Shown here piece by piece: positions 1 to 64,000 of a DNA stretch of 64,000 bases. A program made the position numbers and the translations under genes. The notes under the pieces were generated by a model, which saw only the letters and a program-made list of their open reading frames with translations, was not told where the DNA came from and ran no database searches. How positions within the stretch are numbered: the first letter of the stretch is position 1; each line of letters opens with the position of its first letter. Source of the stretch: an alpha proteobacterium AAP38 (GTDB taxonomy: Bacteria > Pseudomonadota > Alphaproteobacteria > Azospirillales > Azospirillaceae). The DNA lies in NCBI GenBank assembly GCA_001296005.1, contig LJHR01000023.1:62001-126000 (forward strand). The letters run 5' to 3'.

Positions 1-1
1 C

Positions 2-2746
2 GAGCAGGCGCGCGATGAGCGGCTGGAGCAGATCCAGGATTTCTATAATGCCCGCCGCACCATGGTGGAGGCGGAGAAGAAATCCGGCAATCCGGCCTAT
101 AAGCCCATCCCCCCTTCCCTGCTGTTCCTGGATGGTGACACGTTCGACCGGCATCTGGCCGTGCGCGCGGTGGCGCAACTGTCGCCCTTCGCGGCGATTG
201 AGGGGGAGACATCCAACAAGGACATGGTGGATGGCGGCGGGCGCAAGGGCCGCGATTTTGCCGATGCCCGCGTGCAGTCCGGCGTCAATGTCTATGACGT
301 TCTGCGCGAGCATATCGAGGCGCTGACCCGCGACGGCCGCACCCCCGTCATCGCCGGCTACACGACCGGATCCCGCGACCGTCTGCTGTCGGTGCTGAAA
401 GAACATGGGCTGACACGGCTGAAGGCCGTGGATGCCTGGGCCGATCTTCTGACGCTGGACAAGGGGACCGCGGCGCTGATCGTCCTGCCGCTGGACCATG
501 GCTTCACGGCCCCCGGTCTGGCCGTCATCACCGAACAGGATATCCTGGGCGACCGTCTGGTCCGCGCCGGGTCAAAGAAGAAGCGCCGCAACGCCAATTT
601 CATTGCGGAAGCCGCATCGCTGAACCCCGGCGACTTCGTCGTCCATATCGATCATGGCATCGGCAAATATGATGGTCTGGAGACGCTGACCGTTGGCGGC
701 GCGCCCCATGATTGCCTGCGCCTCATCTATGATGGCGGCGACAAACTGTATGTGCCGGTGGAGAATATCGAGGTCCTGTCCCGCTATGGCAGCGAGGAGG
801 CGGGCGCTACGCTGGACAAGCTGGGCGGGGTTGGCTGGCAATCGCGCAAGGCCCGCGTCAAGCGCCGTCTGAAGGACATGGCCGACGCCCTGCTGCGCAT
901 CGCCGCCGAACGCGCCCTGCGCCGGGCCGATGCCGTGCCGATCCCTGATGGCGCCTGGGACGAGTTCTGCGCCCGTTTCCCCTATGCGGAGACGGACGAC
1001 CAGTTGCGGGCCATCGATGATGTGATCGAGGATATGGGATCGGGTAAGCCGATGGACCGCCTGATCTGCGGCGATGTCGGCTTTGGCAAGACGGAGGTGG
1101 CGCTGCGTGCCGCCTTCCTGGCCGTCATGGCGGGCCGTCAGGTGGCGGTGGTGGTGCCGACCACCCTGCTGGCGCGGCAGCATTCCCGCACCTTCGAGGC
1201 GCGGTTTGCCGGCCTGCCGGTGCGTATCGGCCAATTGTCGCGCATGGTGACCACGAAGGACGCCAACCTGACCAAGCAGGGTGTGTCCGACGGCACCGTC
1301 GATATCGTCATCGGCACCCATGCCTTGCTGGGCAAAAGCCTGGATTTCAAGCGCCTGGGCCTGGTCATCGTGGACGAGGAACAGCATTTCGGCGTGAAGC
1401 AGAAGGAGCGGCTGAAGGAGCTGCGCACCGATGTGCATGTGCTGACCCTGTCGGCCACGCCGATCCCGCGCACCCTGCAACTGGCCCTGTCGGGTGTGCG
1501 CGAATTGTCGGTGATCGCCACACCGCCCGTCGACCGTCTGGCCGTGCGCACCTTCGTCCTGCCCTTCGATCCCGTGGTGATCCGCGAGGCGATCCTGCGC
1601 GAACATCACCGGGGCGGGCAGAGCTTCTATGTCTGCCCACGCCTGGAGGATCTGGAGAAGGTGCGCGTCCGGCTGGAAGAACTGGTGCCGGAGGTGAAGC
1701 TGATCACCGCCCATGGCCAGATGGCGGCGACGGAGTTGGAGGACGTGATGACGGCCTTCGACGATGGCAAATATGACGTGCTGCTGGCCACCAACATCAT
1801 TGAAAGCGGTCTGGACATTCCGCGCGCCAACACCATGATCGTCCACCGCGCCGACCTGTTCGGTCTGGCGCAGCTTTACCAGATCCGGGGCCGCGTGGGC
1901 CGGTCCAAGGTGCGCGGCTATGCCTATCTGACTTATCAGCCCAAGACAGTTTTGTCAGCCACGGCGCAGCAGCGCCTGCATGTGCTGGAAACGCTGGACA
2001 GCCTGGGCGCGGGCTTCCAACTGGCCAGCCACGACATGGATATCCGTGGGGCTGGCAATCTGCTGGGCGAGGAACAATCGGGCCAGATCCGTGAGGTCGG
2101 CGTGGAACTGTACCAGCAGATGCTGGAAGAGGCGGTGGAGGCGGCACGCGGCGGCCTGTCGGACCTGCAGGTGGCAGAGGATGCCTGGTCGCCGCAGATC
2201 GCGCTGGGCATGCCGGTACTGATCCCCGAAAGCTATGTCCCCGATCTGGGCGTACGCCTGACCCTCTACCGTCGCCTGTCCGACCTGGACAGCAAGGAGG
2301 AGGTGGAGGCGTTCGGCGTGGAACTGATCGACCGGTTCGGCAAGATGCCGCCGGAGGTCGATAATCTGCTGCGCCTGATGGAGATCAAGCGCCTGTGCCG
2401 GGAGGCGGGTGTTTCCAATCTGGATGCGGGGCCGAAGGGGGCCACCGTCGGCTTCCGCAACAACAGCTTCAAAAATCCGGCCAAGCTGGTGGAATTCATC
2501 CAGAAGCAGGCGGGCACGGCCAAGCTGCGGCCCACAGACCATAAGCTGGTCTTCCTGCGTCCCTGGGATTCAGACGAAACCCGTATGGCCGGCGCACGCA
2601 CCCTGATGCAGGCGCTGGCCCAGATGGCCGCAGGAGAGAGGGTGACGGCCGATCTTCCGCCCCCTCCGCCGCCACCTCCCCCACCCCCGCCGCCAAAACC
2701 ATTGGTCAAGCGCCCGCCGTTCGGTGCGGCCAAGCGGCGCTGGTGA
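2..2746 (+). CDS. mfd: transcription-repair coupling factor Mfd (5' part cut by the window edge)
   Basis: Superfamily 2 DNA translocase that removes stalled RNA polymerase from lesions and recruits UvrA. The reading frame is open from the first bases, so the amino-terminal UvrB-like domains begin upstream. Seen in order: the CarD-like RNA-polymerase interaction region (GDFVVHIDHGIGKYDG), Walker A (GDVGFGKTE), the DEEQ box (VVDEEQHFG), the SATPIPRT motif, and helicase motifs V and VI (ESGLDIPRAN, QIRGRVGRS), followed by the carboxy-terminal TRCF domain. The protein ends in an unusual tail of 13 consecutive prolines followed by a short basic end. The identification is certain; only the length of the missing amino-terminal part is unknown. 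Confidence 0.97.
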   Translation, partial: EQARDERLEQIQDFYNARRTMVEAEKKSGNPAYKPIPPSLLFLDGDTFDRHLAVRAVAQLSPFAAIEGETSNKDMVDGGGRKGRDFADARVQSGVNVYDVLREHIEALTRDGRTPVIAGYTTGSRDRLLSVLKEHGLTRLKAVDAWADLLTLDKGTAALIVLPLDHGFTAPGLAVITEQDILGDRLVRAGSKKKRRNANFIAEAASLNPGDFVVHIDHGIGKYDGLETLTVGGAPHDCLRLIYDGGDKLYVPVENIEVLSRYGSEEAGATLDKLGGVGWQSRKARVKRRLKDMADALLRIAAERALRRADAVPIPDGAWDEFCARFPYAETDDQLRAIDDVIEDMGSGKPMDRLICGDVGFGKTEVALRAAFLAVMAGRQVAVVVPTTLLARQHSRTFEARFAGLPVRIGQLSRMVTTKDANLTKQGVSDGTVDIVIGTHALLGKSLDFKRLGLVIVDEEQHFGVKQKERLKELRTDVHVLTLSATPIPRTLQLALSGVRELSVIATPPVDRLAVRTFVLPFDPVVIREAILREHHRGGQSFYVCPRLEDLEKVRVRLEELVPEVKLITAHGQMAATELEDVMTAFDDGKYDVLLATNIIESGLDIPRANTMIVHRADLFGLAQLYQIRGRVGRSKVRGYAYLTYQPKTVLSATAQQRLHVLETLDSLGAGFQLASHDMDIRGAGNLLGEEQSGQIREVGVELYQQMLEEAVEAARGGLSDLQVAEDAWSPQIALGMPVLIPESYVPDLGVRLTLYRRLSDLDSKEEVEAFGVELIDRFGKMPPEVDNLLRLMEIKRLCREAGVSNLDAGPKGATVGFRNNSFKNPAKLVEFIQKQAGTAKLRPTDHKLVFLRPWDSDETRMAGARTLMQALAQMAAGERVTADLPPPPPPPPPPPPPKPLVKRPPFGAAKRRW

Positions 2747-2769
2747 TCGGGGATATGCAAGGAGAAAGG

Positions 2770-2857
2770 TGGCGGAAGCGGTGGGATTCGAACCCACGGT
2801 GAGTTGCCCCACGGCGGTTTTCAAGACCGCTGCCTTAAACCACTCGGCCACACTTCC
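2770..2857 (-). tRNA. tRNA-Ser (anticodon UGA)
   Basis: On the minus strand the sequence folds as a class II tRNA. The acceptor arms GGAAGTG and CGCTTCC pair fully with one G-U. A five-pair anticodon stem GCGGT/ACCGC encloses the loop CTTGAAA, with anticodon TGA (complement of 2821-2823). There is a long variable arm and the T-loop GGTTCGAATCC. The discriminator base is G and the CCA end is encoded at 2772-2770. It lies just downstream of mfd in the opposite orientation. Confidence 0.96.
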
Positions 2858-3053
2858 GTCAGGCACACGCCTAGCCGAAACGCGCGGCAGGGGCAAGTCC
2901 CCTGTCGCGTTCGCACGGGAAATCGACATAAAGCCCTGATATGCTGCTAGCATTGCTGACGCAGACGCTTTGCCGCGAGACTGTTGGTTAACGTTGCGTT
3001 TAGACTTGGTTACGCATAGTGCGCGACAGGTTCGCAGGGAAGGTTGTGCATTC

Positions 3054-5450
3054 ATGGGTGGTGATGACGCGGATGACCTGTTCGCCCCGGAAGATGATGA
3101 TGCGCTGTTCGGCGCGTCAGATGGCGTGAACGCCGCGGCCCCTGCCCCCCCGCCGCCTCTGCCGCCCTGGCCCGTCCTGGTCGTTGATGACGATGAGGAA
3201 GTGCACATCATGACGCGGCTGGTCCTGTCCAAGCTGCGTTACAAGGACCGCCCGCTTGAATTGCTGACCGCACGGTCGGGGAATGAGGCGGATGATGTCT
3301 TCCGCCGGCGCGAGGATATTGCCGTCGCCCTGCTGGACATCGTGATGGAGACGGATGATGCCGGCCTGCGCCTGGCGCGCCGCATCCGTGAGGAGTTTGC
3401 CAATACCGATACGCGCCTGATTCTGCGCACCGGTCAGCCGGGCCAGGCCCCCGTGCGGGATGTTATCGTCAATTATGACATCAACGACTATAAGTCGAAG
3501 ACCGAGCTGACCTCGGAAAAGCTGTTCATCACCATCATCACGGGCCTGCGGTCCTATGACAATATCCGCAGCGCCCGCATGGCCGAAAGCGCGTCGAAGC
3601 TGAAATCCAGCTTCCTGGCAGCCATGAGCCATGAAATTCGCACGCCCATGAACGGGGTGCTGGGTATGCTGGAACTGCTGGGCCATACGCCGCTGGATGC
3701 CGATCAGCGCGACATGCTGCTGACGGCGCAGGATTCGGCGGGCGCCCTGCTGCGCATTATCGACGATATCCTGGATTTCTCGAAGATCGAGGCCGGTCGC
3801 ATGGATATCGACCGGCATCCGGTCGATATCGGCACCATCATGGAGGGGGTGGCCGACACGCTGGCCCCGGCGGCGCGCAAGAAGGGCCTGTCCTTCGATC
3901 TGCATGTCGATCCGGCCATTCCGACCGCGCTGATGGGTGATCCGGTGCGGCTGCGCCAGATCCTGTTCAACCTGACCGGCAACGCCATCAAGTTCACCGA
4001 ACAGGGCGGTGTCATGGTCCGGGCGGAACGTCACCCCGACGCAGCCCCCGGCGTGGCCCGCATCCGTGTGGCCGTCACCGATACCGGCATCGGCATCGCA
4101 CCGGATCAGCAGACCAAACTGTTCCAACCCTTTGCCCAGGCGGAAGTATCGACCAGCCGCCGCTTCGGTGGTACCGGCCTGGGCCTGTCCATCAGCCGCC
4201 GCCTGATCGAACTGATGAAGGGCCATATCGGGCTGGACAGTGTGCCAGGCCATGGCTCTACCTTCTGGTTCACGCTGGATCTGGAAGTGTCCGATCAGGG
4301 GGCATCGGATGCGGCAGGTTCTGCTGATATTGCCGGCCTGCATGTCGCACTCGATATCGCCGAACCGGAACTGGCGCAGACGGTCAGCGCCTATCTGGTG
4401 CAGGCGGGTGCGGTGCCCATGGATGCAGGCGCGCCATCGGCGGATCTGGTCATCTGTGCCGGGCGCAGCGGTGCCCCCTGGCCGGTGCCGGAGGGGCCCC
4501 TGCCCGCCGTCGTGATTGCCGATGCGGATTCGCGCCGGTCGGGCGACATTCCAGCGGGAACGCAGCTGGTGGCCCGTCCCCTGCGCCGGTCCGCCTTGTT
4601 CCGGGCCGTTGCCGTCGCCGCCAACCGGTTGGCCGGCGGCACACCGGTCACCGCTTCCGCACCGCGCGCGGCCGTCGTCGCCCCCAGCCCCGAGGAAGCA
4701 GCGGCCCTGGGCCGTCTGATCCTGGTGGCAGAGGATCAGCGCGTGAACCAGATGGTGATCAGCCGCCAGCTGTCGATCCTTGGATTCGCGGTTGAAATCC
4801 ATGCCGACGGGGCGGCGGCACTGGCAGCCTGGCGTCCGGGCGCGCATGGTCTGCTGCTGACCGACTGCAACATGCCTGTGATGGACGGGTATGAATTGAC
4901 CGCCGCCATCCGGGCGCGGGAGGCCGAGGACGGATTGCCGCGTTTGCCCATCATCGCCCTGACGGCCAATGCCATGGCGGGTGAGGATCAGCGCTGCATC
5001 AATGCCGGCATGGATGATTTCCTGTCCAAGCCGCTGGACCTGACACAGCTGGAACGCTGCCTGTCACGCTGGCTGGGAACGGCGGCACAGACAGCGGCAT
5101 CGGCAGCGACCCCGGCGGAAGCCGCAATCTTCGACCCCGCCATGACCATCGATCTGTTCGGCGGCCTGGATGGCGATGCGCGCGGGTTCCTGGCGGAGTT
5201 CACCAGCTCTCTCCACTCCCTGCGGGCAGAGGCGGAGAAGGGCTTTGCCAGCGACGATATGGACGCGGCACGGCGCGGCATTCATGCCCTGGCCGGTGTT
5301 GCGAAGAATGGGGGTGCCCCCGCGCTTGGCGCCCTGGCCGATACTATCGAACGCTCCCTAAAGCAGGGGGACTATGCCGATGCGCGCACAAATGCCCTGA
5401 AAATACCCGGCATGATTGATCGGGTGGTTGCCGCCATCGACGCCTTGTAG
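3054..5450 (+). CDS. soluble hybrid histidine kinase: REC-HisKA-HATPase-REC-HPt
   Basis: 798-residue cytoplasmic phosphorelay kinase with no membrane segment. An acidic and proline-rich leader is followed by a receiver (about 40-160; acidic VVDDDEE, acceptor in LLDIVME near Asp95) of the type seen in front of DUF3369 proteins. Then come a HisKA box ([11 protein letters not shown], His about 193), HATPase boxes ([32 protein letters not shown]), a second receiver (LVAEDQRVNQ, TDCNMPVMDGYE) and a terminal HPt (IHALAGVAKNGGA). The ATG at 3054 is chosen over an upstream TTG because AGGGAAGG lies 10 bases before it and the receiver starts soon after. A stand-alone receiver follows directly and is the probable output. 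The input signal is unknown. Confidence 0.93.
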   Translation: MGGDDADDLFAPEDDDALFGASDGVNAAAPAPPPPLPPWPVLVVDDDEEVHIMTRLVLSKLRYKDRPLELLTARSGNEADDVFRRREDIAVALLDIVMETDDAGLRLARRIREEFANTDTRLILRTGQPGQAPVRDVIVNYDINDYKSKTELTSEKLFITIITGLRSYDNIRSARMAESASKLKSSFLAAMSHEIRTPMNGVLGMLELLGHTPLDADQRDMLLTAQDSAGALLRIIDDILDFSKIEAGRMDIDRHPVDIGTIMEGVADTLAPAARKKGLSFDLHVDPAIPTALMGDPVRLRQILFNLTGNAIKFTEQGGVMVRAERHPDAAPGVARIRVAVTDTGIGIAPDQQTKLFQPFAQAEVSTSRRFGGTGLGLSISRRLIELMKGHIGLDSVPGHGSTFWFTLDLEVSDQGASDAAGSADIAGLHVALDIAEPELAQTVSAYLVQAGAVPMDAGAPSADLVICAGRSGAPWPVPEGPLPAVVIADADSRRSGDIPAGTQLVARPLRRSALFRAVAVAANRLAGGTPVTASAPRAAVVAPSPEEAAALGRLILVAEDQRVNQMVISRQLSILGFAVEIHADGAAALAAWRPGAHGLLLTDCNMPVMDGYELTAAIRAREAEDGLPRLPIIALTANAMAGEDQRCINAGMDDFLSKPLDLTQLERCLSRWLGTAAQTAASAATPAEAAIFDPAMTIDLFGGLDGDARGFLAEFTSSLHSLRAEAEKGFASDDMDAARRGIHALAGVAKNGGAPALGALADTIERSLKQGDYADARTNALKIPGMIDRVVAAIDAL

Positions 5451-5513
5451 TCAACTAGGGCGGTACGGGGTCGCAAGAACCCGTATGTATGCGCGTCCAT
5501 GGGGAAAAGTGCG

Positions 5514-5915
5514 ATGGCGGGTTTCAGCAGCTTCAGCCGTATGAATGCCCTGATCGTTGAGGATCAGGCCTTCATCCGGACCGTCGTGTCCCGTATCCTG
5601 AAGCAGCTTGAATTCAATCAGATTTTTGAGGCGGATGAAGGAACCGGCGGCCTGACCCTGGCGCTGGAACGCAAGCCCGACGTGATCATCTGCGATATCG
5701 AGATGGCGCCCATGGACGGGCTGACCTTCCTGCAGCAATTGCGGCAGAAGGAAGAGTTGGGCCGGCGCACACCCGTCATCTTCCTGACCAACCATGCCCA
5801 GAAGGACATGGTGCTGAAGGCCCGTGACCTGGGCGTGAATGCCTTTATCGCCAAACCGGTAACGGTGGTGGGCCTGCGGGAGAAGCTGGCCGTCCTGTTG
5901 AGCAACCGGCGATGA
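5514..5915 (+). CDS. stand-alone CheY-like response regulator
   Basis: Single receiver domain, 133 residues, with no output domain. The acidic pair is in LIVEDQAF, the phospho-acceptor Asp in IICDIEMAPMDG, the switch Thr in FLTNHAQ and the conserved Lys in FIAKP. GGGGA at 5501-5505 fits the ATG at 5514 better than the one at 5499. It follows the soluble hybrid kinase by about 60 bases and overlaps the next gene by ATGA, so it is probably co-transcribed with that kinase. It resembles the receiver at 9587 and the two may be parallel outputs. The target is unknown. Confidence 0.9.
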   Translation: MAGFSSFSRMNALIVEDQAFIRTVVSRILKQLEFNQIFEADEGTGGLTLALERKPDVIICDIEMAPMDGLTFLQQLRQKEELGRRTPVIFLTNHAQKDMVLKARDLGVNAFIAKPVTVVGLREKLAVLLSNRR

Positions 5916-6364
5916 ATAGTGAACTGAATTTTTGCTGGCAGCGGTTCGACGATTTCGACATCGCCGGCCTCTACGCCATGCTGCGCTTCCGCCAGGATGT
6001 ATTCATCGTGGAGCAGCAGTCGCCCTATCCCGACCTGGACGGGCTGGACCCGTTTTGTCAGCATCTGCTGATCACCGATCCGGCAGGTGCGCTTGTCGCC
6101 TATCTGCGCGCCCGTGGCCCAGATGGCGACAGCCCGGCCTTCATCGGGCGTATCGTAGTGGGGCCGGCGGGGCGCGGCACGGGGCTTGGCAGGCGACTGG
6201 TTCAAGAAGGGCTGGACTTCATGGACCGGACTTGGCCGGGGCAACCGATTGAGATTGGCGCGCAGCAGCACCTGGCGGACTTCTATGCCGGTTTCGGTTT
6301 TGTCGCCGAAGGGCCGCCCTATGATGATGGTGGCATCCCGCATGTGACCATGTGGCGTCGGTAA
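5912..6364 (+). CDS. GNAT N-acetyltransferase, ElaA family
   Basis: 150-residue acetyltransferase of the ElaA type. The family hallmark near the amino end (LYAMLRFRQDVFIVEQ, then YPDLDGLDPFCQHL) is present. The acetyl-CoA loop appears as IGRIVVGPAGRGTGLGRRLV, and the end (HLADFYAGFGF, then GIPHVTMWR) matches the family. The start overlaps the stop of the receiver gene by ATGA, suggesting translational coupling. The substrate of ElaA proteins is not known. Family assignment is firm; function remains general. Confidence 0.92.
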   Translation: MNSELNFCWQRFDDFDIAGLYAMLRFRQDVFIVEQQSPYPDLDGLDPFCQHLLITDPAGALVAYLRARGPDGDSPAFIGRIVVGPAGRGTGLGRRLVQEGLDFMDRTWPGQPIEIGAQQHLADFYAGFGFVAEGPPYDDGGIPHVTMWRR

Positions 6365-6396
6365 ACAGAACGCCTGGTTGAATCTTCGCGATTTTT

Positions 6397-9300
6397 ATGG
6401 TCCGTTCACTATCGAAGATAGAGAACGGGGCGCGGGACGTGCGAATACCGGTACGGCATCTCCTGTTTTACGTGGCGGCCATTGCCGCCGTCGTCACCTT
6501 CCTTTGGCTGCAGGTGGCAGAAGCCAACCAGCGCCTTGAGGAACAGCGGCAGACGGCCCGCGTGGACGTGACCCGCCGTGTGGAACAGGCGGTCGGCACG
6601 GCGCTGGATTTCTTGGAACTGATGCATGCACAGATGGAGGAAGGGCTGGTCAAGGCGGTGCCGGGCGCCCCGCCCACCCCGCTGCGCCGTGCCCTGCAGG
6701 CGGGCGAGGATGGCTCCTACCATCTGGACAATCCGCCCAGCCCCTATGAGCGCGATCTGGTCGGCAATATGACGGGTCTGGGCGGGCTGAACAGCCGCGG
6801 TCCGGATTTTGAGGCGGAGATGGAGGCAGCACTATCGCTGCACACTGCCTTCGCCCAGGCGCAGCGCCGGCTGCCCAATATCCCCTGGGTGTATTACATC
6901 TCCGCGAGCCGGTTCAGCTTTGTCTATCCTTATGTCGCGTCGACGGAACTGACCTTCGCGGATAAAGACCTGGAGATGGAGTATTTCCAGGCCTCGCTGC
7001 CCGCCAACAACCCATCGGGGGAGCTGTTCTTCTCCAAACTTTATGAGGATGATGGCGGCAAGGGCATGATGGCCACCATCGGCATGCCCGTCTATCAGGG
7101 CGAGCGGCATCTGGGCGTGGTCGCCCTGGATATGACGGTCGGCTATCTCTCCTCCCTGCTGGATGGGTTTCCGGCGGGGTTCGGCACGCTGGCGCTGGTG
7201 GCGCCCGACGGGCAGGTCATCGGCGTGTCGCACGGCGAGGGGCGTCGGCATCCGCCAGAGGCCGCCTTGAAGGCCGCCATCGAAGAGACGATCAGCCGCG
7301 ACGGCCAGATGCGTCTGGAGAAGGATGGCTGGACCTTCACCAGCCATATCCTGCGCAAATCGCCCTGGCGCATGGTGATGGCGCAGGATGGCACGGGCCA
7401 TCTGCACGCCGTCATGCGGGAAAGCACGCCACCCATCCTGGTGGCGCTGCTGCTGCTGGGACTGATCGGCGGCATGGAGTTCCGCCGCCGCACCGATGCC
7501 CGCATCCGAAAACAGTCGGATATCCTGGCCGCCACGAACCTGGACCTTGCCCGCGCACGGGACGAGGCCGAACAGGCCACCCGTGCCAAATCCACCTTCC
7601 TGGCCACCATGAGCCACGAAATCCGCACGCCCATGAATGGCGTGCTGGCCATGGCGGAAATGCTGGCCGATACCCCGCTGAACGAGGATCAGCAGGGCAT
7701 GGTGAAGGTGGTGCGCGACAGCGGCGGCGCACTGCTGACCATCATCAACGATATCCTGGACTTCTCGAAGATCGAGGCCGGCAAGCTGGATATCGAATGG
7801 ATCGATACCGACATCCTGTCCCTGGCCGAGGGGGTGGGCGATCTTCTGGCCCGCCGGGCGGAGGAAAAGAGCCTGGCCCTGACCATTGATGTCGATCCTG
7901 CCCTACCCCGCCATCTGGTGGCCGATCCCACGCGCCTGCGTCAGGTCCTGCTCAACCTGACGGGCAATGCCATCAAGTTCACCGAACATGGTGGCGTCAC
8001 CGTCCGCCTGAACCGCTTGTCCGAAGGGGAAGACGGTAAGATCGGCCTGCGGGCAGAGATTGTGGATACGGGCATCGGCCTGACGCCCGATCAGCAGGCC
8101 AAACTGTTCCAGCCCTTCGCCCAGGCCGACGGGTCAACGGCGCGCCGCTTTGGCGGGACGGGCCTTGGCCTGTCCATCTGCCGCCGTCTGGTCGAACTGA
8201 TGGGGGGGACCATCGGTGTCACGTCGGAGGCGGGTGAAGGCTCCACCTTCTGGTTCGAGCTGCACCTGGACGAAGGCCAGGCGGATGAAGGGGCGGCGGA
8301 TGAGCCGTCTCTATGGGGCCTGCGCGTCGCCATTCTGGGCGGTCTTCCGGCAGAACGCGCCAGCCTGACCCGCACCCTGACGGCGCGGGAGGCGGAAATG
8401 GTGGAGATGGCGGACGAGGCATCGGCCCTGACGGCATTGCGTCAGGCCGCCGCCGACGGCATGCATTTCCACGCCATCCTGATCGATGCCTATCCGGGCG
8501 ACGGGGTCGGGCTGGATATCGCCCGCCGGCTGGGGCTGGCAGACGGTACGGGGGGAACGCGCACAGTGCTGATCGCGCCGGTATCGCTGGTTTCCACCCT
8601 GTCGGAGGCGGGCCGTGCCAAGGGTATCTTCGCCGCCATCCCCAAGCCGGTGCGACAGGCCCGCCTGATCAAGGTGGTGGCCGCCGCCGATGGCCGCGCC
8701 TCCCTGGACATCACCGCCACCACGGGCAGCAGCGAGACGGTGTGGCAAGCGCCGGAGATCGACGAGGCGGCGGCCAATGGCGCACTGGTCCTGGTGGTGG
8801 AAGATAATGCCACCAACCAGATCGTCATCCGGCAGGCCATGCGCAAGCTGGGCTTTGCCGCAGAGATCGCGGGTAATGGGCTGGAGGGGCTTGAAGCCTG
8901 GCGCACGGGGCGGTTCGGCGTGGTCGTCACCGATTGCCATATGCCGGAAATGGACGGGTATGACATGACCCGCGCCATCCGGGTGGATGAAGGCGCCGCC
9001 GCCGATGGCCGGCATGTGCCTGTCATCGCGCTTTCCGCCGATGCCGTCAGCGATGCCGCCCAGAAGTGCCGTGATGCCGGCATGGATGATTACCTGACCA
9101 AACCCATCGAGCTGACCAAGCTTGAAGCCGCCATCCTGCGCTGGGCCCCGATAACGGCGGAGATGCGGCGGCGCGTGTCGGCCAAACACGCGCCGCCACT
9201 ATCCCCTGCCCCCACGGTACCCGTCGCCAAGGCCGAAAACGATCCTGCCATCTTTGATGCCAACCGGTTGAAGGAAATGTTCGGGCATCTGGATGCCGAG

Positions 9301-9579
9301 GCCATCGCCCTTCTGGACGAATTCCTGGTACAGGCGGAGGCACGGGCGTCCGCCGTGGAAGAGGCGCTGAACAATGGCGACCTGAAATCCGCCAAGGATG
9401 GTTCCCATTCCCTCAAAGGCTCTGCCAATGGCGTGGGTGCCGTTGCGCTGGGTGACCTGTTCGCGCGGATCGAGGCGGCCCTGAAACAGGGGGACGAGGA
9501 TATGGCTCAGGACCTGCGTTGGAACATCGCGCCGGCCTTTGAGGATCTGCGCCATCAAATCAGACTTGTGAAAGGGTGA
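6397..9579 (+). CDS. membrane hybrid histidine kinase: Cache-HisKA-HATPase-REC-REC-HPt
   Basis: 1060 residues. One membrane helix (about 20-40) precedes a large periplasmic sensor of dCache type containing [14 protein letters not shown] and [12 protein letters not shown] second helix lies near 345-362. The HisKA box is [13 protein letters not shown] (His about 407), with HATPase boxes [14 protein letters not shown] and [13 protein letters not shown] degenerate receiver (about 640-770) lacks the usual acidic pair. It is followed by a complete receiver ([24 protein letters not shown]) and a terminal HPt ([12 protein letters not shown]). The core matches the kinase at 3054, so the two look like paralogues with different inputs. 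Another single receiver follows 7 bases after the stop. A small-molecule ligand is likely but unidentified. Confidence 0.93.
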
Positions 9580-9586
9580 CGGCACC

Positions 9587-9994
9587 ATGGCCGATGTGGA
9601 TTTCGCCAAGCTGAAGGTCCTGATTGTCGATGACGATCAGTTCTATCGCGGTATCCTGAAACGGCTGCTGTTTCAGGCGGGCGTGCGCATGATCGCGGAG
9701 GCCGAGAATGGCGAGGCGGCCATCGCCTCCATCACGCGCCTGAAACCAGACGCGGTGTTGTGCGATATCGAGATGGAGCCGGTGAACGGCATCGAGGTTT
9801 TGCAGCGTATCCGTTCCGTTGATATCAAGCATATCGCCACCACCCCCATCGTGATGGTCACCAGCCACGCCACCAGCGATCTGGTGAAACAGGCGGTGCA
9901 GTATCAGGCATCTGGCTATCTGGTGAAGCCGGTATCGCTGACCGACATCCAAAAACGTCTGACGGTGGCCATTCAGACGCGACCGGAAGCGTGA
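9587..9994 (+). CDS. stand-alone CheY-like response regulator
   Basis: 135-residue single receiver. Acidic residues are in LIVDDDQFYRG, the acceptor Asp in VLCDIEMEPVNG, the switch residue in MVTSHAT and the Lys in YLVKPVS. It lies 7 bases behind the Cache hybrid kinase and is almost certainly translated with it, so it is the probable end acceptor of the HPt phosphoryl group. It has no DNA-binding or enzymatic domain, so output must go through protein contacts. Confidence 0.9.
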   Translation: MADVDFAKLKVLIVDDDQFYRGILKRLLFQAGVRMIAEAENGEAAIASITRLKPDAVLCDIEMEPVNGIEVLQRIRSVDIKHIATTPIVMVTSHATSDLVKQAVQYQASGYLVKPVSLTDIQKRLTVAIQTRPEA

Positions 9995-10066
9995 TTGCCC
10001 TTGGCAGAAGGGGGCGGACACACCACATTGCGGGCAAGTTCATGTTCCGACGGGAGAATTGCCCTT

Positions 10067-11242
10067 ATGTCCCTGACCAGGAAGGCCTTGGCCGCCTTTG
10101 TCGTCACCCTGCTGACCGGCACCGCCGCGCTTGCCGCCCCCAAAGAATTCACCACCTTTCCGGCGCCCAAGAACCGGCATGATGTGAAGGTGACGGTGGT
10201 GGCAGAGGGGCTGGACACGCCCTGGTCCATCGCCTTCATGCCTGATGGTCGCATTCTGGTCACCGAGCGTACGGGCAATCTGCGCGTCGTGAAGGATGGC
10301 AAGCTGCTGCCGGAACCGGTTGCCGGCCTGCCGAAGATCGAGGAGTTCAAGCAGGGCGGCCTGATGGATATCGCCCTGGACCCCGATTATGCCCAGAACC
10401 GCTACGTCTATCTCTCCTTCATGGAGAAGGCGGAGAAGGGGCCGGACGCCAAGCCGCGCGATCAGGACAAGGGCAACCGCACCGTCATCGCCCGCTTCAC
10501 CGATGATGGCACCGCGTTGAAGGACATGAAGGTCCTCTACAAGGGCGCCCTGGTCGATAGCGGCTTCCATTTTGGCAGCCGCTTCGCCTTTGACAATCAA
10601 GGCCATATCTATTTCAGCATCGGGGAGCGCGGGTCGCAGGACCGGGCGCAGGACCTGATGGATGCCGCCGGCAAGGTGTTCCGCCTGAACCGCGACGGTA
10701 CCGTGCCTGCCGACAACCCGTTCGCGGGCCGCAGCGATGCGCTGCCGGAGATTTTCACCTATGGCAACCGCAACCCGCAGGGTCTGGCCACGCAGCCGGG
10801 CACTGGCCTGATCTGGGAAAGCGAGCATGGGCCGCAGGGTGGGGATGAGATCAATATCATCCGTCCGGGGACCAATTATGGTTGGCCCGTCATCACCTAT
10901 GGCAAGACCTACGGCCTGGGCCTGAAGATCGGTGAAGGCACCGAAAAGGCCGGCATGGTGCAACCGGAGCTTTATTTTGTGCCGTCGCTGGCCGTGAATG
11001 GCATGACCTTCTATGATGGCGGCTCCCTGCCCTTCTGGCGCGGCGACCTGATTGTCGGGCTTCTGGCCGGCGGCATTGCGCGTCTGGATGTGGAGGGCGA
11101 AAAAGTGGTGGCGACCGAACGCCTTCTGGAAAACGAACTGCCGCGCACCCGTGATGTGGCGCAGGGTCCGGATGGACGGCTCTATGCCCTGATCGAAGCA
11201 CCGGGGACGGATGGCAAGCTGGTCCGTATCGACCGGAAGTAA
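10067..11242 (+). CDS. PQQ-dependent soluble aldose sugar dehydrogenase (YliI/Asd type)
   Basis: Periplasmic six-bladed beta-propeller enzyme of the sGDH/Asd family, 391 residues, expected to oxidise aldoses with PQQ and calcium. The ATG at 10067 starts a clear signal peptide (SLTRKALAAFVVTLLTGTAALA) and has GGAG about 10 bases upstream; an upstream in-frame TTG lacks these. Family motifs include GLDTPWSIAFMPDGRILVTER, QGGLMDIALDP, the catalytic-His segment FHFGSRFAFD, YGNRNPQGL and ESEHGPQGGDEIN. The gene is monocistronic and followed by a strong stem-loop. No PQQ biosynthesis genes are in the window. Confidence 0.92.
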   Translation: MSLTRKALAAFVVTLLTGTAALAAPKEFTTFPAPKNRHDVKVTVVAEGLDTPWSIAFMPDGRILVTERTGNLRVVKDGKLLPEPVAGLPKIEEFKQGGLMDIALDPDYAQNRYVYLSFMEKAEKGPDAKPRDQDKGNRTVIARFTDDGTALKDMKVLYKGALVDSGFHFGSRFAFDNQGHIYFSIGERGSQDRAQDLMDAAGKVFRLNRDGTVPADNPFAGRSDALPEIFTYGNRNPQGLATQPGTGLIWESEHGPQGGDEINIIRPGTNYGWPVITYGKTYGLGLKIGEGTEKAGMVQPELYFVPSLAVNGMTFYDGGSLPFWRGDLIVGLLAGGIARLDVEGEKVVATERLLENELPRTRDVAQGPDGRLYALIEAPGTDGKLVRIDRK

Positions 11243-11258
11243 ACGGGATTGACCATTC

Positions 11259-11288
11259 CTGCGGGGCTGGATAATTTCAGCCCCGCAG
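11259..11288 (+). terminator. stem-loop after the aldose dehydrogenase gene
   Basis: Perfect 11-bp inverted repeat (CTGCGGGGCTG and CAGCCCCGCAG) with an 8-nt loop, 16 bases after the stop codon. No long T-run follows, so it may act as an RNA-end stabiliser or a weak terminator. Confidence 0.6.
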
Positions 11289-11367
11289 TGGCGCTGCTTT
11301 CCGGCTCATCGGACCTAAATCTACGCCCCTTTCCGTACCGGTAAACGGGAAACAGGGGACGCACGCC

Positions 11368-12054
11368 ATGACCAATTCCAATCACGACCAGACCGTTTCC
11401 ACTAATGAAGCCGGCTATAACCGCTGGTCACGCCTTTATGACGCCTATCCCAACCCGACGGTAGCCGCCGACGATCTGGCCTTCCCGCCGTTCTGGGCGC
11501 ATCTGTTCGGCATGAATGTGCTGGAAATCGGCTGTGGTACGGGACGGCATACGCTGAAGCTGACCAGGGCCGGCAATCGGGTGACGGGGGTGGACCTGTC
11601 ACCGGGCATGCTGGAACAGGCGGCACTGAAGCTGGCAGGTTTGCCTGTCACCTTGATACAGGGCGACGTGATGGCCGGGATCGACATTCCCGGTGGGCCG
11701 TTCGATGCGGCGCTGACCGCCCTGGTCATCGAACATATCGGTGACCTGGCGGGGTTCTTCGCGCGGGTGAAGGCGCTGCTGAAGCCGGGTGCCGCCTTCT
11801 ACATCTCTGAAATCCATCCCGACCGCACCGCCACCGGCACCTTCGCCCATTTCAAGGATGAGGATGGGCAGGAGGTGGCGCTGGCCGGATATCCGCACAG
11901 TGTGGCGGATGTGGAAACGGCAGCCCATGCCGCCGGCTTGGCGGTAGAGCAAAGCCGCGATGTTCTGGGCAATGATGCCCTGGTGGCGCTGAACCCGAAA
12001 TGGGAACGCCACCAGGGCCGACCGATGTTGAAGATATGGGTGCTGCGGGGTTGA
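11368..12054 (+). CDS. class I SAM-dependent methyltransferase
   Basis: 228-residue Rossmann-fold methyltransferase. Motif I is VLEIGCGTGRHTLKL, the acidic residue binding the SAM ribose is in VTGVDLSPGML, motif II is LIQGDVMAG, and the post-motif segment is FDAALTALVIEHI, followed by LLKPGAAFYISEIHPD. CAGGGGAC lies about 10 bases before the ATG. The substrate cannot be inferred. The stop touches the end of the convergent molybdenum hydroxylase gene, leaving no space between them. Confidence 0.9.
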   Translation: MTNSNHDQTVSTNEAGYNRWSRLYDAYPNPTVAADDLAFPPFWAHLFGMNVLEIGCGTGRHTLKLTRAGNRVTGVDLSPGMLEQAALKLAGLPVTLIQGDVMAGIDIPGGPFDAALTALVIEHIGDLAGFFARVKALLKPGAAFYISEIHPDRTATGTFAHFKDEDGQEVALAGYPHSVADVETAAHAAGLAVEQSRDVLGNDALVALNPKWERHQGRPMLKIWVLRG

Positions 12055-14241
12055 TCAGACCTGCAGCGCCTCCACCAATGGCAAATGGCGCAGCCGCTTG
12101 CCCGTAGCCGCCGACAGGGCATTGGCGACCGCCGGGAAGGTGGGCGGCAGGCCGGGTTCGCCGACACCGCCCAGCGCCTCCCCGGAATTGATGAAATGGA
12201 CGTCGATCACGGGTGGAGCTTCAGAATGGCGCATCAGGCGGTAGCTGTCGAAATTGCGCTGTTCGGCGCGGCCATCCTTCACCGTCACCGCCTCATAAAG
12301 GCCCGCCGACAGGGCCATGACCACACCCCCCATCATCTGGCTGCGCGCGCCATCGGGCAGGACGACATCGCCGCAATCCAGGACGGTGGTGACCCTATGG
12401 ATCTTCGGCTGTCCGTCGGACACCGACGCTTCCACGACATGGGCTGACAGGGAACCGAAGCTGGCGAAGAAGCCGATGCCCTGACCATGGCCCTTGGGCA
12501 GCTTCTTGCCCCAATCCGACTTGGCGGCCACCAGATCGATCACGGCCAGCGCCCGCTTGTTCCCGGCCAGCAATTGCCGGCGGAAGGCCACCGGGTCCTT
12601 GCCGGCGGCAGCGGCCAGTTCGTCAATGAAACATTCCAGGAAGAAGGCATTATGGGTGGCGCCCACGGCCCGCCAGGGGGCCGTTGTCACGCGCACATGC
12701 CGACGCGCCCAATCCAGCTTGAAATTGGGCAGGTTATAGGGAAGGTTCGACAGATCCTGCACGGAGGAACCGTCCAGGTCCGTCTCCTTCACACTGCCGG
12801 GGGTAAATTCGGCACGCATAGACGGGCCGGAAATACGGATGGCCATGCCCGTCACTTCCCCCTTGGCGTCCAGCGACGCGGTCAGGCGGGCCATCTGGGC
12901 CGGGCGGTAATAGCCACGGTCGAACTCATCCTCCCGCCGCCAGAAGAACTTGACGGGCGTGCCGGCCAGTTCCTTGGCGACCTGGGCCGCACCAGGGATG
13001 CCTTCATCCATCAGGCGCCGGCCAAAGCCGCCACCCAGCATCAGGGTGTTGACCTTCACCGCCTCCGCATCGATACCCAGCGTGCTGGCGGCGGTGCGGC
13101 GGGAACGGTCCTGCACCTGGGTCGGCGCCCAGAGTTCCAGCTTGCCATCCTTGAACAGGCCCGTGCAGCTCCACACCTCCATCGGGGCGTGGCAGACATA
13201 GGGCACGGCGTAATCGGCGATAACCGTCTTGGCCGCAGCCTTCAGGGCCGCCGCCAGATCGCCGCGTTCAGTGGCGGGAATGGCGTTGTCGGCGCCCAAC
13301 CCCTCGATCATCGCGGCGGTCAGGGCGGCACTGTTGATGCCGTCCTGGGGCGAAGGAGCCATGGTGACGGTGACGGCATCCGCACCCTTCATGGCGGCCC
13401 AGACGCTATCGGCCACCACGGCCACGCCACCCGTGATCTTCACCACCTTCTTCACGCCCTTGACCTTAAGGGCCGGGGCGGCATCGAAACTGGCAACGTC
13501 GCCGTAAAAGACGGGGTTCAGGCGGGCGCAGGCATAGAGCATGCCGGGCAGGCGGAAATCCATGCTGTAGACGGTTTCGCCGCGCACCTTGGGCGGAATG
13601 TCCAGGCGGGGGATATCCTTGCCGACATAGCGCCGGGTCTTGGGATCGCGCAGGGTGGGATTATCGGGCGGCGTCAGCTTCGCGGCGTCTTCGGCAACCT
13701 CCCCGATCCCCAGACTGCGCTTGGACGGTGCATGCGTCAGGCGGCCATTATCCAGGGTGACGGTGGCGGGATCAACCTGCCAGCGGTTGGCCGCCGCCTG
13801 GATCAGGACGGCGCGGGCCTGGGCCGCCCCCTTGCGCAGATGATCGTTCCAGCGGCGCACACCCTGGCTGCCGCCCGACCCCATGGACCCGCCCCAGCGA
13901 TAGGCATCGGCGGGAATGGCGGTTTCAACCGATACGGCGGCGAAATCCACCCCAACCTCATCGGCGATGATGGCGGCATGGGCCGTGTGCGTGCCCTGCC
14001 CCATTTCCGTGGTGGGGGAAATGATGACGACCTTGCCGTCCGGCTTTACAACCAGATGGGCGGTGACCATGCCGGCCTGGGCATTGGCACCGGCAGCAGC
14101 AGCACCCAGCGGCGGCGGGGCCGGCGGCGCATTCTGGGCCAGGACCGGCAGGGGCAGCGTGATGGCGACGGCAAGACCGCCCATCCCGGCCAGCAGGGCG
14201 CGGCGGGACAGGTCGGTATCGTGGATCAGATGGCTATCCAT
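12055..14241 (-). CDS. molybdopterin-binding subunit of a xanthine-dehydrogenase-family hydroxylase (IorB type)
   Basis: 728-residue large subunit of a molybdenum hydroxylase resembling the isoquinoline 1-oxidoreductase beta chain. The amino end carries a twin-arginine signal (LSRRALLAG, then a hydrophobic run ending LPVLAQ), so the folded holoenzyme should be exported to the periplasm. Cofactor-binding segments visible are TTEMGQGTHT, GGGFGRRLMDEG, PWRAVGATHNAFF and GGVGEPGLPP, the last carrying the catalytic Glu. It lies 22 bases behind the 2Fe-2S subunit gene and forms a two-gene operon with it. The natural substrate (aldehyde or N-heterocycle) is not deducible. Confidence 0.93.
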   Translation of the reverse strand: MDSHLIHDTDLSRRALLAGMGGLAVAITLPLPVLAQNAPPAPPPLGAAAAGANAQAGMVTAHLVVKPDGKVVIISPTTEMGQGTHTAHAAIIADEVGVDFAAVSVETAIPADAYRWGGSMGSGGSQGVRRWNDHLRKGAAQARAVLIQAAANRWQVDPATVTLDNGRLTHAPSKRSLGIGEVAEDAAKLTPPDNPTLRDPKTRRYVGKDIPRLDIPPKVRGETVYSMDFRLPGMLYACARLNPVFYGDVASFDAAPALKVKGVKKVVKITGGVAVVADSVWAAMKGADAVTVTMAPSPQDGINSAALTAAMIEGLGADNAIPATERGDLAAALKAAAKTVIADYAVPYVCHAPMEVWSCTGLFKDGKLELWAPTQVQDRSRRTAASTLGIDAEAVKVNTLMLGGGFGRRLMDEGIPGAAQVAKELAGTPVKFFWRREDEFDRGYYRPAQMARLTASLDAKGEVTGMAIRISGPSMRAEFTPGSVKETDLDGSSVQDLSNLPYNLPNFKLDWARRHVRVTTAPWRAVGATHNAFFLECFIDELAAAAGKDPVAFRRQLLAGNKRALAVIDLVAAKSDWGKKLPKGHGQGIGFFASFGSLSAHVVEASVSDGQPKIHRVTTVLDCGDVVLPDGARSQMMGGVVMALSAGLYEAVTVKDGRAEQRNFDSYRLMRHSEAPPVIDVHFINSGEALGGVGEPGLPPTFPAVANALSAATGKRLRHLPLVEALQV

Positions 14242-14263
14242 GGCTTAATCCTCCCTTCCCGCT

Positions 14264-14713
14264 TCAGGACGCGACGCCGGCGGCGCGCTTGATCGCGGCC
14301 TTGATGCGCGGATAGGTGCCGCACCGGCAGAGATTGCCATCCATGGCGGCATCGATATCGGCATCGGTCGGCTTGGGCGTATCCGTCAGCAGGGCGGCGG
14401 CGGACATGATCTGACCGGACTGGCAGTAGCCGCATTGCGGCACCTGCATTTCCTCCCACGCCTTTTGCAGCGGGTGATTGCCGCCCAGCGCCTCAATCGT
14501 CGTGACCTTGGACCCGGCGACCGCTTCCAGCGGGATGGAGCAGGAACGGGTGGCGACGCCATCGACATGGACGGTACAGGCGCCGCATTGCGCGACACCG
14601 CAGCCATATTTGGTGCCCGTCAGACCCACAATGTCCCGGATGGCCCAAAGCAGCGGCATGTCCGGATCGGCATCCAGCCGGTGTGCCTTGCCATTGATGG
14701 TCAGTTCGATCAT
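14264..14713 (-). CDS. (2Fe-2S)-binding subunit of the molybdenum hydroxylase (IorA type)
   Basis: 149-residue small subunit carrying two 2Fe-2S clusters that pass electrons away from the molybdenum site of the partner at 12055. The plant-ferredoxin-like cluster uses [15 protein letters not shown] plus a later Cys. The second cluster uses [12 protein letters not shown] and [11 protein letters not shown]. The start at 14713 (MIELTINGK) matches the family's usual beginning; an in-frame ATG 18 bases upstream is possible. It has no export signal of its own, which fits co-export with the Tat-bearing large subunit. It is divergent from the two-component system at 14917. Confidence 0.94.
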
Positions 14714-14916
14714 CGCCTTACCCTCTGCCATTGGGATTATTTGTGTCACAAGATAGCTCTACCACCGCCGCCGGCGACGGGCATTTTGTTTCCGCACGGT
14801 AAATGCGGTGCCAAAACATGTCAGCCTGTGGCGCCGGCCCCGAAACCCATAACCCCTCGCCATCAATCGACAAAGACTGTACGTTTCCGGACAGTTCCAT
14901 TGCGTTCTGGTGAGAC
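14714..14916. other. divergent intergenic region between the hydroxylase operon and the NtrC-like system
   Basis: 203 bases with no gene. On the minus strand TTGGCACCGCATTTAC (about 14816-14801) keeps the GG of a -24 box but has AC instead of GC at -12, so it is at best a weak sigma-54-like site for the hydroxylase operon. ACTGT and ACAGT form a short dyad around 14876-14895. These signals are suggestive only. Confidence 0.35.
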
Positions 14917-16338
14917 ATGGCCGAGCAGCCGCGCGTTCTGATCGTTGACGATGACGAGGATATCCTTGTTGCCGCCCGCCTGATGCTGAAACGTGAAGGC
15001 ATCCTCTGCCACACCGAGCCACGGCCAGACCGCATCCCGCAACTATTGAAGGATGGCACCTTCGACGCCGTCCTGCTGGACATGAATTTCGCTATCGGAG
15101 CCAATACGGGACGCGAGGGCTTCCAGTGGCTGAAACGCATTGTGGAGATCGACCCGACCCTGTCGGTGGTGCTGATCACCGCCTATGGCGATGTCGGCAC
15201 GGCGGTGGAGGCCATGAAGCAGGGGGCTGCGGATTTCGTGCTGAAACCCTGGCAGAATGAGCGGCTGCTGGCCACCCTGTCATCGGCACTAAAGCTGACC
15301 GCATCAAAGCGGGAGGCGCAGCAATCGGCGGCGACGACCAAGGAACTGGCCAGCGCCGCCATGGATGGCACGCCCAATACCATTATCGGGTCCGCTCCTG
15401 CCATGGCCCGCATCTTCGCCTTGCTGGACCGCGCCGCCCCGACGGAGGCCAATGTCCTGATCCTGGGTGAGAACGGGACCGGCAAGGAAGTGATCGCGCG
15501 TGAAATCCACCGCCGGTCAAAGCGCGCGACCCAAGTGTTCGTGTCAGTCGATCTGGGCTCCGTCTCGGAAAGCCTGTTTGAAAGCGAGCTGTTCGGCCAC
15601 AAGAAGGGGGCCTTTACCGACGCCAAGGAGGACCGGGTCGGCCGTCTGGTTGCCGCCAATGGCGGCACGCTGTTCCTGGACGAAATCGGCAATCTGCCGC
15701 TGTACCTGCAATCCAAACTGCTGTCGGTCCTGGAACAAAGGGTGGTGATCCCTGTGGGCGGGACCAAGCCGATCCCCATTGATGTCCGTCTGGTCAGCGC
15801 CACCAACATGCCGCTGGACCAGTTGGGCCGGGAGGACGTGTTCCGGCAGGATCTTCTCTACCGTATCAATACGGTCGAACTGCACCTGCCGCCGCTGCGC
15901 GACCGGGCGGACGATATCCCCGCCCTGATCGACCATTTCGTCGCCATCTATGCCCGCAAATACAATATGCCGGCCAAGAAAGTGTCAGCGGCGGCCATGC
16001 CCCGCCTGATGGCCTGGCGCTGGCCCGGCAATGTCCGCGCGCTGCGTCATGCGGTGGAACGCGCCATGATCCTGTCGGGCGGGCCGATGCTGGAGGCGGA
16101 GGATTTCTCCCTGCCGTCGACCGCCGGACAGGCGCCCGCCGCGCCTGTGGCTGCGTCAGCGCCGGCTGCCGCACCGGCGGGCACGCTTGTCCTTGACACC
16201 TTGGACCTGGAGGCGGTGGAGCGCGAGGCAATCCGTAAGGCCCTGTCCAAGCATCAGGGCAATATCAGCCACGCGGCCCAGGATCTGGGCATCACCCGCG
16301 CCTCCCTCTATCGCCGGATGGAAAAGCATGGGCTATAG
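14917..16338 (+). CDS. sigma-54-dependent response regulator, NtrC family
   Basis: 473 residues: receiver (VDDDEDI, acceptor in LLDMNF), AAA+ domain (Walker A GENGTGKE, Walker B GGTLFLDEIG, R-finger region ending in LPPLRDR) and a Fis-type helix-turn-helix (NISHAAQDLGITRASLYRRM). The sigma-54 contact loop reads GAFTDA instead of GAFTGA. This variant is known in part of the family but may alter sigma-54 contact. A proline/alanine linker separates AAA+ and HTH. The gene overlaps its kinase by 11 bases, so the pair is translationally coupled. The divergent molybdenum hydroxylase operon is a plausible but unproven target. Confidence 0.93.
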   Translation: MAEQPRVLIVDDDEDILVAARLMLKREGILCHTEPRPDRIPQLLKDGTFDAVLLDMNFAIGANTGREGFQWLKRIVEIDPTLSVVLITAYGDVGTAVEAMKQGAADFVLKPWQNERLLATLSSALKLTASKREAQQSAATTKELASAAMDGTPNTIIGSAPAMARIFALLDRAAPTEANVLILGENGTGKEVIAREIHRRSKRATQVFVSVDLGSVSESLFESELFGHKKGAFTDAKEDRVGRLVAANGGTLFLDEIGNLPLYLQSKLLSVLEQRVVIPVGGTKPIPIDVRLVSATNMPLDQLGREDVFRQDLLYRINTVELHLPPLRDRADDIPALIDHFVAIYARKYNMPAKKVSAAAMPRLMAWRWPGNVRALRHAVERAMILSGGPMLEAEDFSLPSTAGQAPAAPVAASAPAAAPAGTLVLDTLDLEAVEREAIRKALSKHQGNISHAAQDLGITRASLYRRMEKHGL

Positions 16339-17689
16339 GCGGTTCGAGCTGAATGTCACGCTGCGGGTGGCGTTCCTAGCCCTTTCATCCATGTTGCTCG
16401 GCATCATGCTGGTGGAGACGACATACCGCGCCACCAGCTTTCTGGTCGCCCTGGCCATCCTGGCGCAGGTGGGCGGGCTGCTGCGCGCCGTGACCAAGAC
16501 CAACCGCGAGGTCGCACGCTTCCTGGGCGCCATCGCCCATTCCGATTTCAGCCAGACCTTCAGCCAGTTGGGCCAGGGCTCGGCCTTTGATGAGCTGGGT
16601 GCGTCGATCACCCAGGTGATGGACAAGTTCCGCGCCAGCCGCGCGACATCCGAACGGCAGGCCGATTACCTGAACGCCATGCTGAACCATGTGCCGGTGG
16701 CGCTTGCCGCCGTGTACGAGGATGGGCGCGTCGAACTGCTGAACAATTTCGCCCACCGCCTGCTGGGGCCGGAGGAATTGAGCCGCCGGACGACGGATGG
16801 TGTGCTGATCGCCGATGCCCTGCGCCGCCTGACACCGGGCACGCGGACCCTGATCCGGGTCGCTGCCGGCAGCTCCGTGGGACCGCAGCAACTGACCGTG
16901 ACGGCGACGCAGTTGATCCTCGGCGGGGAAAGCCGACTGCTCCTGTCCTTGCAGAATATCGCGGGCGATCTGGAGGCGACGGAGGTCCGGGCCTGGCAGG
17001 ATCTGGTGCGGGTCCTGACGCATGAGATGATGAATTCGCTGACCCCCATCTCCTCCCTGACCCGCACGGCACAGGGGGTGCTGGCCGACCTGAAGGAAAA
17101 GATCGAAGGGCAGAGCGATCTGGTGGAGGAGATGCAGGACGCGGAAATGGCCATCGATACGGTGGCCCGCCGATCCAACAGCCTGCTGCGCTTTGTCGAA
17201 CGCTACCGGCAATTCACCTCGGTACCCAAGCCGCAATTATCGCGCATCAAGGTGAAGGAGATCACCGAACGCTTGCAGCGCCTGATGGCGCCCGCTGCGC
17301 AGAGCCATGGCGTGACCTTGGAGGTGCTGGTCCTGCCGCCGCAGCTTGAACTGGTGGCCGACGCCGACATGGTGGAACAGGTGCTGATCAACCTGTTGAA
17401 GAACGCGGTTGAGGCCATGCGCGATATGGAGCCGCGTGAGGGGGACCACCGTATCCGCCTCACCGCCCATCTGGACGAGGGCGGGCATGTCGTCATCAAT
17501 GTCGGCGATAATGGGCCGGGCATCCCGTCAGACGTGGCAGAGAAGATCTTCATCCCCTTCTATACGACCAAGCGCGACGGGTCCGGCGTTGGCCTGTCCC
17601 TGGCGCGCCAGGTGATGCTGGCCCACGGCGGCAGCATCAACCTGTCCCCCGATCCCGACGGGGGTTCCGTCTTCACATTGCGGTTCTGA
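16328..17689 (+). CDS. sensor histidine kinase, NtrY-like, partner of the sigma-54 regulator
   Basis: 453-residue kinase starting at the ATG inside the end of the regulator gene; an earlier in-frame start would lie deep within that gene. Two closely spaced hydrophobic segments (about 10-50) with almost no periplasmic loop suggest an intramembrane or cytoplasmic sensor. A HAMP-like linker and a PAS-like domain (NAMLNHVPVALAAVYEDGRVELLN) follow. The H-box is LTHEMMNSLTPI (His about 232), the N-box LLKNAVEAM, and the G-boxes DNGPGIP and GSGVGLSLARQ. It phosphorylates, by inference from overlap, the regulator at 14917. Confidence 0.92.
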   Translation: MGYRRFELNVTLRVAFLALSSMLLGIMLVETTYRATSFLVALAILAQVGGLLRAVTKTNREVARFLGAIAHSDFSQTFSQLGQGSAFDELGASITQVMDKFRASRATSERQADYLNAMLNHVPVALAAVYEDGRVELLNNFAHRLLGPEELSRRTTDGVLIADALRRLTPGTRTLIRVAAGSSVGPQQLTVTATQLILGGESRLLLSLQNIAGDLEATEVRAWQDLVRVLTHEMMNSLTPISSLTRTAQGVLADLKEKIEGQSDLVEEMQDAEMAIDTVARRSNSLLRFVERYRQFTSVPKPQLSRIKVKEITERLQRLMAPAAQSHGVTLEVLVLPPQLELVADADMVEQVLINLLKNAVEAMRDMEPREGDHRIRLTAHLDEGGHVVINVGDNGPGIPSDVAEKIFIPFYTTKRDGSGVGLSLARQVMLAHGGSINLSPDPDGGSVFTLRF

Positions 17690-17741
17690 CCGGTTTCCAT
17701 GGTAATCTGACACCCGAAACCTTGTTTGCGGGTGCCGTACC

Positions 17742-18353
17742 ATGGAACTGACCGCCCTGATGATTTTTGTCGGCATCTATGCCGTTGCCGTCGCCTCCCC
17801 CGGCCCCGGCGTGGCCGCCGTAGTGGCACGCGCCATGGGCAGCGGTACGCGACGCACTCTGCCCTTCATCGCCGGCATCGTGATCGGCGATCTTGTCTGG
17901 TTCGCCCTGGTGGTGGGCGGGCTGGCGGTATTGGCGCAGAGCTTCCAGATTGTCTTCACGATCATAAAATATGCCGGTGCCGCCTATCTGCTGTATCTGG
18001 CGTGGAAACTGTGGCGGGCACCGGCCAAGGGCATCGACGAACAGCCGCAGATCAAGGGCGAGGGCTTCAAGCTGGTGCTGGGTGGCCTGGGCCTGACCCT
18101 GGGCAATCCCAAGACCATGGTTTTCTTCCTGGCCATCCTGCCACAGGTCATCCCGCTGCAGGCGGTCACGCCGCTGGCCATTGTGGAGCTGTGCGCCATC
18201 ATGGTCGTGGTGCTGGGTGGCATCATGACGGGTTATGCCATGCTGGCCGACAGCGCGCGGCGCTTCATCGCAACCCCGGAACGCATGCGGACAGTCAACC
18301 GTGCCACCGGCGGGTTGATGGCTGGCGTCGCGGTCGCGGTCGCGGCCCGCTGA
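17742..18353 (+). CDS. LysE/RhtB family amino-acid exporter
   Basis: 203-residue inner-membrane exporter with the six hydrophobic segments expected for the family. Family hallmarks are the early PGPGVAAVVARAMGSG motif after the first helix, the AGIVIGDLVW segment in helix 2, YLLYLAWKLWR in helix 3 and LGNPKTMVFFLAILPQ before the later helices. The substrate is probably an amino acid or derivative. It is probably a single-gene unit: 52 bases separate it from the kinase upstream, and a promoter lies between it and the SCP2 gene. Confidence 0.9.
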   Translation: MELTALMIFVGIYAVAVASPGPGVAAVVARAMGSGTRRTLPFIAGIVIGDLVWFALVVGGLAVLAQSFQIVFTIIKYAGAAYLLYLAWKLWRAPAKGIDEQPQIKGEGFKLVLGGLGLTLGNPKTMVFFLAILPQVIPLQAVTPLAIVELCAIMVVVLGGIMTGYAMLADSARRFIATPERMRTVNRATGGLMAGVAVAVAAR

Positions 18354-18373
18354 CCCCTGGTCGCCTGGCCTTC

Positions 18374-18422
18374 TTGCCTGGACAAGGCAACTACGCTATA
18401 AGTTCCGCTTACGTAAACGTTA
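18374..18422 (+). promoter_or_regulatory. sigma-70-type promoter with LiuR-like dyad in front of the SCP2 gene
   Basis: TTGCCT (18374-18379), a 17-nt spacer and TATAAG (18397-18402) form a good housekeeping promoter. Just past the expected start site, TTACGTAAACGTTA (18409-18422) is a near-perfect dyad. It resembles the TTACGTWAACGTAA box of the MerR-family regulator LiuR, which controls branched-chain amino-acid and acyl-CoA catabolism. Binding at this position would repress transcription. The operator assignment is by resemblance only. Confidence 0.5.
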
Positions 18423-18441
18423 GAAAATCAAGAGGAACGTC

Positions 18442-18744
18442 ATGACCGTTGACCAGATCGAAGCCCAGATGAAGGCCAATGTGCTGAATTTCGTCGGCCT
18501 GGGCGCGCTGGTGAAGTTCGAACTGGGCGGCGGCAGCACGCTGTTCATCGATGGCCGCACCACCCCGCCGACCATCAGCCGCGAAGGCGGCACGCCGGAC
18601 ACGACGCTGACCATCTCTCCGGAGAATCTGGCGAAGCTGGCCGACGGCAAGCTGGCACCGACGCTGGCCTTCATGACCGGCAAGCTGAAGGTCAGCGGCA
18701 GCATGGGCATCGCCCTGAAGCTGGCCAACATGCTGGAAGATTGA
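18442..18744 (+). CDS. SCP2 sterol-binding domain protein
   Basis: 100-residue protein made of a single SCP2 domain, a fold that binds lipids or acyl-CoA. Visible family features are FELGGGSTLFIDGR, the segment TPDTTLTISPENLAKLADGKL and the end AFMTGKLKVSGSMGIALKLANML. AGAGGA lies 5 bases before the ATG. The upstream LiuR-like dyad fits a role in acyl-chain metabolism, but its ligand is not known. It is convergent with the protease gene; a GGGCAAATGCCC hairpin lies between the two stops at about 18781-18792. Confidence 0.93.
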   Translation: MTVDQIEAQMKANVLNFVGLGALVKFELGGGSTLFIDGRTTPPTISREGGTPDTTLTISPENLAKLADGKLAPTLAFMTGKLKVSGSMGIALKLANMLED

Positions 18745-18793
18745 TACCCACTTCGGGATCAAACCGTCGCAGGCGGTGGCGGGCAAATGCCCG

Positions 18794-21319
18794 TCACGCC
18801 AGCCAGTAATGGCCGTCGGAACCGTTCTCAAACAATCCGGTCAGCACCGCAGCGGCCTCCATCGGAGCCGCTGCACCGGAGGAATTCGTCACCACACTGA
18901 CGGTGATGCGATAATCCTTCGACGTGGAACTGAACGCTTCCAGTTCGATATAGATATCTTCTGCCGCCATCGTGAAGAACTCCGTCGTCATGGACGGATA
19001 GCGGCCATAGTCAGTTATCACTGACACATTATCTTGCCCCCGCAAACTCAACGACGCGAGGTTCGGGCTGCTGGATTGGGTCAGGAATTCGACGGTGACC
19101 TTGTATCTCGTATAGGCATCGCCGTGGAATTTGAACCAGTCGACATCATCGATGTTGCTGAAACTGTCCGTCACCGCCTTGCCCAGGGCGAGCAGGTGCT
19201 GCGTCTGGTCAGTGCCATAGGGCGTACCGTCCGTGCGATTGCCGGCCAGATAGGCCTTGGTCGCCGCCAATTGCCAATCATCCCCCGTAATGTTGTTCTT
19301 CATGGCATAGGCGGTGACATCGAACTTGGCCGTGTCCAGTCCCTGTGTCAGGCCGGTGGTGACGTAATGCCGGGTCAATGCCGCGAGATCATACCCGACA
19401 GAGGCCACGACAGTGGGGTTTGAACCGGCATAATCATAGACATTGAAGCTCTTGTCCGTCCGCCCCTCCACCACGCCATAATAGAAATAGTGGAAATAGG
19501 CGCGGTCCAGGTCATAGCCGAAGGCACGGGCCAGATCGGGGTTCGAGGCCAGATAATTGCCGACGTCGAACTTCACCTCCCGATATTCCTTCACACCGCT
19601 ATTCAGATAATGCTGAAGCCCTGCGGCGGCATTCATGCCGATGCTGGCCCGCAGGTCGGCATAGGAGGCGACATAGGCAAGACCGTCGAACGTGATGCCC
19701 AGACCTTTGGGCGCCCCGTTCTGGATATAGTCGATCATGCCGCCCGCAGCACTCAACCCGATCGTATCCAGGCGCGAGGTATCGCTGGCCAGCCAGGCTA
19801 GGCCATCGAAGCCCGCAACCTTCCGGCCCTCGCGATACCCATAGGTAATGTAATGCATGGTGGCGGCGGTCAGGTCATAGCCGAAGGCGGCGATCAGGTC
19901 CTTGTTGCTGGCCAGATAGTCGAGCGGGCTGAACCCATCCAGGCTGCGGTTTTCATTCTTGCCGAAGGTCAGCCAATGGTTGGTGGCGGCTGTCAGGTTG
20001 CCGCCAAAGGCCAGGATAAGATCGGGATTGGCCGCGACATACAGCATGCTACTGAAATCCAGCCCGGCCACCTGCTGCCGGGTGAGGGTCTGCCCCACCG
20101 ATCCGCTGAAACTGAAACTCTCGACATTGTTGACCAGGATGCTGCCGGTCGGGCCGCGCAGGGTCAGGGTGCCGTCGGCATTGCTGACGGCGCGGTACAG
20201 ATCCTTGGCCCCCTGCAGCTGCAACAGGTCGGTCCCTGCCCCGCCATCCACCGTGTCATTGCCGATGGTCAGCGTGATCACATCGTCGCCGGCCCCCGTC
20301 AGAATACGGTTGGCCAAGGCATTGTCGCGAACCGTATCGGTCCCCGCGCCTGTGGTCACGTCGGCGATATAGGTTGCAAAGGCAATCGACAGGTTACGGA
20401 CCAGGCCGGCCGCATCGGAATAGGAGCCGGGGCGCAGGTCGATATTGGAGGTGTTGGTGAAACCGGACAGGTCCAGGCTGTTACGACCCCCGCCATCCCA
20501 GACGGTGACAACCGGCTGGGTATTGACCGTGAAGTCCAGCGCGCTGCGCCCGGCGGTACTGTTGAACCCATAGACCGTGTCGTCGGACCGGGTCGCATAA
20601 TTGCGGCCATAGAAATCCTGAACCGCCAGCAGATCATAGATCATCGGCGTGGCGGCATATTTGCGGCCATGATTGCCGCCAACCTCCGACGCGCTGAAAT
20701 AGGACATGATGGTGTAGAGGCGGCTGTCCTGCATGAAGGTGGCATTGTTGGCATAGGTCGCCTCCCCCTTGTCCGAAGCATTGTAATTGCCCGGATGGTT
20801 GAGGCCCAGCGCATGCCCGATCTCATGCATCATGGCGGTCAGGTCATAGGAGCCGGGGGTGCGCCCGCCCCAGCTATCCTTGCTACCATCCAAATTGACC
20901 CAGACGGGCCGGGTCGTGCCGGACGTGAAGGCAAATCCCCAGACACCGCTGGAAATGCTGCTGGAATTGGCAAAGGTGATCTGTCCCTGCCTTTCGGCGG
21001 CGGTCGCATCCTCTTTGAAGGTCAGGTTCGCCACGTCTGACCAGAGCTGCAGCGCCAGCCGGGCCGTGTCCTTCTGCGCGTCGGTAAAGACATTGAAGCC
21101 GGTATAGTCCGAACCGGAACTGCTGGACGGCCTGCTGGTCAGGAAGCTGTAGCCGATAACCTGTTTCGGGGCCCAGGCGCCCCCATTTTCTTCCTGCAGG
21201 CGATCAATGAACGCGGCGTCGGAAATGGCAGGCTTGGCACCCGTTGCCATCGCGCTGGCCGCAAGCTCCGCCGTGGTCACAGCGTGGGAATCCTCAAGCC
21301 TGCCGCACAGAACGCACAT
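18794..21319 (-). CDS. serralysin-like M10 metalloprotease with C-terminal repeats
   Basis: 841-residue secreted zinc protease. Residues about 45-260 form the catalytic domain with the zinc site HEIGHALGLNHPG and Met-turn YTIMSYFS. Near 330-375 are RTX-like turns (TGAGDDVITL, GNDTVDGGAGTD) that would bind calcium. Then come seven repeats of about 43 residues (see 19220-20070) and a final beta-rich domain (DVDWFKFHGD...) resembling a pre-peptidase C-terminal domain. There is no Sec signal at the amino end, so type I secretion is likely, but no type I transporter is adjacent. It may begin at a slightly later start. It is convergent with the SCP2 gene. Confidence 0.9.
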   Translation of the reverse strand: MCVLCGRLEDSHAVTTAELAASAMATGAKPAISDAAFIDRLQEENGGAWAPKQVIGYSFLTSRPSSSSGSDYTGFNVFTDAQKDTARLALQLWSDVANLTFKEDATAAERQGQITFANSSSISSGVWGFAFTSGTTRPVWVNLDGSKDSWGGRTPGSYDLTAMMHEIGHALGLNHPGNYNASDKGEATYANNATFMQDSRLYTIMSYFSASEVGGNHGRKYAATPMIYDLLAVQDFYGRNYATRSDDTVYGFNSTAGRSALDFTVNTQPVVTVWDGGGRNSLDLSGFTNTSNIDLRPGSYSDAAGLVRNLSIAFATYIADVTTGAGTDTVRDNALANRILTGAGDDVITLTIGNDTVDGGAGTDLLQLQGAKDLYRAVSNADGTLTLRGPTGSILVNNVESFSFSGSVGQTLTRQQVAGLDFSSMLYVAANPDLILAFGGNLTAATNHWLTFGKNENRSLDGFSPLDYLASNKDLIAAFGYDLTAATMHYITYGYREGRKVAGFDGLAWLASDTSRLDTIGLSAAGGMIDYIQNGAPKGLGITFDGLAYVASYADLRASIGMNAAAGLQHYLNSGVKEYREVKFDVGNYLASNPDLARAFGYDLDRAYFHYFYYGVVEGRTDKSFNVYDYAGSNPTVVASVGYDLAALTRHYVTTGLTQGLDTAKFDVTAYAMKNNITGDDWQLAATKAYLAGNRTDGTPYGTDQTQHLLALGKAVTDSFSNIDDVDWFKFHGDAYTRYKVTVEFLTQSSSPNLASLSLRGQDNVSVITDYGRYPSMTTEFFTMAAEDIYIELEAFSSTSKDYRITVSVVTNSSGAAAPMEAAAVLTGLFENGSDGHYWLA
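19220..20070 (-). repeat. seven tandem ~43-residue protein repeats in the protease
   Basis: Each unit follows the pattern FD-x-x-x-Y-x-ASN-x-DL-x-x-AFGYDL-x-A-x-x-HY-x-x-x-G-x-x-EGR. Units begin near FSSMLYVAANPD, FSPLDYLASNKD, FDGLAWLASD, FDGLAYVASYAD, FDVGNYLASNPD, FNVYDYAGSNP and FDVTAYAMKNN. The repetition is at protein level and diverged in DNA. Such units occur in other alphaproteobacterial secreted RTX-type proteins, and their role (adhesion or spacing) is unproven. Confidence 0.8.
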
Positions 21320-21500
21320 GATGCTTCACATCCTGCCAAGACGAACCTTTGCATCAGCCTAGCAGAAGCCTGCGGGCCGATGACAGCAGTGCAAATGGAT
21401 GTGCCTGCCAATTTTCAACCTCCGCCCGCGAAATCAGCACGCCGCGCCGCCGCCGCCTCTGGTAAATACCCCCGGACCACACCAGGGAGACGACAGCGCC

Positions 21501-22787
21501 ATGACCCAGCCCGTGCTTTACCGCAATGCCCGTCTGATCGACCCGGCCAGCGGCCTGGACCAGATGGGCGACCTGTTGACCAATGGTGGCAAGATCGCCG
21601 CCATCGGCGCCGATGCTGCACGCGACCTGCCGGCAGGTGCGGAGATTGTGGATGCAACGGGTCTGGTCCTGGCCCCCGGCCTCGTCGATCTGCGTGCCCA
21701 GGTGGGTGAACCGGGGCTGGAACATAATGAGACGATCCAGACGGCCAGCCGCAGTGCGGCCGCCGGCGGCATCACAGCACTGGCAGCCTTGCCCAACACC
21801 GATCCCGTGATCGATGACGAGGCCGGCCTGGAATTCATCGCGCGCCGGGCGCGGGAAACCAAGCTGGTGAAGATCTTCGCCTATGGCACTGTCACGCGGG
21901 AGACGGCGGGTAAGGAGATCAGCGAGATCGGTCTGCTGGCCGAGGCCGGGGCCGTGGGCTTCACCGATGGCGGCCCCATTGCCGACCCGGCCCTGATGCG
22001 CCGCGTCCTGTCTTATGCCAATGGTTTCGGGCAGACGATTTTCCAGCATCCGTCGGAGCCGCGTCTGGCCGGCGGCGTGATGAATGCGGGCGAGATTGCC
22101 ACCCGCCTTGGTCTGTCCGGTATTCCGGGCATGGCCGAGGTCATCATGCTGGAACGCGACCTGCGTCTGGTGGAGATGACGGGGGGCCGCTACCACGCCG
22201 CCAATATCTCCACCGCCGAATCCGTTGCCGTCATCCGCCGGGCCAAGGCGCGCGGGCTGAAGGTCACCTGCGATACCGCCCCGCCCTATTTCGCGCTGAC
22301 GGAAGTGGATGTCGGCGATTACCGCACCTTCTTCAAGCTGTCGCCGCCGCTGCGGGGCGAGATGGACCGCCGCGCCATCATCGAGGGGCTGGCCGACGGC
22401 ACCATTGATGCCATCGCGTCCGACCATCACCCGCATGACCAGGACAGTAAGCGCGTGCCCTTTGCCCAGGCGGCCTTTGGCGCCGTGGGTCTGGAGACGC
22501 TGCTGCCGTTGACCCTGGAACTGGTGCATAAGGGCGCGATGCCCCTGTCGCGCGCACTGGCGGCTGTCACCTCGATTCCCGCCGATATCCTGGGCTTGCG
22601 TCATCTGGGCCGGCTGTCGGTGGGCGGACCCGCCGATCTGGTGCTATTCGATCTGGACCGGCCCTGGCGCGTGGAGGCCGAGAAACTGGCGTCGAAGTCC
22701 AAGAACAGCTGCTTTGACCGCCGCCCGGTCCAGGGCATGGTCTTGCGCACAATCGTAGATGGGCGCACGGTGTTCGCCCGCGACTGA
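21501..22787 (+). CDS. pyrC: dihydroorotase-like protein (probable non-catalytic PyrC')
   Basis: 428-residue amidohydrolase-fold protein of the dihydroorotase family. The ATG at 21501 has AGGGAGA 10 bases upstream. The region that normally reads DxHxH...REPG here reads DLRAQVGEPG, so both histidines of the first metal-binding pair are gone. The later ASDHHPHDQDSK segment is largely kept. Such proteins are known in pseudomonads and many alphaproteobacteria as pseudo-dihydroorotases that support aspartate transcarbamoylase assembly. It is upstream of plsY with a 32-base gap. The fold is certain; absence of activity is inferred from the missing ligands. Confidence 0.9.
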   Translation: MTQPVLYRNARLIDPASGLDQMGDLLTNGGKIAAIGADAARDLPAGAEIVDATGLVLAPGLVDLRAQVGEPGLEHNETIQTASRSAAAGGITALAALPNTDPVIDDEAGLEFIARRARETKLVKIFAYGTVTRETAGKEISEIGLLAEAGAVGFTDGGPIADPALMRRVLSYANGFGQTIFQHPSEPRLAGGVMNAGEIATRLGLSGIPGMAEVIMLERDLRLVEMTGGRYHAANISTAESVAVIRRAKARGLKVTCDTAPPYFALTEVDVGDYRTFFKLSPPLRGEMDRRAIIEGLADGTIDAIASDHHPHDQDSKRVPFAQAAFGAVGLETLLPLTLELVHKGAMPLSRALAAVTSIPADILGLRHLGRLSVGGPADLVLFDLDRPWRVEAEKLASKSKNSCFDRRPVQGMVLRTIVDGRTVFARD

Positions 22788-22819
22788 TTGCAGACCGACC
22801 ACAAACAAGAAGCAAGACC

Positions 22820-23434
22820 ATGGCCGATCTCTCCCCGCTGCCGCTGATCCTCGCACTGATCGGCGGCTACCTGCTTGGCTCCATCCCGTTCGGCCTTGTC
22901 CTGACCCGGCTTGCCGGTTATGGCGATATCCGCCAGATCGGCAGCGGCAATATCGGCGCCACCAATGTGCTGCGCACCGGCAACAAGCCGCTGGCCCTTG
23001 CCACCCTGCTGCTGGATAGCGGCAAGGGCGCCATCGCCACCCTGATCGCGCTGTATGTCGCAGGCACGGAGGCCGGGATCGCCGCGGCGGCGGGGTCCAT
23101 GCTGGGCCACAGTTTCCCCGTCTGGCTGGGCTTCAAGGGCGGCAAGGGTGTGGCCACCTCGCTGGGCGTGCTGCTGGCCATTTCCTGGCCCGTGGGGCTG
23201 GCGGCGTGCGGCACCTGGCTGCTGGCGGCCGTGCTGTTCCGCATCTCGTCCCTGTCGGCCCTGATCGCCGTGGGGGCCAGCCCTGTGGTGGCCTGGTTTC
23301 TGGCCGGTCCCGCCGTGGCGGGCCTGTGCCTGTTCATCGCGGTGCTAGTCTATATCCGCCACAAGGACAATATCGCCCGCCTTCTGAAGGGCGAGGAGCC
23401 GAAGATCGGCGCGAAGAAGAAGGACGCGGCGTAA
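22820..23434 (+). CDS. plsY: acyl-phosphate:glycerol-3-phosphate acyltransferase
   Basis: 204-residue inner-membrane enzyme that transfers an acyl group from acyl-phosphate to glycerol-3-phosphate, the first step of phospholipid synthesis. The three PlsY motifs are present: GSIPFGLVLTRLAG with GSGNIGATNVLRTG, GHSFPVWLGFKGGKGVATSLG, and RHKDNIARLLKGEE near the end. Five hydrophobic segments match the family, as does the basic carboxy end. Its position behind the dihydroorotase-like gene is common in alphaproteobacteria. Confidence 0.96.
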   Translation: MADLSPLPLILALIGGYLLGSIPFGLVLTRLAGYGDIRQIGSGNIGATNVLRTGNKPLALATLLLDSGKGAIATLIALYVAGTEAGIAAAAGSMLGHSFPVWLGFKGGKGVATSLGVLLAISWPVGLAACGTWLLAAVLFRISSLSALIAVGASPVVAWFLAGPAVAGLCLFIAVLVYIRHKDNIARLLKGEEPKIGAKKKDAA

Positions 23435-23438
23435 CATG

Positions 23439-23531
23439 GTAGGTCAGGTCGGGGGCGCAAGCCCACGCCCTGACAGATACGGATTGAAGGCCTTGTCTGT
23501 CAGGGCTCGCCTTTGGCTCTACCTGACCTAC
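23439..23531. repeat. 93-nt REP-like double palindrome between convergent genes
   Basis: Outer arms GTAGGTCAGGT (23439-23449) and ACCTGACCTAC (23521-23531) are perfect 11-bp complements. Nested within them, CCCTGACAGA (23468-23477) and TCTGTCAGGG (23496-23505) are perfect 10-bp complements. Smaller stems lie between. The two stems share a TCAGG core. It sits between the stops of plsY and the ABC exporter gene and could end both transcripts or be a repeated palindromic element. Confidence 0.7.
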
Positions 23532-23542
23532 TCAAATATCCG

Positions 23543-25318
<1,776 letters not shown>

Positions 25319-25417
25319 GGTCAGGTTCCGTGGGTGGCACGCGAAAGACCATAGCACATGGCCCGTGCATCACGCCGACGCAAGGGCGGCGTCCAGGACC
25401 CTGGCATTCCCGCGCAG

Positions 25418-25765
25418 TTACGGCGTCACCGGGCTCTGCCCCCGGGCCCAGCCGGCGACGATGGCGCCGATGCCTTCCTTGGAAAATTCAATCCCGATTC
25501 CCATTTCGGTGCGTCGCACGACACGGGCATTGGCGGTCAGCGCGATTTGCGGGATTTCCAGTTGCAGCAGCGTGCCGATGGTCAGGTCGGGGGCATCCAC
25601 CAGCATGGCCCCGCTGGGTGACACGTCGCGCATGTTGCATTCATGCCCTTCTCCGCCCGCCTGGATGCGGACGGGGAACTGTACCGCATGCCGGTCGTAG
25701 CGGCGGCGGTTGGGCTTGAACAGACCCTTGAACCAGTTGAAGAGGGACATCGCCGGCATGGTCAT
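25418..25765 (-). CDS. PilZ domain protein
   Basis: 115-residue protein with a PilZ domain, a common cyclic-di-GMP receptor. The arginine-rich motif is NRRRYDRHAVQFPVRI and the second motif is MRDVSPSGAML, close to the canonical RxxxR and D/NxSxxG signatures. A short amphipathic leader (SLFNWFKGLFKP) might touch the membrane. The start overlaps the stop of the phosphatase gene by ATGA; in-frame ATGs 6 and 15 bases later are alternatives. As the last gene of the operon beginning with cheZ, it probably links cyclic-di-GMP to the same motility or surface response. Confidence 0.9.
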   Translation of the reverse strand: MTMPAMSLFNWFKGLFKPNRRRYDRHAVQFPVRIQAGGEGHECNMRDVSPSGAMLVDAPDLTIGTLLQLEIPQIALTANARVVRRTEMGIGIEFSKEGIGAIVAGWARGQSPVTP

Positions 25766-26949
25766 ACCCTGCTGATGCAAATGGCGGTCAGATCATCGGC
25801 CAGGGGCCGTGCAGCCATAGTGTCGAAGGCGGCGAGCAATCGTGCAAGCCTGTTCTCGCCCCCTGGGAAACATTGCCGGACAAGGCGCAGCAACCCATCC
25901 TCCCCGATCAGGTGGCCGCCCTTGTCATCCGCCTCCGTCATCGCGTCGGAATAGATCAGGACAGAGGCCCCGCGCGGAAACGGCACCGTATCGGCGGTCA
26001 GGGATGGGTTGTTGGAAACACCCAGCATCAGGCCGCTGGCATCCAGCATCGTTACGTGACCGTTATGAAACAGCATGGGGCTGGGCGCCCCGGCGGCGGC
26101 ATAGGACAGGGTGCCCAGGCGGCTGTCGATGATCCCATAGAAGCAGGTGGCGAACTGCCCCACGGGCAGCAGGTCCTTCAAGGGCCGGTTCAGCATGGTC
26201 AGCCATTCCACCGGTTCGAACCCCTGCGGCGGAATACGTTCGATCAGGGTATGGAATCGGAAGGTGTTGATGGCCGCCGAAATGCCATGGCCGGAGAAAT
26301 CCGCCGCCAGCACGCCCAACTGATCGTCGCCCAAGTCGAAAATGGTCCAGAAATCGCCACCCAGTTCGTCCGACGGCTCAAAATGGCCCTCAATGGACAG
26401 CTTATGACGCTGGCTGGCCCCGGCGATGGTGCGGGCATCAGGGATCAGGGATTTCTGCATCGACCGGGCCAATTTCAGATCGCTCTGCAAACGGCGGTGG
26501 AAGTCCGTCAGATTGCGAAAGAAGAACTGCTTTTCCAGATGCAGGCGGACACGCGCCATGCATTCGCCCGGATTGATCGGCTTGGTGATGATGTCGCTGG
26601 CCCCGGCCTCAAAACATTTCACGCCCGCCGGATCGCTGGACGCCGATGTCTGCATCAGCACGGGAAGGTCGGCCCAGGCCGGCTCGCCACGGATATGGCG
26701 ACAAAGGCTCAACCCATCCATCACCGGCATGTCGGTATCCAGCAGGATCAGGTCGTAGCTGGTGGTTCGCAGATGGGCCAGCCCTTCCTCTCCATTGCCC
26801 GCGAAATCAATGCGGCCGATGCCGACCCATTGCATGAAGCGCGACAGGATTTCCCGGTTGAAGCGGCTGTCATCGACAATGAGAACGCGGCAATCGGCAA
26901 AGCTGATCCGGTTGGGGCCCAGGGCCGGGAGGGGCGGCACCTCCGTCAT
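25762..26949 (-). CDS. REC-SpoIIE (PP2C-type) serine phosphatase, RsbU-like
   Basis: 395 residues. A receiver (VLIVDDSRFNRE, acceptor in LILLDTDMPVMDG, Lys in IITKPINPGE) is joined by a coiled linker to a SpoIIE/RsbU phosphatase (DELGGDFWTIFDLG, VLAADFSGHGISAA, LIYSDAMTEADD). By family knowledge it dephosphorylates a STAS antagonist when the receiver is phosphorylated; the STAS protein at 27724 is the evident substrate. It overlaps the kinase gene upstream by 4 bases and the PilZ gene downstream by 4 bases, so all are co-translated. No cognate histidine kinase is in the operon. Confidence 0.93.
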   Translation of the reverse strand: MTEVPPLPALGPNRISFADCRVLIVDDSRFNREILSRFMQWVGIGRIDFAGNGEEGLAHLRTTSYDLILLDTDMPVMDGLSLCRHIRGEPAWADLPVLMQTSASSDPAGVKCFEAGASDIITKPINPGECMARVRLHLEKQFFFRNLTDFHRRLQSDLKLARSMQKSLIPDARTIAGASQRHKLSIEGHFEPSDELGGDFWTIFDLGDDQLGVLAADFSGHGISAAINTFRFHTLIERIPPQGFEPVEWLTMLNRPLKDLLPVGQFATCFYGIIDSRLGTLSYAAAGAPSPMLFHNGHVTMLDASGLMLGVSNNPSLTADTVPFPRGASVLIYSDAMTEADDKGGHLIGEDGLLRLVRQCFPGGENRLARLLAAFDTMAARPLADDLTAICISRV

Positions 26950-27710
26950 CGGCGGAAATACAGGTTGGCGGCACGCCCGCCCTCGGTGAAGGCCACGCGG
27001 TCGGCCAGTTCACCCATGATGCGGATACCCCGGCCCGACTTGGCCTCCAGCCGTTCCACCGCCGTCAGGACATGGCCAGGATGGCCCCGCCCCTCGTCCC
27101 GGATGGTAATGCACAGCATGTCCGGTTCGGCCACCGCCTCCACCGTCACGCGGCGGGCGGCGTGGGCGCGGTCGGCCAAACGGGTCTGTACCGCACGGAA
27201 GAAACCGTCAAAGGCGCCGGCATCGGCGGATGGCCCCTGATGGACATCCAGATTGCCATGAACGATGGCGTTGCTGACCGCCTCATGCACACAGATTTCG
27301 GCATCGGCCCGGCGGTCGGCAGACAACCAGCCCCGCGCCACCATGGTGGCACAAAGATGCGGTGCCAGATCCAAGCTGAAACAGGTCGCCGTCGACAAGG
27401 ACACATGCAGACAGGGCGGCCCCGACAAAAGCGTCAGTAGTCCCGGCGGCAGGTCCGTGTCATCGCCCAGTTCAACATAGGCCGACCCGCCCAGCGACAG
27501 GGAGGCGCCAATATCACGGACGCATCCCCGCAAGGCCACCAGGATATCAGGGGCCGCCGTCAGTTCCCCCATCTCCGCCGCTTCGACGGCCCAATCGACA
27601 ACACGAAGCCCATGCCCCGTTGCCAGCCGCCACAGCAATGCCGACGCCACCTCCCCGCCTATGGATGGCGGGTGGGGGTGCGCGGCAGAGGGGTCGGCGG
27701 CAGTCACCAT
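26946..27710 (-). CDS. RsbW-like anti-sigma-factor-type serine kinase (HATPase_c)
   Basis: 254 residues. The carboxy-terminal half is a GHKL ATPase of the RsbW/SpoIIAB type, with N-box EAVSNAIVHGN, G1 box RDEGRGHP and G2-like SGRGIRIMGELAD. The amino-terminal 110 residues resemble no domain I recognise; they may sense a signal or bind the target protein. By family role it phosphorylates the STAS protein and holds a partner when the STAS protein is phosphorylated. It is 13 bases from the STAS gene and overlaps the phosphatase gene by 4 bases. The sequestered partner is not obvious and could be non-sigma. Confidence 0.88.
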   Translation of the reverse strand: MVTAADPSAAHPHPPSIGGEVASALLWRLATGHGLRVVDWAVEAAEMGELTAAPDILVALRGCVRDIGASLSLGGSAYVELGDDTDLPPGLLTLLSGPPCLHVSLSTATCFSLDLAPHLCATMVARGWLSADRRADAEICVHEAVSNAIVHGNLDVHQGPSADAGAFDGFFRAVQTRLADRAHAARRVTVEAVAEPDMLCITIRDEGRGHPGHVLTAVERLEAKSGRGIRIMGELADRVAFTEGGRAANLYFRR

Positions 27711-27723
27711 CGGTGCGCCAGGA

Positions 27724-28029
27724 TCAGGGGGTGACGCGGAACAGGGTCTGGAACTTGGCGATCTGCAGGATGCGCTTTACCGACTCCTGCGCGCCGAACA
27801 GCTCGATCTCCATTTTCTTCGGCAGGGCGACGTCGCGGGCGATGAGGAACATGCCCAGGCCGGAACTGTCGACGAATTCCAGCTTCGTCAGATCGAAAAT
27901 GCAGACGGTGCCTTCCGCCTTTTCGATCGCATCGACGACGTTGCGGAACTTTTCATGGTCGATCAGCGTCATACGGCCCGACAGGGTGACGCGCAACCCA
28001 TCAGCGGCGGTGTGGACGGTGTAGTCCAT
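27724..28029 (-). CDS. STAS-domain anti-sigma factor antagonist
   Basis: 101-residue single STAS domain. The phospho-acceptor serine lies in LEFVDSSGLGMFL, the canonical DSSGL motif. GRMTLIDHEKF corresponds to the first conserved strand-turn. It should switch between phosphorylated (kinase at 26946) and dephosphorylated (phosphatase at 25762) states and bind the kinase when unphosphorylated. It is 17 bases downstream of cheZ and 13 upstream of the kinase gene, in one operon. It ends in the basic-poor sequence FRVTP. Confidence 0.93.
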   Translation of the reverse strand: MDYTVHTAADGLRVTLSGRMTLIDHEKFRNVVDAIEKAEGTVCIFDLTKLEFVDSSGLGMFLIARDVALPKKMEIELFGAQESVKRILQIAKFQTLFRVTP

Positions 28030-28046
28030 CAGAAGTCTCCGTTAAA

Positions 28047-28883
28047 TCAGTCGAACAGATTGTCGATTTCGGATTGATCAAGCGGGTTCGGCGGCTCCTC
28101 ATCCGCCGCAGATGCGGCGGCAGGGGCCGCCGGCTTCGGCGGCGGCGGGGGCGGCGATGCCGGACGCGGTGCCGGTGTGGCCCCCGACATCAACGCATCC
28201 ACATCATTCTGGTTCACACCATCATCACGCGGCCCACCCAGCAGATGCGCGTCGGGACGCGTATCGACGGGACCGGCGGGGGCCGGCGCCTTCACGCCTT
28301 CGATGCTCCAGATGGAGATCATGGCGTTGATACGCTGCTCCACATAGCGCAGGGCGTTGACCACCTTGCTGGTGCGCTGCCCCGTCAGGTCCTGGAAGGA
28401 ACAGGCCGTGAAGATATTGGTGACTTCGTTCTCGATATCGCTGACCAGATCGGCATCGGCGCCCAGACGCTTCAGCCGGCCCGCGACCTCCATCAACCGT
28501 TCGGCGGATTGCAGAATCTCGATCGAGGCCCGCTCCGTCGTGGAAACGATGGCATCCAGTTCGTTGGTGGCGATGTCCAGACGGTTGTTGGACTGGTCCT
28601 TCGGACGCAGCGCCGCAATCTCGCGTCGCGCATGTTCGATGGAAGCCGCCATTTCCAGCAGCTCATTACGCAGCACCTCGGCCCGGCCAGAGGTCTGCAT
28701 CAGGCTGGCCTGGCTTTCGAACAGATAGCGCAGGTCCTGCAACGCCGCGTCGACCTTTGACTGGCCCGCGTCACCCGCCCGGCGCGCATGCTCGCGCAGA
28801 AAGGCAAGTCCTTGCGGCGACTGTGCGATTCGGTCGTAAAGGGCGGTATACTCCGCCTCTGACAGACCCGGAATGTTACCCAT
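28047..28883 (-). CDS. cheZ: chemotaxis protein phosphatase CheZ
   Basis: 278-residue CheZ-family phosphatase that speeds dephosphorylation of CheY-type receivers. It shows a long helical hairpin region, the catalytic segment ACSFQDLTGQRTSKVVNAL (the essential Gln follows FQDLTG), a long proline/alanine linker and a terminal CheY-binding helix (LDQSEIDNLFD). The ATG at 28883 (MGNIPGLSEAEYTAL) is preferred; an in-frame GTG 60 bases upstream would add a basic leader. It opens an operon with a partner-switching set instead of the usual chemotaxis genes. Several single-receiver proteins in this window could be substrates. Confidence 0.92.
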   Translation of the reverse strand: MGNIPGLSEAEYTALYDRIAQSPQGLAFLREHARRAGDAGQSKVDAALQDLRYLFESQASLMQTSGRAEVLRNELLEMAASIEHARREIAALRPKDQSNNRLDIATNELDAIVSTTERASIEILQSAERLMEVAGRLKRLGADADLVSDIENEVTNIFTACSFQDLTGQRTSKVVNALRYVEQRINAMISIWSIEGVKAPAPAGPVDTRPDAHLLGGPRDDGVNQNDVDALMSGATPAPRPASPPPPPPKPAAPAAASAADEEPPNPLDQSEIDNLFD

Positions 28884-29327
28884 TTCGTGCAAGATGCCGC
28901 ACCATTCCTTATGTCGGGCCGTTACCCGGTCCCGCCGCCCCACGCGGCTGGCAACCCGGCCCGTCTTATTGCTACCACCATCCGGGTAAGCGCAGCAAAT
29001 GATTGCACCGCGTCGGGATGCGGATTTTGTCTGCTACCGGCAAATCCTTGGGCGCCACGGGGATCATCAGGATCGGATCAGTGTTTGCCGTCCGGGTCAT
29101 TCACCAATCCCCTGCCCTTTAGCCATTACCGCCCCTATTGCGCTTCGATAGAATTTAGATTGCGTATGTATGTCAGCACTTGATGCCGGACGGACACGGA
29201 CTTCCATAATGGCGCAGAATCGTCTCTTTACCGGAAACTGTCAGGCTCGTCGCGCAACCAAGGATCGGGAGAATTTGTGCGCTGCCGCGTGGCCGAACTG
29301 GACAGGGCGCAGGGTGCTGCTATGCTG
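28884..29327. other. gene-free region between cheZ and the HTH protein
   Basis: About 440 bases with no convincing gene. It must hold the divergent promoters for the cheZ operon (leftward) and the gene at 29353 (rightward). I saw no clear -35/-10 pair or long repeat here. Confidence 0.5.
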
Positions 29328-29346
29328 ACCGTCCAATATGGACGGT
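29328..29346 (+). promoter_or_regulatory. hairpin just before a start codon
   Basis: ACCGTCC and GGACGGT form a perfect 7-bp stem with loop AATAT, followed by TTTTCG and then the ATG at 29353. It looks like a small intrinsic terminator or an RNA structure near the ribosome-binding region, so it may tune expression of the following gene. An alternative ATG (29338) lies within it. Confidence 0.5.
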
Positions 29347-29352
29347 TTTCGT

Positions 29353-30381
29353 ATGCTGGATCTCGTTAAGCTGGGCAAGGTGCTGGCCCTGGTCGACAGC
29401 TCGAACGAGGGCGAGGCCGCCGCCGCCATTGAAAGCGCACGGCGCCTTCTGGCCCGCGATGGCAAACGCTTCGCCGATCTGGCCGCGATGCTGATGGAAA
29501 CAGCACCGGTCACACCGCCGCCGCCTCCCCCGCCTGCACCTCCGCCCCCGCCGCCGCCCGCAGCACCCCAGGCCGCCACCGCCACCCCACGGCCCGACTT
29601 CAAGGGCCGGCGGGCGCGGGCCGGTGTGCCCGATGCGCAAGCCGTACTGGACCGGCATGGCGGGCGCGACGCCGTGATGGCCCCCTGCTCCCGCGAAAAG
29701 CTGCTGCGGGCCGCTGCCGCCCGCTGGTCGATCGCACAGGATGCCCCCAATGAGCGCTGGACACGCAGCCTGTCCGGCTGGACCAGCGACAGCCTGCCCC
29801 GGCACATGCCCCCGGAAATCCGCCGGGCCGTGGAAACCGCCTATTCCCTGCCGATCAGTGTCACGGGGGCGCTGGCAGAGCTTGAATATTGGGAGAAGCG
29901 TGGGTTCGAAATCGCGTCTGTCCGGGGCCTGGACGGACAGCTGATCGCCGAGGATATCGAGCCGACACGCCATCTGGACCTGCCCGCCTATGCCCGCGCC
30001 ATCGTGATCCGCCGGCTTGTCGAACATGGGCTGCGCGCCGCAACGATCCAGGATGCCCTGGCCAGGGCCGAGTATTGGCGGGCGCATAGCGGGCGCGGCA
30101 GTTGGGTGGAGGCAGCGATCCTGGCCGACCTGCGCCATCTGGCCGGTATCGACCGCGCGGGCCGGGACCCGGATGGGCCGGAGACGGAGATCGGGTCACC
30201 GACCCATTTCCGCACCGCCTCGGAACGGCGCGAGGAAGTGATGCGGATTCTGTCCGATCCCGCCATGGCCAGCCTGCCCGACCGTGAAATCGCCCGGCGT
30301 GTCGGCGTATCGCCGCAGACGGTGGGCAACCTGCGCCGCCGCGTTACCGATGGGGCCCAGACACAGGGAAACCAGATATGA
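29353..30381 (+). CDS. uncharacterised protein with C-terminal helix-turn-helix
   Basis: 342 residues. The amino end (LVKLGKVLALVDSSNEGEAAAAIESARRLL) resembles the start of DUF2786-like proteins. A proline/alanine-rich stretch about 52-80 contains runs of seven or more prolines. The middle is helical and unrecognised (SGWTSDSLPRHMPPEIRRAVE...). The end holds a helix-turn-helix (LPDREIARRVGVSPQTVGNLRRRV), suggesting DNA binding. The later ATG at 29353 is preferred because the family-like sequence starts there. Its stop overlaps the start of the sialidase-like gene by ATGA, so the two are coupled, though no functional link is evident. Confidence 0.75.
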   Translation: MLDLVKLGKVLALVDSSNEGEAAAAIESARRLLARDGKRFADLAAMLMETAPVTPPPPPPPAPPPPPPPAAPQAATATPRPDFKGRRARAGVPDAQAVLDRHGGRDAVMAPCSREKLLRAAAARWSIAQDAPNERWTRSLSGWTSDSLPRHMPPEIRRAVETAYSLPISVTGALAELEYWEKRGFEIASVRGLDGQLIAEDIEPTRHLDLPAYARAIVIRRLVEHGLRAATIQDALARAEYWRAHSGRGSWVEAAILADLRHLAGIDRAGRDPDGPETEIGSPTHFRTASERREEVMRILSDPAMASLPDREIARRVGVSPQTVGNLRRRVTDGAQTQGNQI

Positions 30382-31550
30382 AACTCCTGCCGGGCCTTGC
30401 CTTGTTGAGCACCCTCACCCTTATGACACCGGTGGCTATGGCGGATGCACCGCCCTATACCGTGGCAACCGGCCTGTTCAACCATGATCGGCCCGGTGAT
30501 CTGGGGCTGGTGCCGGCACCGGGAACGGAGACTTTCAAGATCTTCTCCCCCGGCGCCGACGCGCGGGATAAGTTCCATAACGGTGTCGTGCTGATCGCCT
30601 TCAAGGGACGGCTGCATGCACAATGGCAGGCATCGCAGCGGGACGAAGATACGCTGGACACCTGGATCGCGCACAGCGTCAGCGATGATGGCGGCAAGAC
30701 CTGGTCCCCGCCCGCCGCCCTGTCGCCCCCCGCCACCAAACCGGGAGAGATGCGCTCCAACGGCGGCTGGTGGACCGATGGGCGGCAGTTGGTCGCCTTC
30801 ACCAATGTCTGGCCAACGGGGTTTCAGTCCGGCGATGGCGGTTATGCTGAATACCGGATCAGTACGGACGGACAGAACTGGTCACCGCCACACCGCGTGA
30901 TGGGCAAGGATGGAAAGCCCGTTGAGGGCATTATTGAGCAGGACCCCCACGCCCTTCCCGATGGCCGCATCATCACCGCCTTTCATCAACGACCGGGCAT
31001 GATCGTCGCCCCCTGGTACACGGATGATCCACTGGCCGTGACGGGCTGGGTTCGTGGGCGGTTTGACAATCTGCCGCATGAGGGACGGGTCAGCCGGGAG
31101 TTGGAACCCAGCCTGTTCCTGCGCGGGGATTGCGCCATCATGGTGTTCCGCGATCAGGCCGAAAGCTTCCGGCAACTGGCATCGCAAAGCTGCGACCGGG
31201 GCGAAAGCTGGACGACACCTGCGCTGACCGCCATGCCCGATGCACGGGCCAAGCAGAGTGCCGGCAACCTGCCAGACGGCACCGCATTTCTGGCCACAGC
31301 TGTGAGCCTGGACAAGGCACGGATTCCGCTGGCCCTGACCCTGTCGGCGGACGGACAGGTGTTCGATCGCGCGTTCCTGCTGCGCGGTGCCGGCGACTTG
31401 CCGCCTTGGAGGTATGCAGGCCGGTTCAAGCGGCCCGGATATCATTATCCCAAGAGCCTGATCTGGAATGGCTATCTCTACGTGGCCTACAGCACAAACA
31501 AGGAAGATATCCAGGTGACGCGCGTGCCGCTGACCTCGCTGGCCCGCTGA
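30378..31550 (+). CDS. secreted sialidase-like (BNR/Asp-box) protein
   Basis: 390 residues with a Sec signal peptide (KLLPGLALLSTLTLMTPVAMA). Asp-box turns typical of the six-bladed sialidase propeller are visible: SDDGGKTWSPP, STDGQNWSPP and SCDRGESWTTP. Further features are ELEPSLFLRGDCAIMVFRDQ and a late YPKSLIWNGYLYVAYSTNKEDI, both shared with sialidase-family hydrolases. The exact sugar specificity, or even hydrolase activity, is not certain, since many such propellers act on other glycans. It is translated from an ATGA overlap with the preceding gene. Confidence 0.8.
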   Translation: MKLLPGLALLSTLTLMTPVAMADAPPYTVATGLFNHDRPGDLGLVPAPGTETFKIFSPGADARDKFHNGVVLIAFKGRLHAQWQASQRDEDTLDTWIAHSVSDDGGKTWSPPAALSPPATKPGEMRSNGGWWTDGRQLVAFTNVWPTGFQSGDGGYAEYRISTDGQNWSPPHRVMGKDGKPVEGIIEQDPHALPDGRIITAFHQRPGMIVAPWYTDDPLAVTGWVRGRFDNLPHEGRVSRELEPSLFLRGDCAIMVFRDQAESFRQLASQSCDRGESWTTPALTAMPDARAKQSAGNLPDGTAFLATAVSLDKARIPLALTLSADGQVFDRAFLLRGAGDLPPWRYAGRFKRPGYHYPKSLIWNGYLYVAYSTNKEDIQVTRVPLTSLAR

Positions 31551-31570
31551 CCGGTGTCATACCAGCGGGC

Positions 31571-31658
31571 GGGCGCATTCGCGCCCTTGGCTACGCCGCA
31601 TGGGCGGCGCGGCGGCAGTCGCCGCCGTACCATCGGTCACAATTTATGACCGACGGTA
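31571..31658. terminator. two hairpins between convergent genes
   Basis: GGGCGC-ATTC-GCGCCC (31571-31586) is a perfect short hairpin. TACCATCGGTCA (31628-31639) and TGACCGACGGTA (31647-31658) pair at 11 of 12 positions around ATTTA-type loop bases and abut the stop codon of the large hybrid kinase. Together they probably end both convergent transcripts. Confidence 0.55.
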
Positions 31659-34600
31659 TCAGGCGCCCTCTTCCTCATCCTCTTCCTCGCGGATCAGGGG
31701 CGATGACATTTCGGCACGCACCTGATCGATCAGGGAGGTGGCGGTAAAAGGCTTGCCAATGAAGCCATCCATGCCGGCCACCGCCAGTGCCGGCCAGGCC
31801 CGCGACCGTTCCGCCGCCGTCATGCCGATGATGCGCACATGCCGTCCCGGCCCTGGCAAGGCCCGGATACGACGCGTCGCAGCGGCCCCATCCATGCCCG
31901 GCATCTGCACATCCATCAGGACGGCATCGAACGACGTGTCTGCAACGGCATCGATGGCCTGCTGCCCCGACAGGGCCTGACTGACTCGGTACCCGGCACG
32001 GGCCAGCACGCTGGTTACCAGGGTCAGGTTCATGTCGTTATCATCAACCACCAGGATATGGGGAGCCTCCGGCTCCACCGGGGGCAACGCGGCTGTGCTC
32101 GTCGCATCCACCTCCGGCGTTTGGGCGGGCCGCTGCGCCAGCCGGGCAAGGATGGCAGACAATCGGTCCAGCACGGGCTCAACGGAAGTGGCCCAGTTAT
32201 CATCGCCAGAGCGCATCATGTCTTCCACTGCGCGAGCCTGATCACCCAGGTCGGCGGCACCGATGCTGGCCGCGGTACCGGCCAGTGTGTGCAGGATGGG
32301 CAGGACTTTATCCGCATCGCGCGCTTGGATCGCCGTACGCAAATGCAGGAAATCCGCCCCCTGCTGCCGCGCGAATCCATCCAGAAGCCGAAGCAGCAGA
32401 TCAGGATTGCCATCCGCCCGTTTCAGCGCGTCCTCCACATCCAGGAGCGGCGGCAGTTCACGCAGGAAATTGATCATCAGGCGCGGTGGGACGTTCAGGG
32501 GCGTAGAGACCGCGGCTGCGGCTGCGTCGCGGCGCGGCAGCCAGGTCAGCAGCGCTTCGACCAGTTCATCCACCACCACGGGCTTGGTGACATGGCCGTC
32601 CATACCGGCCTCCCGGCATTTCTGCCGGTCGCTTTGCAGCGCGTGTGCGGTCATGGCCAGGATGGGCAGGCGCGGCTTGCCCGGCACGGCCAGCGCCTCC
32701 TCCCGGATCACGCGGGTCGCCTGATACCCGTCCATCACCGGCATCTGGATATCCATCAGCACCAGATCGAACCGACCGGCCTTCACCTTGTCGGCGGCCT
32801 GCCGCCCATCCTCGGCCAGGGTGACCTGCATGCCCCAGCGGGTCAGCATGTCGAACGCAACCTGCTGGTTCAGCGGGTTATCCTCGACCAGCAGGATTTC
32901 GCCACCGGCAACCGGGGCCAGCCTTTCCTCCGGCCGGGCGCTGATCGATGCCGGCCCCCGCGCCTGCGCGAAGGACTGACGCAACGCCTCGCGCAGGGCC
33001 GTGGGCGTCACGGGCTTGGCCAGAATATTGCGCACGGGCGTGCCCGCCGTGGCGGCGGCCAACTCGTCCACATCATAGGCAGTGACCATCAGCATGGGCG
33101 GTGGCGGCGACGCGGCGGCCATGATGGCACGGCACAAATCCAGTCCGTCCGTTCCCGGCATGCGCCAATCGGCGATGACGAGATCGTACCCCGCCCCCTC
33201 GCTGCGGCGCAGACGTTCCAGCGCCTTTTCAACCGTCTGCACCCCCTCCACCGCCAGCCCGTACTGTTCCAGCATGCTGGTCAGCACGTCGATGGCCAAC
33301 GCGCTGTCATCGACCAGCAGAGCGCGCTTGCCCGTCAGGTCCACGTCGCTGTGCAGCAGATCGCCGGATGTGACAGGGCGCCAGCGCAGCGGCAGGCTGA
33401 AATGGAAGCGGCTGCCCTGCCCGACGGCGCTTTCAACGCCAATGGTGCCTCCCATCATCTCCACCAGTTGCCGGCTGATGGCGAGACCCAGCCCGGTGCC
33501 GCCATAGCGGCGGGTGGTGGAACTGTCGGCCTGGGAGAAGCTGATGAATAGCCGTTCCATCTGCTCCGCACTCATGCCGATGCCGGTATCCTCCACCTGC
33601 ACCGACAGGCGCAGGCTCTCATTCTCCTCCGCTTCGAAGGCGGCGGTGACGGTGACACGGCCCTCATGGGTAAACTTGATGGCGTTGGCGATCAGGTTGC
33701 TGATCACCTGGGTCAGGCGCAGCGGGTCACCCAACAGAACACGCGGCGCCCCCGTGGGCCGGCGCAGGATGAATTGCAAACCATGGCGCCGCGCCTCATC
33801 GGCATGCAGCGAGGCAACGGCATCCAGCAGCTCATCCAGCAGGAAATCCACGCATTCGATGGTGACGCGGCCAGCCTCGATCTTCGACAGGTCAAGGACG
33901 CTGTTGATGATGCCCAGCAGGGATTTGCCGGCCTCTTCGATCTTGGTCAGATATTCCCGCGCCTTGGGCGGCAGATCGGTGCGCAGTGCCAGATAGCTCA
34001 TGCCGATGACCGCATTCATCGGGGTGCGGATTTCATGGCTCATATTGGCCAGGAATTCCGACTTGGCGCGGCTGGCGGCCTCGGCGGCCAGCTTCGCCTC
34101 GCCCAGCGCCTCGGCAAGCCGCTGCAGCTCTTCCTCGCGCCGGCGCGCCTGGGTAACATCGGCATAGGACGTGACAAAGCCACCGCCCGGCATCGGGTTG
34201 CCATGGGCCTCCAGCACGGTTCCGTCAGGCCTTGTCAGTTCGAAATGATGCGGCTCGTTGTTGGCGGTGGCGCGCAGCCTTTCATCAATCAGGGCATCGA
34301 CACCGTCCGGCGCCACGGGGCCATATTCTTCCCGCAGGGCTTTCCAACGGATCAGGTCGCGCATGCCCACGCCCTGCCGGCACAGGCCGGGTGGCAGGCC
34401 ATGCATGGAAATGAAGCGGGTATTGAAGGCCAGTACGCGCAGATCGGCATCAAAGGCCACAATCCCCTGATCCACCGTATCCAGGACGGTGGCCAGCATC
34501 GTTTCCCGCGACCGCGCCGTGGCCCGCGTCTCCTCAAGCAGGCTGACATCCTGGAAGGTGCGAATCCATTGGCTGACACGACCGCCATCACCCAGGACGG

Positions 34601-35471
34601 GGGCGCTTTCCTCCCGAATCCAGCGATGGCCGCCATCGGGCATGGTCAGCCGGCACAGCCGGTTGATGACACCATCGGCGCTGCGCAGTGCGTCCGCCTG
34701 TTCCCCCGCCTCCAGACGTTCGGCGATCAGGGCGGGCAGCCGTTCGGTGGACATCGCCTCGTCATGCGACAATCCCATGAGACGCGGCAGATTGCCGGAG
34801 ATTTCGCAACCGCCGTCCACATCCTCCACCAGCCAGGCCAGATTGGCGACGCGTTGCGCCGCCGCCATCCTTTCCTCTCCCCAGCGCAGGGCGCGAAACC
34901 CTTCCCAGTTGCCGCGCAGGAACAGGATCTGCCCCATGGTCATCAGCAGCATCAGTAGGGATGTGCCCAGCCAGATTGGGTCGCTGCGATCGGCGATGCT
35001 CAACATGATGGCAGCCGCCATCATGGGGCCGGCATAGGCGACGCAGGCCTGCGGCACCACCGACAGGGCGGCGTTGGCCCCCACCGCCAGGAAGGCGCAG
35101 CCGCCGAGCAGCAGCGCCTTCGCCTCCAGCGGTGCATTGGACAGGTAGAACAGCATCATCCCGCCCCAATAGAGGCCCATGATGCTTGAACTGGCGATGA
35201 TGATGCGGATGCGGCGGCGGGATGCCGTGCGCGGCGGGCGCCGCCCCCGGCTGCGTAACAGGCCCCGAATGGCCGGCAGCATCAGCAGGGGCACACCCAG
35301 CAGCAAGGGTGTCAACGCCAGAAACGAGAAATCATGCCAAAGGACGACAGCACCGATCCAGGCGCCCAACAGATTTCCCAGGATGATCATGGGCAACTGC
35401 CGCACAAAGGCCGCCGATTGTGCGGCCCTTATCGTTTCATCGTCCTGGATACGGTACCAAGGGCTCAACAC
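31659..35471 (-). CDS. large membrane hybrid histidine kinase: 6TM-PAS-PAS-HisKA-HATPase-REC-REC-HPt-REC
   Basis: 1270 residues. The amino end holds about six membrane helices (25-185). Two PAS regions follow ([39 protein letters not shown]). The HisKA box is [17 protein letters not shown] (His about 479), with HATPase boxes [20 protein letters not shown] and [12 protein letters not shown]. Three receivers have acceptors in [24 protein letters not shown] and [12 protein letters not shown]. An HPt ([13 protein letters not shown]) lies between the last two. The terminal acidic tail is EEEDEEEGA. The start is GTG (or TTG one codon on). It is an orphan, with no adjacent regulator, so signalling may be internal or through a distant output. 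Confidence 0.93.
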
Positions 35472-35842
35472 AGGCGTGTTCCGTGCACAAGAGAAGTGGA
35501 AACACGACCGGAACCCCGCCGTCGCCGGAATCGCCCGTCGCCGTCACTGGTGGATGGCTTTCCACACAGCATAGTATGTAGGCGACACGCATGGTGCGCA
35601 ATCGCCCGCTTATATCCTTTGGACAGGGAACGGATTTTTCCAGCGATGATGGCATCATCGGAAAAACGAAAGACCCGGAACAATGTCCGGGCCTTTTCGT
35701 AACAGACTGAATTTACTTCGGGGATGGTGATTCCGGTGGGACTATAAATATTCATATTTTTCAATTACTTACCTAAATGTGGGACGCGGAAAGGCCCTAT
35801 GATTTCATTATGCTTTTTGCTGTTTGTGTCCCACCAATGAAG
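35472..35842. other. AT-rich gene-free region, probable host/prophage transition
   Basis: 371 bases without a convincing gene. The part at 35700-35835 is clearly richer in A and T than its surroundings and contains AAATAT-TC-ATATTT (35746-35759). An intrinsic terminator lies at 35674-35697. The host kinase promoter must be in the left part. The AT-rich patch may mark the left junction of the prophage or accessory segment, though no repeated attachment core can be identified from one end. Confidence 0.45.
35674..35697 (-). terminator. intrinsic terminator downstream of the SRAP gene
   Basis: CCCGGA (35674-35679) and TCCGGG (35686-35691) form a GC stem extended by flanking GA/CC bases. On the minus strand it is followed by TCTTTCGTTTTT, a T-rich tail. 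On the plus strand only CCTTTT follows. It fits termination of the leftward SRAP transcript. Confidence 0.65.
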
Positions 35843-36454
35843 CTACCCGGCCCCCTCCACAATCTCCATATCTTCATCCGCCACGGGCCGCGCAAAGTCG
35901 GGCACGGCGGTCAAGGGAGCGGTCAGCCATTCGCGCATGGCTTGCTGACCAATCAGAATGACGGGCATTGCCTTGGGATGGACCCCGCCAACCAGATCGT
36001 TGGGTTCGGTGGTCAGGAAACCAAACAGGTCATGATGACCAGTGACCGGGGCAGATTTCGGGCCACGCGCCCCCTCCCATGCGGCCCATATTCCGGCAAA
36101 GGCCGCAGGCCGATCATCGGTTACCTTGAACCATACCGCCTTCTTGGCGCCAGGATCCGCTGTGTACTCCGCGAACCGTTCGAAGGGCACCAGACAGCGA
36201 TTGGACGGGGAAAGCCAGCGCTGCCACCAGGGGCTGGTCAGGTTGCGGATATTTGTGATCGGGTGAGCCGTATCCTTGAATGGCGGCATCCCCCAGCGCA
36301 TCGCGCGCCAGGTCGGAATGCCTGCCTCCAGGCGCACCACAGGGGCCATGCGGTCGGGAAAAATCTCCAGCCGGGTTTCAGACCACGGCTCAAAACCGAA
36401 AATCTCTTCCGACAATCCAAGCTTCTGAATGGATGCCTGATATCGGTTACACAC
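35843..36454 (-). CDS. SOS response-associated peptidase family protein (SRAP, YedK/HMCES type)
   Basis: 203-residue SRAP protein that, by family knowledge, forms a covalent bond between its residue-2 cysteine and abasic sites in single-stranded DNA. The GTG at 36454 gives (M)CNRYQASIQKLG, placing the catalytic Cys exactly at position 2. AAGGAGGGG ends 3 bases before it. Other family segments are MRWGMPP, ITNIRNLTSPWW, NRCLVPFERFAEY, AAFAGIWAAWEG and PKAMPVIL; the active-site Asn, Glu and His positions are represented. The frame is also open upstream without a stop (see 36455-36736). The LexA-type box upstream makes it SOS-inducible. It lies beside prophage genes. Confidence 0.88.
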   Translation of the reverse strand: MCNRYQASIQKLGLSEEIFGFEPWSETRLEIFPDRMAPVVRLEAGIPTWRAMRWGMPPFKDTAHPITNIRNLTSPWWQRWLSPSNRCLVPFERFAEYTADPGAKKAVWFKVTDDRPAAFAGIWAAWEGARGPKSAPVTGHHDLFGFLTTEPNDLVGGVHPKAMPVILIGQQAMREWLTAPLTAVPDFARPVADEDMEIVEGAG

Positions 36455-36736
36455 CTGCCCCTCCTTCGTCCCGATCCAGCCAAGCTGCTGAACATTTGGC
36501 GCGCCGCGAGGAATGCGTCGACTTTGTGAGACGCCGACCCTACCACATCGCGGACAGCGGTAGCGGCGGGACCATTCTGAGGCTTCCATTTCTGGCGGCA
36601 CCCGCCCATCCAGCCAATCAAAGGCCCATAGCCGTGCATCGTCGCAGACCTGACAGAACATGCAGAGGTCGATCCGTAGCTGAATCAGTTCACCCAGGGT
36701 GCCGACCAGCCGGGAATGGTCAATGTGCGGATGCAT
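36455..36736 (-). other. in-frame cysteine-rich upstream reading frame (leaderless start) reading into SRAP
   Basis: 94 codons from the ATG at 36736 run without a stop directly into the SRAP frame. They encode LDLCMFCQVCDD and, later, YRCPRCGRVGVSQ, two Cys pairs that could form a zinc ribbon. The predicted transcription start coincides with the A of this ATG, so the frame could be translated leaderlessly. If so, a 297-residue fusion would be made alongside the internally started SRAP. A fusion would bury the catalytic Cys. Whether this frame is really translated is open. Confidence 0.45.
36458..36466 (-). promoter_or_regulatory. strong internal Shine-Dalgarno deciding the SRAP start
   Basis: On the minus strand AAGGAGGGG stands 3 bases before the GTG at 36454. 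It is among the strongest ribosome-binding sites in the window and lies within an already open frame, which argues for internal initiation at the catalytic cysteine. Confidence 0.75.
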
Positions 36737-36741
36737 GATGA

Positions 36742-36771
36742 GAACATAATAAGAACATTTTGAAGCGGCAA
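36742..36771 (-). promoter_or_regulatory. LexA (SOS) box overlapping a leaderless promoter
   Basis: GTTC-TTATTAT-GTTC (36756-36742) is a perfect match to the alphaproteobacterial LexA box GTTC-N7-GTTC. It overlaps a promoter with -35 TTGCCG (36771-36766), a 17-nt spacer and -10 TATGTT (36748-36743). The predicted +1 falls on 36736, the A of an ATG. LexA bound here would cover the -10 region. Confidence 0.85.
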
Positions 36772-36797
36772 GCCCCTGTCGCATTCACAAAAATACA

Positions 36798-36826
36798 TTG
36801 ATACCCTACGTAACGTAGGGTATCGT
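36798..36826 (+). promoter_or_regulatory. promoter with perfect 25-bp operator palindrome
   Basis: Arms GATACCCTACGT (36800-36811) and ACGTAGGGTATC (36813-36824) are perfect complements around a single A. The palindrome fills the 17-nt spacer of a promoter with -35 TTGATA (36798-36803) and -10 TATCGT (36821-36826). A dimeric repressor here would block RNA polymerase; the HTH protein encoded at 37207 is the obvious candidate for autoregulation. Confidence 0.75.
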
Positions 36827-36874
36827 TCATTCATTCGCCGCAGGGATGGCCAGCGGCAAGTCGGGAGAGCCGAA

Positions 36875-37210
36875 ATGAGCAAAATCACCTATACCGTCTA
36901 TTTCCAAGGCAACCTGTCGAACATTTCCGGCCGGAGACTTTCCCTGCGCGATGCTGTGGAGACGCTGTTAGGCGAGGACGGCTACCTGTTTAAGTTCCGC
37001 CGTCAGGGCGGGGTGCAGACAGTCCTGATATCCGAGAGGTCACAGAACAGCTATGGCGGCCATGGCCGGCTGGTTCCGACCCTGCTATCCGCCCCCACGC
37101 TGGATAAACTGCGTGAAAAGATCGTCGGACAAGCTTGGCACGGCGCCGTAGCAGTCACCGATTCCGAATACGATGCGCTGGTTGCCAGCGCCGAAAGCGA
37201 GGAAGAATGA
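36875..37210 (+). CDS. small protein of unknown function, first gene of an Acr/Aca-like operon
   Basis: 111 residues; I recognise no domain. It begins SKITYTVYFQGNLSNISGR and has a predicted mixed alpha/beta composition with an acidic end (SAESEEE). GGGAGAG lies 8 bases before the ATG. Its stop overlaps the start of the HTH gene by ATGA. It is next to the phage lysis genes but on the opposite strand, behind a palindrome-controlled promoter. The small orphan followed by an Aca-like regulator is the layout used to find anti-CRISPR genes, so an inhibitor of host defence is a candidate role. There is no direct evidence for that function. Confidence 0.7.
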   Translation: MSKITYTVYFQGNLSNISGRRLSLRDAVETLLGEDGYLFKFRRQGGVQTVLISERSQNSYGGHGRLVPTLLSAPTLDKLREKIVGQAWHGAVAVTDSEYDALVASAESEEE

Positions 37211-37623
37211 CTCCCCTTCATCTGGCGATGGCCGCCTGCGGGTTCTCCTCCCCGCAGGCGGCTGCCTTTCTTGGTGTATCCACGCAAACAGTGAAGGACG
37301 CCCTCAATCGGCCACACAAGATGCATGTGCCGCCCGGTTGGATTAGGGACTTGAGAAACCTTTACTTTCGTCAGCGTAAGGCCGCTGACGAAGCCTTAAA
37401 GATAATCTCAGTCCAAATTGCCGCAAACGGGCCCGGCGAAATCGAACTGGGATTCTGCGCAGACGACCACGAAGCACAGTCTTTGGGCTGGCCATCGGCT
37501 GCTGCGCACGCGACCACTCTAAGACTTATCTGGGAAGGTTTACCGAACGACTGTATATTGATTCTGTCCCCACGGGGCGGGACCGCTGCCACGGCAGCAG
37601 CGGCAGACGCACATAACCGGTAG
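37207..37623 (+). CDS. helix-turn-helix protein, Aca2/YdiL-like layout
   Basis: 138 residues, starting at the ATG inside the ATGA overlap. The amino end is a helix-turn-helix (SSPQAAAFLGVSTQTVKDAL), followed by VPPGWIRDLRNLYFRQRKAADEAL and, near the end, SLGWPSAAAHATTLRLIWEG. This order (HTH, VP-containing helix, helical linker, then a GW...A..... segment) resembles the YdiL/DUF1870 family, which includes the anti-CRISPR regulator Aca2. Similarity was judged by eye and is modest. By analogy it would repress its own operon through the palindrome at 36800-36824. It ends 4 bases before the convergent holin gene's stop. Confidence 0.7.
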   Translation: MTPLHLAMAACGFSSPQAAAFLGVSTQTVKDALNRPHKMHVPPGWIRDLRNLYFRQRKAADEALKIISVQIAANGPGEIELGFCADDHEAQSLGWPSAAAHATTLRLIWEGLPNDCILILSPRGGTAATAAAADAHNR

Positions 37624-37627
37624 CCCC

Positions 37628-38233
37628 TCACAGCTTGCCGCCAGCCCGTTGCCGGTTCCATTCCCTGATCGCCTCATCCGACAGAGGCTTACCATCGTCC
37701 GCCATCTCCGCCTGATAGCGCGCGGGGTCCATCGGTGCCGCCGGCGGATCAGGCGGTTTCTGGGCTGGCATAGGCGCCGGGCGCATCGCTTGTATTTCCG
37801 CCCGCGTAGCCATGACCGCCCGCAGCTGCTCCACCGTTGGCCCGCGGCCCCGACGTGCCGCCAATAATGTTCGGTCACCGAAAAAAAACGCGACGACAGC
37901 GCCCAGCACCAGCCACATTTCATCCGGGATCAATGCCCAGGCCTGGGCCGCCGCCGCGAACCCGACCGGGTCCACGGACGCCCAGACGAAGATACCGATC
38001 ACCCCCAGCGCCATGGCCGGGCGCGGCAGGCGGTTCAGACCATCAATCAAGCTGTCCCACGAGGTGCGGCCCTGACGGTCGGCGAACTCCGCACCGTACT
38101 GCTGAAACCGCGCCAACATCTCTGCATGCCGGCTGGCCTCGTCCTGTACCTTGTCACCGGTAAATGGCGTGATGGCGGTGGCCACCGCCTGGGCACCGCC
38201 GCCAATCAGGCCCGTCAGTATCTTGCCCAGCAT
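37628..38233 (-). CDS. phage holin, three-transmembrane GTA-holin type
   Basis: 201 residues. It starts MLGKILTGLIGGGAQAVATAI. A middle section carries two strong helices (PAMALGVIGIFVWASV and MWLVLGAVVAFFFGDR) with a third weaker hydrophobic segment around DPVGFAAAAQAWALIP, matching the 3-TM holin family named for gene-transfer-agent release. The carboxy end is long, hydrophilic and proline-rich. Its ATG lies immediately after the endolysin stop, making an endolysin-holin pair. It should form the membrane lesion that lets the endolysin out. Confidence 0.85.
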   Translation of the reverse strand: MLGKILTGLIGGGAQAVATAITPFTGDKVQDEASRHAEMLARFQQYGAEFADRQGRTSWDSLIDGLNRLPRPAMALGVIGIFVWASVDPVGFAAAAQAWALIPDEMWLVLGAVVAFFFGDRTLLAARRGRGPTVEQLRAVMATRAEIQAMRPAPMPAQKPPDPPAAPMDPARYQAEMADDGKPLSDEAIREWNRQRAGGKL

Positions 38234-38234
38234 C

Positions 38235-38879
38235 TCACACCCCCAGAAGCTTGCAGGCCAGCACCCACAGGGCGCGGCGATCATCGATCCCCATAAGGCC
38301 GCCATTGATCTTGCGGGTACAGGCGGTCAACTCGCCCGTATCGGCAAAACGGTTGCAGCCCTTCCAATCCCAGAACCACGCCGCCGACAGGGCCGCATGA
38401 TCGGGATTGAGTAACAGGTCAGGCTGCCCGATCAGATCGAGGCCAAGAGCGCTCCCCGCCCGTTGATAGGCCGTGCGGCCCGTCAGCTGGATCAGGCCGC
38501 GCCCGCGATAGCGCCAGCCATCGCCCGGCTGGACATTGCCCAGCTGCACCCGCCCGAACTCCCCGCCATAGACGATGCTGGCGATGGCTGCCGGATCGGC
38601 GGGCCGGGTTGGCGTACGACCAAGGCGCGCGGCATCCGCCTCGCTGATCCGCGCCGGCCCGAAGGTCGGCACCAGCTTGTCCACCGCGTAATTCAGGCTT
38701 TCGGAAAGCCGGCTGAACCCGCCGCTTTCATGCGCCACCTGCGCCAGGAACATCGCCTTGCGCGCCGGCGTGCCAATGTCAAAGCGCTCGCACGCCGCCT
38801 CCAGCGGCGGGGCGAAGCTGGCCAGGATGATGGGCCGCGTGGTCGGCACCAGGGCCGCCAGCAATGCCGTCGTGATCAT
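38235..38879 (-). CDS. phage endolysin, glycoside hydrolase family 19
   Basis: 214-residue lysozyme/chitinase-fold enzyme expected to cleave peptidoglycan glycan strands. Motifs: FLAQVAHESGGFSRLSESLNY with the catalytic Glu, YRGRGLIQLTGRTAYQ, and ACTRKINGGLMGIDDR. The start at 38879 (MITTALLAALV) is chosen because GGGGG lies 6 bases upstream and because earlier ATGs fall in a terminator hairpin. The amino end is mildly hydrophobic, and a signal-anchor role is possible but weak. It is paired with the holin downstream. Confidence 0.9.
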   Translation of the reverse strand: MITTALLAALVPTTRPIILASFAPPLEAACERFDIGTPARKAMFLAQVAHESGGFSRLSESLNYAVDKLVPTFGPARISEADAARLGRTPTRPADPAAIASIVYGGEFGRVQLGNVQPGDGWRYRGRGLIQLTGRTAYQRAGSALGLDLIGQPDLLLNPDHAALSAAWFWDWKGCNRFADTGELTACTRKINGGLMGIDDRRALWVLACKLLGV

Positions 38880-38892
38880 GGTAACCCCCATG

Positions 38893-38918
38893 AAAAAGCC
38901 CGGCACGAAGGCCGGGCT
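38893..38918 (-). terminator. intrinsic terminator between tail and lysis genes
   Basis: On the minus strand AGCCCGGC (38918-38911) and GCCGGGCT (38904-38897) form a perfect 8-bp stem with a 6-nt loop, followed by TTTTC. It would reduce transcription from the tail genes into the endolysin-holin pair, for example to delay lysis. Confidence 0.75.
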
Positions 38919-38945
38919 GGTCAATGTCGTGATGCTGTAAGGGGC

Positions 38946-39224
38946 TCAGCGCGGGCCGCCCGGTCGGACATCTTCGCGCGGTAAGCGGGCGGCGATGGTC
39001 TCCAACAGGATCTCCACCCGCGCCAAACGCTTGTCGATCAGCATTTCGGTTTCCGTCCGGCTCTGCACCTGTTGCTTCAGGGTGGCAACCTCGATGGTCA
39101 AGGCCTGCACCGCCGCATGCTGCATGGCCGCGTACCAGATACCGCCGGCAATGACGGCTGCGAACATTGTCGGAAACATCATCATGCGCGATCCCACGCG
39201 CATCGTGTCTTCGGTTTGTGCCAT
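38946..39224 (-). CDS. small membrane protein of the lysis region, unknown
   Basis: 92 residues. One membrane helix (MFPTMFAAVIAGGIWYAAM) is followed by a coiled-coil-like stretch (TIEVATLKQQVQSRTETEM...LARVEILLETI). Its position before the endolysin would fit a second holin or spanin-like protein, but there is no lipobox or paired overlapping spanin gene. It starts one base inside the upstream stop (TAATG), so it is translationally coupled. The family is not recognised. Confidence 0.7.
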   Translation of the reverse strand: MAQTEDTMRVGSRMMMFPTMFAAVIAGGIWYAAMQHAAVQALTIEVATLKQQVQSRTETEMLIDKRLARVEILLETIAARLPREDVRPGGPR

Positions 39225-39505
39225 TATCCCCCGCTCCCATCGCCAATATCGACCCCCTCCATCACCAGGATGGGGATGTGTTTGGTCCAGGCCCGCCGGC
39301 AATGGTCGGGCCGTGTGAAAAGCCGGTTGATCCCCTCGATCAGGGGCAGCAGCACCCGCGCCCGCCGCGCACCCTGCCGGTGCAACTGCCACGTGCCCGC
39401 CGACAGGGTCAGCTTGCGATGGCCCGTCCCGATCAGGACATTCAAGGCGCAGGACAGCAAGGACCCGCCCTGGCCAACCCGCCAAGCAAGTGCATGCAAG
39501 GACAT
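39224..39505 (-). CDS. phage protein of unknown function
   Basis: 93 residues starting MSLHALAWRVGQGG, with an earlier in-frame ATG 12 bases upstream. It is basic (HRQGARRARVLLPLIEGINRL) and contains WTKHIPILVMEG near the end. I recognise no domain. It lies between the fibre-related gene and the small membrane protein and overlaps the latter by one base. It is a plausible minor structural or lysis-related protein; the coding call rests on tight packing and codon pattern. Confidence 0.6.
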   Translation of the reverse strand: MSLHALAWRVGQGGSLLSCALNVLIGTGHRKLTLSAGTWQLHRQGARRARVLLPLIEGINRLFTRPDHCRRAWTKHIPILVMEGVDIGDGSGG

Positions 39506-39530
39506 TATCGCCCCCAATCGCCAGGGATGA

Positions 39531-40145
39531 TCAGATGACAGGCCAGGCAGCCAGCAGGGCCGCCACCTCCGCCTCCGTCACGGCTTCTGCCGCCAGCAGC
39601 TGCGCCGTGTAACTGGGCTGCGCCGGGTCGCCATCGATGCCGACAAAGACATCGAGATAATCGATCTTCTCGGCGCCAGCGAACACCAGCAGCAGCGGGC
39701 CATTCGACAGGATGGCAATGGCCCTGGCCTGCCCACCCTCGCCAAGCGCCGAAACCAGCAAGGACAGGAACACCATCTTTTTCAGGCTTGGCAGCGGAAC
39801 CGGCACAGGCGGCGGCGGGGCAGCGAACCCATCCCCATCGCGCACCCAACCGATCTGAACCTCTTCGCCAATGGCTTCCCAGCCCCTCTGCGCGGCGACG
39901 CCAGGCGTGGCGATGACGCGGTTAACGACCACATCATCGACCACTTCTGCGCACAGGCCAGGAACCTCCGGCGGTGGCGATGGAGCGTAGAAATCCTGAC
40001 CGTCATACAGCCAGCCAATTTCTACTTCCTGGCCGCAGTTACGCCAACCATCTCCAGATGGAGGCACAGCTGAGGTCAAGAGATCGGTGACGATGCCGTC
40101 AACGACACACGCGAAATTCAGAACAGCGGGAATATCCATCATCAT
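39531..40145 (-). CDS. phage tail-fibre-associated protein, unknown
   Basis: 204 residues. Two copies of a short repeat (GQEVEIGWLYDGQDFYAPSPP and GEEVQIGWVRDGDGFAAPPPP) lie in the first half, each preceded by a VVDGIVT or VVDDVVVN strand. Such repeats occur in fibre-assembly and tail-accessory proteins. The second half is helical (TAQLLAAEAVTEAEVAALLAAW). The start overlaps the stop of the glycine-rich fibre gene by ATGA, so it probably helps assemble or decorate that fibre. Confidence 0.7.
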   Translation of the reverse strand: MMMDIPAVLNFACVVDGIVTDLLTSAVPPSGDGWRNCGQEVEIGWLYDGQDFYAPSPPPEVPGLCAEVVDDVVVNRVIATPGVAAQRGWEAIGEEVQIGWVRDGDGFAAPPPPVPVPLPSLKKMVFLSLLVSALGEGGQARAIAILSNGPLLLVFAGAEKIDYLDVFVGIDGDPAQPSYTAQLLAAEAVTEAEVAALLAAWPVI

Positions 40146-41734
40146 ATCACTCCGGTGACTGTGAGCTGTCCATTACCGCCGACACCGCCAGCGCCGGAAT
40201 TCGTGCCGTCGAGCGAGGCGCCACCGCCACCGCCGCCACCCGATGTGCCTCCGGCTACGCCGACCGTGCCGATCCCTCCACCATTGCCGCCGTTCCCGGC
40301 TCCACCGGGTCCTCCGGTGCCGGCAGGACCGCCTGAACCGGCAGCGTCCAGATAAGCACCTGCGCCCCCGCCGCCGCCGCCATTGACAGACGATCCGCCA
40401 TCACCATTGTCACCGGCCGAGTCCATGCCGCCACCGCCGCCACCGCCGCCATCTCCAGACGGGTAACCCGGCGTTGATGAGTTGCCGGGTCCACCGTCGC
40501 CGCCACCGAATGCACCGGTCGCTCCAACGCGCGGGGCGCCGCCAGTGACACCAGATGGTGCGCCAAGCGTGCCGCCGCCGCCGCCGCCTGGCTGCCCGAC
40601 ATTCTGGCCACCCTTCCCTGGCGCACCGCCGAACACCGTCAGATGCGAACCGAAGCTTGTGTTGCCGCCGGCACTGCCGTCATTGCCGTCTGTATTGTTT
40701 GTCGTCACCGCAGCGCCGCCGCTGCCGCCAGCGCCAATCGTGACTGTTTCGGATGAGCTTAACGCCGATGATGCCAACAGCCGCCGGCGTCGCGCGCCGC
40801 CGCCGCCGCCAGATCCACCAGCGCGCGCCGCGCCATTCGGGCCGCGGCGACCACTACCGCCGCCTCCACCACCGGCAGAGCCATCTGCCAAGTGGAACCG
40901 ATACCCTGGCGGCTTCACCCAGGTTGATGAACTCGTAAATTGCATCGAGTACGGAGCGATGACGTAACTGTAGAACGCTGCTCCATCGCAGACGATCACA
41001 CGCATTTCACCGGGATACGAAACGAAGCTGGTGAGTCCGTCAATCAACTCCGATCCATTCGGATCAAGCGTCACCTGTCCGGTTCCGCTGTTCTTCGTAT
41101 AGCACCACCACCCGTTACCCAAAGTGGCCGCCGCCACCAGGGTCTGCGTGAAGGTTCCGTTCGTCCAATCGATAAGGGTTCCACGATCAGCGACGCCCAA
41201 GATGGTGTTGCTCGTCCTGGCCGACCTCTTGATCTTTCTGGCCTTGGCCGGCGTGATGTATCGGAGATCATCCGTCCCGGCATCAATTTCCGCTTCGGTC
41301 GCGATCTCGGTGACGCCAAACGAATTTTCTGTCGCAAGGTCAGCGGCGGTTCCGGTGCGCCCGCGCTTACCCATGCAGAAGATGTTCCAGGCCGCCAGCG
41401 TGCCGGCCCCACCGGTATCACCAACCGCAACACTTACCACCAGCGCGCCTGTGTCAGCGTTATAGCTGGTGACCGTGCCCTCCATGAAGTTGGCGCTATT
41501 GGCCTGGCTCTCAATGCGCACCCAGGCGCCAGCGAACAGCGGACGATCCTTGTCGATAGTCAGCGACTTGCTGCCGCTGCCGATGATCAGGCTGGTTGCG
41601 CTGTACGCCCGGAAAATGCCGCGAAATTGGGCGACGGCATCGTCAAGGGCGGGCACAAAGCCGCTATCTTCGGAGGCATAGGCCTGCCCCTGGAATGAGG
41701 CACTGTCATAATCATTGCCATTCAACGTCGGCAT
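40142..41734 (-). CDS. glycine-rich phage tail fibre protein
   Basis: 530 residues. Residues about 47-118 hold a beta module (SLIIGSGSKSLTI...FMEGTVTSYN...) shared with the two neighbouring tail proteins. The middle includes TPAKARKIKRS and a strand-rich region. From about 280 to the end it is extremely glycine-rich (for example GGGGGGSGRRG, GGPGNSSTPGYP), the kind of polyglycine sandwich found in adhesin tips of long-tailed phages. It probably contacts the host surface. The start overlaps the upstream stop as TGATG. Confidence 0.82.
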   Translation of the reverse strand: MPTLNGNDYDSASFQGQAYASEDSGFVPALDDAVAQFRGIFRAYSATSLIIGSGSKSLTIDKDRPLFAGAWVRIESQANSANFMEGTVTSYNADTGALVVSVAVGDTGGAGTLAAWNIFCMGKRGRTGTAADLATENSFGVTEIATEAEIDAGTDDLRYITPAKARKIKRSARTSNTILGVADRGTLIDWTNGTFTQTLVAAATLGNGWWCYTKNSGTGQVTLDPNGSELIDGLTSFVSYPGEMRVIVCDGAAFYSYVIAPYSMQFTSSSTWVKPPGYRFHLADGSAGGGGGGSGRRGPNGAARAGGSGGGGGARRRRLLASSALSSSETVTIGAGGSGGAAVTTNNTDGNDGSAGGNTSFGSHLTVFGGAPGKGGQNVGQPGGGGGGTLGAPSGVTGGAPRVGATGAFGGGDGGPGNSSTPGYPSGDGGGGGGGGMDSAGDNGDGGSSVNGGGGGGAGAYLDAAGSGGPAGTGGPGGAGNGGNGGGIGTVGVAGGTSGGGGGGGASLDGTNSGAGGVGGNGQLTVTGVI

Positions 41735-44208
41735 CAGGAATGCTCCTCCACGGTCAGTGCGGCGCGGTAATCGCCGAACTGGGGGTTTGAAAAATCCATG
41801 GTCTGGTCAGGGATGGACCCCCAGAGGGTCAACCGGTGCAGGTTGGCCGGGTCGGTCGGGTCCAGGATCAGGGCAAAGGGCTTGCGCACGCCAACGGCGC
41901 GGCGCAGCTCATACACTTGGCTCAACAGCTCATCGCGCCCGACATTGGCCAGTTGCAGGGAGGCGACCCGCCATTGCTTGCGGCCATCGACATAAATCTG
42001 CCCGCCGCGCGCCCGCTCCCGTTGTGACGGGTCCGTCCAGCCAATGCGCCAGTCCCAGGTCATGTTGATGGTCGGTTGATAGGCCGCCGCCACCACCAGC
42101 CGCCCGATATCCAGCCAGGACAGGCTGCTATCCTGCACCTCGATCTTCAGGTAGCGGGCATAGATGGGCTGCCCGTCACCATTGGCCAGCCCCGGCATAT
42201 GGACGCCGGGCGGTTGATACCCTTCACCCAGCAGGTCGATCTGCCCACCCCAGCGGAAATCACCCCAATAGGTCAGGCCAAACGGTTCCACCGCCGGCCA
42301 GACGGCCAGGTCTGCCGCTTCACGACTGATCGTAACCGCTGCCGCTGATCCAGACCCCACGACAGACGCGATGGATACGACAAGCCGGCGCGATGGCCGG
42401 TCATAGGATGTGACGGTACCGACGATATAGTTGCTGCTGTCGATGGAGAGGCGGACGCGGGCACCTGCGTAAAACCGCATGTTTTGATCATCGACATAGA
42501 CGGTTTTGGAACCGGTCCCCAGGGTGATCGGCTGGACGGCCTCCGTACCGGCATAGACCGCCAGCGTCGCGGCACGGGTGGCGGCGGAGGTGGCGGGGTT
42601 GGTCAGGGTCTGAAGGTCGGCGTTGCTGACCCGACTGGCGATGTAGGTGATGCGGCTGATCCAGCCGTTGAGCTGGTCTGTGCCGCTTGGCCTGCACCCC
42701 ATGCTAAACGTCGTTACAGTCGGTACGGCGCCAGAAGTGTCGGTAAGCGGAGAAGCACCGTTTCGGCTATATGCGAAATTGTCTTGCGCCCAACTTGCCG
42801 CCCTGCGCTGTTCTCCAGTAAAAGACGTTTCAAGCAAGACGGCTTGAGCAACACCCCCGGATTGAACAAGGTACTGGAAGTTGGCGGAACCGAATTGCGT
42901 ACCAACCTGGATCACGTTGTTGTTCGTGCCGTCGCCGATTTCCGCAGCTACTAGCTGCCCGGTACTACTACCAGCAACATATTGACTGCTTGCCACGACC
43001 AAGGTACCCGCCGACCCGTTGAACGACGGCAGCGCGCTGGTCGGCATCGTGGGGACATCCGCCGCGCGGGTGGCCGTAGTTCCGGCGGTGGGGATGTAGC
43101 TGGTTGGAAACGAACCGGCTTCAAGTTGCGTGCCCCAGGCCAGAAGCCCGGATGTATTATCGCCCGTGTAGGAGGCTTGTCCGTTCACATAGACGATGCA
43201 TCTGACGGAAGTGCCCGCTGTAGAGGATAGCGTTCCGCCTATCGTGCAGCGATACCAACCGTTTCCGACCGAAATGATGGAAGCGGAAGCACCAGACGCG
43301 GAACCAGATGCTGCGGCGGCAGACGTGATTGTTCCGGTAGAAACGTTGAACTCCGCTGTCAACCTGTCGACAAAAGCCGCATCCTTGTCCATGAGAAGGC
43401 TGACGACAGAATAGCCATCTGCTTTCACAAAGCATGAAAAGCTGTAAGCAGCATTTGGCGCGGCAGTAATGTTCCGCGCCACCGCGTGCTGACCGTTCAC
43501 TGCTGTCGCAGTCAACTTGTTCGCTGCGTTTGATCCGTCAGGTGCAGCTCCAGAACCGGCTGTTATGTTGAGAAGCGTAGCACCCCAACCGGTCGAAAAA
43601 TCAGCAGATTGCGTTACGAGGTTCGTCCGCGCCGCCTCAATCAACAGACCGCGCGCCGTCTTGGTCACCGGATCATAGTCAAACCGCGCCTCACCAGACG
43701 CCGCCGTCCGCATCGTGCCGGTAAAATCGAAATAGGTCGCGGTACTGGCCCGGCTGAAACTGGCCCCCGTTGGCAAGGTCCCGCTGGTCAAATCATGATC
43801 CAGCATCGTGCTGGTCCAGCTATAGCCCCCGCGCGCGGTGCCGCTGACCAGGATGCTGCGGGTGTCATAGACCGTGTCGGACAGCGCAAAGCTGTAACCC
43901 CCGGCATCACTGGCCGCCCCCGACCGCGCCCGCGCGCCGCGAATGCGCCAGCGGGCCGCCGCCGTGAAATTATGGCCCAGCAGCATGATCAGGCTGATCG
44001 GCACGGGATAACCCATATCCAGATCCAGAATCACGCTGCTGCCGATGGTCCGGCAAACCATCTTCAGCCGGTCATTCAGGATATTGGACAGGCCCATGCC
44101 CGCAACAAAGCTGGTCGGGCTGGTCAGGACCGTCGCGGCCTTGGTCGCAAAATCATTATTCGCGATCACGACATTGCGTGCGCGGCCGGTCATTGCATCC
44201 AATGGCAT
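41734..44208 (-). CDS. phage tail protein with inserted carbohydrate-binding-like domain
   Basis: 824 residues. The amino end (about 1-125; VIANNDFATKAATVLTSP...LLGHNFTAAARW) and carboxy end (about 640-824; GQPIYARYLKIEVQD...WDWRIGWTDPSQRERARGGQIYVDGR) look like two parts of one tail protein. Between them are a fibre-type domain (FSRASTATYFD...GLLIEAARTNLV...WYRCTIGGTLSS), a concanavalin-like stretch and one copy of the shared beta module. The insertion is probably a receptor-binding or capsule-binding domain. GGGGG lies just before the ATG. It belongs to the tail-tip cluster; the exact role is unproven. Confidence 0.78.
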   Translation of the reverse strand: MPLDAMTGRARNVVIANNDFATKAATVLTSPTSFVAGMGLSNILNDRLKMVCRTIGSSVILDLDMGYPVPISLIMLLGHNFTAAARWRIRGARARSGAASDAGGYSFALSDTVYDTRSILVSGTARGGYSWTSTMLDHDLTSGTLPTGASFSRASTATYFDFTGTMRTAASGEARFDYDPVTKTARGLLIEAARTNLVTQSADFSTGWGATLLNITAGSGAAPDGSNAANKLTATAVNGQHAVARNITAAPNAAYSFSCFVKADGYSVVSLLMDKDAAFVDRLTAEFNVSTGTITSAAAASGSASGASASIISVGNGWYRCTIGGTLSSTAGTSVRCIVYVNGQASYTGDNTSGLLAWGTQLEAGSFPTSYIPTAGTTATRAADVPTMPTSALPSFNGSAGTLVVASSQYVAGSSTGQLVAAEIGDGTNNNVIQVGTQFGSANFQYLVQSGGVAQAVLLETSFTGEQRRAASWAQDNFAYSRNGASPLTDTSGAVPTVTTFSMGCRPSGTDQLNGWISRITYIASRVSNADLQTLTNPATSAATRAATLAVYAGTEAVQPITLGTGSKTVYVDDQNMRFYAGARVRLSIDSSNYIVGTVTSYDRPSRRLVVSIASVVGSGSAAAVTISREAADLAVWPAVEPFGLTYWGDFRWGGQIDLLGEGYQPPGVHMPGLANGDGQPIYARYLKIEVQDSSLSWLDIGRLVVAAAYQPTINMTWDWRIGWTDPSQRERARGGQIYVDGRKQWRVASLQLANVGRDELLSQVYELRRAVGVRKPFALILDPTDPANLHRLTLWGSIPDQTMDFSNPQFGDYRAALTVEEHS

Positions 44209-44209
44209 C

Positions 44210-46552
44210 TTACCCCCAGAGCGTCAGGGTCACGCGGTTGTCGCCCGCATCTTCGTCAATCCCCAGCACGCGCATCAGGCGCCCGCCGGAAAGCCCAAAC
44301 CGGCCATCGGTCAGGCTGACGGCCTGGCCGATCTCCACCGCGAATGGTTCCGTCTTGGCCGGCGCGGTGAACACCGCGCGCGGCACGCCATGCAGGTCCA
44401 TCTGCCGCTGCTGTTCGGCCAACGCATCCGCCTCATACAGCAGCAGCGTATCCAGGCGGTCTGCGACCGCCCGCTGCCCATAAAGGCTGCGCACACGCCC
44501 GTCTGCCGATGCCACCGGGTACCGGTAGGCCGCTTGGAAAGACCGCAGCTGCGCCGTCGTGATGGCGATATTGTCCAGCGACCCGGCAAATGCCGCATCC
44601 TTGGACACGGTCAGGGTGGGCGTAGCCGCCGTCGCCGTGAATGCATATTCAACCGCCCCGCTGGCCGACACCGCCCCCAGGGTCAGGGCACCCACCTTGA
44701 AGGTCAGGGTCCCTGCCGTCCGGGTGACATCGGCGGCCAGGATATAATCCTGCCCAACATCCAGGGTGATTGATTGCGTCAGGTCAGAGGCAGAGCCGGC
44801 AGCGGCACTGGCCATTCCGCCGGCAATGCTCCACCCCGTCCCCTTGGTCCAGACGGTGTCACTGTCGAAGGTGCCATTGGCCACTGCATTGCGGCGGACG
44901 CTGTCGGCCAGATCATCGACCCCCATCACCCGCCAGTTGCGGGCAAATCCCACCGACATGCGCCAGACGGGCGCCCGCGCCTCCTCCCGCGCGAAACCGT
45001 CCAGCAGATTGTCGCCGTCAATGGCCAGCACTGCGGCGCCCGCCGGGGCCTCCAGCCGCCCGGCATCAAACAGGCCCGCGCGGTTGAACCCGTACCAGGC
45101 CCCGATGCTGTTGGCGATTTCGTCCAGCACATCCAGGGCGTTGCCGCCGTCACGCAAATAGACCTGCACCACCGCCGGGTTGATCGCATGCAGCGCGTCA
45201 AAGACATCGCCGCCGACGGCGGTGGCAATCTCCCCCGGCAGCAACCCGACCTTGGTCACGGTCCAGTCGGCAAAGGTCCCAACCCCCGCCGTCGCCGTCA
45301 CCGTTACAGTCAGAACCCCTGCCGCCCAGCCGGTCACCTGCCCGAACATCCAGTTGCTGTCGGGTGCCGTCGTGGCGGCAATCAGCGCGTAACCACCCAC
45401 ACCCATGGGCATCGTGTCACGCAGGGCCAGCGTACGACTGCCCGTTCCGATGGTCAGGCTGGACAGGCTGATGGCGCTGTCCAGCACCAGACGGCGTGTG
45501 GCCAGATATTCCATGGCCCGCGCCGCCGATGGTTCCGCCGGCGCATCCACGCTGCCGATGACATCGGCGGTCAGCAGCTTCGGTTCATCCCCGCCGACAA
45601 TCACGGCACCATTGGCGGCATCCAGGGTCCATTGCCCCGCCGCCGGATTGGCCGCGACATAGGTGAGGGGAACGCCCCGGTCCCGCACCACATGCCAGCC
45701 GCTGTCATAGGTATGGACGGCTCCGCCGCCATGAAACTGAAACGTGAAGCGGCCATTGACGATACCAAGCGGCACCAGCTCCACATTCAGGCACTTGCCG
45801 ATGCAGATGGGCTTGGCCTGATCGCGCAGGTCCACACCGCCCTCAAACCCGCCGGTCCCACGATAGCGCGGGCTATACAGATCCTGATCCAGCAGCTTGG
45901 TCAGGTCCTTGACGGCGATGCTGAACGTACCGTCATCCAGGGTGCAGCCATCGGTGATGCCGACAAAGATGATGCCGAAATCGGCCCGCGCAAAATCCTC
46001 CCCGCCAAGCTCGACCGTGATGCGCCGCCCGTCCCATCCCCATTCCCCGAAACCGTCGCAGGCCCCGTCGCCATTATTGAGCGTGATATCGCCAAATCCG
46101 GGGATCGACCGCCCGCCGATGCGCGCGCCGCCATACATGCTGCGGGTAAAGCGCAGCGCGTTCTGGACCCGGCCCTCATAATGCACATTGGCGGGGCTGT
46201 CCGTGGGGCTGCTGTTATAGCCATGCACCGACCAGTAACGGGTGACCAGCCCCGTCAGCTCCAGGGCCGCCGCCGCCACATCGGCCAGGGTCACGCCCGT
46301 CACCGCCACCCAGGACCCATCCTGCGCCAGATCCGCGATGGTCACCGGCACATCGGCCAGGGCCGGGCGCGTCAGGGTCAGCGCGTCACCCACCCGCAGC
46401 ACCGTAAAGGTTCCCGCCGCCGCCAGCAGCCGGTTGCCCGCCGCCTGCTGCGCCATGCTGGCCCGCACGATGGCATAGGGCTGTGCCGTCACCAGATAAT
46501 CGCGGATCGATGCCGGATCAGTGATCAACGCATCAAAGGCGGCCCCCATCAC
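44210..46552 (-). CDS. phage tail tip/hub protein
   Basis: 780 residues. The first half contains NVHYEGRVQNALRFTRSMYGG and ITVELGGEDFARADFGIIFVG, followed by KDLTKLLDQDLYSPRYRGTG, features of a large tail-tip protein family of siphoviruses. Residues about 363-434 are a copy of the shared beta module. The end (EIGQAVSLTDGRFGLSGGRLMRVLGIDED) resembles the terminal segment of tail hub proteins. It is next to the tape measure gene, overlapping it by ATGA, the usual position for baseplate or tip components. Confidence 0.75.
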   Translation of the reverse strand: MMGAAFDALITDPASIRDYLVTAQPYAIVRASMAQQAAGNRLLAAAGTFTVLRVGDALTLTRPALADVPVTIADLAQDGSWVAVTGVTLADVAAAALELTGLVTRYWSVHGYNSSPTDSPANVHYEGRVQNALRFTRSMYGGARIGGRSIPGFGDITLNNGDGACDGFGEWGWDGRRITVELGGEDFARADFGIIFVGITDGCTLDDGTFSIAVKDLTKLLDQDLYSPRYRGTGGFEGGVDLRDQAKPICIGKCLNVELVPLGIVNGRFTFQFHGGGAVHTYDSGWHVVRDRGVPLTYVAANPAAGQWTLDAANGAVIVGGDEPKLLTADVIGSVDAPAEPSAARAMEYLATRRLVLDSAISLSSLTIGTGSRTLALRDTMPMGVGGYALIAATTAPDSNWMFGQVTGWAAGVLTVTVTATAGVGTFADWTVTKVGLLPGEIATAVGGDVFDALHAINPAVVQVYLRDGGNALDVLDEIANSIGAWYGFNRAGLFDAGRLEAPAGAAVLAIDGDNLLDGFAREEARAPVWRMSVGFARNWRVMGVDDLADSVRRNAVANGTFDSDTVWTKGTGWSIAGGMASAAAGSASDLTQSITLDVGQDYILAADVTRTAGTLTFKVGALTLGAVSASGAVEYAFTATAATPTLTVSKDAAFAGSLDNIAITTAQLRSFQAAYRYPVASADGRVRSLYGQRAVADRLDTLLLYEADALAEQQRQMDLHGVPRAVFTAPAKTEPFAVEIGQAVSLTDGRFGLSGGRLMRVLGIDEDAGDNRVTLTLWG

Positions 46553-49500
46553 CGGCCCCCCGCCTTTTCGGTGCGGGCCAGCCTGGCCAGCTGCTCATTG
46601 GACTTGACCAGACGGGCCGTCAGGTCGGCATTGACCTTCGCCTGCTGTGCACGATCCGCCCTGCTGGCCGCCATCTCCCCACGCAGCGCACGCAGTTCCG
46701 CCAGCTGCGCGGGATCGCTGGCGGGCTGACCCTGGCTTGCCCGCGCCGCCTGCCGATAGATCGTCTCCAACATCACGCTGTGCGGCACCGACAGCACCCG
46801 CTCACCCGGCATACCCAGGATATGCACACTGTCCCTTCCCGTGATACCGCCAGTGATGATGCCCCCGGCGGACATAGGGCGCGGGTTGGTCAGGGCATAG
46901 ATTTGCTGCGCGGCACTCGTGAACGAACTGGACAGGTTGGCCCAATCCTGCGCCCGCAGGATATCAATGGCGGCACTGTTCCCCCCCTGAAGCGCCGTGG
47001 CCAGAACATCATTGATGAAACCCCGCGCGATGCCGGAGAAATCGTTGATGCCATAGGCCTGGGCCTTGTCGATCCCGTACTGCAGGAAGTTATAGCCCGA
47101 TCCATATTTATTGCCGGCATTCACCGCGAAGTCGGTGATATCGCCGCCGGTCAGCCCCTCGATCTGTGACGCGATGGTCGATAGGGCGGTTGCCAGGGCC
47201 TTGGCCCGCGCGTCCGACGTGCTGTCGCTGCCTTTGCCACCCTGCGCCGTGATGGCACCCGTACTGGCATCGACCTGATACCAGGTGGAGGTCAATGACT
47301 TGGCCGCCTCCACACTCTTGGCCCCGGCCAGGGCCGTGCTGGCGCTGGATGCCGCCCGCATCACCGGGCTGACATAAGCCTGCAAGCCTGAATCATAGGC
47401 ACCTCTGGCCGCATCGCTGGCCGCCTGCGCCTGCATCGCGGCAATCAAGGCCGGGAACTGCGCCGTCAGGGCCGTCAGGCTGGTCACCAGCGGGCTTTGC
47501 TGATCCAGCAGGCTTTTCAGGCTGACATTCCAATCGGGCGCCCCCACCGCCTGGGCAAACACGGCATTGACCCGTTCCACCAGGGTGCGGGGATCATCGC
47601 TGCTGGTCCAATTGGCAATGGCGTGCCCGAACTGGCTGTTGATGCGGGTGGACAGCGCCTCTGCCGTCCATGTGCCGACCGCCTGGGTGACGGTCTGCCC
47701 CGCCTGCACCGCCAGCGGCGGGAAAGTGATCTGCCCGCCCAGGGCCTGGGTAAACAGGCCCTCAATGCCCTTGGTCAGCGCCAGATCGATATTGACCGAC
47801 CCGAACGCCGCCTCCACCGCCGCCGGAATGCGCCCCTGCGGATCCAGCAGGAAATTGCCGATGCTGGTGATGGCAGCACCTGCTGTGACCAGAGCCTGAC
47901 GATACTGCTCCAGCTGATCCTGCCGGAAGTTGGTCAGGGCCGTAGCAATGGCCCCCTGCCCCGTAGTCAGCGCCTCTTTCTGCGCATCGGTCAGGGTGCC
48001 GGCAACCAGTTGCGGGCGGATGGCCTCAATTGCGGTTTTCACGGCCTGCGCCGATGCCCCCGGCAAGTTCACGAATTGCTGGTACAGGCTGTTCAGCGTC
48101 GTGTTGACCGCGGTGATTTCATCAACGGTCAGGACACCATCGGCAATAGCCGCCGCAATGGCCTGCGCCGTCGGCTGACCCAGGTCGCTGGACAGCAGAT
48201 CGCGGATGCTTTTCAGGATGACAACCTGCGTATCAGCCAGATCGGCCATCCGGTCAAAGGCCGTCGCCCGGATATCGGCCACTGTGGCTACCTGGGCCAG
48301 CGCCTTCTGAACGCGGTCGAAGTCATTGACATAGTTCGGGCCGGTGGCATTCATCGCCTTCGACGCCTCCAGCAGGCTGGTCCCCGCCTGGGCGATCTTT
48401 TCCGCGCTGACCTGATCGCCGGTCATGGCCACGCTGTAAAGCCGGTCAAACTCGCTCGACAGGGCGCTATACCGGTCGCCCGGCGACAGGGGCGACAGAT
48501 CGCCGGTCAGATTGGATTTGATCTGCTCACGCAGGCTGGTCGCGACATCGCGCAGGGCCTTTGCCTGGGTCCGCGCACTGTCGGCCAGCTGCTGCGCCAG
48601 ATCAATCTGCGTATCCAACTGGTCATTGATGGTGGCGGTCAGGTCGCGGATGCGGGCCTTCACCCGGTCAACGGCGGTGACTAGCCCGCCCATCATGCTC
48701 AGCTGCTGTTCGGTCAGCGTCCCAAAGAAATCGGACAGCTCCAGGGCATTGGCGCGGCGCACCTGCGCCAGGTCATATTCAGCGATCAGCGCATCCTGCA
48801 CCCGCTGATCCTGCGCCTTGGTCAGCGCCCGCAGGTCGGCGCGGGCCTGATTGCCGGTCAACCGGTCAATCACCGCCTGCACATCATCCCCGAATTCCTG
48901 CCGCAACACCGCCCGCTGCTTTTGATAGCTGGCGGTCAGGGCCTCCACGGGCTGACCCAGGCGCACCGCCTCTTGCCGCAGGCTTTCGAACTTGTCATCC
49001 AGGGCCGATACGCGCCGTGCGTAATCGCTGACAGTTTGGCCGGCGGCGATAAAGGCACTGACGCTGCTGGCCAGGGCATCCTGTTCGGCTGCCATCTGCT
49101 GCTGGCGCTTGTCGCGGGCCGCCTGCCCCCCGAACAGGGCACCGATACCCGCCCCCGCCAAGGCCCCCCACGGCCCCGCGATCAGATACCCACCCGCTGC
49201 ACCGATGCCCGCGTTGCGCGCCCGCTCGTTCGACAGGCCCAGCATCTTGCCGACACCCTGGGCAACACCGAACGCCGCCAGGGCACCGGAAACCGCCTGC
49301 CCGATGCCGGGAAGCATGGATTCGATTTCCGTGCGGAACGCCTTGTAGAATTTCTGGAGGCTCTGATCCATCGCCGATGCGATGCCGGCACGCAGGATGG
49401 ACGCGCCATCGACGCTGCCATCTGCAATGGCCTTTTGCACCAACTGGCTGAATTGCTGGGCTTCGCCAGCATAGATATTGCCATTGGCGATGTCGCCTGC

Positions 49501-51555
49501 GCCCTTGATGGCGCCGGCGCGCCGTCCGTACAGCTCGTTGATGCGGGTCAGGTCCTCGATCTCTCCGCGCCGGATGGCGGCAGCGACCACGCCCTGCCGC
49601 TCCACCTCATTCGCGGCAAGGGCACGCGTGGTATTCAGATCGATGATGGCCCGCTGTGCCTGATAGGTGCCTTCCCGTTCCAGCAAGGCGATGCGGTTGC
49701 GATCCTCCATGGCTGCTGTTTCGGCTGACAGGCCCGCGATACGCTGCTGACGCGCACGTTCGGCATCATTGGCGGCCTGTTCCATCGCAACGGCGCCAGC
49801 GGTCTCCAACTGCGCGATCTTGCCGAAAATCTCTGTCTTCTGCGGATCGGAAAGGCCTTTTCGACCCAGCAGATCATTCAGCTTCTCAATCTGCGCAGAG
49901 AATGGCCGATAGGCCTTTTCCGCCTCCGACACCCCACCGGCCTGTTCAGCCAGGAAGCGGTTCACATCATCGATTTCATCCTTGAACGCCCGCGTGGCGC
50001 TGGTGATGTCTTTGAGACCGAATGCACCCTTGCGCACCGACTCCAGATCGAAACGCTTGGCCGCCAGATCACCAGCTTCGGCTGTCAACCGGGTGACCTC
50101 CGCCAGTTCCTGCGCTGAAACCACGCCATCCGCAGCGGCACGTCTGTAGGCGGCCTGATAGACCTTGGTTTCAGCGGTGTTGATGGCCTGCTGGCGGGCA
50201 AGGTCGCGCAACGCGCCCTCTCCCTGCCGGGCCGCCTCGACCCACGCCCGCTCACCAGCAAGGTCCATCAGCGCTTCTTGGTATCCACCCGCCGCCCGAC
50301 CAGCGTCGTTGGCAGCCCGATAGTTTTTCACCAACCCCTGTTCCAACAGGGACAGGAAGGTTTTGGCCTGGGTGGACTGCCGATCAAGGTCAGTGATGGC
50401 AGACGCCGTATCGATCAGCTTCCGCCCAGCCTCCTCACCCGCCTTGCCAAACTTGGAAATCAGGTCGGTCGCACCGACAAAATCACCACTTTCGCGCAAT
50501 TCCCGAATACGCAGGCCCAGCTGCACAACGGGATCATTGGCCAACGCCGGTGTCTGCCGAATATCGAACTCAGGACGGCCGAACTTGACGATGTTTGCCG
50601 CCGAAAGGGGCACGCTGCCCGCCGTCGTCTGAAACTCCTGGGCAGCCAAGGCCGACTGCACCAGATCATCAAATGCAGCTTTCTGCTTATTCAGCTTTTC
50701 GGTTGTCTCGACCAGCGATGCGGACAGCTTTAGGCGCGTCAGGACCTGCTGCGCCTCACCGGCCTGATTATACTTCGAAATCAGGTCCTGAAGGCTGCTG
50801 GCCTGCTCATCAATCGTCCGGGTCAAGGGGCCCATGACCTTATCCAGCGCGGATGTCTCATTGGTCATCTTTTCAGCCGCACCGGCGGAGGTGAGCATGT
50901 ATCCGCCCATTGCCGCAAAAGCGACAATCGCACCCGCCACCGCCCCTCCTGGGCCGAAAATGCCAAGAAACTGCGGCAACTGCTGCCCAATCGCAATGAA
51001 GCCATTGGTCCCCGCAGTGAGCTGCACGATCATGTCCTGCAACTGCATGCCGCCCTGGCCAATAGCCTGAGAAAACCTGCCCATCTTACCGGTTGCCTGT
51101 TCATTGGCAGCAGCCATCGCAGTCGTTGCCTGACTTGCCAGGACATATTGATTCCGGGTCGCCTCCGCCTGTCGCTGCGCTCGCGCAATCTGGTTGTCGC
51201 GGTTAACCGCCGCGCGCCGGGCCAACTCTTCCGCCCGCTCCGCCGTGATCAATCCCAGCTGCTGTTCACGGCGCAGGACTGCCAGTTCAGAGGCGTACTG
51301 CCGGTTGGAACGGGCCAACTGCGCCGTCAGGCGGTCATTCTCATCATAGCGGCGGCTGATCTGCTCCAGGGTCGGCCCCATGCGCCGCACCTGCTCTTCC
51401 GTCGCCCGCGTCGCCTGGGCCAGTTCCTGCCCGGCCTGCGCCCCACGTTCGGCGGCATCGGCCATGGCATCCAGGGCATTGGCATCCTGCTGCGCCGCGC
51501 CGGCAATATTGCTTTCATAGCTGGCGCGATAACTGGCTTGGGTAATACTGGCCAT
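46549..51555 (-). CDS. tail length tape measure protein
   Basis: 1668 residues, the largest gene in the prophage. It begins with a long coiled coil (about 20-170), followed by hydrophobic helices (GIFGPGGAVAGAIVAFAAMGGYML and later AAGGYLIAGPWGALAGAGIGALFGG). It continues with alanine/glutamine-rich helical stretches to a basic end. This composition and the position behind the tail chaperones identify it. By the usual relation of about 0.15 nm per residue, the tail would be near 250 nm, an inference only. It also guides DNA entry through the envelope. Confidence 0.93.
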   Translation of the reverse strand: MASITQASYRASYESNIAGAAQQDANALDAMADAAERGAQAGQELAQATRATEEQVRRMGPTLEQISRRYDENDRLTAQLARSNRQYASELAVLRREQQLGLITAERAEELARRAAVNRDNQIARAQRQAEATRNQYVLASQATTAMAAANEQATGKMGRFSQAIGQGGMQLQDMIVQLTAGTNGFIAIGQQLPQFLGIFGPGGAVAGAIVAFAAMGGYMLTSAGAAEKMTNETSALDKVMGPLTRTIDEQASSLQDLISKYNQAGEAQQVLTRLKLSASLVETTEKLNKQKAAFDDLVQSALAAQEFQTTAGSVPLSAANIVKFGRPEFDIRQTPALANDPVVQLGLRIRELRESGDFVGATDLISKFGKAGEEAGRKLIDTASAITDLDRQSTQAKTFLSLLEQGLVKNYRAANDAGRAAGGYQEALMDLAGERAWVEAARQGEGALRDLARQQAINTAETKVYQAAYRRAAADGVVSAQELAEVTRLTAEAGDLAAKRFDLESVRKGAFGLKDITSATRAFKDEIDDVNRFLAEQAGGVSEAEKAYRPFSAQIEKLNDLLGRKGLSDPQKTEIFGKIAQLETAGAVAMEQAANDAERARQQRIAGLSAETAAMEDRNRIALLEREGTYQAQRAIIDLNTTRALAANEVERQGVVAAAIRRGEIEDLTRINELYGRRAGAIKGAGDIANGNIYAGEAQQFSQLVQKAIADGSVDGASILRAGIASAMDQSLQKFYKAFRTEIESMLPGIGQAVSGALAAFGVAQGVGKMLGLSNERARNAGIGAAGGYLIAGPWGALAGAGIGALFGGQAARDKRQQQMAAEQDALASSVSAFIAAGQTVSDYARRVSALDDKFESLRQEAVRLGQPVEALTASYQKQRAVLRQEFGDDVQAVIDRLTGNQARADLRALTKAQDQRVQDALIAEYDLAQVRRANALELSDFFGTLTEQQLSMMGGLVTAVDRVKARIRDLTATINDQLDTQIDLAQQLADSARTQAKALRDVATSLREQIKSNLTGDLSPLSPGDRYSALSSEFDRLYSVAMTGDQVSAEKIAQAGTSLLEASKAMNATGPNYVNDFDRVQKALAQVATVADIRATAFDRMADLADTQVVILKSIRDLLSSDLGQPTAQAIAAAIADGVLTVDEITAVNTTLNSLYQQFVNLPGASAQAVKTAIEAIRPQLVAGTLTDAQKEALTTGQGAIATALTNFRQDQLEQYRQALVTAGAAITSIGNFLLDPQGRIPAAVEAAFGSVNIDLALTKGIEGLFTQALGGQITFPPLAVQAGQTVTQAVGTWTAEALSTRINSQFGHAIANWTSSDDPRTLVERVNAVFAQAVGAPDWNVSLKSLLDQQSPLVTSLTALTAQFPALIAAMQAQAASDAARGAYDSGLQAYVSPVMRAASSASTALAGAKSVEAAKSLTSTWYQVDASTGAITAQGGKGSDSTSDARAKALATALSTIASQIEGLTGGDITDFAVNAGNKYGSGYNFLQYGIDKAQAYGINDFSGIARGFINDVLATALQGGNSAAIDILRAQDWANLSSSFTSAAQQIYALTNPRPMSAGGIITGGITGRDSVHILGMPGERVLSVPHSVMLETIYRQAARASQGQPASDPAQLAELRALRGEMAASRADRAQQAKVNADLTARLVKSNEQLARLARTEKAGGR

Positions 51556-51558
51556 CGC

Positions 51559-52362
51559 TCACCTCGGACTGATGACAAGGGCGGGAGACTGCACACGCTG
51601 ACCGGACCGGCTTCCGCGCTTCACAACGGGCTGTCCGGGAAAACTGACGCTGTAGATCCGGCGGGCCTCAACCGAAGCACCAAACCGCTTGCTGATTTCG
51701 CGGGCCGCATCTTCGAACAAGCCAGGCGCCACGTTGAATTTTAATGGCGCCTTTCCATCCATCTGCACATCAACCCGGCGGCTGTAGGGCTGTCGGTTAA
51801 AGATAATGATTTCGGTCACATCTCCGCCGATTTTGGCGAAATTCACCTGATCTGCCGGCACCATACGCCCGCCCACCGCCTTGCCATCCTGGCCGGTGAA
51901 CCGCCCACGCCAGTCACGCCCCGGCCCCGTCAGGCTGACGCCGCCACCCGTAAAAAAGGCAAAGACAAAACTGTCCTTGTAGCGCCCGCTTTTGGCTGGG
52001 GATCGTGCCTTCAGAAAGGACAGGGCGAACTGCGCCGCAACATTCAGGCTGCCAAACAGATAGGTGATCTGACCATCGGGCTTCACACGCTCCTCTGGCT
52101 CACCTTCACGGCCATCCACAAACACGCGATAGGTCGGGCTGGCCCGACCACTGCGTACCAGTTCCGCCACGCCTTGCCGCGCCGCCCTGGCCAGGGCCGC
52201 AGAGCGGGCCTGAGGCGATAACGCCTGATCAATGAAGACATCAACCGTGCGGCGGATTTCAGCGGCTGCGGACAACGCATGCTCCATAAAGAAGGCCGCC
52301 ACGGCGATGCCGGGCGGCCTATCGATTGAATGATCAAGGTCTGTTACGCTCGCGGCTTTCAT
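51559..52362 (-). CDS. phage tail-region protein of unknown function
   Basis: 267 residues (242 if the ATG at 52287 is used, which would leave room for a promoter for the divergent gene). Features: SAAAEIRRTVDVFIDQAL, YRVFVDGREGEPEERVKPDGQITYLFGSL, then SGRYKDSFVFAFF and NRQPYSRRVDVQ, resembling head-tail or minor tail proteins that carry a tail-completion fold. It lies between the chaperone pair and the tape measure gene, where lambda has none. I do not recognise the family with confidence. Confidence 0.7.
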   Translation of the reverse strand: MKAASVTDLDHSIDRPPGIAVAAFFMEHALSAAAEIRRTVDVFIDQALSPQARSAALARAARQGVAELVRSGRASPTYRVFVDGREGEPEERVKPDGQITYLFGSLNVAAQFALSFLKARSPAKSGRYKDSFVFAFFTGGGVSLTGPGRDWRGRFTGQDGKAVGGRMVPADQVNFAKIGGDVTEIIIFNRQPYSRRVDVQMDGKAPLKFNVAPGLFEDAAREISKRFGASVEARRIYSVSFPGQPVVKRGSRSGQRVQSPALVISPR

Positions 52363-52380
52363 TTCAACAGGGAGTGACCC

Positions 52381-52845
52381 ATGTCGAACGAAGGCGTTGC
52401 GGGCTTCATTGCCGCGATTGGTTGGCTTACCGCCATCCTCGGGGCAATCGCTGCACTCTTACTGTTTCTTTCCCCCGCAGCATCAGGATTGATTGCGGCC
52501 ATTACGCTGGCCGGCGGCATCAGCGCTGGAATAACAATGGTTGGCTTTGGCCGCATCATCCTTTTACTAACGCAGATACAGGCCGGACTTCACATTCAGC
52601 GCAATACCATTCATCAACCCTCAACACTGCCTTCGGTAAACCTTTGGGAAAAATCCCAAACTGCCAGTGCTGAGGCTCCGCAGACGGCCAAACCAACACC
52701 CAGAAAGGAAAACCACTGGTTTATCCACTGCGGTCGCCGTGTGGAAGTAAGCGCAGATGGAAGGGCCATGGTGGACGGCATGAAGTTTAGTGATACTGAC
52801 ACCGCAAAGGCTTTTCTGAATGAACAGTACCCAGGCCGCGCTTAA
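52381..52845 (+). CDS. plus-strand membrane protein inside the tail operon (moron candidate)
   Basis: 154 residues. Two membrane helices (GFIAAIGWLTAILGAIAALLLFL and LIAAITLAGGISAGITMVGFG) are followed by a soluble part ending FIHCGRRVEVSADGRAMVDGMKFSDTDTAKAFL. Base composition is less GC-rich than its neighbours. It faces against the late genes, starts 18 bases from the next minus-strand start and overlaps the GT frame by 4 bases at its end. This is typical of a moron expressed from the prophage, such as a lysogenic conversion or exclusion protein. Its function is unknown. Confidence 0.75.
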   Translation: MSNEGVAGFIAAIGWLTAILGAIAALLLFLSPAASGLIAAITLAGGISAGITMVGFGRIILLLTQIQAGLHIQRNTIHQPSTLPSVNLWEKSQTASAEAPQTAKPTPRKENHWFIHCGRRVEVSADGRAMVDGMKFSDTDTAKAFLNEQYPGRA

Positions 52846-53213
52846 CCCGCCGCCTGCGGTCCGGCCCGCTCCACCCACCAAGCCCGGTAAACCCCATCCA
52901 TGGCCTGAATGCCATGGTCCAACAACTCTGCTGCCTCTGCATCCATGGCGTGATCGGCGGCCCAGGCCCTGACGACAGACCATGGAATGCCAGCGGGATG
53001 GGATGGCCCCATGCCGCCAGCGATCCATTGCCGATCATCATCCAGCCGGTGCCAGGCCCTCCATATCCAGCGCCATTCCGGGGCCACCAGGGCCGTCACG
53101 GTTTCAGCCTGGGCAGCATAGGCGGCGGCTTCGGGGTCCTCTTCCGCCACCTCCGCCAACCAGCTGCTGGTCGCCCTGCGCCCGTCCAGATCGGCGCGCA
53201 GGGCGTCTGTCAG
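52842..53213 (-). CDS. T frame of the tail assembly chaperone, reached by -1 frameshift (GT extension)
   Basis: 123 codons read after a -1 slip at 53219-53213 from the G frame. The frame has no ATG near its beginning and no ribosome-binding site, only an internal TTG at 53159, so frameshifting is the natural way in. The product starts LTDALRADLDGRRATSSWLAEV and contains WRWIWRAWHRLDDDRQW, resembling DUF1799-type tail proteins. The combined GT protein (about 262 residues) would bind both the tape measure (T part) and the tail tube protein, as in lambda. Confidence 0.85.
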   Translation of the reverse strand: MTDALRADLDGRRATSSWLAEVAEEDPEAAAYAAQAETVTALVAPEWRWIWRAWHRLDDDRQWIAGGMGPSHPAGIPWSVVRAWAADHAMDAEAAELLDHGIQAMDGVYRAWWVERAGPQAAG

Positions 53214-53219
53214 TTTTTT
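53172..53219 (-). promoter_or_regulatory. programmed -1 frameshift signal
   Basis: Slippery heptamer A-AAA-AAC (53219-53213) in the G reading frame (GCA AAA AAC TGA) is followed by a 7-nt spacer (53212-53206). Then comes a perfect 10-bp stem, CGCCCTGCGC (53205-53196) with GCGCAGGGCG (53181-53172), around a 14-nt loop that can pair further. Spacer and stem match the optimum for -1 slippage, and the new frame stays open for 123 codons. Confidence 0.92.
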
Positions 53220-53629
53220 GCGGCGGTCTCCTTGGCCTCATCCTGCATCTGGCCGATGCTAGCCACCGCCGCCACGCACAGATTGAACAGGGGCAGGTAA
53301 TCGGGCTGGCGGATCAGGTCGCAGAACCGCTCAAAATCGATGGGCTGCCCCTGTTCATCCTCCAGTCCCCGGATATCCTTGAACAGCAGCGTGCTGTACA
53401 GGTCGATATCAACGGCGCGGGCCACCGCCGTCGGAATGCGCGATGCATTGCCGCCATAGTTCTGCGCGATCTTGCCAACACGGCGGGCCAGCGCGTCGCG
53501 GAAGGCATCGGTATGCCCCAAGGTGCGCAGAAAGGCATCCTTGTCCGGATCATCTTCCAGGTGCAGGCGCACCCAATCACCCTCATTCACTTTTGCCGCG
53601 TCGCGCTTGGCACTGACGATGGAGGCCAT
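53210..53629 (-). CDS. tail assembly chaperone (lambda G-like)
   Basis: 139 residues from the ATG at 53629 (two codons earlier an ATG at 53635 also exists; AAGGGATGA precedes both). It has VNEGDWVRLHLEDDPDKDAF near the start, a long helical middle, and PDYLPLFNLCVAAVASIGQM near the end, consistent with a helical tail chaperone. It ends AAKN-stop at the slippery site, so most ribosomes stop here and a minority read on into the T frame. The gene follows the tail tube gene, exactly where lambda keeps G. Confidence 0.88.
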   Translation of the reverse strand: MASIVSAKRDAAKVNEGDWVRLHLEDDPDKDAFLRTLGHTDAFRDALARRVGKIAQNYGGNASRIPTAVARAVDIDLYSTLLFKDIRGLEDEQGQPIDFERFCDLIRQPDYLPLFNLCVAAVASIGQMQDEAKETAAKN

Positions 53630-53660
53630 GATCATTCATCCCTTGGTCGTTGGTCGCTTC

Positions 53661-53714
53661 GCGATGCGGACGGGGGCCGACCAAACCCCCGCCCCGGCTC
53701 GCGCGAACCGCATC
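53661..53714. repeat. nested inverted repeats between tail tube and chaperone genes
   Basis: GCGATGCGG (53661-53669) and CCGCATCGC (53706-53714) are perfect 9-bp complements; inside them CGGGGG (53671-53676) and CCCCCG (53686-53691) pair as well. The structure follows the tail tube stop, is not followed by a T-run, and may be an RNA stabiliser or attenuator that sets the high tube-to-chaperone ratio. Confidence 0.55.
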
Positions 53715-53757
53715 GCCGCCTTCCGGCAGCTGGCTTCCCGTTGGTCGCGGGGTCCCG

Positions 53758-55227
53758 TCAGGCCTCAAAATATTCGAAGCGGTCCACAATCATGTGCGCA
53801 TTGGTCAGGGGATCGACGCTGGCCTGAAGGGTCAGGGGCAGTGTCACATCCTGGTTCTTGCCACCGGCATTGGGGCTGCCATCGGTGATGGTCAGGCGCG
53901 GCCAGCCATAGATCATGGCCTGGGCACCCTTGGTCACGCGGTAACTGGCATTGGTGACCGTCCCGGCCAGCATCTTGGAATACAGCGCCGTGCTGCCGAA
54001 ATAGGTCTCCAGATTGACCGTCACGGCACATTCGCCGCTGCCGATACTGACCGATGTCACGCTGTCGGCGGCATCGATCATGCGCAGGTTGTTGTTGAGC
54101 GTGAAACTGGCCGACCGCACCCAGTTCGGGCTGGTCAGGGCCACGCCATTCTCCGCGATGCGGCCAACATTGGCGCTGGCCGCCATGATCGGATAGGCGG
54201 CGATGGACGGCGCATCATCCGGAACGCTGTCCAGACTGGTGGTGCTGACCGTACCGGTCAGGCCCATATAGTCAAAACTGCCAGCGATCTTCTGCTTGGA
54301 CTGAACCTGCTGTTGCCACTGGTTCACGGCCATCGATTCATTGACGACGTAGCCAGGCGTGCCCTGGCCCATGAACCCACGCTCAAAGGTCAGGCCGATC
54401 AGCGTGGTGCCATTCTTGATCTGGTCGCCGAAAAACACGCGGATCGTCTTACCGGTGCCGCTATCGGTGGTCCACGATGCCGGCAGGTTATCCAGGGACA
54501 GCAGGTTGGCCGCCACCGCCGTAACCCGCGCCCAGGTATTCAGGGCCTCGGTCCCAAAGCGGAACGCGGATCCCGTGCCGCCAATCTTGACCCACTGACC
54601 GGGCACCAGACCCAGGGTGGTAAAATTCAGCGTGGTGCTGGCCAGACCGCCGGCCGCCGCCGTGATGTCCCCGGCCGTGCCCTGGAAGCCCACGACCTTG
54701 ACCCGCGCCGCCGCCGGCGGGGCCGCCTCTGCGGTGAAACTGGCGCTGCTGCTGACCAGGGATGTGGCACCGCCGGTGGTGACCGGAAACAGGCCGTTGT
54801 TACCGGCGGTGGCAAAGCCGCTGTTCCGCACCAGATGCCCGACTACGTAGGCCGGGCCCGTGGTGAAGGTAATGGTATTGGCCGTGGTACCGATATCGGT
54901 AATCACGCTGTCGGCGGTGCCGTCATTGTCGCGGGTCGGCGTGTCCACCCAATTGGCCTGCATGGCGCTGGCGATGTTCTCAGCCAGCAGGCTGGACGGA
55001 ACCGGATAATGCAGCTCGTAATTGATGCCGCCATTGCTGGTTTCACCCACCTTGATCGGGTCAGCATTCATGCGGTCGGCCCGCACCTCATCCGACGTGG
55101 TGAATTCCGGCTTGTAAGACAAGCTTTCGCCCGTCACCCGCATGGTCCGCATGCGGGGGGTGCCCTGGGTGGTGCCAAAGCTGTTCTGCCGCACACCCGT
55201 CAGGCGCAGGCGGTTACTGTCAGTCAT
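53758..55227 (-). CDS. phage major tail tube protein
   Basis: 489 residues. The amino end matches the Phage_tube_2 type (RMRTMRVTGESLSYKPEF, then SDEVRADRM and NGGINYELHYPV). The middle is serine/threonine/glycine-rich, possibly an inserted Ig-like or surface domain, and the end (GKNQDVTLPLTLQASVDP...MIVDRFEYFE) is typical of tube proteins. It polymerises into the tail tube around the tape measure. A strong terminator hairpin upstream (55255-55280) suggests it may have its own transcription start. It is longer than simple tube proteins of about 250 residues. Confidence 0.87.
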   Translation of the reverse strand: MTDSNRLRLTGVRQNSFGTTQGTPRMRTMRVTGESLSYKPEFTTSDEVRADRMNADPIKVGETSNGGINYELHYPVPSSLLAENIASAMQANWVDTPTRDNDGTADSVITDIGTTANTITFTTGPAYVVGHLVRNSGFATAGNNGLFPVTTGGATSLVSSSASFTAEAAPPAAARVKVVGFQGTAGDITAAAGGLASTTLNFTTLGLVPGQWVKIGGTGSAFRFGTEALNTWARVTAVAANLLSLDNLPASWTTDSGTGKTIRVFFGDQIKNGTTLIGLTFERGFMGQGTPGYVVNESMAVNQWQQQVQSKQKIAGSFDYMGLTGTVSTTSLDSVPDDAPSIAAYPIMAASANVGRIAENGVALTSPNWVRSASFTLNNNLRMIDAADSVTSVSIGSGECAVTVNLETYFGSTALYSKMLAGTVTNASYRVTKGAQAMIYGWPRLTITDGSPNAGGKNQDVTLPLTLQASVDPLTNAHMIVDRFEYFEA

Positions 55228-55254
55228 GATGGACGGCTCCTTTCAGCCGGGCAT

Positions 55255-55280
55255 GAAAAAAGCCGCCCGGTGGGGCGGCT
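55255..55280 (-). terminator. strong intrinsic terminator between head-completion and tail tube genes
   Basis: On the minus strand AGCCGCCC (55280-55273) and GGGCGGCT (55268-55261) form a perfect 8-bp stem with a 4-nt loop, followed immediately by six Ts. It is a canonical terminator inside an otherwise continuous late operon. Confidence 0.85.
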
Positions 55281-55301
55281 GTTGGTGGGGCGGAGGGCCG
55301 G

Positions 55302-55502
55302 TCAGGCGCTGGCGCTGATCTCGGCCGCCTTGCGGGCCTTGGGGGCTTGCGTCGGCGCGGTCTCGCTAGCCAAAACTTCGATCCGGCCCAGATCGACCCA
55401 GGTTTTCACCGGGACCGGCCCCACCAGATCGGCGCGGTCAACCTTGTCGCCCGGCGCAAACCGGCGGCTGGGCGTGCTGAAAGCTTCCTTCACGGTATAC
55501 AT
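55302..55502 (-). CDS. small phage protein, unknown
   Basis: 66 residues, with AAGAGGG 4 bases before the ATG. It contains a KEAFSTPSRRFAPGDKVDRADL segment and a TWVDLGRIEVL end, a short SH3-like pattern seen in small phage proteins between head completion and tail tube genes. Family not recognised. The strong ribosome-binding site and tight packing support it as coding. Confidence 0.7.
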   Translation of the reverse strand: MYTVKEAFSTPSRRFAPGDKVDRADLVGPVPVKTWVDLGRIEVLASETAPTQAPKARKAAEISASA

Positions 55503-55511
55503 GGGACCCTC

Positions 55512-55928
55512 TTAGGCTTGACGTGTGAACTCGATACGCACGCTGATGCGCCACCAGCTGCCGTCTTCATCCGGCCCACCAGGGCCGATTTCACAATCCT
55601 GAAACTCGATGGCGCCGATTTCCTGGCCCCGGAACAGGTCAACAAAGGCGACCGCATGGCCGCGCTGAACGCGCTCTCCGGATCCGGCAGGTGCCATCAC
55701 ATGCGCCCAGACCGTGCCCGCTTCATCCCATCGCTGGTCATCCGGCGCACCGATGCTGGCCTGCCCGAACAGACGCCCATCAAATTCCAGGGCGACAAAG
55801 CACCCATCAAACCCCGCCGTGCCCTCGACCGGCAGGGTCAGTGGCTCATTGGGCCAGGCGATGGGCGTGGCCGTCCATTGCGTCTCGATCCGGGACCGGA
55901 CCGCGTCATAAACGACAAGGCTTGTCAT
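55512..55928 (-). CDS. phage tail terminator-like protein (DUF4128 type)
   Basis: 138 residues. The pattern YDAVRSRIETQW at the start, WPNEPLTLP, FVALEF and WAHVMAPAGSGE, and an end with WWRISVRIEFTRQA, match the DUF4128 family of tail terminator-like proteins that cap the tail tube and join it to the head. It is 4 bases overlapped by the upstream gene. The location after the adaptor gene agrees. Confidence 0.82.
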   Translation of the reverse strand: MTSLVVYDAVRSRIETQWTATPIAWPNEPLTLPVEGTAGFDGCFVALEFDGRLFGQASIGAPDDQRWDEAGTVWAHVMAPAGSGERVQRGHAVAFVDLFRGQEIGAIEFQDCEIGPGGPDEDGSWWRISVRIEFTRQA

Positions 55929-56305
55929 CGCACCCCGCCCCCGCGCGCCTGCAACCAGTATCCGATGCGTCCGCCCCGGTCGCCGGGATGACGCACCGTC
56001 AGTTCAACGGCACTGCCGCCCGGCACATAGGCGCCGTTGGCAATGGTCGGAAACCGAATAACCCGGTCCCCATCCTTGGGCGGCACCAGCCAGCCGGCGG
56101 CCACCAGATCGGCATGGGCCACCACCACCTCAAAATCTCCCTGGGTGATGCCAGCGACCAGCTCCGCCGCCCCATACTGCCGCACCCGCGCCGGCACCAC
56201 GGCATCGGTCCAGGTGACGGGCGAAACCCCCGTCTGCCGCCGCACCACCACGGTTTCCCGCTGCGGCGACTGGCGGATGAAACGGGACAGACCGGCACTG
56301 TCCAT
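55925..56305 (-). CDS. phage head-tail adaptor-region protein
   Basis: 126 residues starting MDSAGLSRFIRQSPQRETVVVRR at the ATG overlapping the previous stop (TGATG). It contains WTDAVVPARVRQYGAAELVAG and ends with LTVRHPGDRGGRIGYW. Position between a gp6-like connector and the tail terminator indicates a head-tail joining protein. The precise family is not certain. Confidence 0.75.
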   Translation of the reverse strand: MDSAGLSRFIRQSPQRETVVVRRQTGVSPVTWTDAVVPARVRQYGAAELVAGITQGDFEVVVAHADLVAAGWLVPPKDGDRVIRFPTIANGAYVPGGSAVELTVRHPGDRGGRIGYWLQARGGGVR

Positions 56306-56940
56306 CACGTCACCGCCATGGCGACATAAGGCGTCAGCCGGTCGGCAATATCCTTCGGAATCCCGCCCTCCATCGCCATGCCCGACGTGATCTGGTACTC
56401 CTCCCGCCCGATCCCCTCCCACTGCTGCGCCCGCAACAGCGGGTCGCGGCCCGACACGCTGTCCATCATACGCACCAGATCAATGGCGCAGGATTTCAGC
56501 GCATCGGGCACAGTGGAAAAGCCCGCGACATAGCGGACAACGATCTTATCCTCGCACGGCCAGGGGCAGCGCCGGTCGGCACTGTCCAGCCGATGCAGCA
56601 GGCCCGCCGATGCCTCCAGTTCCAGCAGCCCAGCATCCAGGGCGGTACCCGCGATGCTGGCGCTGGTGATGGACGCCACGAACCGGCGGGAAAGGATCAG
56701 CGGCTTGACCGGCTGTGGCAGCCGCCACACCTCCTCCACCGTTTCCGCGCGCAGGGTGGGCGGCGACACACCGGCCGCCGCCACCCGACAGTACCCCGTG
56801 ATCAAGCCCGCCACCCGCAGCCCCAGCGCGGTCAGCTCCGCATCCCGGCTACCATCCCCCGCCGCCAACCCCACCGCCGCGCGCAGCTCGGCAATGGACA
56901 GCAGGCCCAGGTCAGCGGCAGGCGTGATCAGGGTCAGCAT
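56305..56940 (-). CDS. phage head-tail connector protein (gp6-like)
   Basis: 211 residues. The amino part (SIAELRAAVGLAAGDGSRDAEL and VAGLITGYCRVA) and VVRYVAGFSTVPDALKSCAIDLVRMM resemble HK97 gp6-like connectors that build the ring under the portal. Later ERGGIPKD-type residues in the tail agree. It is immediately followed by the adaptor gene with a one-base overlap. Assignment is by pattern and gene order. Confidence 0.78.
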   Translation of the reverse strand: MLTLITPAADLGLLSIAELRAAVGLAAGDGSRDAELTALGLRVAGLITGYCRVAAAGVSPPTLRAETVEEVWRLPQPVKPLILSRRFVASITSASIAGTALDAGLLELEASAGLLHRLDSADRRCPWPCEDKIVVRYVAGFSTVPDALKSCAIDLVRMMDSVSGRDPLLRAQQWEGIGREEYQITSGMAMEGGIPKDIADRLTPYVAMAVT

Positions 56941-56942
56941 GA

Positions 56943-57407
56943 TCAGATCACCGACGGGCTGGTCAGCAGATAGACCGTCTCGATCTTGGCCGTGTCCGTG
57001 CCGCTGGCCGACAGGTCGCCCTTGAACTTGGCGCGGACATAGGTTTCGGCTTCGGCCAGATTGATGCCGATCACCGCCGCACCCGTCACGGTACCGCCAC
57101 TGGTGGGGCCGGTCAGGGTCAGGATGGTCTGGTCCGTGCCGATTTCCACCCAGGTGGAGTTATTGGCACTGTGCTCCCAGATGGCCGTCACCGTCAGGGT
57201 CGCGCCCTCCGCCAGCGTTGCGGTGGCACCCAGGGCCAATGTGCCGGACTGGAACCGCACGGTGCCGAAACCCGTCAGCAGGTTCAGCGTGGCGCAAGTC
57301 TGCTCAACATTATCGGTGCCGGCGCCGGCGGTCAGGTCATATTCGGCCTTGGCATAAGCCGGCCGCATCAGGGCCGCATCGTCGCGGCCCAAGGCAGGTG
57401 TAAACAT
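56943..57407 (-). CDS. phage head-region beta-rich protein (possible decoration protein)
   Basis: 154 residues rich in Thr, Gly and Ala with alternating strand-like segments (TLALGATATLAEGATLTVTAI, TWVEIGTDQTILTLTG). It follows the major capsid gene, the usual place of a head decoration or head-fibre protein. The sequence is Ig-like in feel, but I cannot name the family. Its start ATG at 57407 is 70 bases after the capsid stop. Confidence 0.65.
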   Translation of the reverse strand: MFTPALGRDDAALMRPAYAKAEYDLTAGAGTDNVEQTCATLNLLTGFGTVRFQSGTLALGATATLAEGATLTVTAIWEHSANNSTWVEIGTDQTILTLTGPTSGGTVTGAAVIGINLAEAETYVRAKFKGDLSASGTDTAKIETVYLLTSPSVI

Positions 57408-57477
57408 CGGTCTGTCTCCGAATGTCAGGGGTGTGTCGGCACCGCCACGCGGGCCATCAGGTCAGGTCTGCGGGGCG

Positions 57478-59001
57478 TTAGCCGCCCCACTTCACCTCGG
57501 TCAGCTGCGCGAATGCCTGTTCGTAACGCAGGGCAAAGTCGTGGGACATATCCAGCTTGATCGCCATCAAGCCCTGGGCCCACATATTGATCTGCTGACC
57601 ACCAGCGTCCTTGAAGCTGGCCTGATCAGAAACCGACAGCGACATGGCGACGCTGTCGCCGATCATGGCGTAGCGATGGGCCCCAAAGAAGATATCGCCA
57701 CCGGAACCAGACGGACCCGTAACCTGCGTGCTGGTATCGACAGGGTAGCCGTACAGGGTCGGATTGTCGCCCTGAAGGGTCGGGAACGCCAACAGGTCAC
57801 CCTGGTACAGGTCGCGAAGATAGAGAAGGTGACCCGGATTCATGAACCAGGCGGGCTCATTGCCACTCAACTCCACATTGGCGTCGGCCATCGCCTTCAA
57901 CAGCTTGCGGCAGTCGGAGCGGACGTTGGCATTGGTGGGCGTGGTGGAGTTGGTGGCAACGAACTTCTGACCAGCCGGGATGGCGTAGGCGTAACCCTTC
58001 ACCTGTTTCCCGGTTCCGGGCGCGTACAGGAACATGCGATCTTCGAATTCCGCCGCCGCCCGGACCAGCTCATCACGGCAATAGCCCTCAACCCCGAAGG
58101 CCGTATTCCGCAAAAGCTTCTTGCTGATCGGCAGGATGGCCGAAATATCCTTCTCCCGCATCGACAGCATGCCGAAGGTGACGCCGGTGAGAATGCCCTG
58201 TTCATTTTCACCGACATAAGAGACAGCCGCCCCGGTCTTACCCTTCAGATAGTCGGCGTTCCCCGGCACCACCTGGGCGCGGCGCCGCACAATGGTGCGC
58301 GGACCGAACAGACGGATGATTTCAGTTGCCAGGGTCGGGGGCACGGCAAAGCCGCCGCCTGCATTCTCCGACAGTGTCTGGGCACGAATGACCATTTCGG
58401 TGACGTGATGACGTTCACCGTAGAGGGACACCGCCGCCTGGGCCGGTGTCACGATTTTGCCGGACCCATCCCGCATCGAATAGGCGTGAGTGGCGTAAGA
58501 ACGCACGAAACACCCGAAATCATGGCCCGGATCACGCTGCGCCGCCGGCTGGGCCGGCACCGGGTACTGCTGGGCGCGCTGTTCCATCTGGTTCTGCGGC
58601 TGATCAGCATCGTCGGCACCCGCCGCCGCGTCGGCAGCGGCGCGACGGCGCAGATCTTCCGTCTTTTCGGCCCGCTTGATGTCGGCCTCGACGGTTTCCA
58701 GTTCCTTTTCCAGCTTGTCAAACTCCGACCGCTTCTCATCAGTCAGGGCGTCGGTCGCCAGCTTGCCGATGGCCTCGATGCCGGCCAGGATTTCGCCTTT
58801 GCGCTTTTTCAGCTCCGCCACGGTGAAGCCACCCAGCAGCAGGCTACCCAGCGCCTCACGCGACAGGTTCCAGCCATGGCTGTCCGTGATGGACGCTGCG
58901 GTGGCCGCCAGGGCTTCGCCCGGCATCAGATTGAAAGCGACAGCGCACAGCAGGGCCACACAGGCGAGCGCCAGCGCCGCCGGAAACCGACGGTTGGTCA
59001 T
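57478..59001 (-). CDS. phage major capsid protein, HK97 family
   Basis: 507 residues. After an odd leader, a scaffold-like delta domain forms a coiled coil (about 60-115; FTVAELKKRKGEILAGI...EKELETVEADI). Then come a charged linker and the HK97-fold capsid domain (SENAGGGFAVPPTLATEIIRLF, FGMLSMREKDISAILPISKKLLRN, FMNPGHLLYLRDLY). The first 35 residues (NRRFPAALALACVALLCAV...EALA) look like a signal peptide, unusual for a capsid protein. The ATG at 59001 is favoured since AAGAGG stands 9 bases upstream. The prohead protease gene upstream presumably removes the leader and delta domain. Confidence 0.93.
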   Translation of the reverse strand: MTNRRFPAALALACVALLCAVAFNLMPGEALAATAASITDSHGWNLSREALGSLLLGGFTVAELKKRKGEILAGIEAIGKLATDALTDEKRSEFDKLEKELETVEADIKRAEKTEDLRRRAAADAAAGADDADQPQNQMEQRAQQYPVPAQPAAQRDPGHDFGCFVRSYATHAYSMRDGSGKIVTPAQAAVSLYGERHHVTEMVIRAQTLSENAGGGFAVPPTLATEIIRLFGPRTIVRRRAQVVPGNADYLKGKTGAAVSYVGENEQGILTGVTFGMLSMREKDISAILPISKKLLRNTAFGVEGYCRDELVRAAAEFEDRMFLYAPGTGKQVKGYAYAIPAGQKFVATNSTTPTNANVRSDCRKLLKAMADANVELSGNEPAWFMNPGHLLYLRDLYQGDLLAFPTLQGDNPTLYGYPVDTSTQVTGPSGSGGDIFFGAHRYAMIGDSVAMSLSVSDQASFKDAGGQQINMWAQGLMAIKLDMSHDFALRYEQAFAQLTEVKWGG

Positions 59002-59028
59002 GATGATCATCCTCTTGATGGTGCAGTT

Positions 59029-59646
59029 TCAGGGATAGCCGTTGGCGCGCAACAAGGCCTTGGCCCGTGCTGCCAGCGGATTAACCGGCGCTCCGCCGGG
59101 TGGGGTGAACAGCGATCGCGTGGCCACGCTTGTGCGTGCATAGGCCGGCATGGAGGTGATGGTCACCTCCCGCAAATCAACCTGCTGCAACGCGACCGAT
59201 TGCAGCCGACCGCGATCATCGAACGTCGTCTTAGTCTTGACCGGCAGAAAGCCGAAAGAATGGCCCTTCAGGTTTCCGACCCGCACCTGTTCATAGGTGT
59301 CGCGTCCCAACTGGGTATCCGGCAACTGGGCATTGATCCGCAGGCCCTTGGCATCCTCCGACAGCGTCAGATTACCGGCGCTGGTACGGGCCAGCAGGGC
59401 GCGCGGATCATGCTCGAACAGGTAGCGGATATCCCGACCGCTGCGCAGGCTGTCAGCGAAAGCGCCCGCCTCGATCCATTCCTCAAATTCACCCGACCAA
59501 CTGCGTATCTTGGCCTTTGTGCCGAAGGTCGCGACATAGCCGACCAGCAGCCGCTTGGCGTCATCCTCCGCCCGCAATTCAAGGTCGATGGCGCAGCGCA
59601 TATCCATATCGGCGGGGCGTTCCCCATCCTTGTCAGGCAGCAGCAT
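59029..59646 (-). CDS. HK97-family prohead protease
   Basis: 205 residues from the ATG at 59646 (CCGGAG upstream), starting MLLPDKDGERPADMDM. Catalytic residues are visible as the His in YLFEHDPRALLAR and the Ser in GHSFGFLPVK, with an acidic partner nearby. The characteristic opening strand ELRAEDDAKRLLVGYVATFG and EWIEAGAFADSL are present. It should cleave the capsid delta domain during maturation. It overlaps the portal gene by 14 bases. Confidence 0.92.
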   Translation of the reverse strand: MLLPDKDGERPADMDMRCAIDLELRAEDDAKRLLVGYVATFGTKAKIRSWSGEFEEWIEAGAFADSLRSGRDIRYLFEHDPRALLARTSAGNLTLSEDAKGLRINAQLPDTQLGRDTYEQVRVGNLKGHSFGFLPVKTKTTFDDRGRLQSVALQQVDLREVTITSMPAYARTSVATRSLFTPPGGAPVNPLAARAKALLRANGYP

Positions 59647-60913
59647 TGGTATCTCCGGTTTTCTGCGCGGCGCTGGCGCCCTGCCCCTTGGCCGCCATCG
59701 AGACGGGCACAGAGGCGGAATTGATGAACAGTTCACCACCGCCGGCCTTTGGCCCCAGGTTCAGAACGCGGCGGGCCTCATCCGGGGTGCGGATACCGCC
59801 CTGCACCGTCTTTTCTAGGACCTCTGCAAGCGTTGCCTGATCGCCCATCAGCAGGATGGTCGGGTCCGGCTCAACATACATGTTGAGGCGTTCACTGGGG
59901 GTCAGCAGGTCCTTTGCCAGGGTCTGGCAAATATCGGTCAGGTGCGGATAAAGGCAGTGCTTGTAATGGGCAATATCCAGATGCTCGACATTACTGAAGG
60001 TGCCGCGTTCCAGATCGTTGATAAGATGGGCAGTCACCCGAAGAATGCCGCCGATCACCGACCGATTATACTTGCGGGTGTCCAGAAGCTGCGCCTGCTC
60101 ATGGGTCTGGCTGATCGGCGTGTATTTCGCACCGCCGCCGAACACCCCGATCTTGTGCGACTGGCCGGCATAGGCCTGATTGACCTCTTCGCGCAGCCGC
60201 TTTGATTGCTCTGGCTCCAACTTCGGTTCGACCGACACCATACCCGACAGTGACGCGCCGTTGGCGAAGCTGGAATTGGCAAATTCCTCTGTCGCCAGCA
60301 CCCCACCCAGGGTTTCCGCCTGATAGACCTGCCAGACCGATGCACCCATCAGACCGGCATTCACGCCGCGCTGAATGGGCATGAACTGCAGATGCAGGAT
60401 TTCATCCTCCAGGAACACGGCCTGCTGGCCGTCATCCAGGCTGACGCGATAGGCCCGCCGGCGCAGCGCCGTCACCGGATCGCGGTACCAGAAGGGCTGC
60501 ACATGCCCGACATCGATGGGCAGCAGCTCGCGCAGCGACCCGTCAGGATTCAGGATCTTCTGGGCATAGAAATTGCCATAGGCGATCTTGTCGAACAGTG
60601 CCCGCTTCCAGAACTGGAACGCCGTCATATGCTGACACGGACTGGTTAGCAGCAGTTCGTAAAGCGGATGGTCCTTTGCCTCTTCCCGCTCATCCGATCC
60701 CGTTTCGCGGTACAGCATCAGCGGCAGCATCGCCACGCCTTCGGCGATGACATTGATGCAGGACAACACGGCAGAATGCGTCAGGGCGCTGTCATTGCTG
60801 ACCGTTAACCCGGCGGCGGTGCGCATGTACCCAAAGAATGGCGGGTTCTTCCACTGGTCATAGACCGGTTCAGACCGCTTCCACAGGCTGATCTCGAAGG
60901 GGCCTATCTTCAT
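59633..60913 (-). CDS. phage portal protein, HK97 family
   Basis: 426 residues. Portal features: SALTHSAVLSCINVIAEGVAMLPLMLYR near the start, HPLYELLLTSPCQHMTAFQFW, DKIAYGNFYAQKI, and GSLRELLPIDVGHVQPFWYRD. The clip/stem region shows QSKRLREEVNQAYAGQSHKIGVFGGG, and DLERGTFSNVEHLDIAHYKH is typical of the crown side. It forms the dodecameric ring for DNA entry and exit. Start overlaps the large terminase stop by ATGA. Confidence 0.93.
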   Translation of the reverse strand: MKIGPFEISLWKRSEPVYDQWKNPPFFGYMRTAAGLTVSNDSALTHSAVLSCINVIAEGVAMLPLMLYRETGSDEREEAKDHPLYELLLTSPCQHMTAFQFWKRALFDKIAYGNFYAQKILNPDGSLRELLPIDVGHVQPFWYRDPVTALRRRAYRVSLDDGQQAVFLEDEILHLQFMPIQRGVNAGLMGASVWQVYQAETLGGVLATEEFANSSFANGASLSGMVSVEPKLEPEQSKRLREEVNQAYAGQSHKIGVFGGGAKYTPISQTHEQAQLLDTRKYNRSVIGGILRVTAHLINDLERGTFSNVEHLDIAHYKHCLYPHLTDICQTLAKDLLTPSERLNMYVEPDPTILLMGDQATLAEVLEKTVQGGIRTPDEARRVLNLGPKAGGGELFINSASVPVSMAAKGQGASAAQKTGDTNAAA

Positions 60914-62655
60914 GCGACCATCCCCGCGAAGATTTCATCCGCCGTGGCGCTGCTGTTGGCCGGCTGGGGATTGCCGCTCATCAGATGGGCGGCATTCAGC
61001 AGCGCCATGAACGGGTCGATCTTTCCGTAGCCGCTGGCCGCCCGCTCGATCATCACCGCCGTGCTGGTCTGGCGGGTGCGGGCATTGCCCACGCACCACG
61101 CCATCAGCCTGGACCCGTCATGCTCAAAACTGCCGTCCACCAGCTTGCGTTCCAGCGTCTTGGCTGCCGCCATCAGGCGGATGCCCTGGGCCACACCGGT
61201 CAGCAGGCCGTTTTCCTGGGTCACGTCGATATCGGCCAGGGCATCGACAATGCCGCCAATGCCGGCGGGGTCCAACCCGACCTGGGCCAGCAGGCCCGCA
61301 TCCTTGATGATGGCGACGTGGTCGCGAAACCATTCCAGATCATGGGGCAGGCCCTCCACCAGGGTCAGCGTGCCCTCATTCATGAAATCCTGATAGGTGG
61401 ACTGATTTTCCACCCGCAGCTTGAACCCCTGCGGCCCGATCAGCGCATGCGCCCAGCCCAGCCACTTCTTCGTCTCCCGCTCCCGACCGACAGCGGCAAA
61501 GCCCAGAAGGTCATCCAGCCCGCCACCATCCCCGCCAATTGTGATGACCTCGCACCGGTCGATCATGTCCTCCAGCGTCAGCGGTCGCGCCCGCATGATC
61601 CAGAACTTGGCACCAGACCAGCCATCGGTGCTCAGCCCGACGCCGATTTCGACGTTGAGATACTGGCTGGCGAACAGGGCCAGGGCCTCAACCCCCTCAC
61701 GTTCCGCAGACTGCATCTGTTGCAAAAGGAATTCCGGCCGGGCGCTGCGGCCCATGTTGGGGTTGACCAGGGCGAAGGTGTCGGGATTGCGCCAAACCGG
61801 CGGGGTATTGGTATTGGCGGGCTGCTGCATGGATTTCGGCAGTTCGTACAGAACAGCCAGCAAAGGCAGGTTCAGCTTGCCATCACGCACAGCACGGGCG
61901 CGCTCCAACTCGGACTTGAACACGCCGGCGGGCGCCTTCTTGGACTGTGTGGTAATCATCATCAGGAAGCCGCCGGGACGCGCGGTCAAGGCACCGCGCA
62001 GTTCCAGGAAGACATCGGCTGCCCGCGGATGGCTGGCGAACACATGCACCTCATCAATCAGCGTGACATGGGCCTTGGACCCGGTGATGGCATCGGTGTC
62101 CGCCGCCTTCACCTGAAGAACTGCATTGGACACCTTGTGGGTGATCTTTCGCAGATGGTCCTGGATGTGAAAAAGCTTCACCAGCTCAGCATCCGCCCGG
62201 ATCATGTTCTTGGCCTGGGTGAATGCCAGTTCCGCAATCGTCTTTGTCGGGGCGATCAACAGCCCCTCGGCATTATGGACCGGGTTGACGATTAGCCAGG
62301 TGACCATGATCCCAGCCCCGTTCGTTGTCTTGCTGTTCTTTTTCGGCACCAGCAGGAACACTTCCTGGATGCGGCGATTGTCGTTTGCCGCGTCATAACT
62401 GCCGAACAGAACCCGGACTATATCCAGAAACCACGCACCACCGACCTCCGCAAAGGTCGGGCGGCCCGCCAAATCGGGAATGCGCAGTCGGTTGAAGACA
62501 CGCACTGCGTAGTCCGCCTCATCCTTGAACAGCGGCAGTTCCGGCACCAGCGGCTGCTGGTTCAGAATGCGCTGCTCCCAGTCAGGCACCGCCGTGGACC
62601 ATGCCGGATCAACATCGGCAATTTCCAGGGCAGCGGAACCGAAGGGCGTCGACAT
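60910..62655 (-). CDS. terminase large subunit
   Basis: 581 residues: ATPase and nuclease that package phage DNA. The Walker A-like motif is LLVPKKNSKTTNGAG and Walker B is VTLIDEVHVF. Nuclease acidic positions are in VITIGGDGGGLDDLLGFAAV and later DPAGIGGIVDALADID. The start overlaps the small subunit stop as TAATG. The small HNH gene on the other side of the small subunit suggests cos-type cutting. Confidence 0.94.
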   Translation of the reverse strand: MSTPFGSAALEIADVDPAWSTAVPDWEQRILNQQPLVPELPLFKDEADYAVRVFNRLRIPDLAGRPTFAEVGGAWFLDIVRVLFGSYDAANDNRRIQEVFLLVPKKNSKTTNGAGIMVTWLIVNPVHNAEGLLIAPTKTIAELAFTQAKNMIRADAELVKLFHIQDHLRKITHKVSNAVLQVKAADTDAITGSKAHVTLIDEVHVFASHPRAADVFLELRGALTARPGGFLMMITTQSKKAPAGVFKSELERARAVRDGKLNLPLLAVLYELPKSMQQPANTNTPPVWRNPDTFALVNPNMGRSARPEFLLQQMQSAEREGVEALALFASQYLNVEIGVGLSTDGWSGAKFWIMRARPLTLEDMIDRCEVITIGGDGGGLDDLLGFAAVGRERETKKWLGWAHALIGPQGFKLRVENQSTYQDFMNEGTLTLVEGLPHDLEWFRDHVAIIKDAGLLAQVGLDPAGIGGIVDALADIDVTQENGLLTGVAQGIRLMAAAKTLERKLVDGSFEHDGSRLMAWCVGNARTRQTSTAVMIERAASGYGKIDPFMALLNAAHLMSGNPQPANSSATADEIFAGMVA

Positions 62656-63179
62656 TACTGGACCGTGGCCCCACGGAAAGCCAGATCAGCTCCCCAGCCC
62701 GTGCCCTGGCCGGCGGAATGCGCCGCCTCCTGAGCTTGGGCTTTCTTTCCGGCGGGCGCTTCCGCCTTCGTCGCGACCGGGGCGGCGACAAAATCGAACT
62801 CGCGCTGAAGGCTGTGATGGCGGATCTGCGCAGGCAGACGGGCGCCCGCGCCGAAGCCCAATTGCTTCTGCAACGAAGCCATCTGCTTTTCCGCCGCAAA
62901 CATGACCTTGGCCTCCTCCTTCAACCGCTCGAACCCGGTTCCCGTTGTGTAGGTCAGCGCATCACCCAGCTTTTCTTTCAGCCGGTCGCGACGTGCCTTG
63001 ACCTGGCAATAAAGCGTGAACAGACCCAGGTCAGCCGGCTCGACAAAGCCCAGCGCCCGAAGACTGTCCAGCTCCTCCCGCCAGACCCGCTTTTCCAGAT
63101 CGGTGAACGCCGCCGGCGGACTGACCTTGCCATCCAGATTGGCCGGCAAAACCGCCGCCATCCTCTTTGACCGTGTCAT
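62655..63179 (-). CDS. terminase small subunit, P27 family
   Basis: 174 residues from the ATG at 63179 (MTRSKRMAAVLPANLDGKV; GAGGCGGGA directly upstream). Features include FTDLEKRVWREELDSLRALGFVEPADL, YCQVKARRDRLKEKLG, and the basic end KAEAPAGKKAQAQ. P27-type small terminases recognise the packaging site. An earlier start would read through an AT-rich region with no family match. It is coupled to the large subunit by TAATG. Confidence 0.88.
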   Translation of the reverse strand: MTRSKRMAAVLPANLDGKVSPPAAFTDLEKRVWREELDSLRALGFVEPADLGLFTLYCQVKARRDRLKEKLGDALTYTTGTGFERLKEEAKVMFAAEKQMASLQKQLGFGAGARLPAQIRHHSLQREFDFVAAPVATKAEAPAGKKAQAQEAAHSAGQGTGWGADLAFRGATVQ

Positions 63180-63371
63180 TCCCGCCTCGCTGCCTTCCTC
63201 CAACCCACTAAAAAATAAAAAATTCTCCGGCCCACCCAGAAAATTTTCCACACATGACACCCTGTGCGGTCAGGCCCCTGCCGCCGCCCAGGGATTGACA
63301 CCCCCCTACCCCCATGCGCCTTGGCAGGGGGTAGGAGGTGCCCTCATGCGCCCTACGCGGGGCTGGGCGGG
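63180..63371. other. gene-free region between HNH and terminase genes, candidate cos/packaging site
   Basis: 192 bases with no gene. It contains an A-rich stretch (63209-63222), the palindrome GAAAATTTTC (63239-63248), and the inverted repeat CCTACCCCC (63305-63313) with GGGGGTAGG (63327-63335). This is where cos sites lie in HK97-like phages. The nick site cannot be located by eye. Confidence 0.5.
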
Positions 63372-63683
63372 TCAGCCGCCCTGCTGCCGGGCCTTGCGCG
63401 CCCGCGCCGTCTTGATCGTGTGGCAGGTGCCGCACAGCGCCTGCCCGTTGGCAAGGTCGAAGGGTGCGCCGCCGTCCACTAGCTCCCGGATGTGGTCAGC
63501 GAACAGGCGCACGCCTGTCTTGCCGCACCCCGGCCCCTGGCAGCGCCCCGCAGCCCGGCGGATCACCGCCGCCCGCCAAGCCTTGTGATCGTCTGACTGG
63601 TAGTGAGGATCGACCACCTTGGGCGGCACGCGCACACGCGGCCCCGCCGCATGCAGCCTTGGCCCCACGGTTTTCAGCCCCAT
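63372..63683 (-). CDS. HNH endonuclease associated with terminase
   Basis: 103 residues. The HNH fold is visible: zinc-binding CQGPGCGKTGVRLFADHIRELVDGG followed by NGQALCGTCHTIKT, giving the Cys pairs, the catalytic DH and the terminal H. Such small HNH proteins sit beside the terminase in cos-type phages and are needed for cutting at the packaging site. The first 30 residues are basic. The start ATG at 63683 follows a terminator-like hairpin upstream. Confidence 0.92.
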   Translation of the reverse strand: MGLKTVGPRLHAAGPRVRVPPKVVDPHYQSDDHKAWRAAVIRRAAGRCQGPGCGKTGVRLFADHIRELVDGGAPFDLANGQALCGTCHTIKTARARKARQQGG

Positions 63684-63701
63684 TACCAGCCCCGGAAAAG
63701 C

Positions 63702-63732
63702 AAAAGGCCCACCAGCAGAGCCGGGGGCCTTT
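63702..63732 (-). terminator. intrinsic terminator upstream of the HNH gene
   Basis: On the minus strand AAAGGCCC (63732-63725) and GGGCCTTT (63710-63703) pair perfectly with a 14-nt loop, followed by TGCTTTTC. It separates the partial gene at the right edge from the late operon. Confidence 0.7.
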
Positions 63733-63795
63733 CCTGTCCACCAAATGCAGGCGGACTACGCGCAGGGCACAAGGTCAAGTTTTTCTCGTACTTTG

Positions 63796-63999
63796 TCAAG
63801 CGGCTTTGTGCTGCCCAACCTGCCAGGGCCGCAGCAGCACGCCTGACGCCACCACCCGATGCTCCGACAGCCGCCAGTCATGCAGGGACAAGCGCCGCAC
63901 CGCATCGGCCCAGATCACCCAACTATCACGCGCCAGGGCCAGCCCATCCGGGCACAGCCCCGTATCGACCACGCCCTGATAGACCGCCTCCCGCGTCTT
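63796..63999 (-). CDS. 3' end of an unidentified phage gene, cut by the window edge
   Basis: A minus-strand frame open from the right edge to a TGA at 63798-63796, 67 codons. It reads KTREAVYQGVVDTGLCPDGL near the edge and ends with LLRPWQVGQHKAA. It has typical host codon use, and a terminator follows downstream. I do not recognise the family; it lies where early or packaging-region genes are expected. Confidence 0.65.
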   Translation of the reverse strand, partial: KTREAVYQGVVDTGLCPDGLALARDSWVIWADAVRRLSLHDWRLSEHRVVASGVLLRPWQVGQHKAA

Positions 64000-64000
64000 C

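Follow-up and report, generated by a model that had tools for sequence, protein, structure and literature searches.

What a small two-gene operon does in a prophage whose late genes run against it is the question raised by this locus, which lies in a 64,000-nucleotide stretch of alphaproteobacterial DNA (the window). The first-pass annotation had read it as a candidate anti-CRISPR gene with an Aca-like repressor. Part of this interpretation stands, namely the Aca2 fold of the second protein and the autoregulatory layout; the second protein does not match the Pfam model Aca2_YdiL. We consider it likely that the operon is a self-contained, autorepressed anti-defence cassette (a moron) whose Aca2-fold regulator acts on DNA and probably on RNA. 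It consists of the following elements.

36798..36826, plus strand: core promoter, with -35 TTGATA at 36798-36803, a 17-nt spacer and -10 TATCGT at 36821-36826 (sequence; a relative in genome G063 has a like layout)
36800..36824, strandless: 12+1+12 palindrome without mismatch, the putative operator to which the HTH protein would bind (sequence; promoter-region dyads in relatives)
36837..36857, plus strand: leader hairpin SL1, with 8-nt arms that pair except for a single A.A mismatch, and the 5-nt loop GAUGG (folding; covariation in relatives)
36861..36873, plus strand: leader hairpin SL2, a 4-bp stem with the loop GAGAG within the purine-rich ribosome-binding stretch (folding; relatives)
36875..37210, plus strand: 111-aa orphan cargo gene, candidate anti-defence and perhaps anti-CRISPR gene (family searches, one convincing homologue)
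37207..37623, plus strand: 138-aa HTH gene, proposed autorepressor (predicted Aca2/YdiL/SO3848 fold)

As the annotation had stated, the 111-aa orphan gene is followed by the HTH gene with an ATGA overlap. The palindrome that it had placed across the 17-nt promoter spacer is equally real: the 12-bp arms pair without a mismatch and span the spacer plus four bases of each promoter hexamer. No other odd palindrome in the window is as long, the runner-up having 8-bp arms, and about 0.009 odd palindromes of 25 bp would be expected from the base composition. The window shows two traits by which aca genes are recognized, an inverted repeat within the core promoter and a small HTH gene that directly follows a small phage gene within the same operon, the latter being found in the relatives as well. 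According to the available text of PMC9410906, each tested Aca family has a conserved inverted repeat in its core promoter. The two leader hairpins between promoter and start codon are absent from the earlier annotation.

The placement of the operon beside prophage lysis genes and antisense to the late genes was likewise correct, as matches to PHROGs indicate for the following minus-strand neighbors.

37628..38305, minus strand: phage protein of PHROG 6637, function unassigned, holin-like by position and eye
38235..38924, minus strand: endolysin of the same prophage (PHROG 181, E 2.1e-75)
40142-44208, minus strand: tail genes
46549-51555, minus strand: tape measure gene
57478-59010, minus strand: major head protein gene
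59633-60913, minus strand: portal gene
60910-62655, minus strand: large terminase gene, read as L076:2914-4656
62655-63260, minus strand: small terminase gene

PHROGs matches also comprise a minor tail protein, a tail terminator and a head-tail adaptor, and two of the nine proteins in one PHROGs scan match only PHROGs of unknown function. By the same matches, phage genes continue from the lysis genes through the terminase to a primase. An att repeat of this prophage was not recognized.

Among 82 genomes of the family, both genes are convincing, adjacent and in the same order only in the strain's own genome and in G063, a genome of another genus. The latter encodes the sole convincing homologue of the 111-aa protein (37% identity), whose gene also directly precedes a related HTH gene. 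In the G063 operon (L008:7517-8262) the ATGA overlap is kept, and the promoter (TTGACA, 17 nt, TAATTT) has its spacer filled by a palindrome of different sequence from that in the window. This operon is situated among the tail genes of its phage by eye, not at lysis genes. Searches that used only the 111-aa protein recovered no relative from viral contigs, genome contigs, or phage or plasmid records, and a two-row profile of the pair returned the G063 contig again and nothing else. Two family-genome matches to the 111-aa protein (E 0.004 and 0.009) were set aside, being partial and located within long frames.

The 138-aa protein alone also found nothing in viral contigs, but profiles did find relatives. 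They recovered 28 loci in viral contigs and at least three in genome contigs (two Roseomonas MAGs and one Hyphomicrobiaceae MAG). A search of the class, which covered 385 genomes, gave matches at E<=1e-4 in at least seven, namely the own genome, three that were retained and three weak ones that were discarded. The L013 member, used as query, matched one annotated phage, Bradyrhizobium phage ppBeUSDA76-1, and no plasmid record. After removal of copies (L010, L014, L018, L020, L021, and L024 duplicate other loci) and of the fragments L044 and L045, there are at least 34 loci including the window. The weak, partial class matches L049-L051 (E 1.5e-5 to 9.3e-5) were left out of the counts, and a match to the 138-aa protein in G022 (E 0.0055) was dropped for its two internal stops. 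The near-identical viral contigs L012 and L011 (L012:1272-2204 versus L011:5473-6405) differ by a base that removes the cargo stop, and in L012 the cargo and HTH genes form one frame.

The structure predicted for the 138-aa protein (pLDDT 91.5) agrees with the proposed kinship. It combines the HTH, a long backbone helix, a strand, two helices and a second strand in one globule, as in the Aca2/YdiL fold, and its best structure matches are SO3848, Aca2, and YdiL, over both domains. The order of helices and strands is identical to that of Aca2 as printed in the accessible part of PMC8434428. Identity to Aca2 across the structural alignment is 13%, and the top PDB sequence match of the HTH family profile is Aca2 (E 6e-4). 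The Aca2/YdiL relation proposed in the first-pass annotation thus holds at the level of the fold, whereas the profile search against the Pfam model failed: the 138-aa protein has no match to PF08965 (Aca2_YdiL) at E<=10. PF08965 matches six of 28 family members at E<=0.01 (best 8.1e-4), fewer than the general Pfam HTH models HTH_31 (13/28), Sigma70_r4_2 (9/28), and HTH_3 (8/28). The commonest weak NCBIfam match is the telomere-associated Tap (15/28), and HTH antitoxin families are weakly matched by five members (NadS), one (MqsA-type) and one (HipB-type). HHalign against Escherichia coli YdiL alone gave a probability of 9.4% over 48 columns, and PF08965 matched nothing in 200 genomes of the phylum. 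No publication on this regulator family was recognized in the literature searched, although some may well exist. There is good support for the regulator and its autoregulatory layout, and we have very little doubt that the HTH protein acts as an autoregulator, which we infer to dimerize, to bind DNA and RNA and to repress its own promoter.

The genes that accompany this regulator are diverse, a third trait of aca genes. When the 35 cargo ORFs called between promoter and HTH gene were compared by BLASTP and phmmer at E<=0.01, they formed about 26 unrelated groups, of which 20 are singletons and six have two to four members (one fused L041 ORF links two groups; start codons were picked by eye, and the comparison was made without L012, L027, L046, L048, and L052). 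Exchange of cargo while the autoregulator is conserved is typical of aca genes. For 31 of the 35 ORFs, which were scanned against family models, the best Pfam match is a tail assembly chaperone (E 0.0053, one member) and the best NCBIfam match has E 0.002; PHROGs yielded phrog_8020 (unknown function, three members) and two weak matches. No named Acr family of Pfam, PHROGs, or NCBIfam was hit by any of the 31. The 111-aa protein itself hits SRP19 alone in Pfam (E 0.086, below the cut-off) and nothing in PHROGs, NCBIfam, or PADLOC, and the profile of the 111-aa pair has no match better than E 0.05 among solved structures. Aca2-like proteins with upstream acr genes number only 35 of 1223 in the text available of PMC9410906; thus, the fold alone does not make a neighbor an Acr. 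As stated in the portion of PMC11065993 that is accessible, Aca proteins may govern other anti-defence genes, and conserved regulatory sequences are used to locate these. We think that the cargo is probably an anti-defence protein.

The presumed switch recurs in the relatives. For 27 loci with a placeable first start codon, a dyad (arms of at least 6 bp, 5-nt centre) lies 45-95 nt upstream of that codon in 21, compared with 195 of 5000 random positions in the same loci, and dyads with 5-bp arms and a 7-nt centre occur in 24. By eye, most are flanked by a TTGA-like -35 on one side and a -10-like hexamer on the other. No operator could be placed in L027, L034, and L048, which have upstream DNA, while L025, L026, L038, and L052 end too near the operon for judgement.

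SL1, defined by 8-nt arms with at least seven pairs and a 4-5-nt loop 17-25 nt before the start codon, is present in all 24 folded leaders, where dinucleotide shuffles lead one to expect 3.7; these leaders are not all independent, since L039 and L043 were placed via the hairpin and a few are near-copies. It also occurs in L012 and L046, i.e. in 26 of 30 loci with upstream DNA, and is absent from L019, L027, and L048. In L034, a perfect 8-bp hairpin with the 6-nt loop AATCAG (L034:3434-3455) precedes the first cargo gene by 25 nt and likely is an SL1 variant beyond the search criterion. In 20 of the 24 leaders SL1 has one mismatch, invariably A.A, A.C, or C.A. Pairing was counted in two ungapped sets that were picked via the hairpin itself, which biases the counts in its favor, and relatedness can inflate the covariation controls; L022 and L041 were omitted because their SL1 is identical to that of L016. 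Within these limits, the 13 sequences with a 5-nt loop have 90.4% of cells paired (72.8% when shuffled), eight double-changed cells versus 2.4 (none of 500 shuffles as high) and five pairs with a double change versus 2.1 (10 of 500 shuffles). The nine sequences with a 4-nt loop have 88.9% of cells paired (76.7% when shuffled) and six double-changed cells versus 2.0 (none of 500 shuffles), and their three pairs with a double change versus 1.8 do not exceed the shuffles (106 of 500). RNAalifold on a MAFFT alignment of the leaders was weak (a 7-pair consensus) because the 4- and 5-nt loops were misaligned. Leader folds stand out from shuffles only modestly, with a mean z of -1.67, and several of the leaders, taken singly, fall short of significance. 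A small hairpin follows 3' of SL1 in nearly all 24 leaders (irregular in L017); judged by eye, its loop or stem contains the purine-rich stretch for ribosome binding. In Rfam, one match below the cut-off lies inside the coding region, and no other was found at E<=1. Altogether, control at the RNA level through the leader hairpins has a good chance of being real.

The operon might then work as follows. Upon phage entry, the strong promoter would yield the 111-aa and HTH proteins together. The HTH protein, as an Aca2-fold dimer, would bind the promoter dyad and block RNA polymerase, and it would probably also grip the hairpins of the mRNA leader, the second of which contains the ribosome-binding stretch, so that translation is switched off. 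Meanwhile the 111-aa protein would disable a host defence; the likeliest target would be the type II-C-like Cas9 of the host, and another defence system is possible.

This host does possess a CRISPR-Cas locus. Its genome encodes cas9 (1092 aa), cas1, and cas2, with PADLOC matches to Cas9, Cas1_II, and Cas2_II, a CRISPR array in which 35 repeats enclose 34 spacers, and a 15-nt anti-repeat 5' of cas9. No csn2 or cas4 was noticed in the ORF list, and the locus thus likely, if not provably, is of type II-C. Similar loci exist in G063 and G162. Three of the 34 spacers match the own genome. Spacer 33 matches C16:127527 in 29 of 30 bases, with the mismatch at the first base; the site corresponds to window coordinate ~65,527, just beyond the window end, inside a DNA primase gene that is found after the terminase genes and before a CI-like repressor. 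We infer that this primase gene and the operon belong to the same prophage. Spacer 7 matches an oxidoreductase gene on C14 (L077:9598, 30/31) that looks chromosomal by eye, and spacer 25 matches C35 (L078:523, 29/30), a contig that appears plasmid- or ICE-like, again by eye. The own-genome array gave no match to phage records, and the short G063 array no clear self-target. Since Cas9 occurs in 26 of the 82 family genomes, to find it in the two genomes that carry the 111-aa gene has a chance probability of about 0.1 and is weak evidence. Cas1 was found in four of the seven searched genomes with a relative, the three without it being G368 and the two Roseomonas MAGs. Two other observations concern these loci. 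G063 contig C448:8240-8865 (L083-L085) has repeat-like matches of 76-77% identity to the G063 array and is perhaps a second CRISPR array; in G045 (C5:662118-665269) the Cas9 match is split over two frames, and that cas9 is perhaps broken.

A pair of small overlapping prophage genes with an HTH regulator and a promoter dyad could also represent a toxin-antitoxin module, with the 111-aa protein as toxin and the HTH protein as antitoxin and autorepressor, and some family members are indeed weakly similar to the HTH antitoxins of NCBIfam. The toxin partner of an antitoxin is usually conserved, however, and this regulator has been paired with about 26 unrelated partner groups. Moreover, among the best 50 structure matches listed, Aca2 is matched at full length and antitoxins in the HTH part alone, and the 111-aa protein lacks a toxin family in Pfam or NCBIfam, which makes this reading very improbable. 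An autoregulated moron whose cargo has no part in defence evasion, and functions instead in superinfection exclusion, host takeover or lysis timing, would be in line with the 111-aa protein having no known family, with the weak chaperone match of one cargo ORF (Pfam, E 0.0053), with the similar lysis-region genes (by eye) that adjoin the operons in the window and G368, and with Aca2-like regulators mostly lacking known acr genes (PMC9410906, as far as its text is available). Yet the exchange of some 26 orphan cargo groups behind one regulator and leader looks more like an arms race than like a fixed role in the phage, the position of the operon varies between phages (by eye), and a host spacer matches the window prophage. 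We regard a role outside defence as unlikely.

The anti-defence reading leaves two points for which other explanations exist. SL1 might be a second DNA operator without RNA action, as it is an inverted repeat 3' of the first dyad, and the acrIF8-aca2 promoter also has two inverted repeats, the second being IR2 (PMC8434428, in its available text). This seems improbable in view of the G.U pairs at SL1 positions 1, 3, and 5 in some members, the loop of merely 4-5 nt, the sequence difference from the first dyad, and the second small hairpin that is found at the ribosome-binding stretch in nearly all leaders. Self-targeting serves as a route to anti-CRISPRs (title of PMC6739104). Alternatively, it can reflect an inactive CRISPR-Cas system or a target site without a PAM, in which case no anti-CRISPR would be needed; the match of three of the 34 spacers to the own genome, one of them in a chromosomal-looking gene, favors this, while open reading frames for cas9, cas1, and cas2 with type II matches and the anti-repeat 5' of cas9 speak against it. 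Such an explanation is a serious one, falling somewhat short of an even chance. Inhibition of the host II-C-like system by the 111-aa protein is plausible, with the II-C-like locus and the spacer against this prophage as circumstantial evidence, and we give this possibility slightly less than even weight.

A 2024 paper by Birkholz et al. (Nature 631:670) attributes anti-CRISPR control, in its title, to an HTH protein that binds both DNA and RNA, reportedly Aca2, and the leader hairpins of the window suggest the same double control. The acrIF8-aca2 operon of Pectobacterium phage ZF40 resembles the window in that a small gene precedes the gene of an HTH autorepressor with this two-domain fold, in the dyad inside the core promoter and in the phage context (PMC8434428, available text). 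It differs in operator sequences and in its regulator, to which the 138-aa protein is only 13% identical and which the latter does not join in PF08965, and no family match ties the 111-aa cargo to AcrIF8. YdiL of E. coli and Salmonella and SO3848 of Shewanella share the fold of the HTH model over both domains; both are without known biological function according to the accessible part of PMC8434428, and E. coli ydiL is annotated between rprA and ydiM. The aca3 gene of Neisseria lies beside inhibitors of type II-C, the likely type of the host. Its likeness to the window gene is one of context, and Aca3 is listed as 70 aa with HTH domains only (PMC9410906, available text).

Anti-CRISPR and other anti-defence genes are rarely similar in sequence and hence are often found through their neighbors. 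A regulator family with a recognizable dyad and leader hairpin would offer a handle for such genes, here about 26 orphan groups, and the same switch in front of many different orphan genes in related phages may point to undiscovered anti-defence proteins. If true, the operon control by DNA and RNA binding reported for Aca2 would extend to a distant branch of the fold. With a spacer in its CRISPR array that is directed at the very prophage holding the operon, the strain lends itself to a direct test. Speculatively, the loci could form a class of cassettes, mainly in alphaproteobacterial phages, in which one Aca2-fold regulator reads dyad and hairpin, the approximately 26 cargo groups are largely unexplored anti-defence genes, and the 111-aa protein is the first of a new family of inhibitors of type II-C Cas9, which lets the self-targeted lysogen survive; taken as a whole, this is a tentative picture that we would not expect to hold in every part.

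Some features of the surroundings deserve mention. In G368 (L046), gene 107-736 resembles the window gene at 37628-38305 by eye and the HTH gene is on the opposite strand; an antisense family member near a lysis-region-like gene there as well means that the insertion place recurs. On the other side of the operon lies a divergent gene.

35843-36784, minus strand: SRAP-domain gene (Pfam PF02586, E 1.7e-20, residues 112-308)

We take this gene to be of the HMCES/YedK type. Its SRAP part begins at residue 112, and two CxxC pairs are found in the N-terminal part, which perhaps is a zinc ribbon fused ahead of the usual N-terminal Cys start, or else a frame that reads through into it. Just 5' of the second start codon in this frame is a GTTC-N7-GTTC box (36742-36756, minus strand), presumably the LexA motif of alphaproteobacteria, of which 0.91 matches are expected in the window by chance. 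Left of the SRAP gene, 31659-35471 on the minus strand encodes a 1270-aa protein that by eye resembles a hybrid histidine kinase with several receiver domains.
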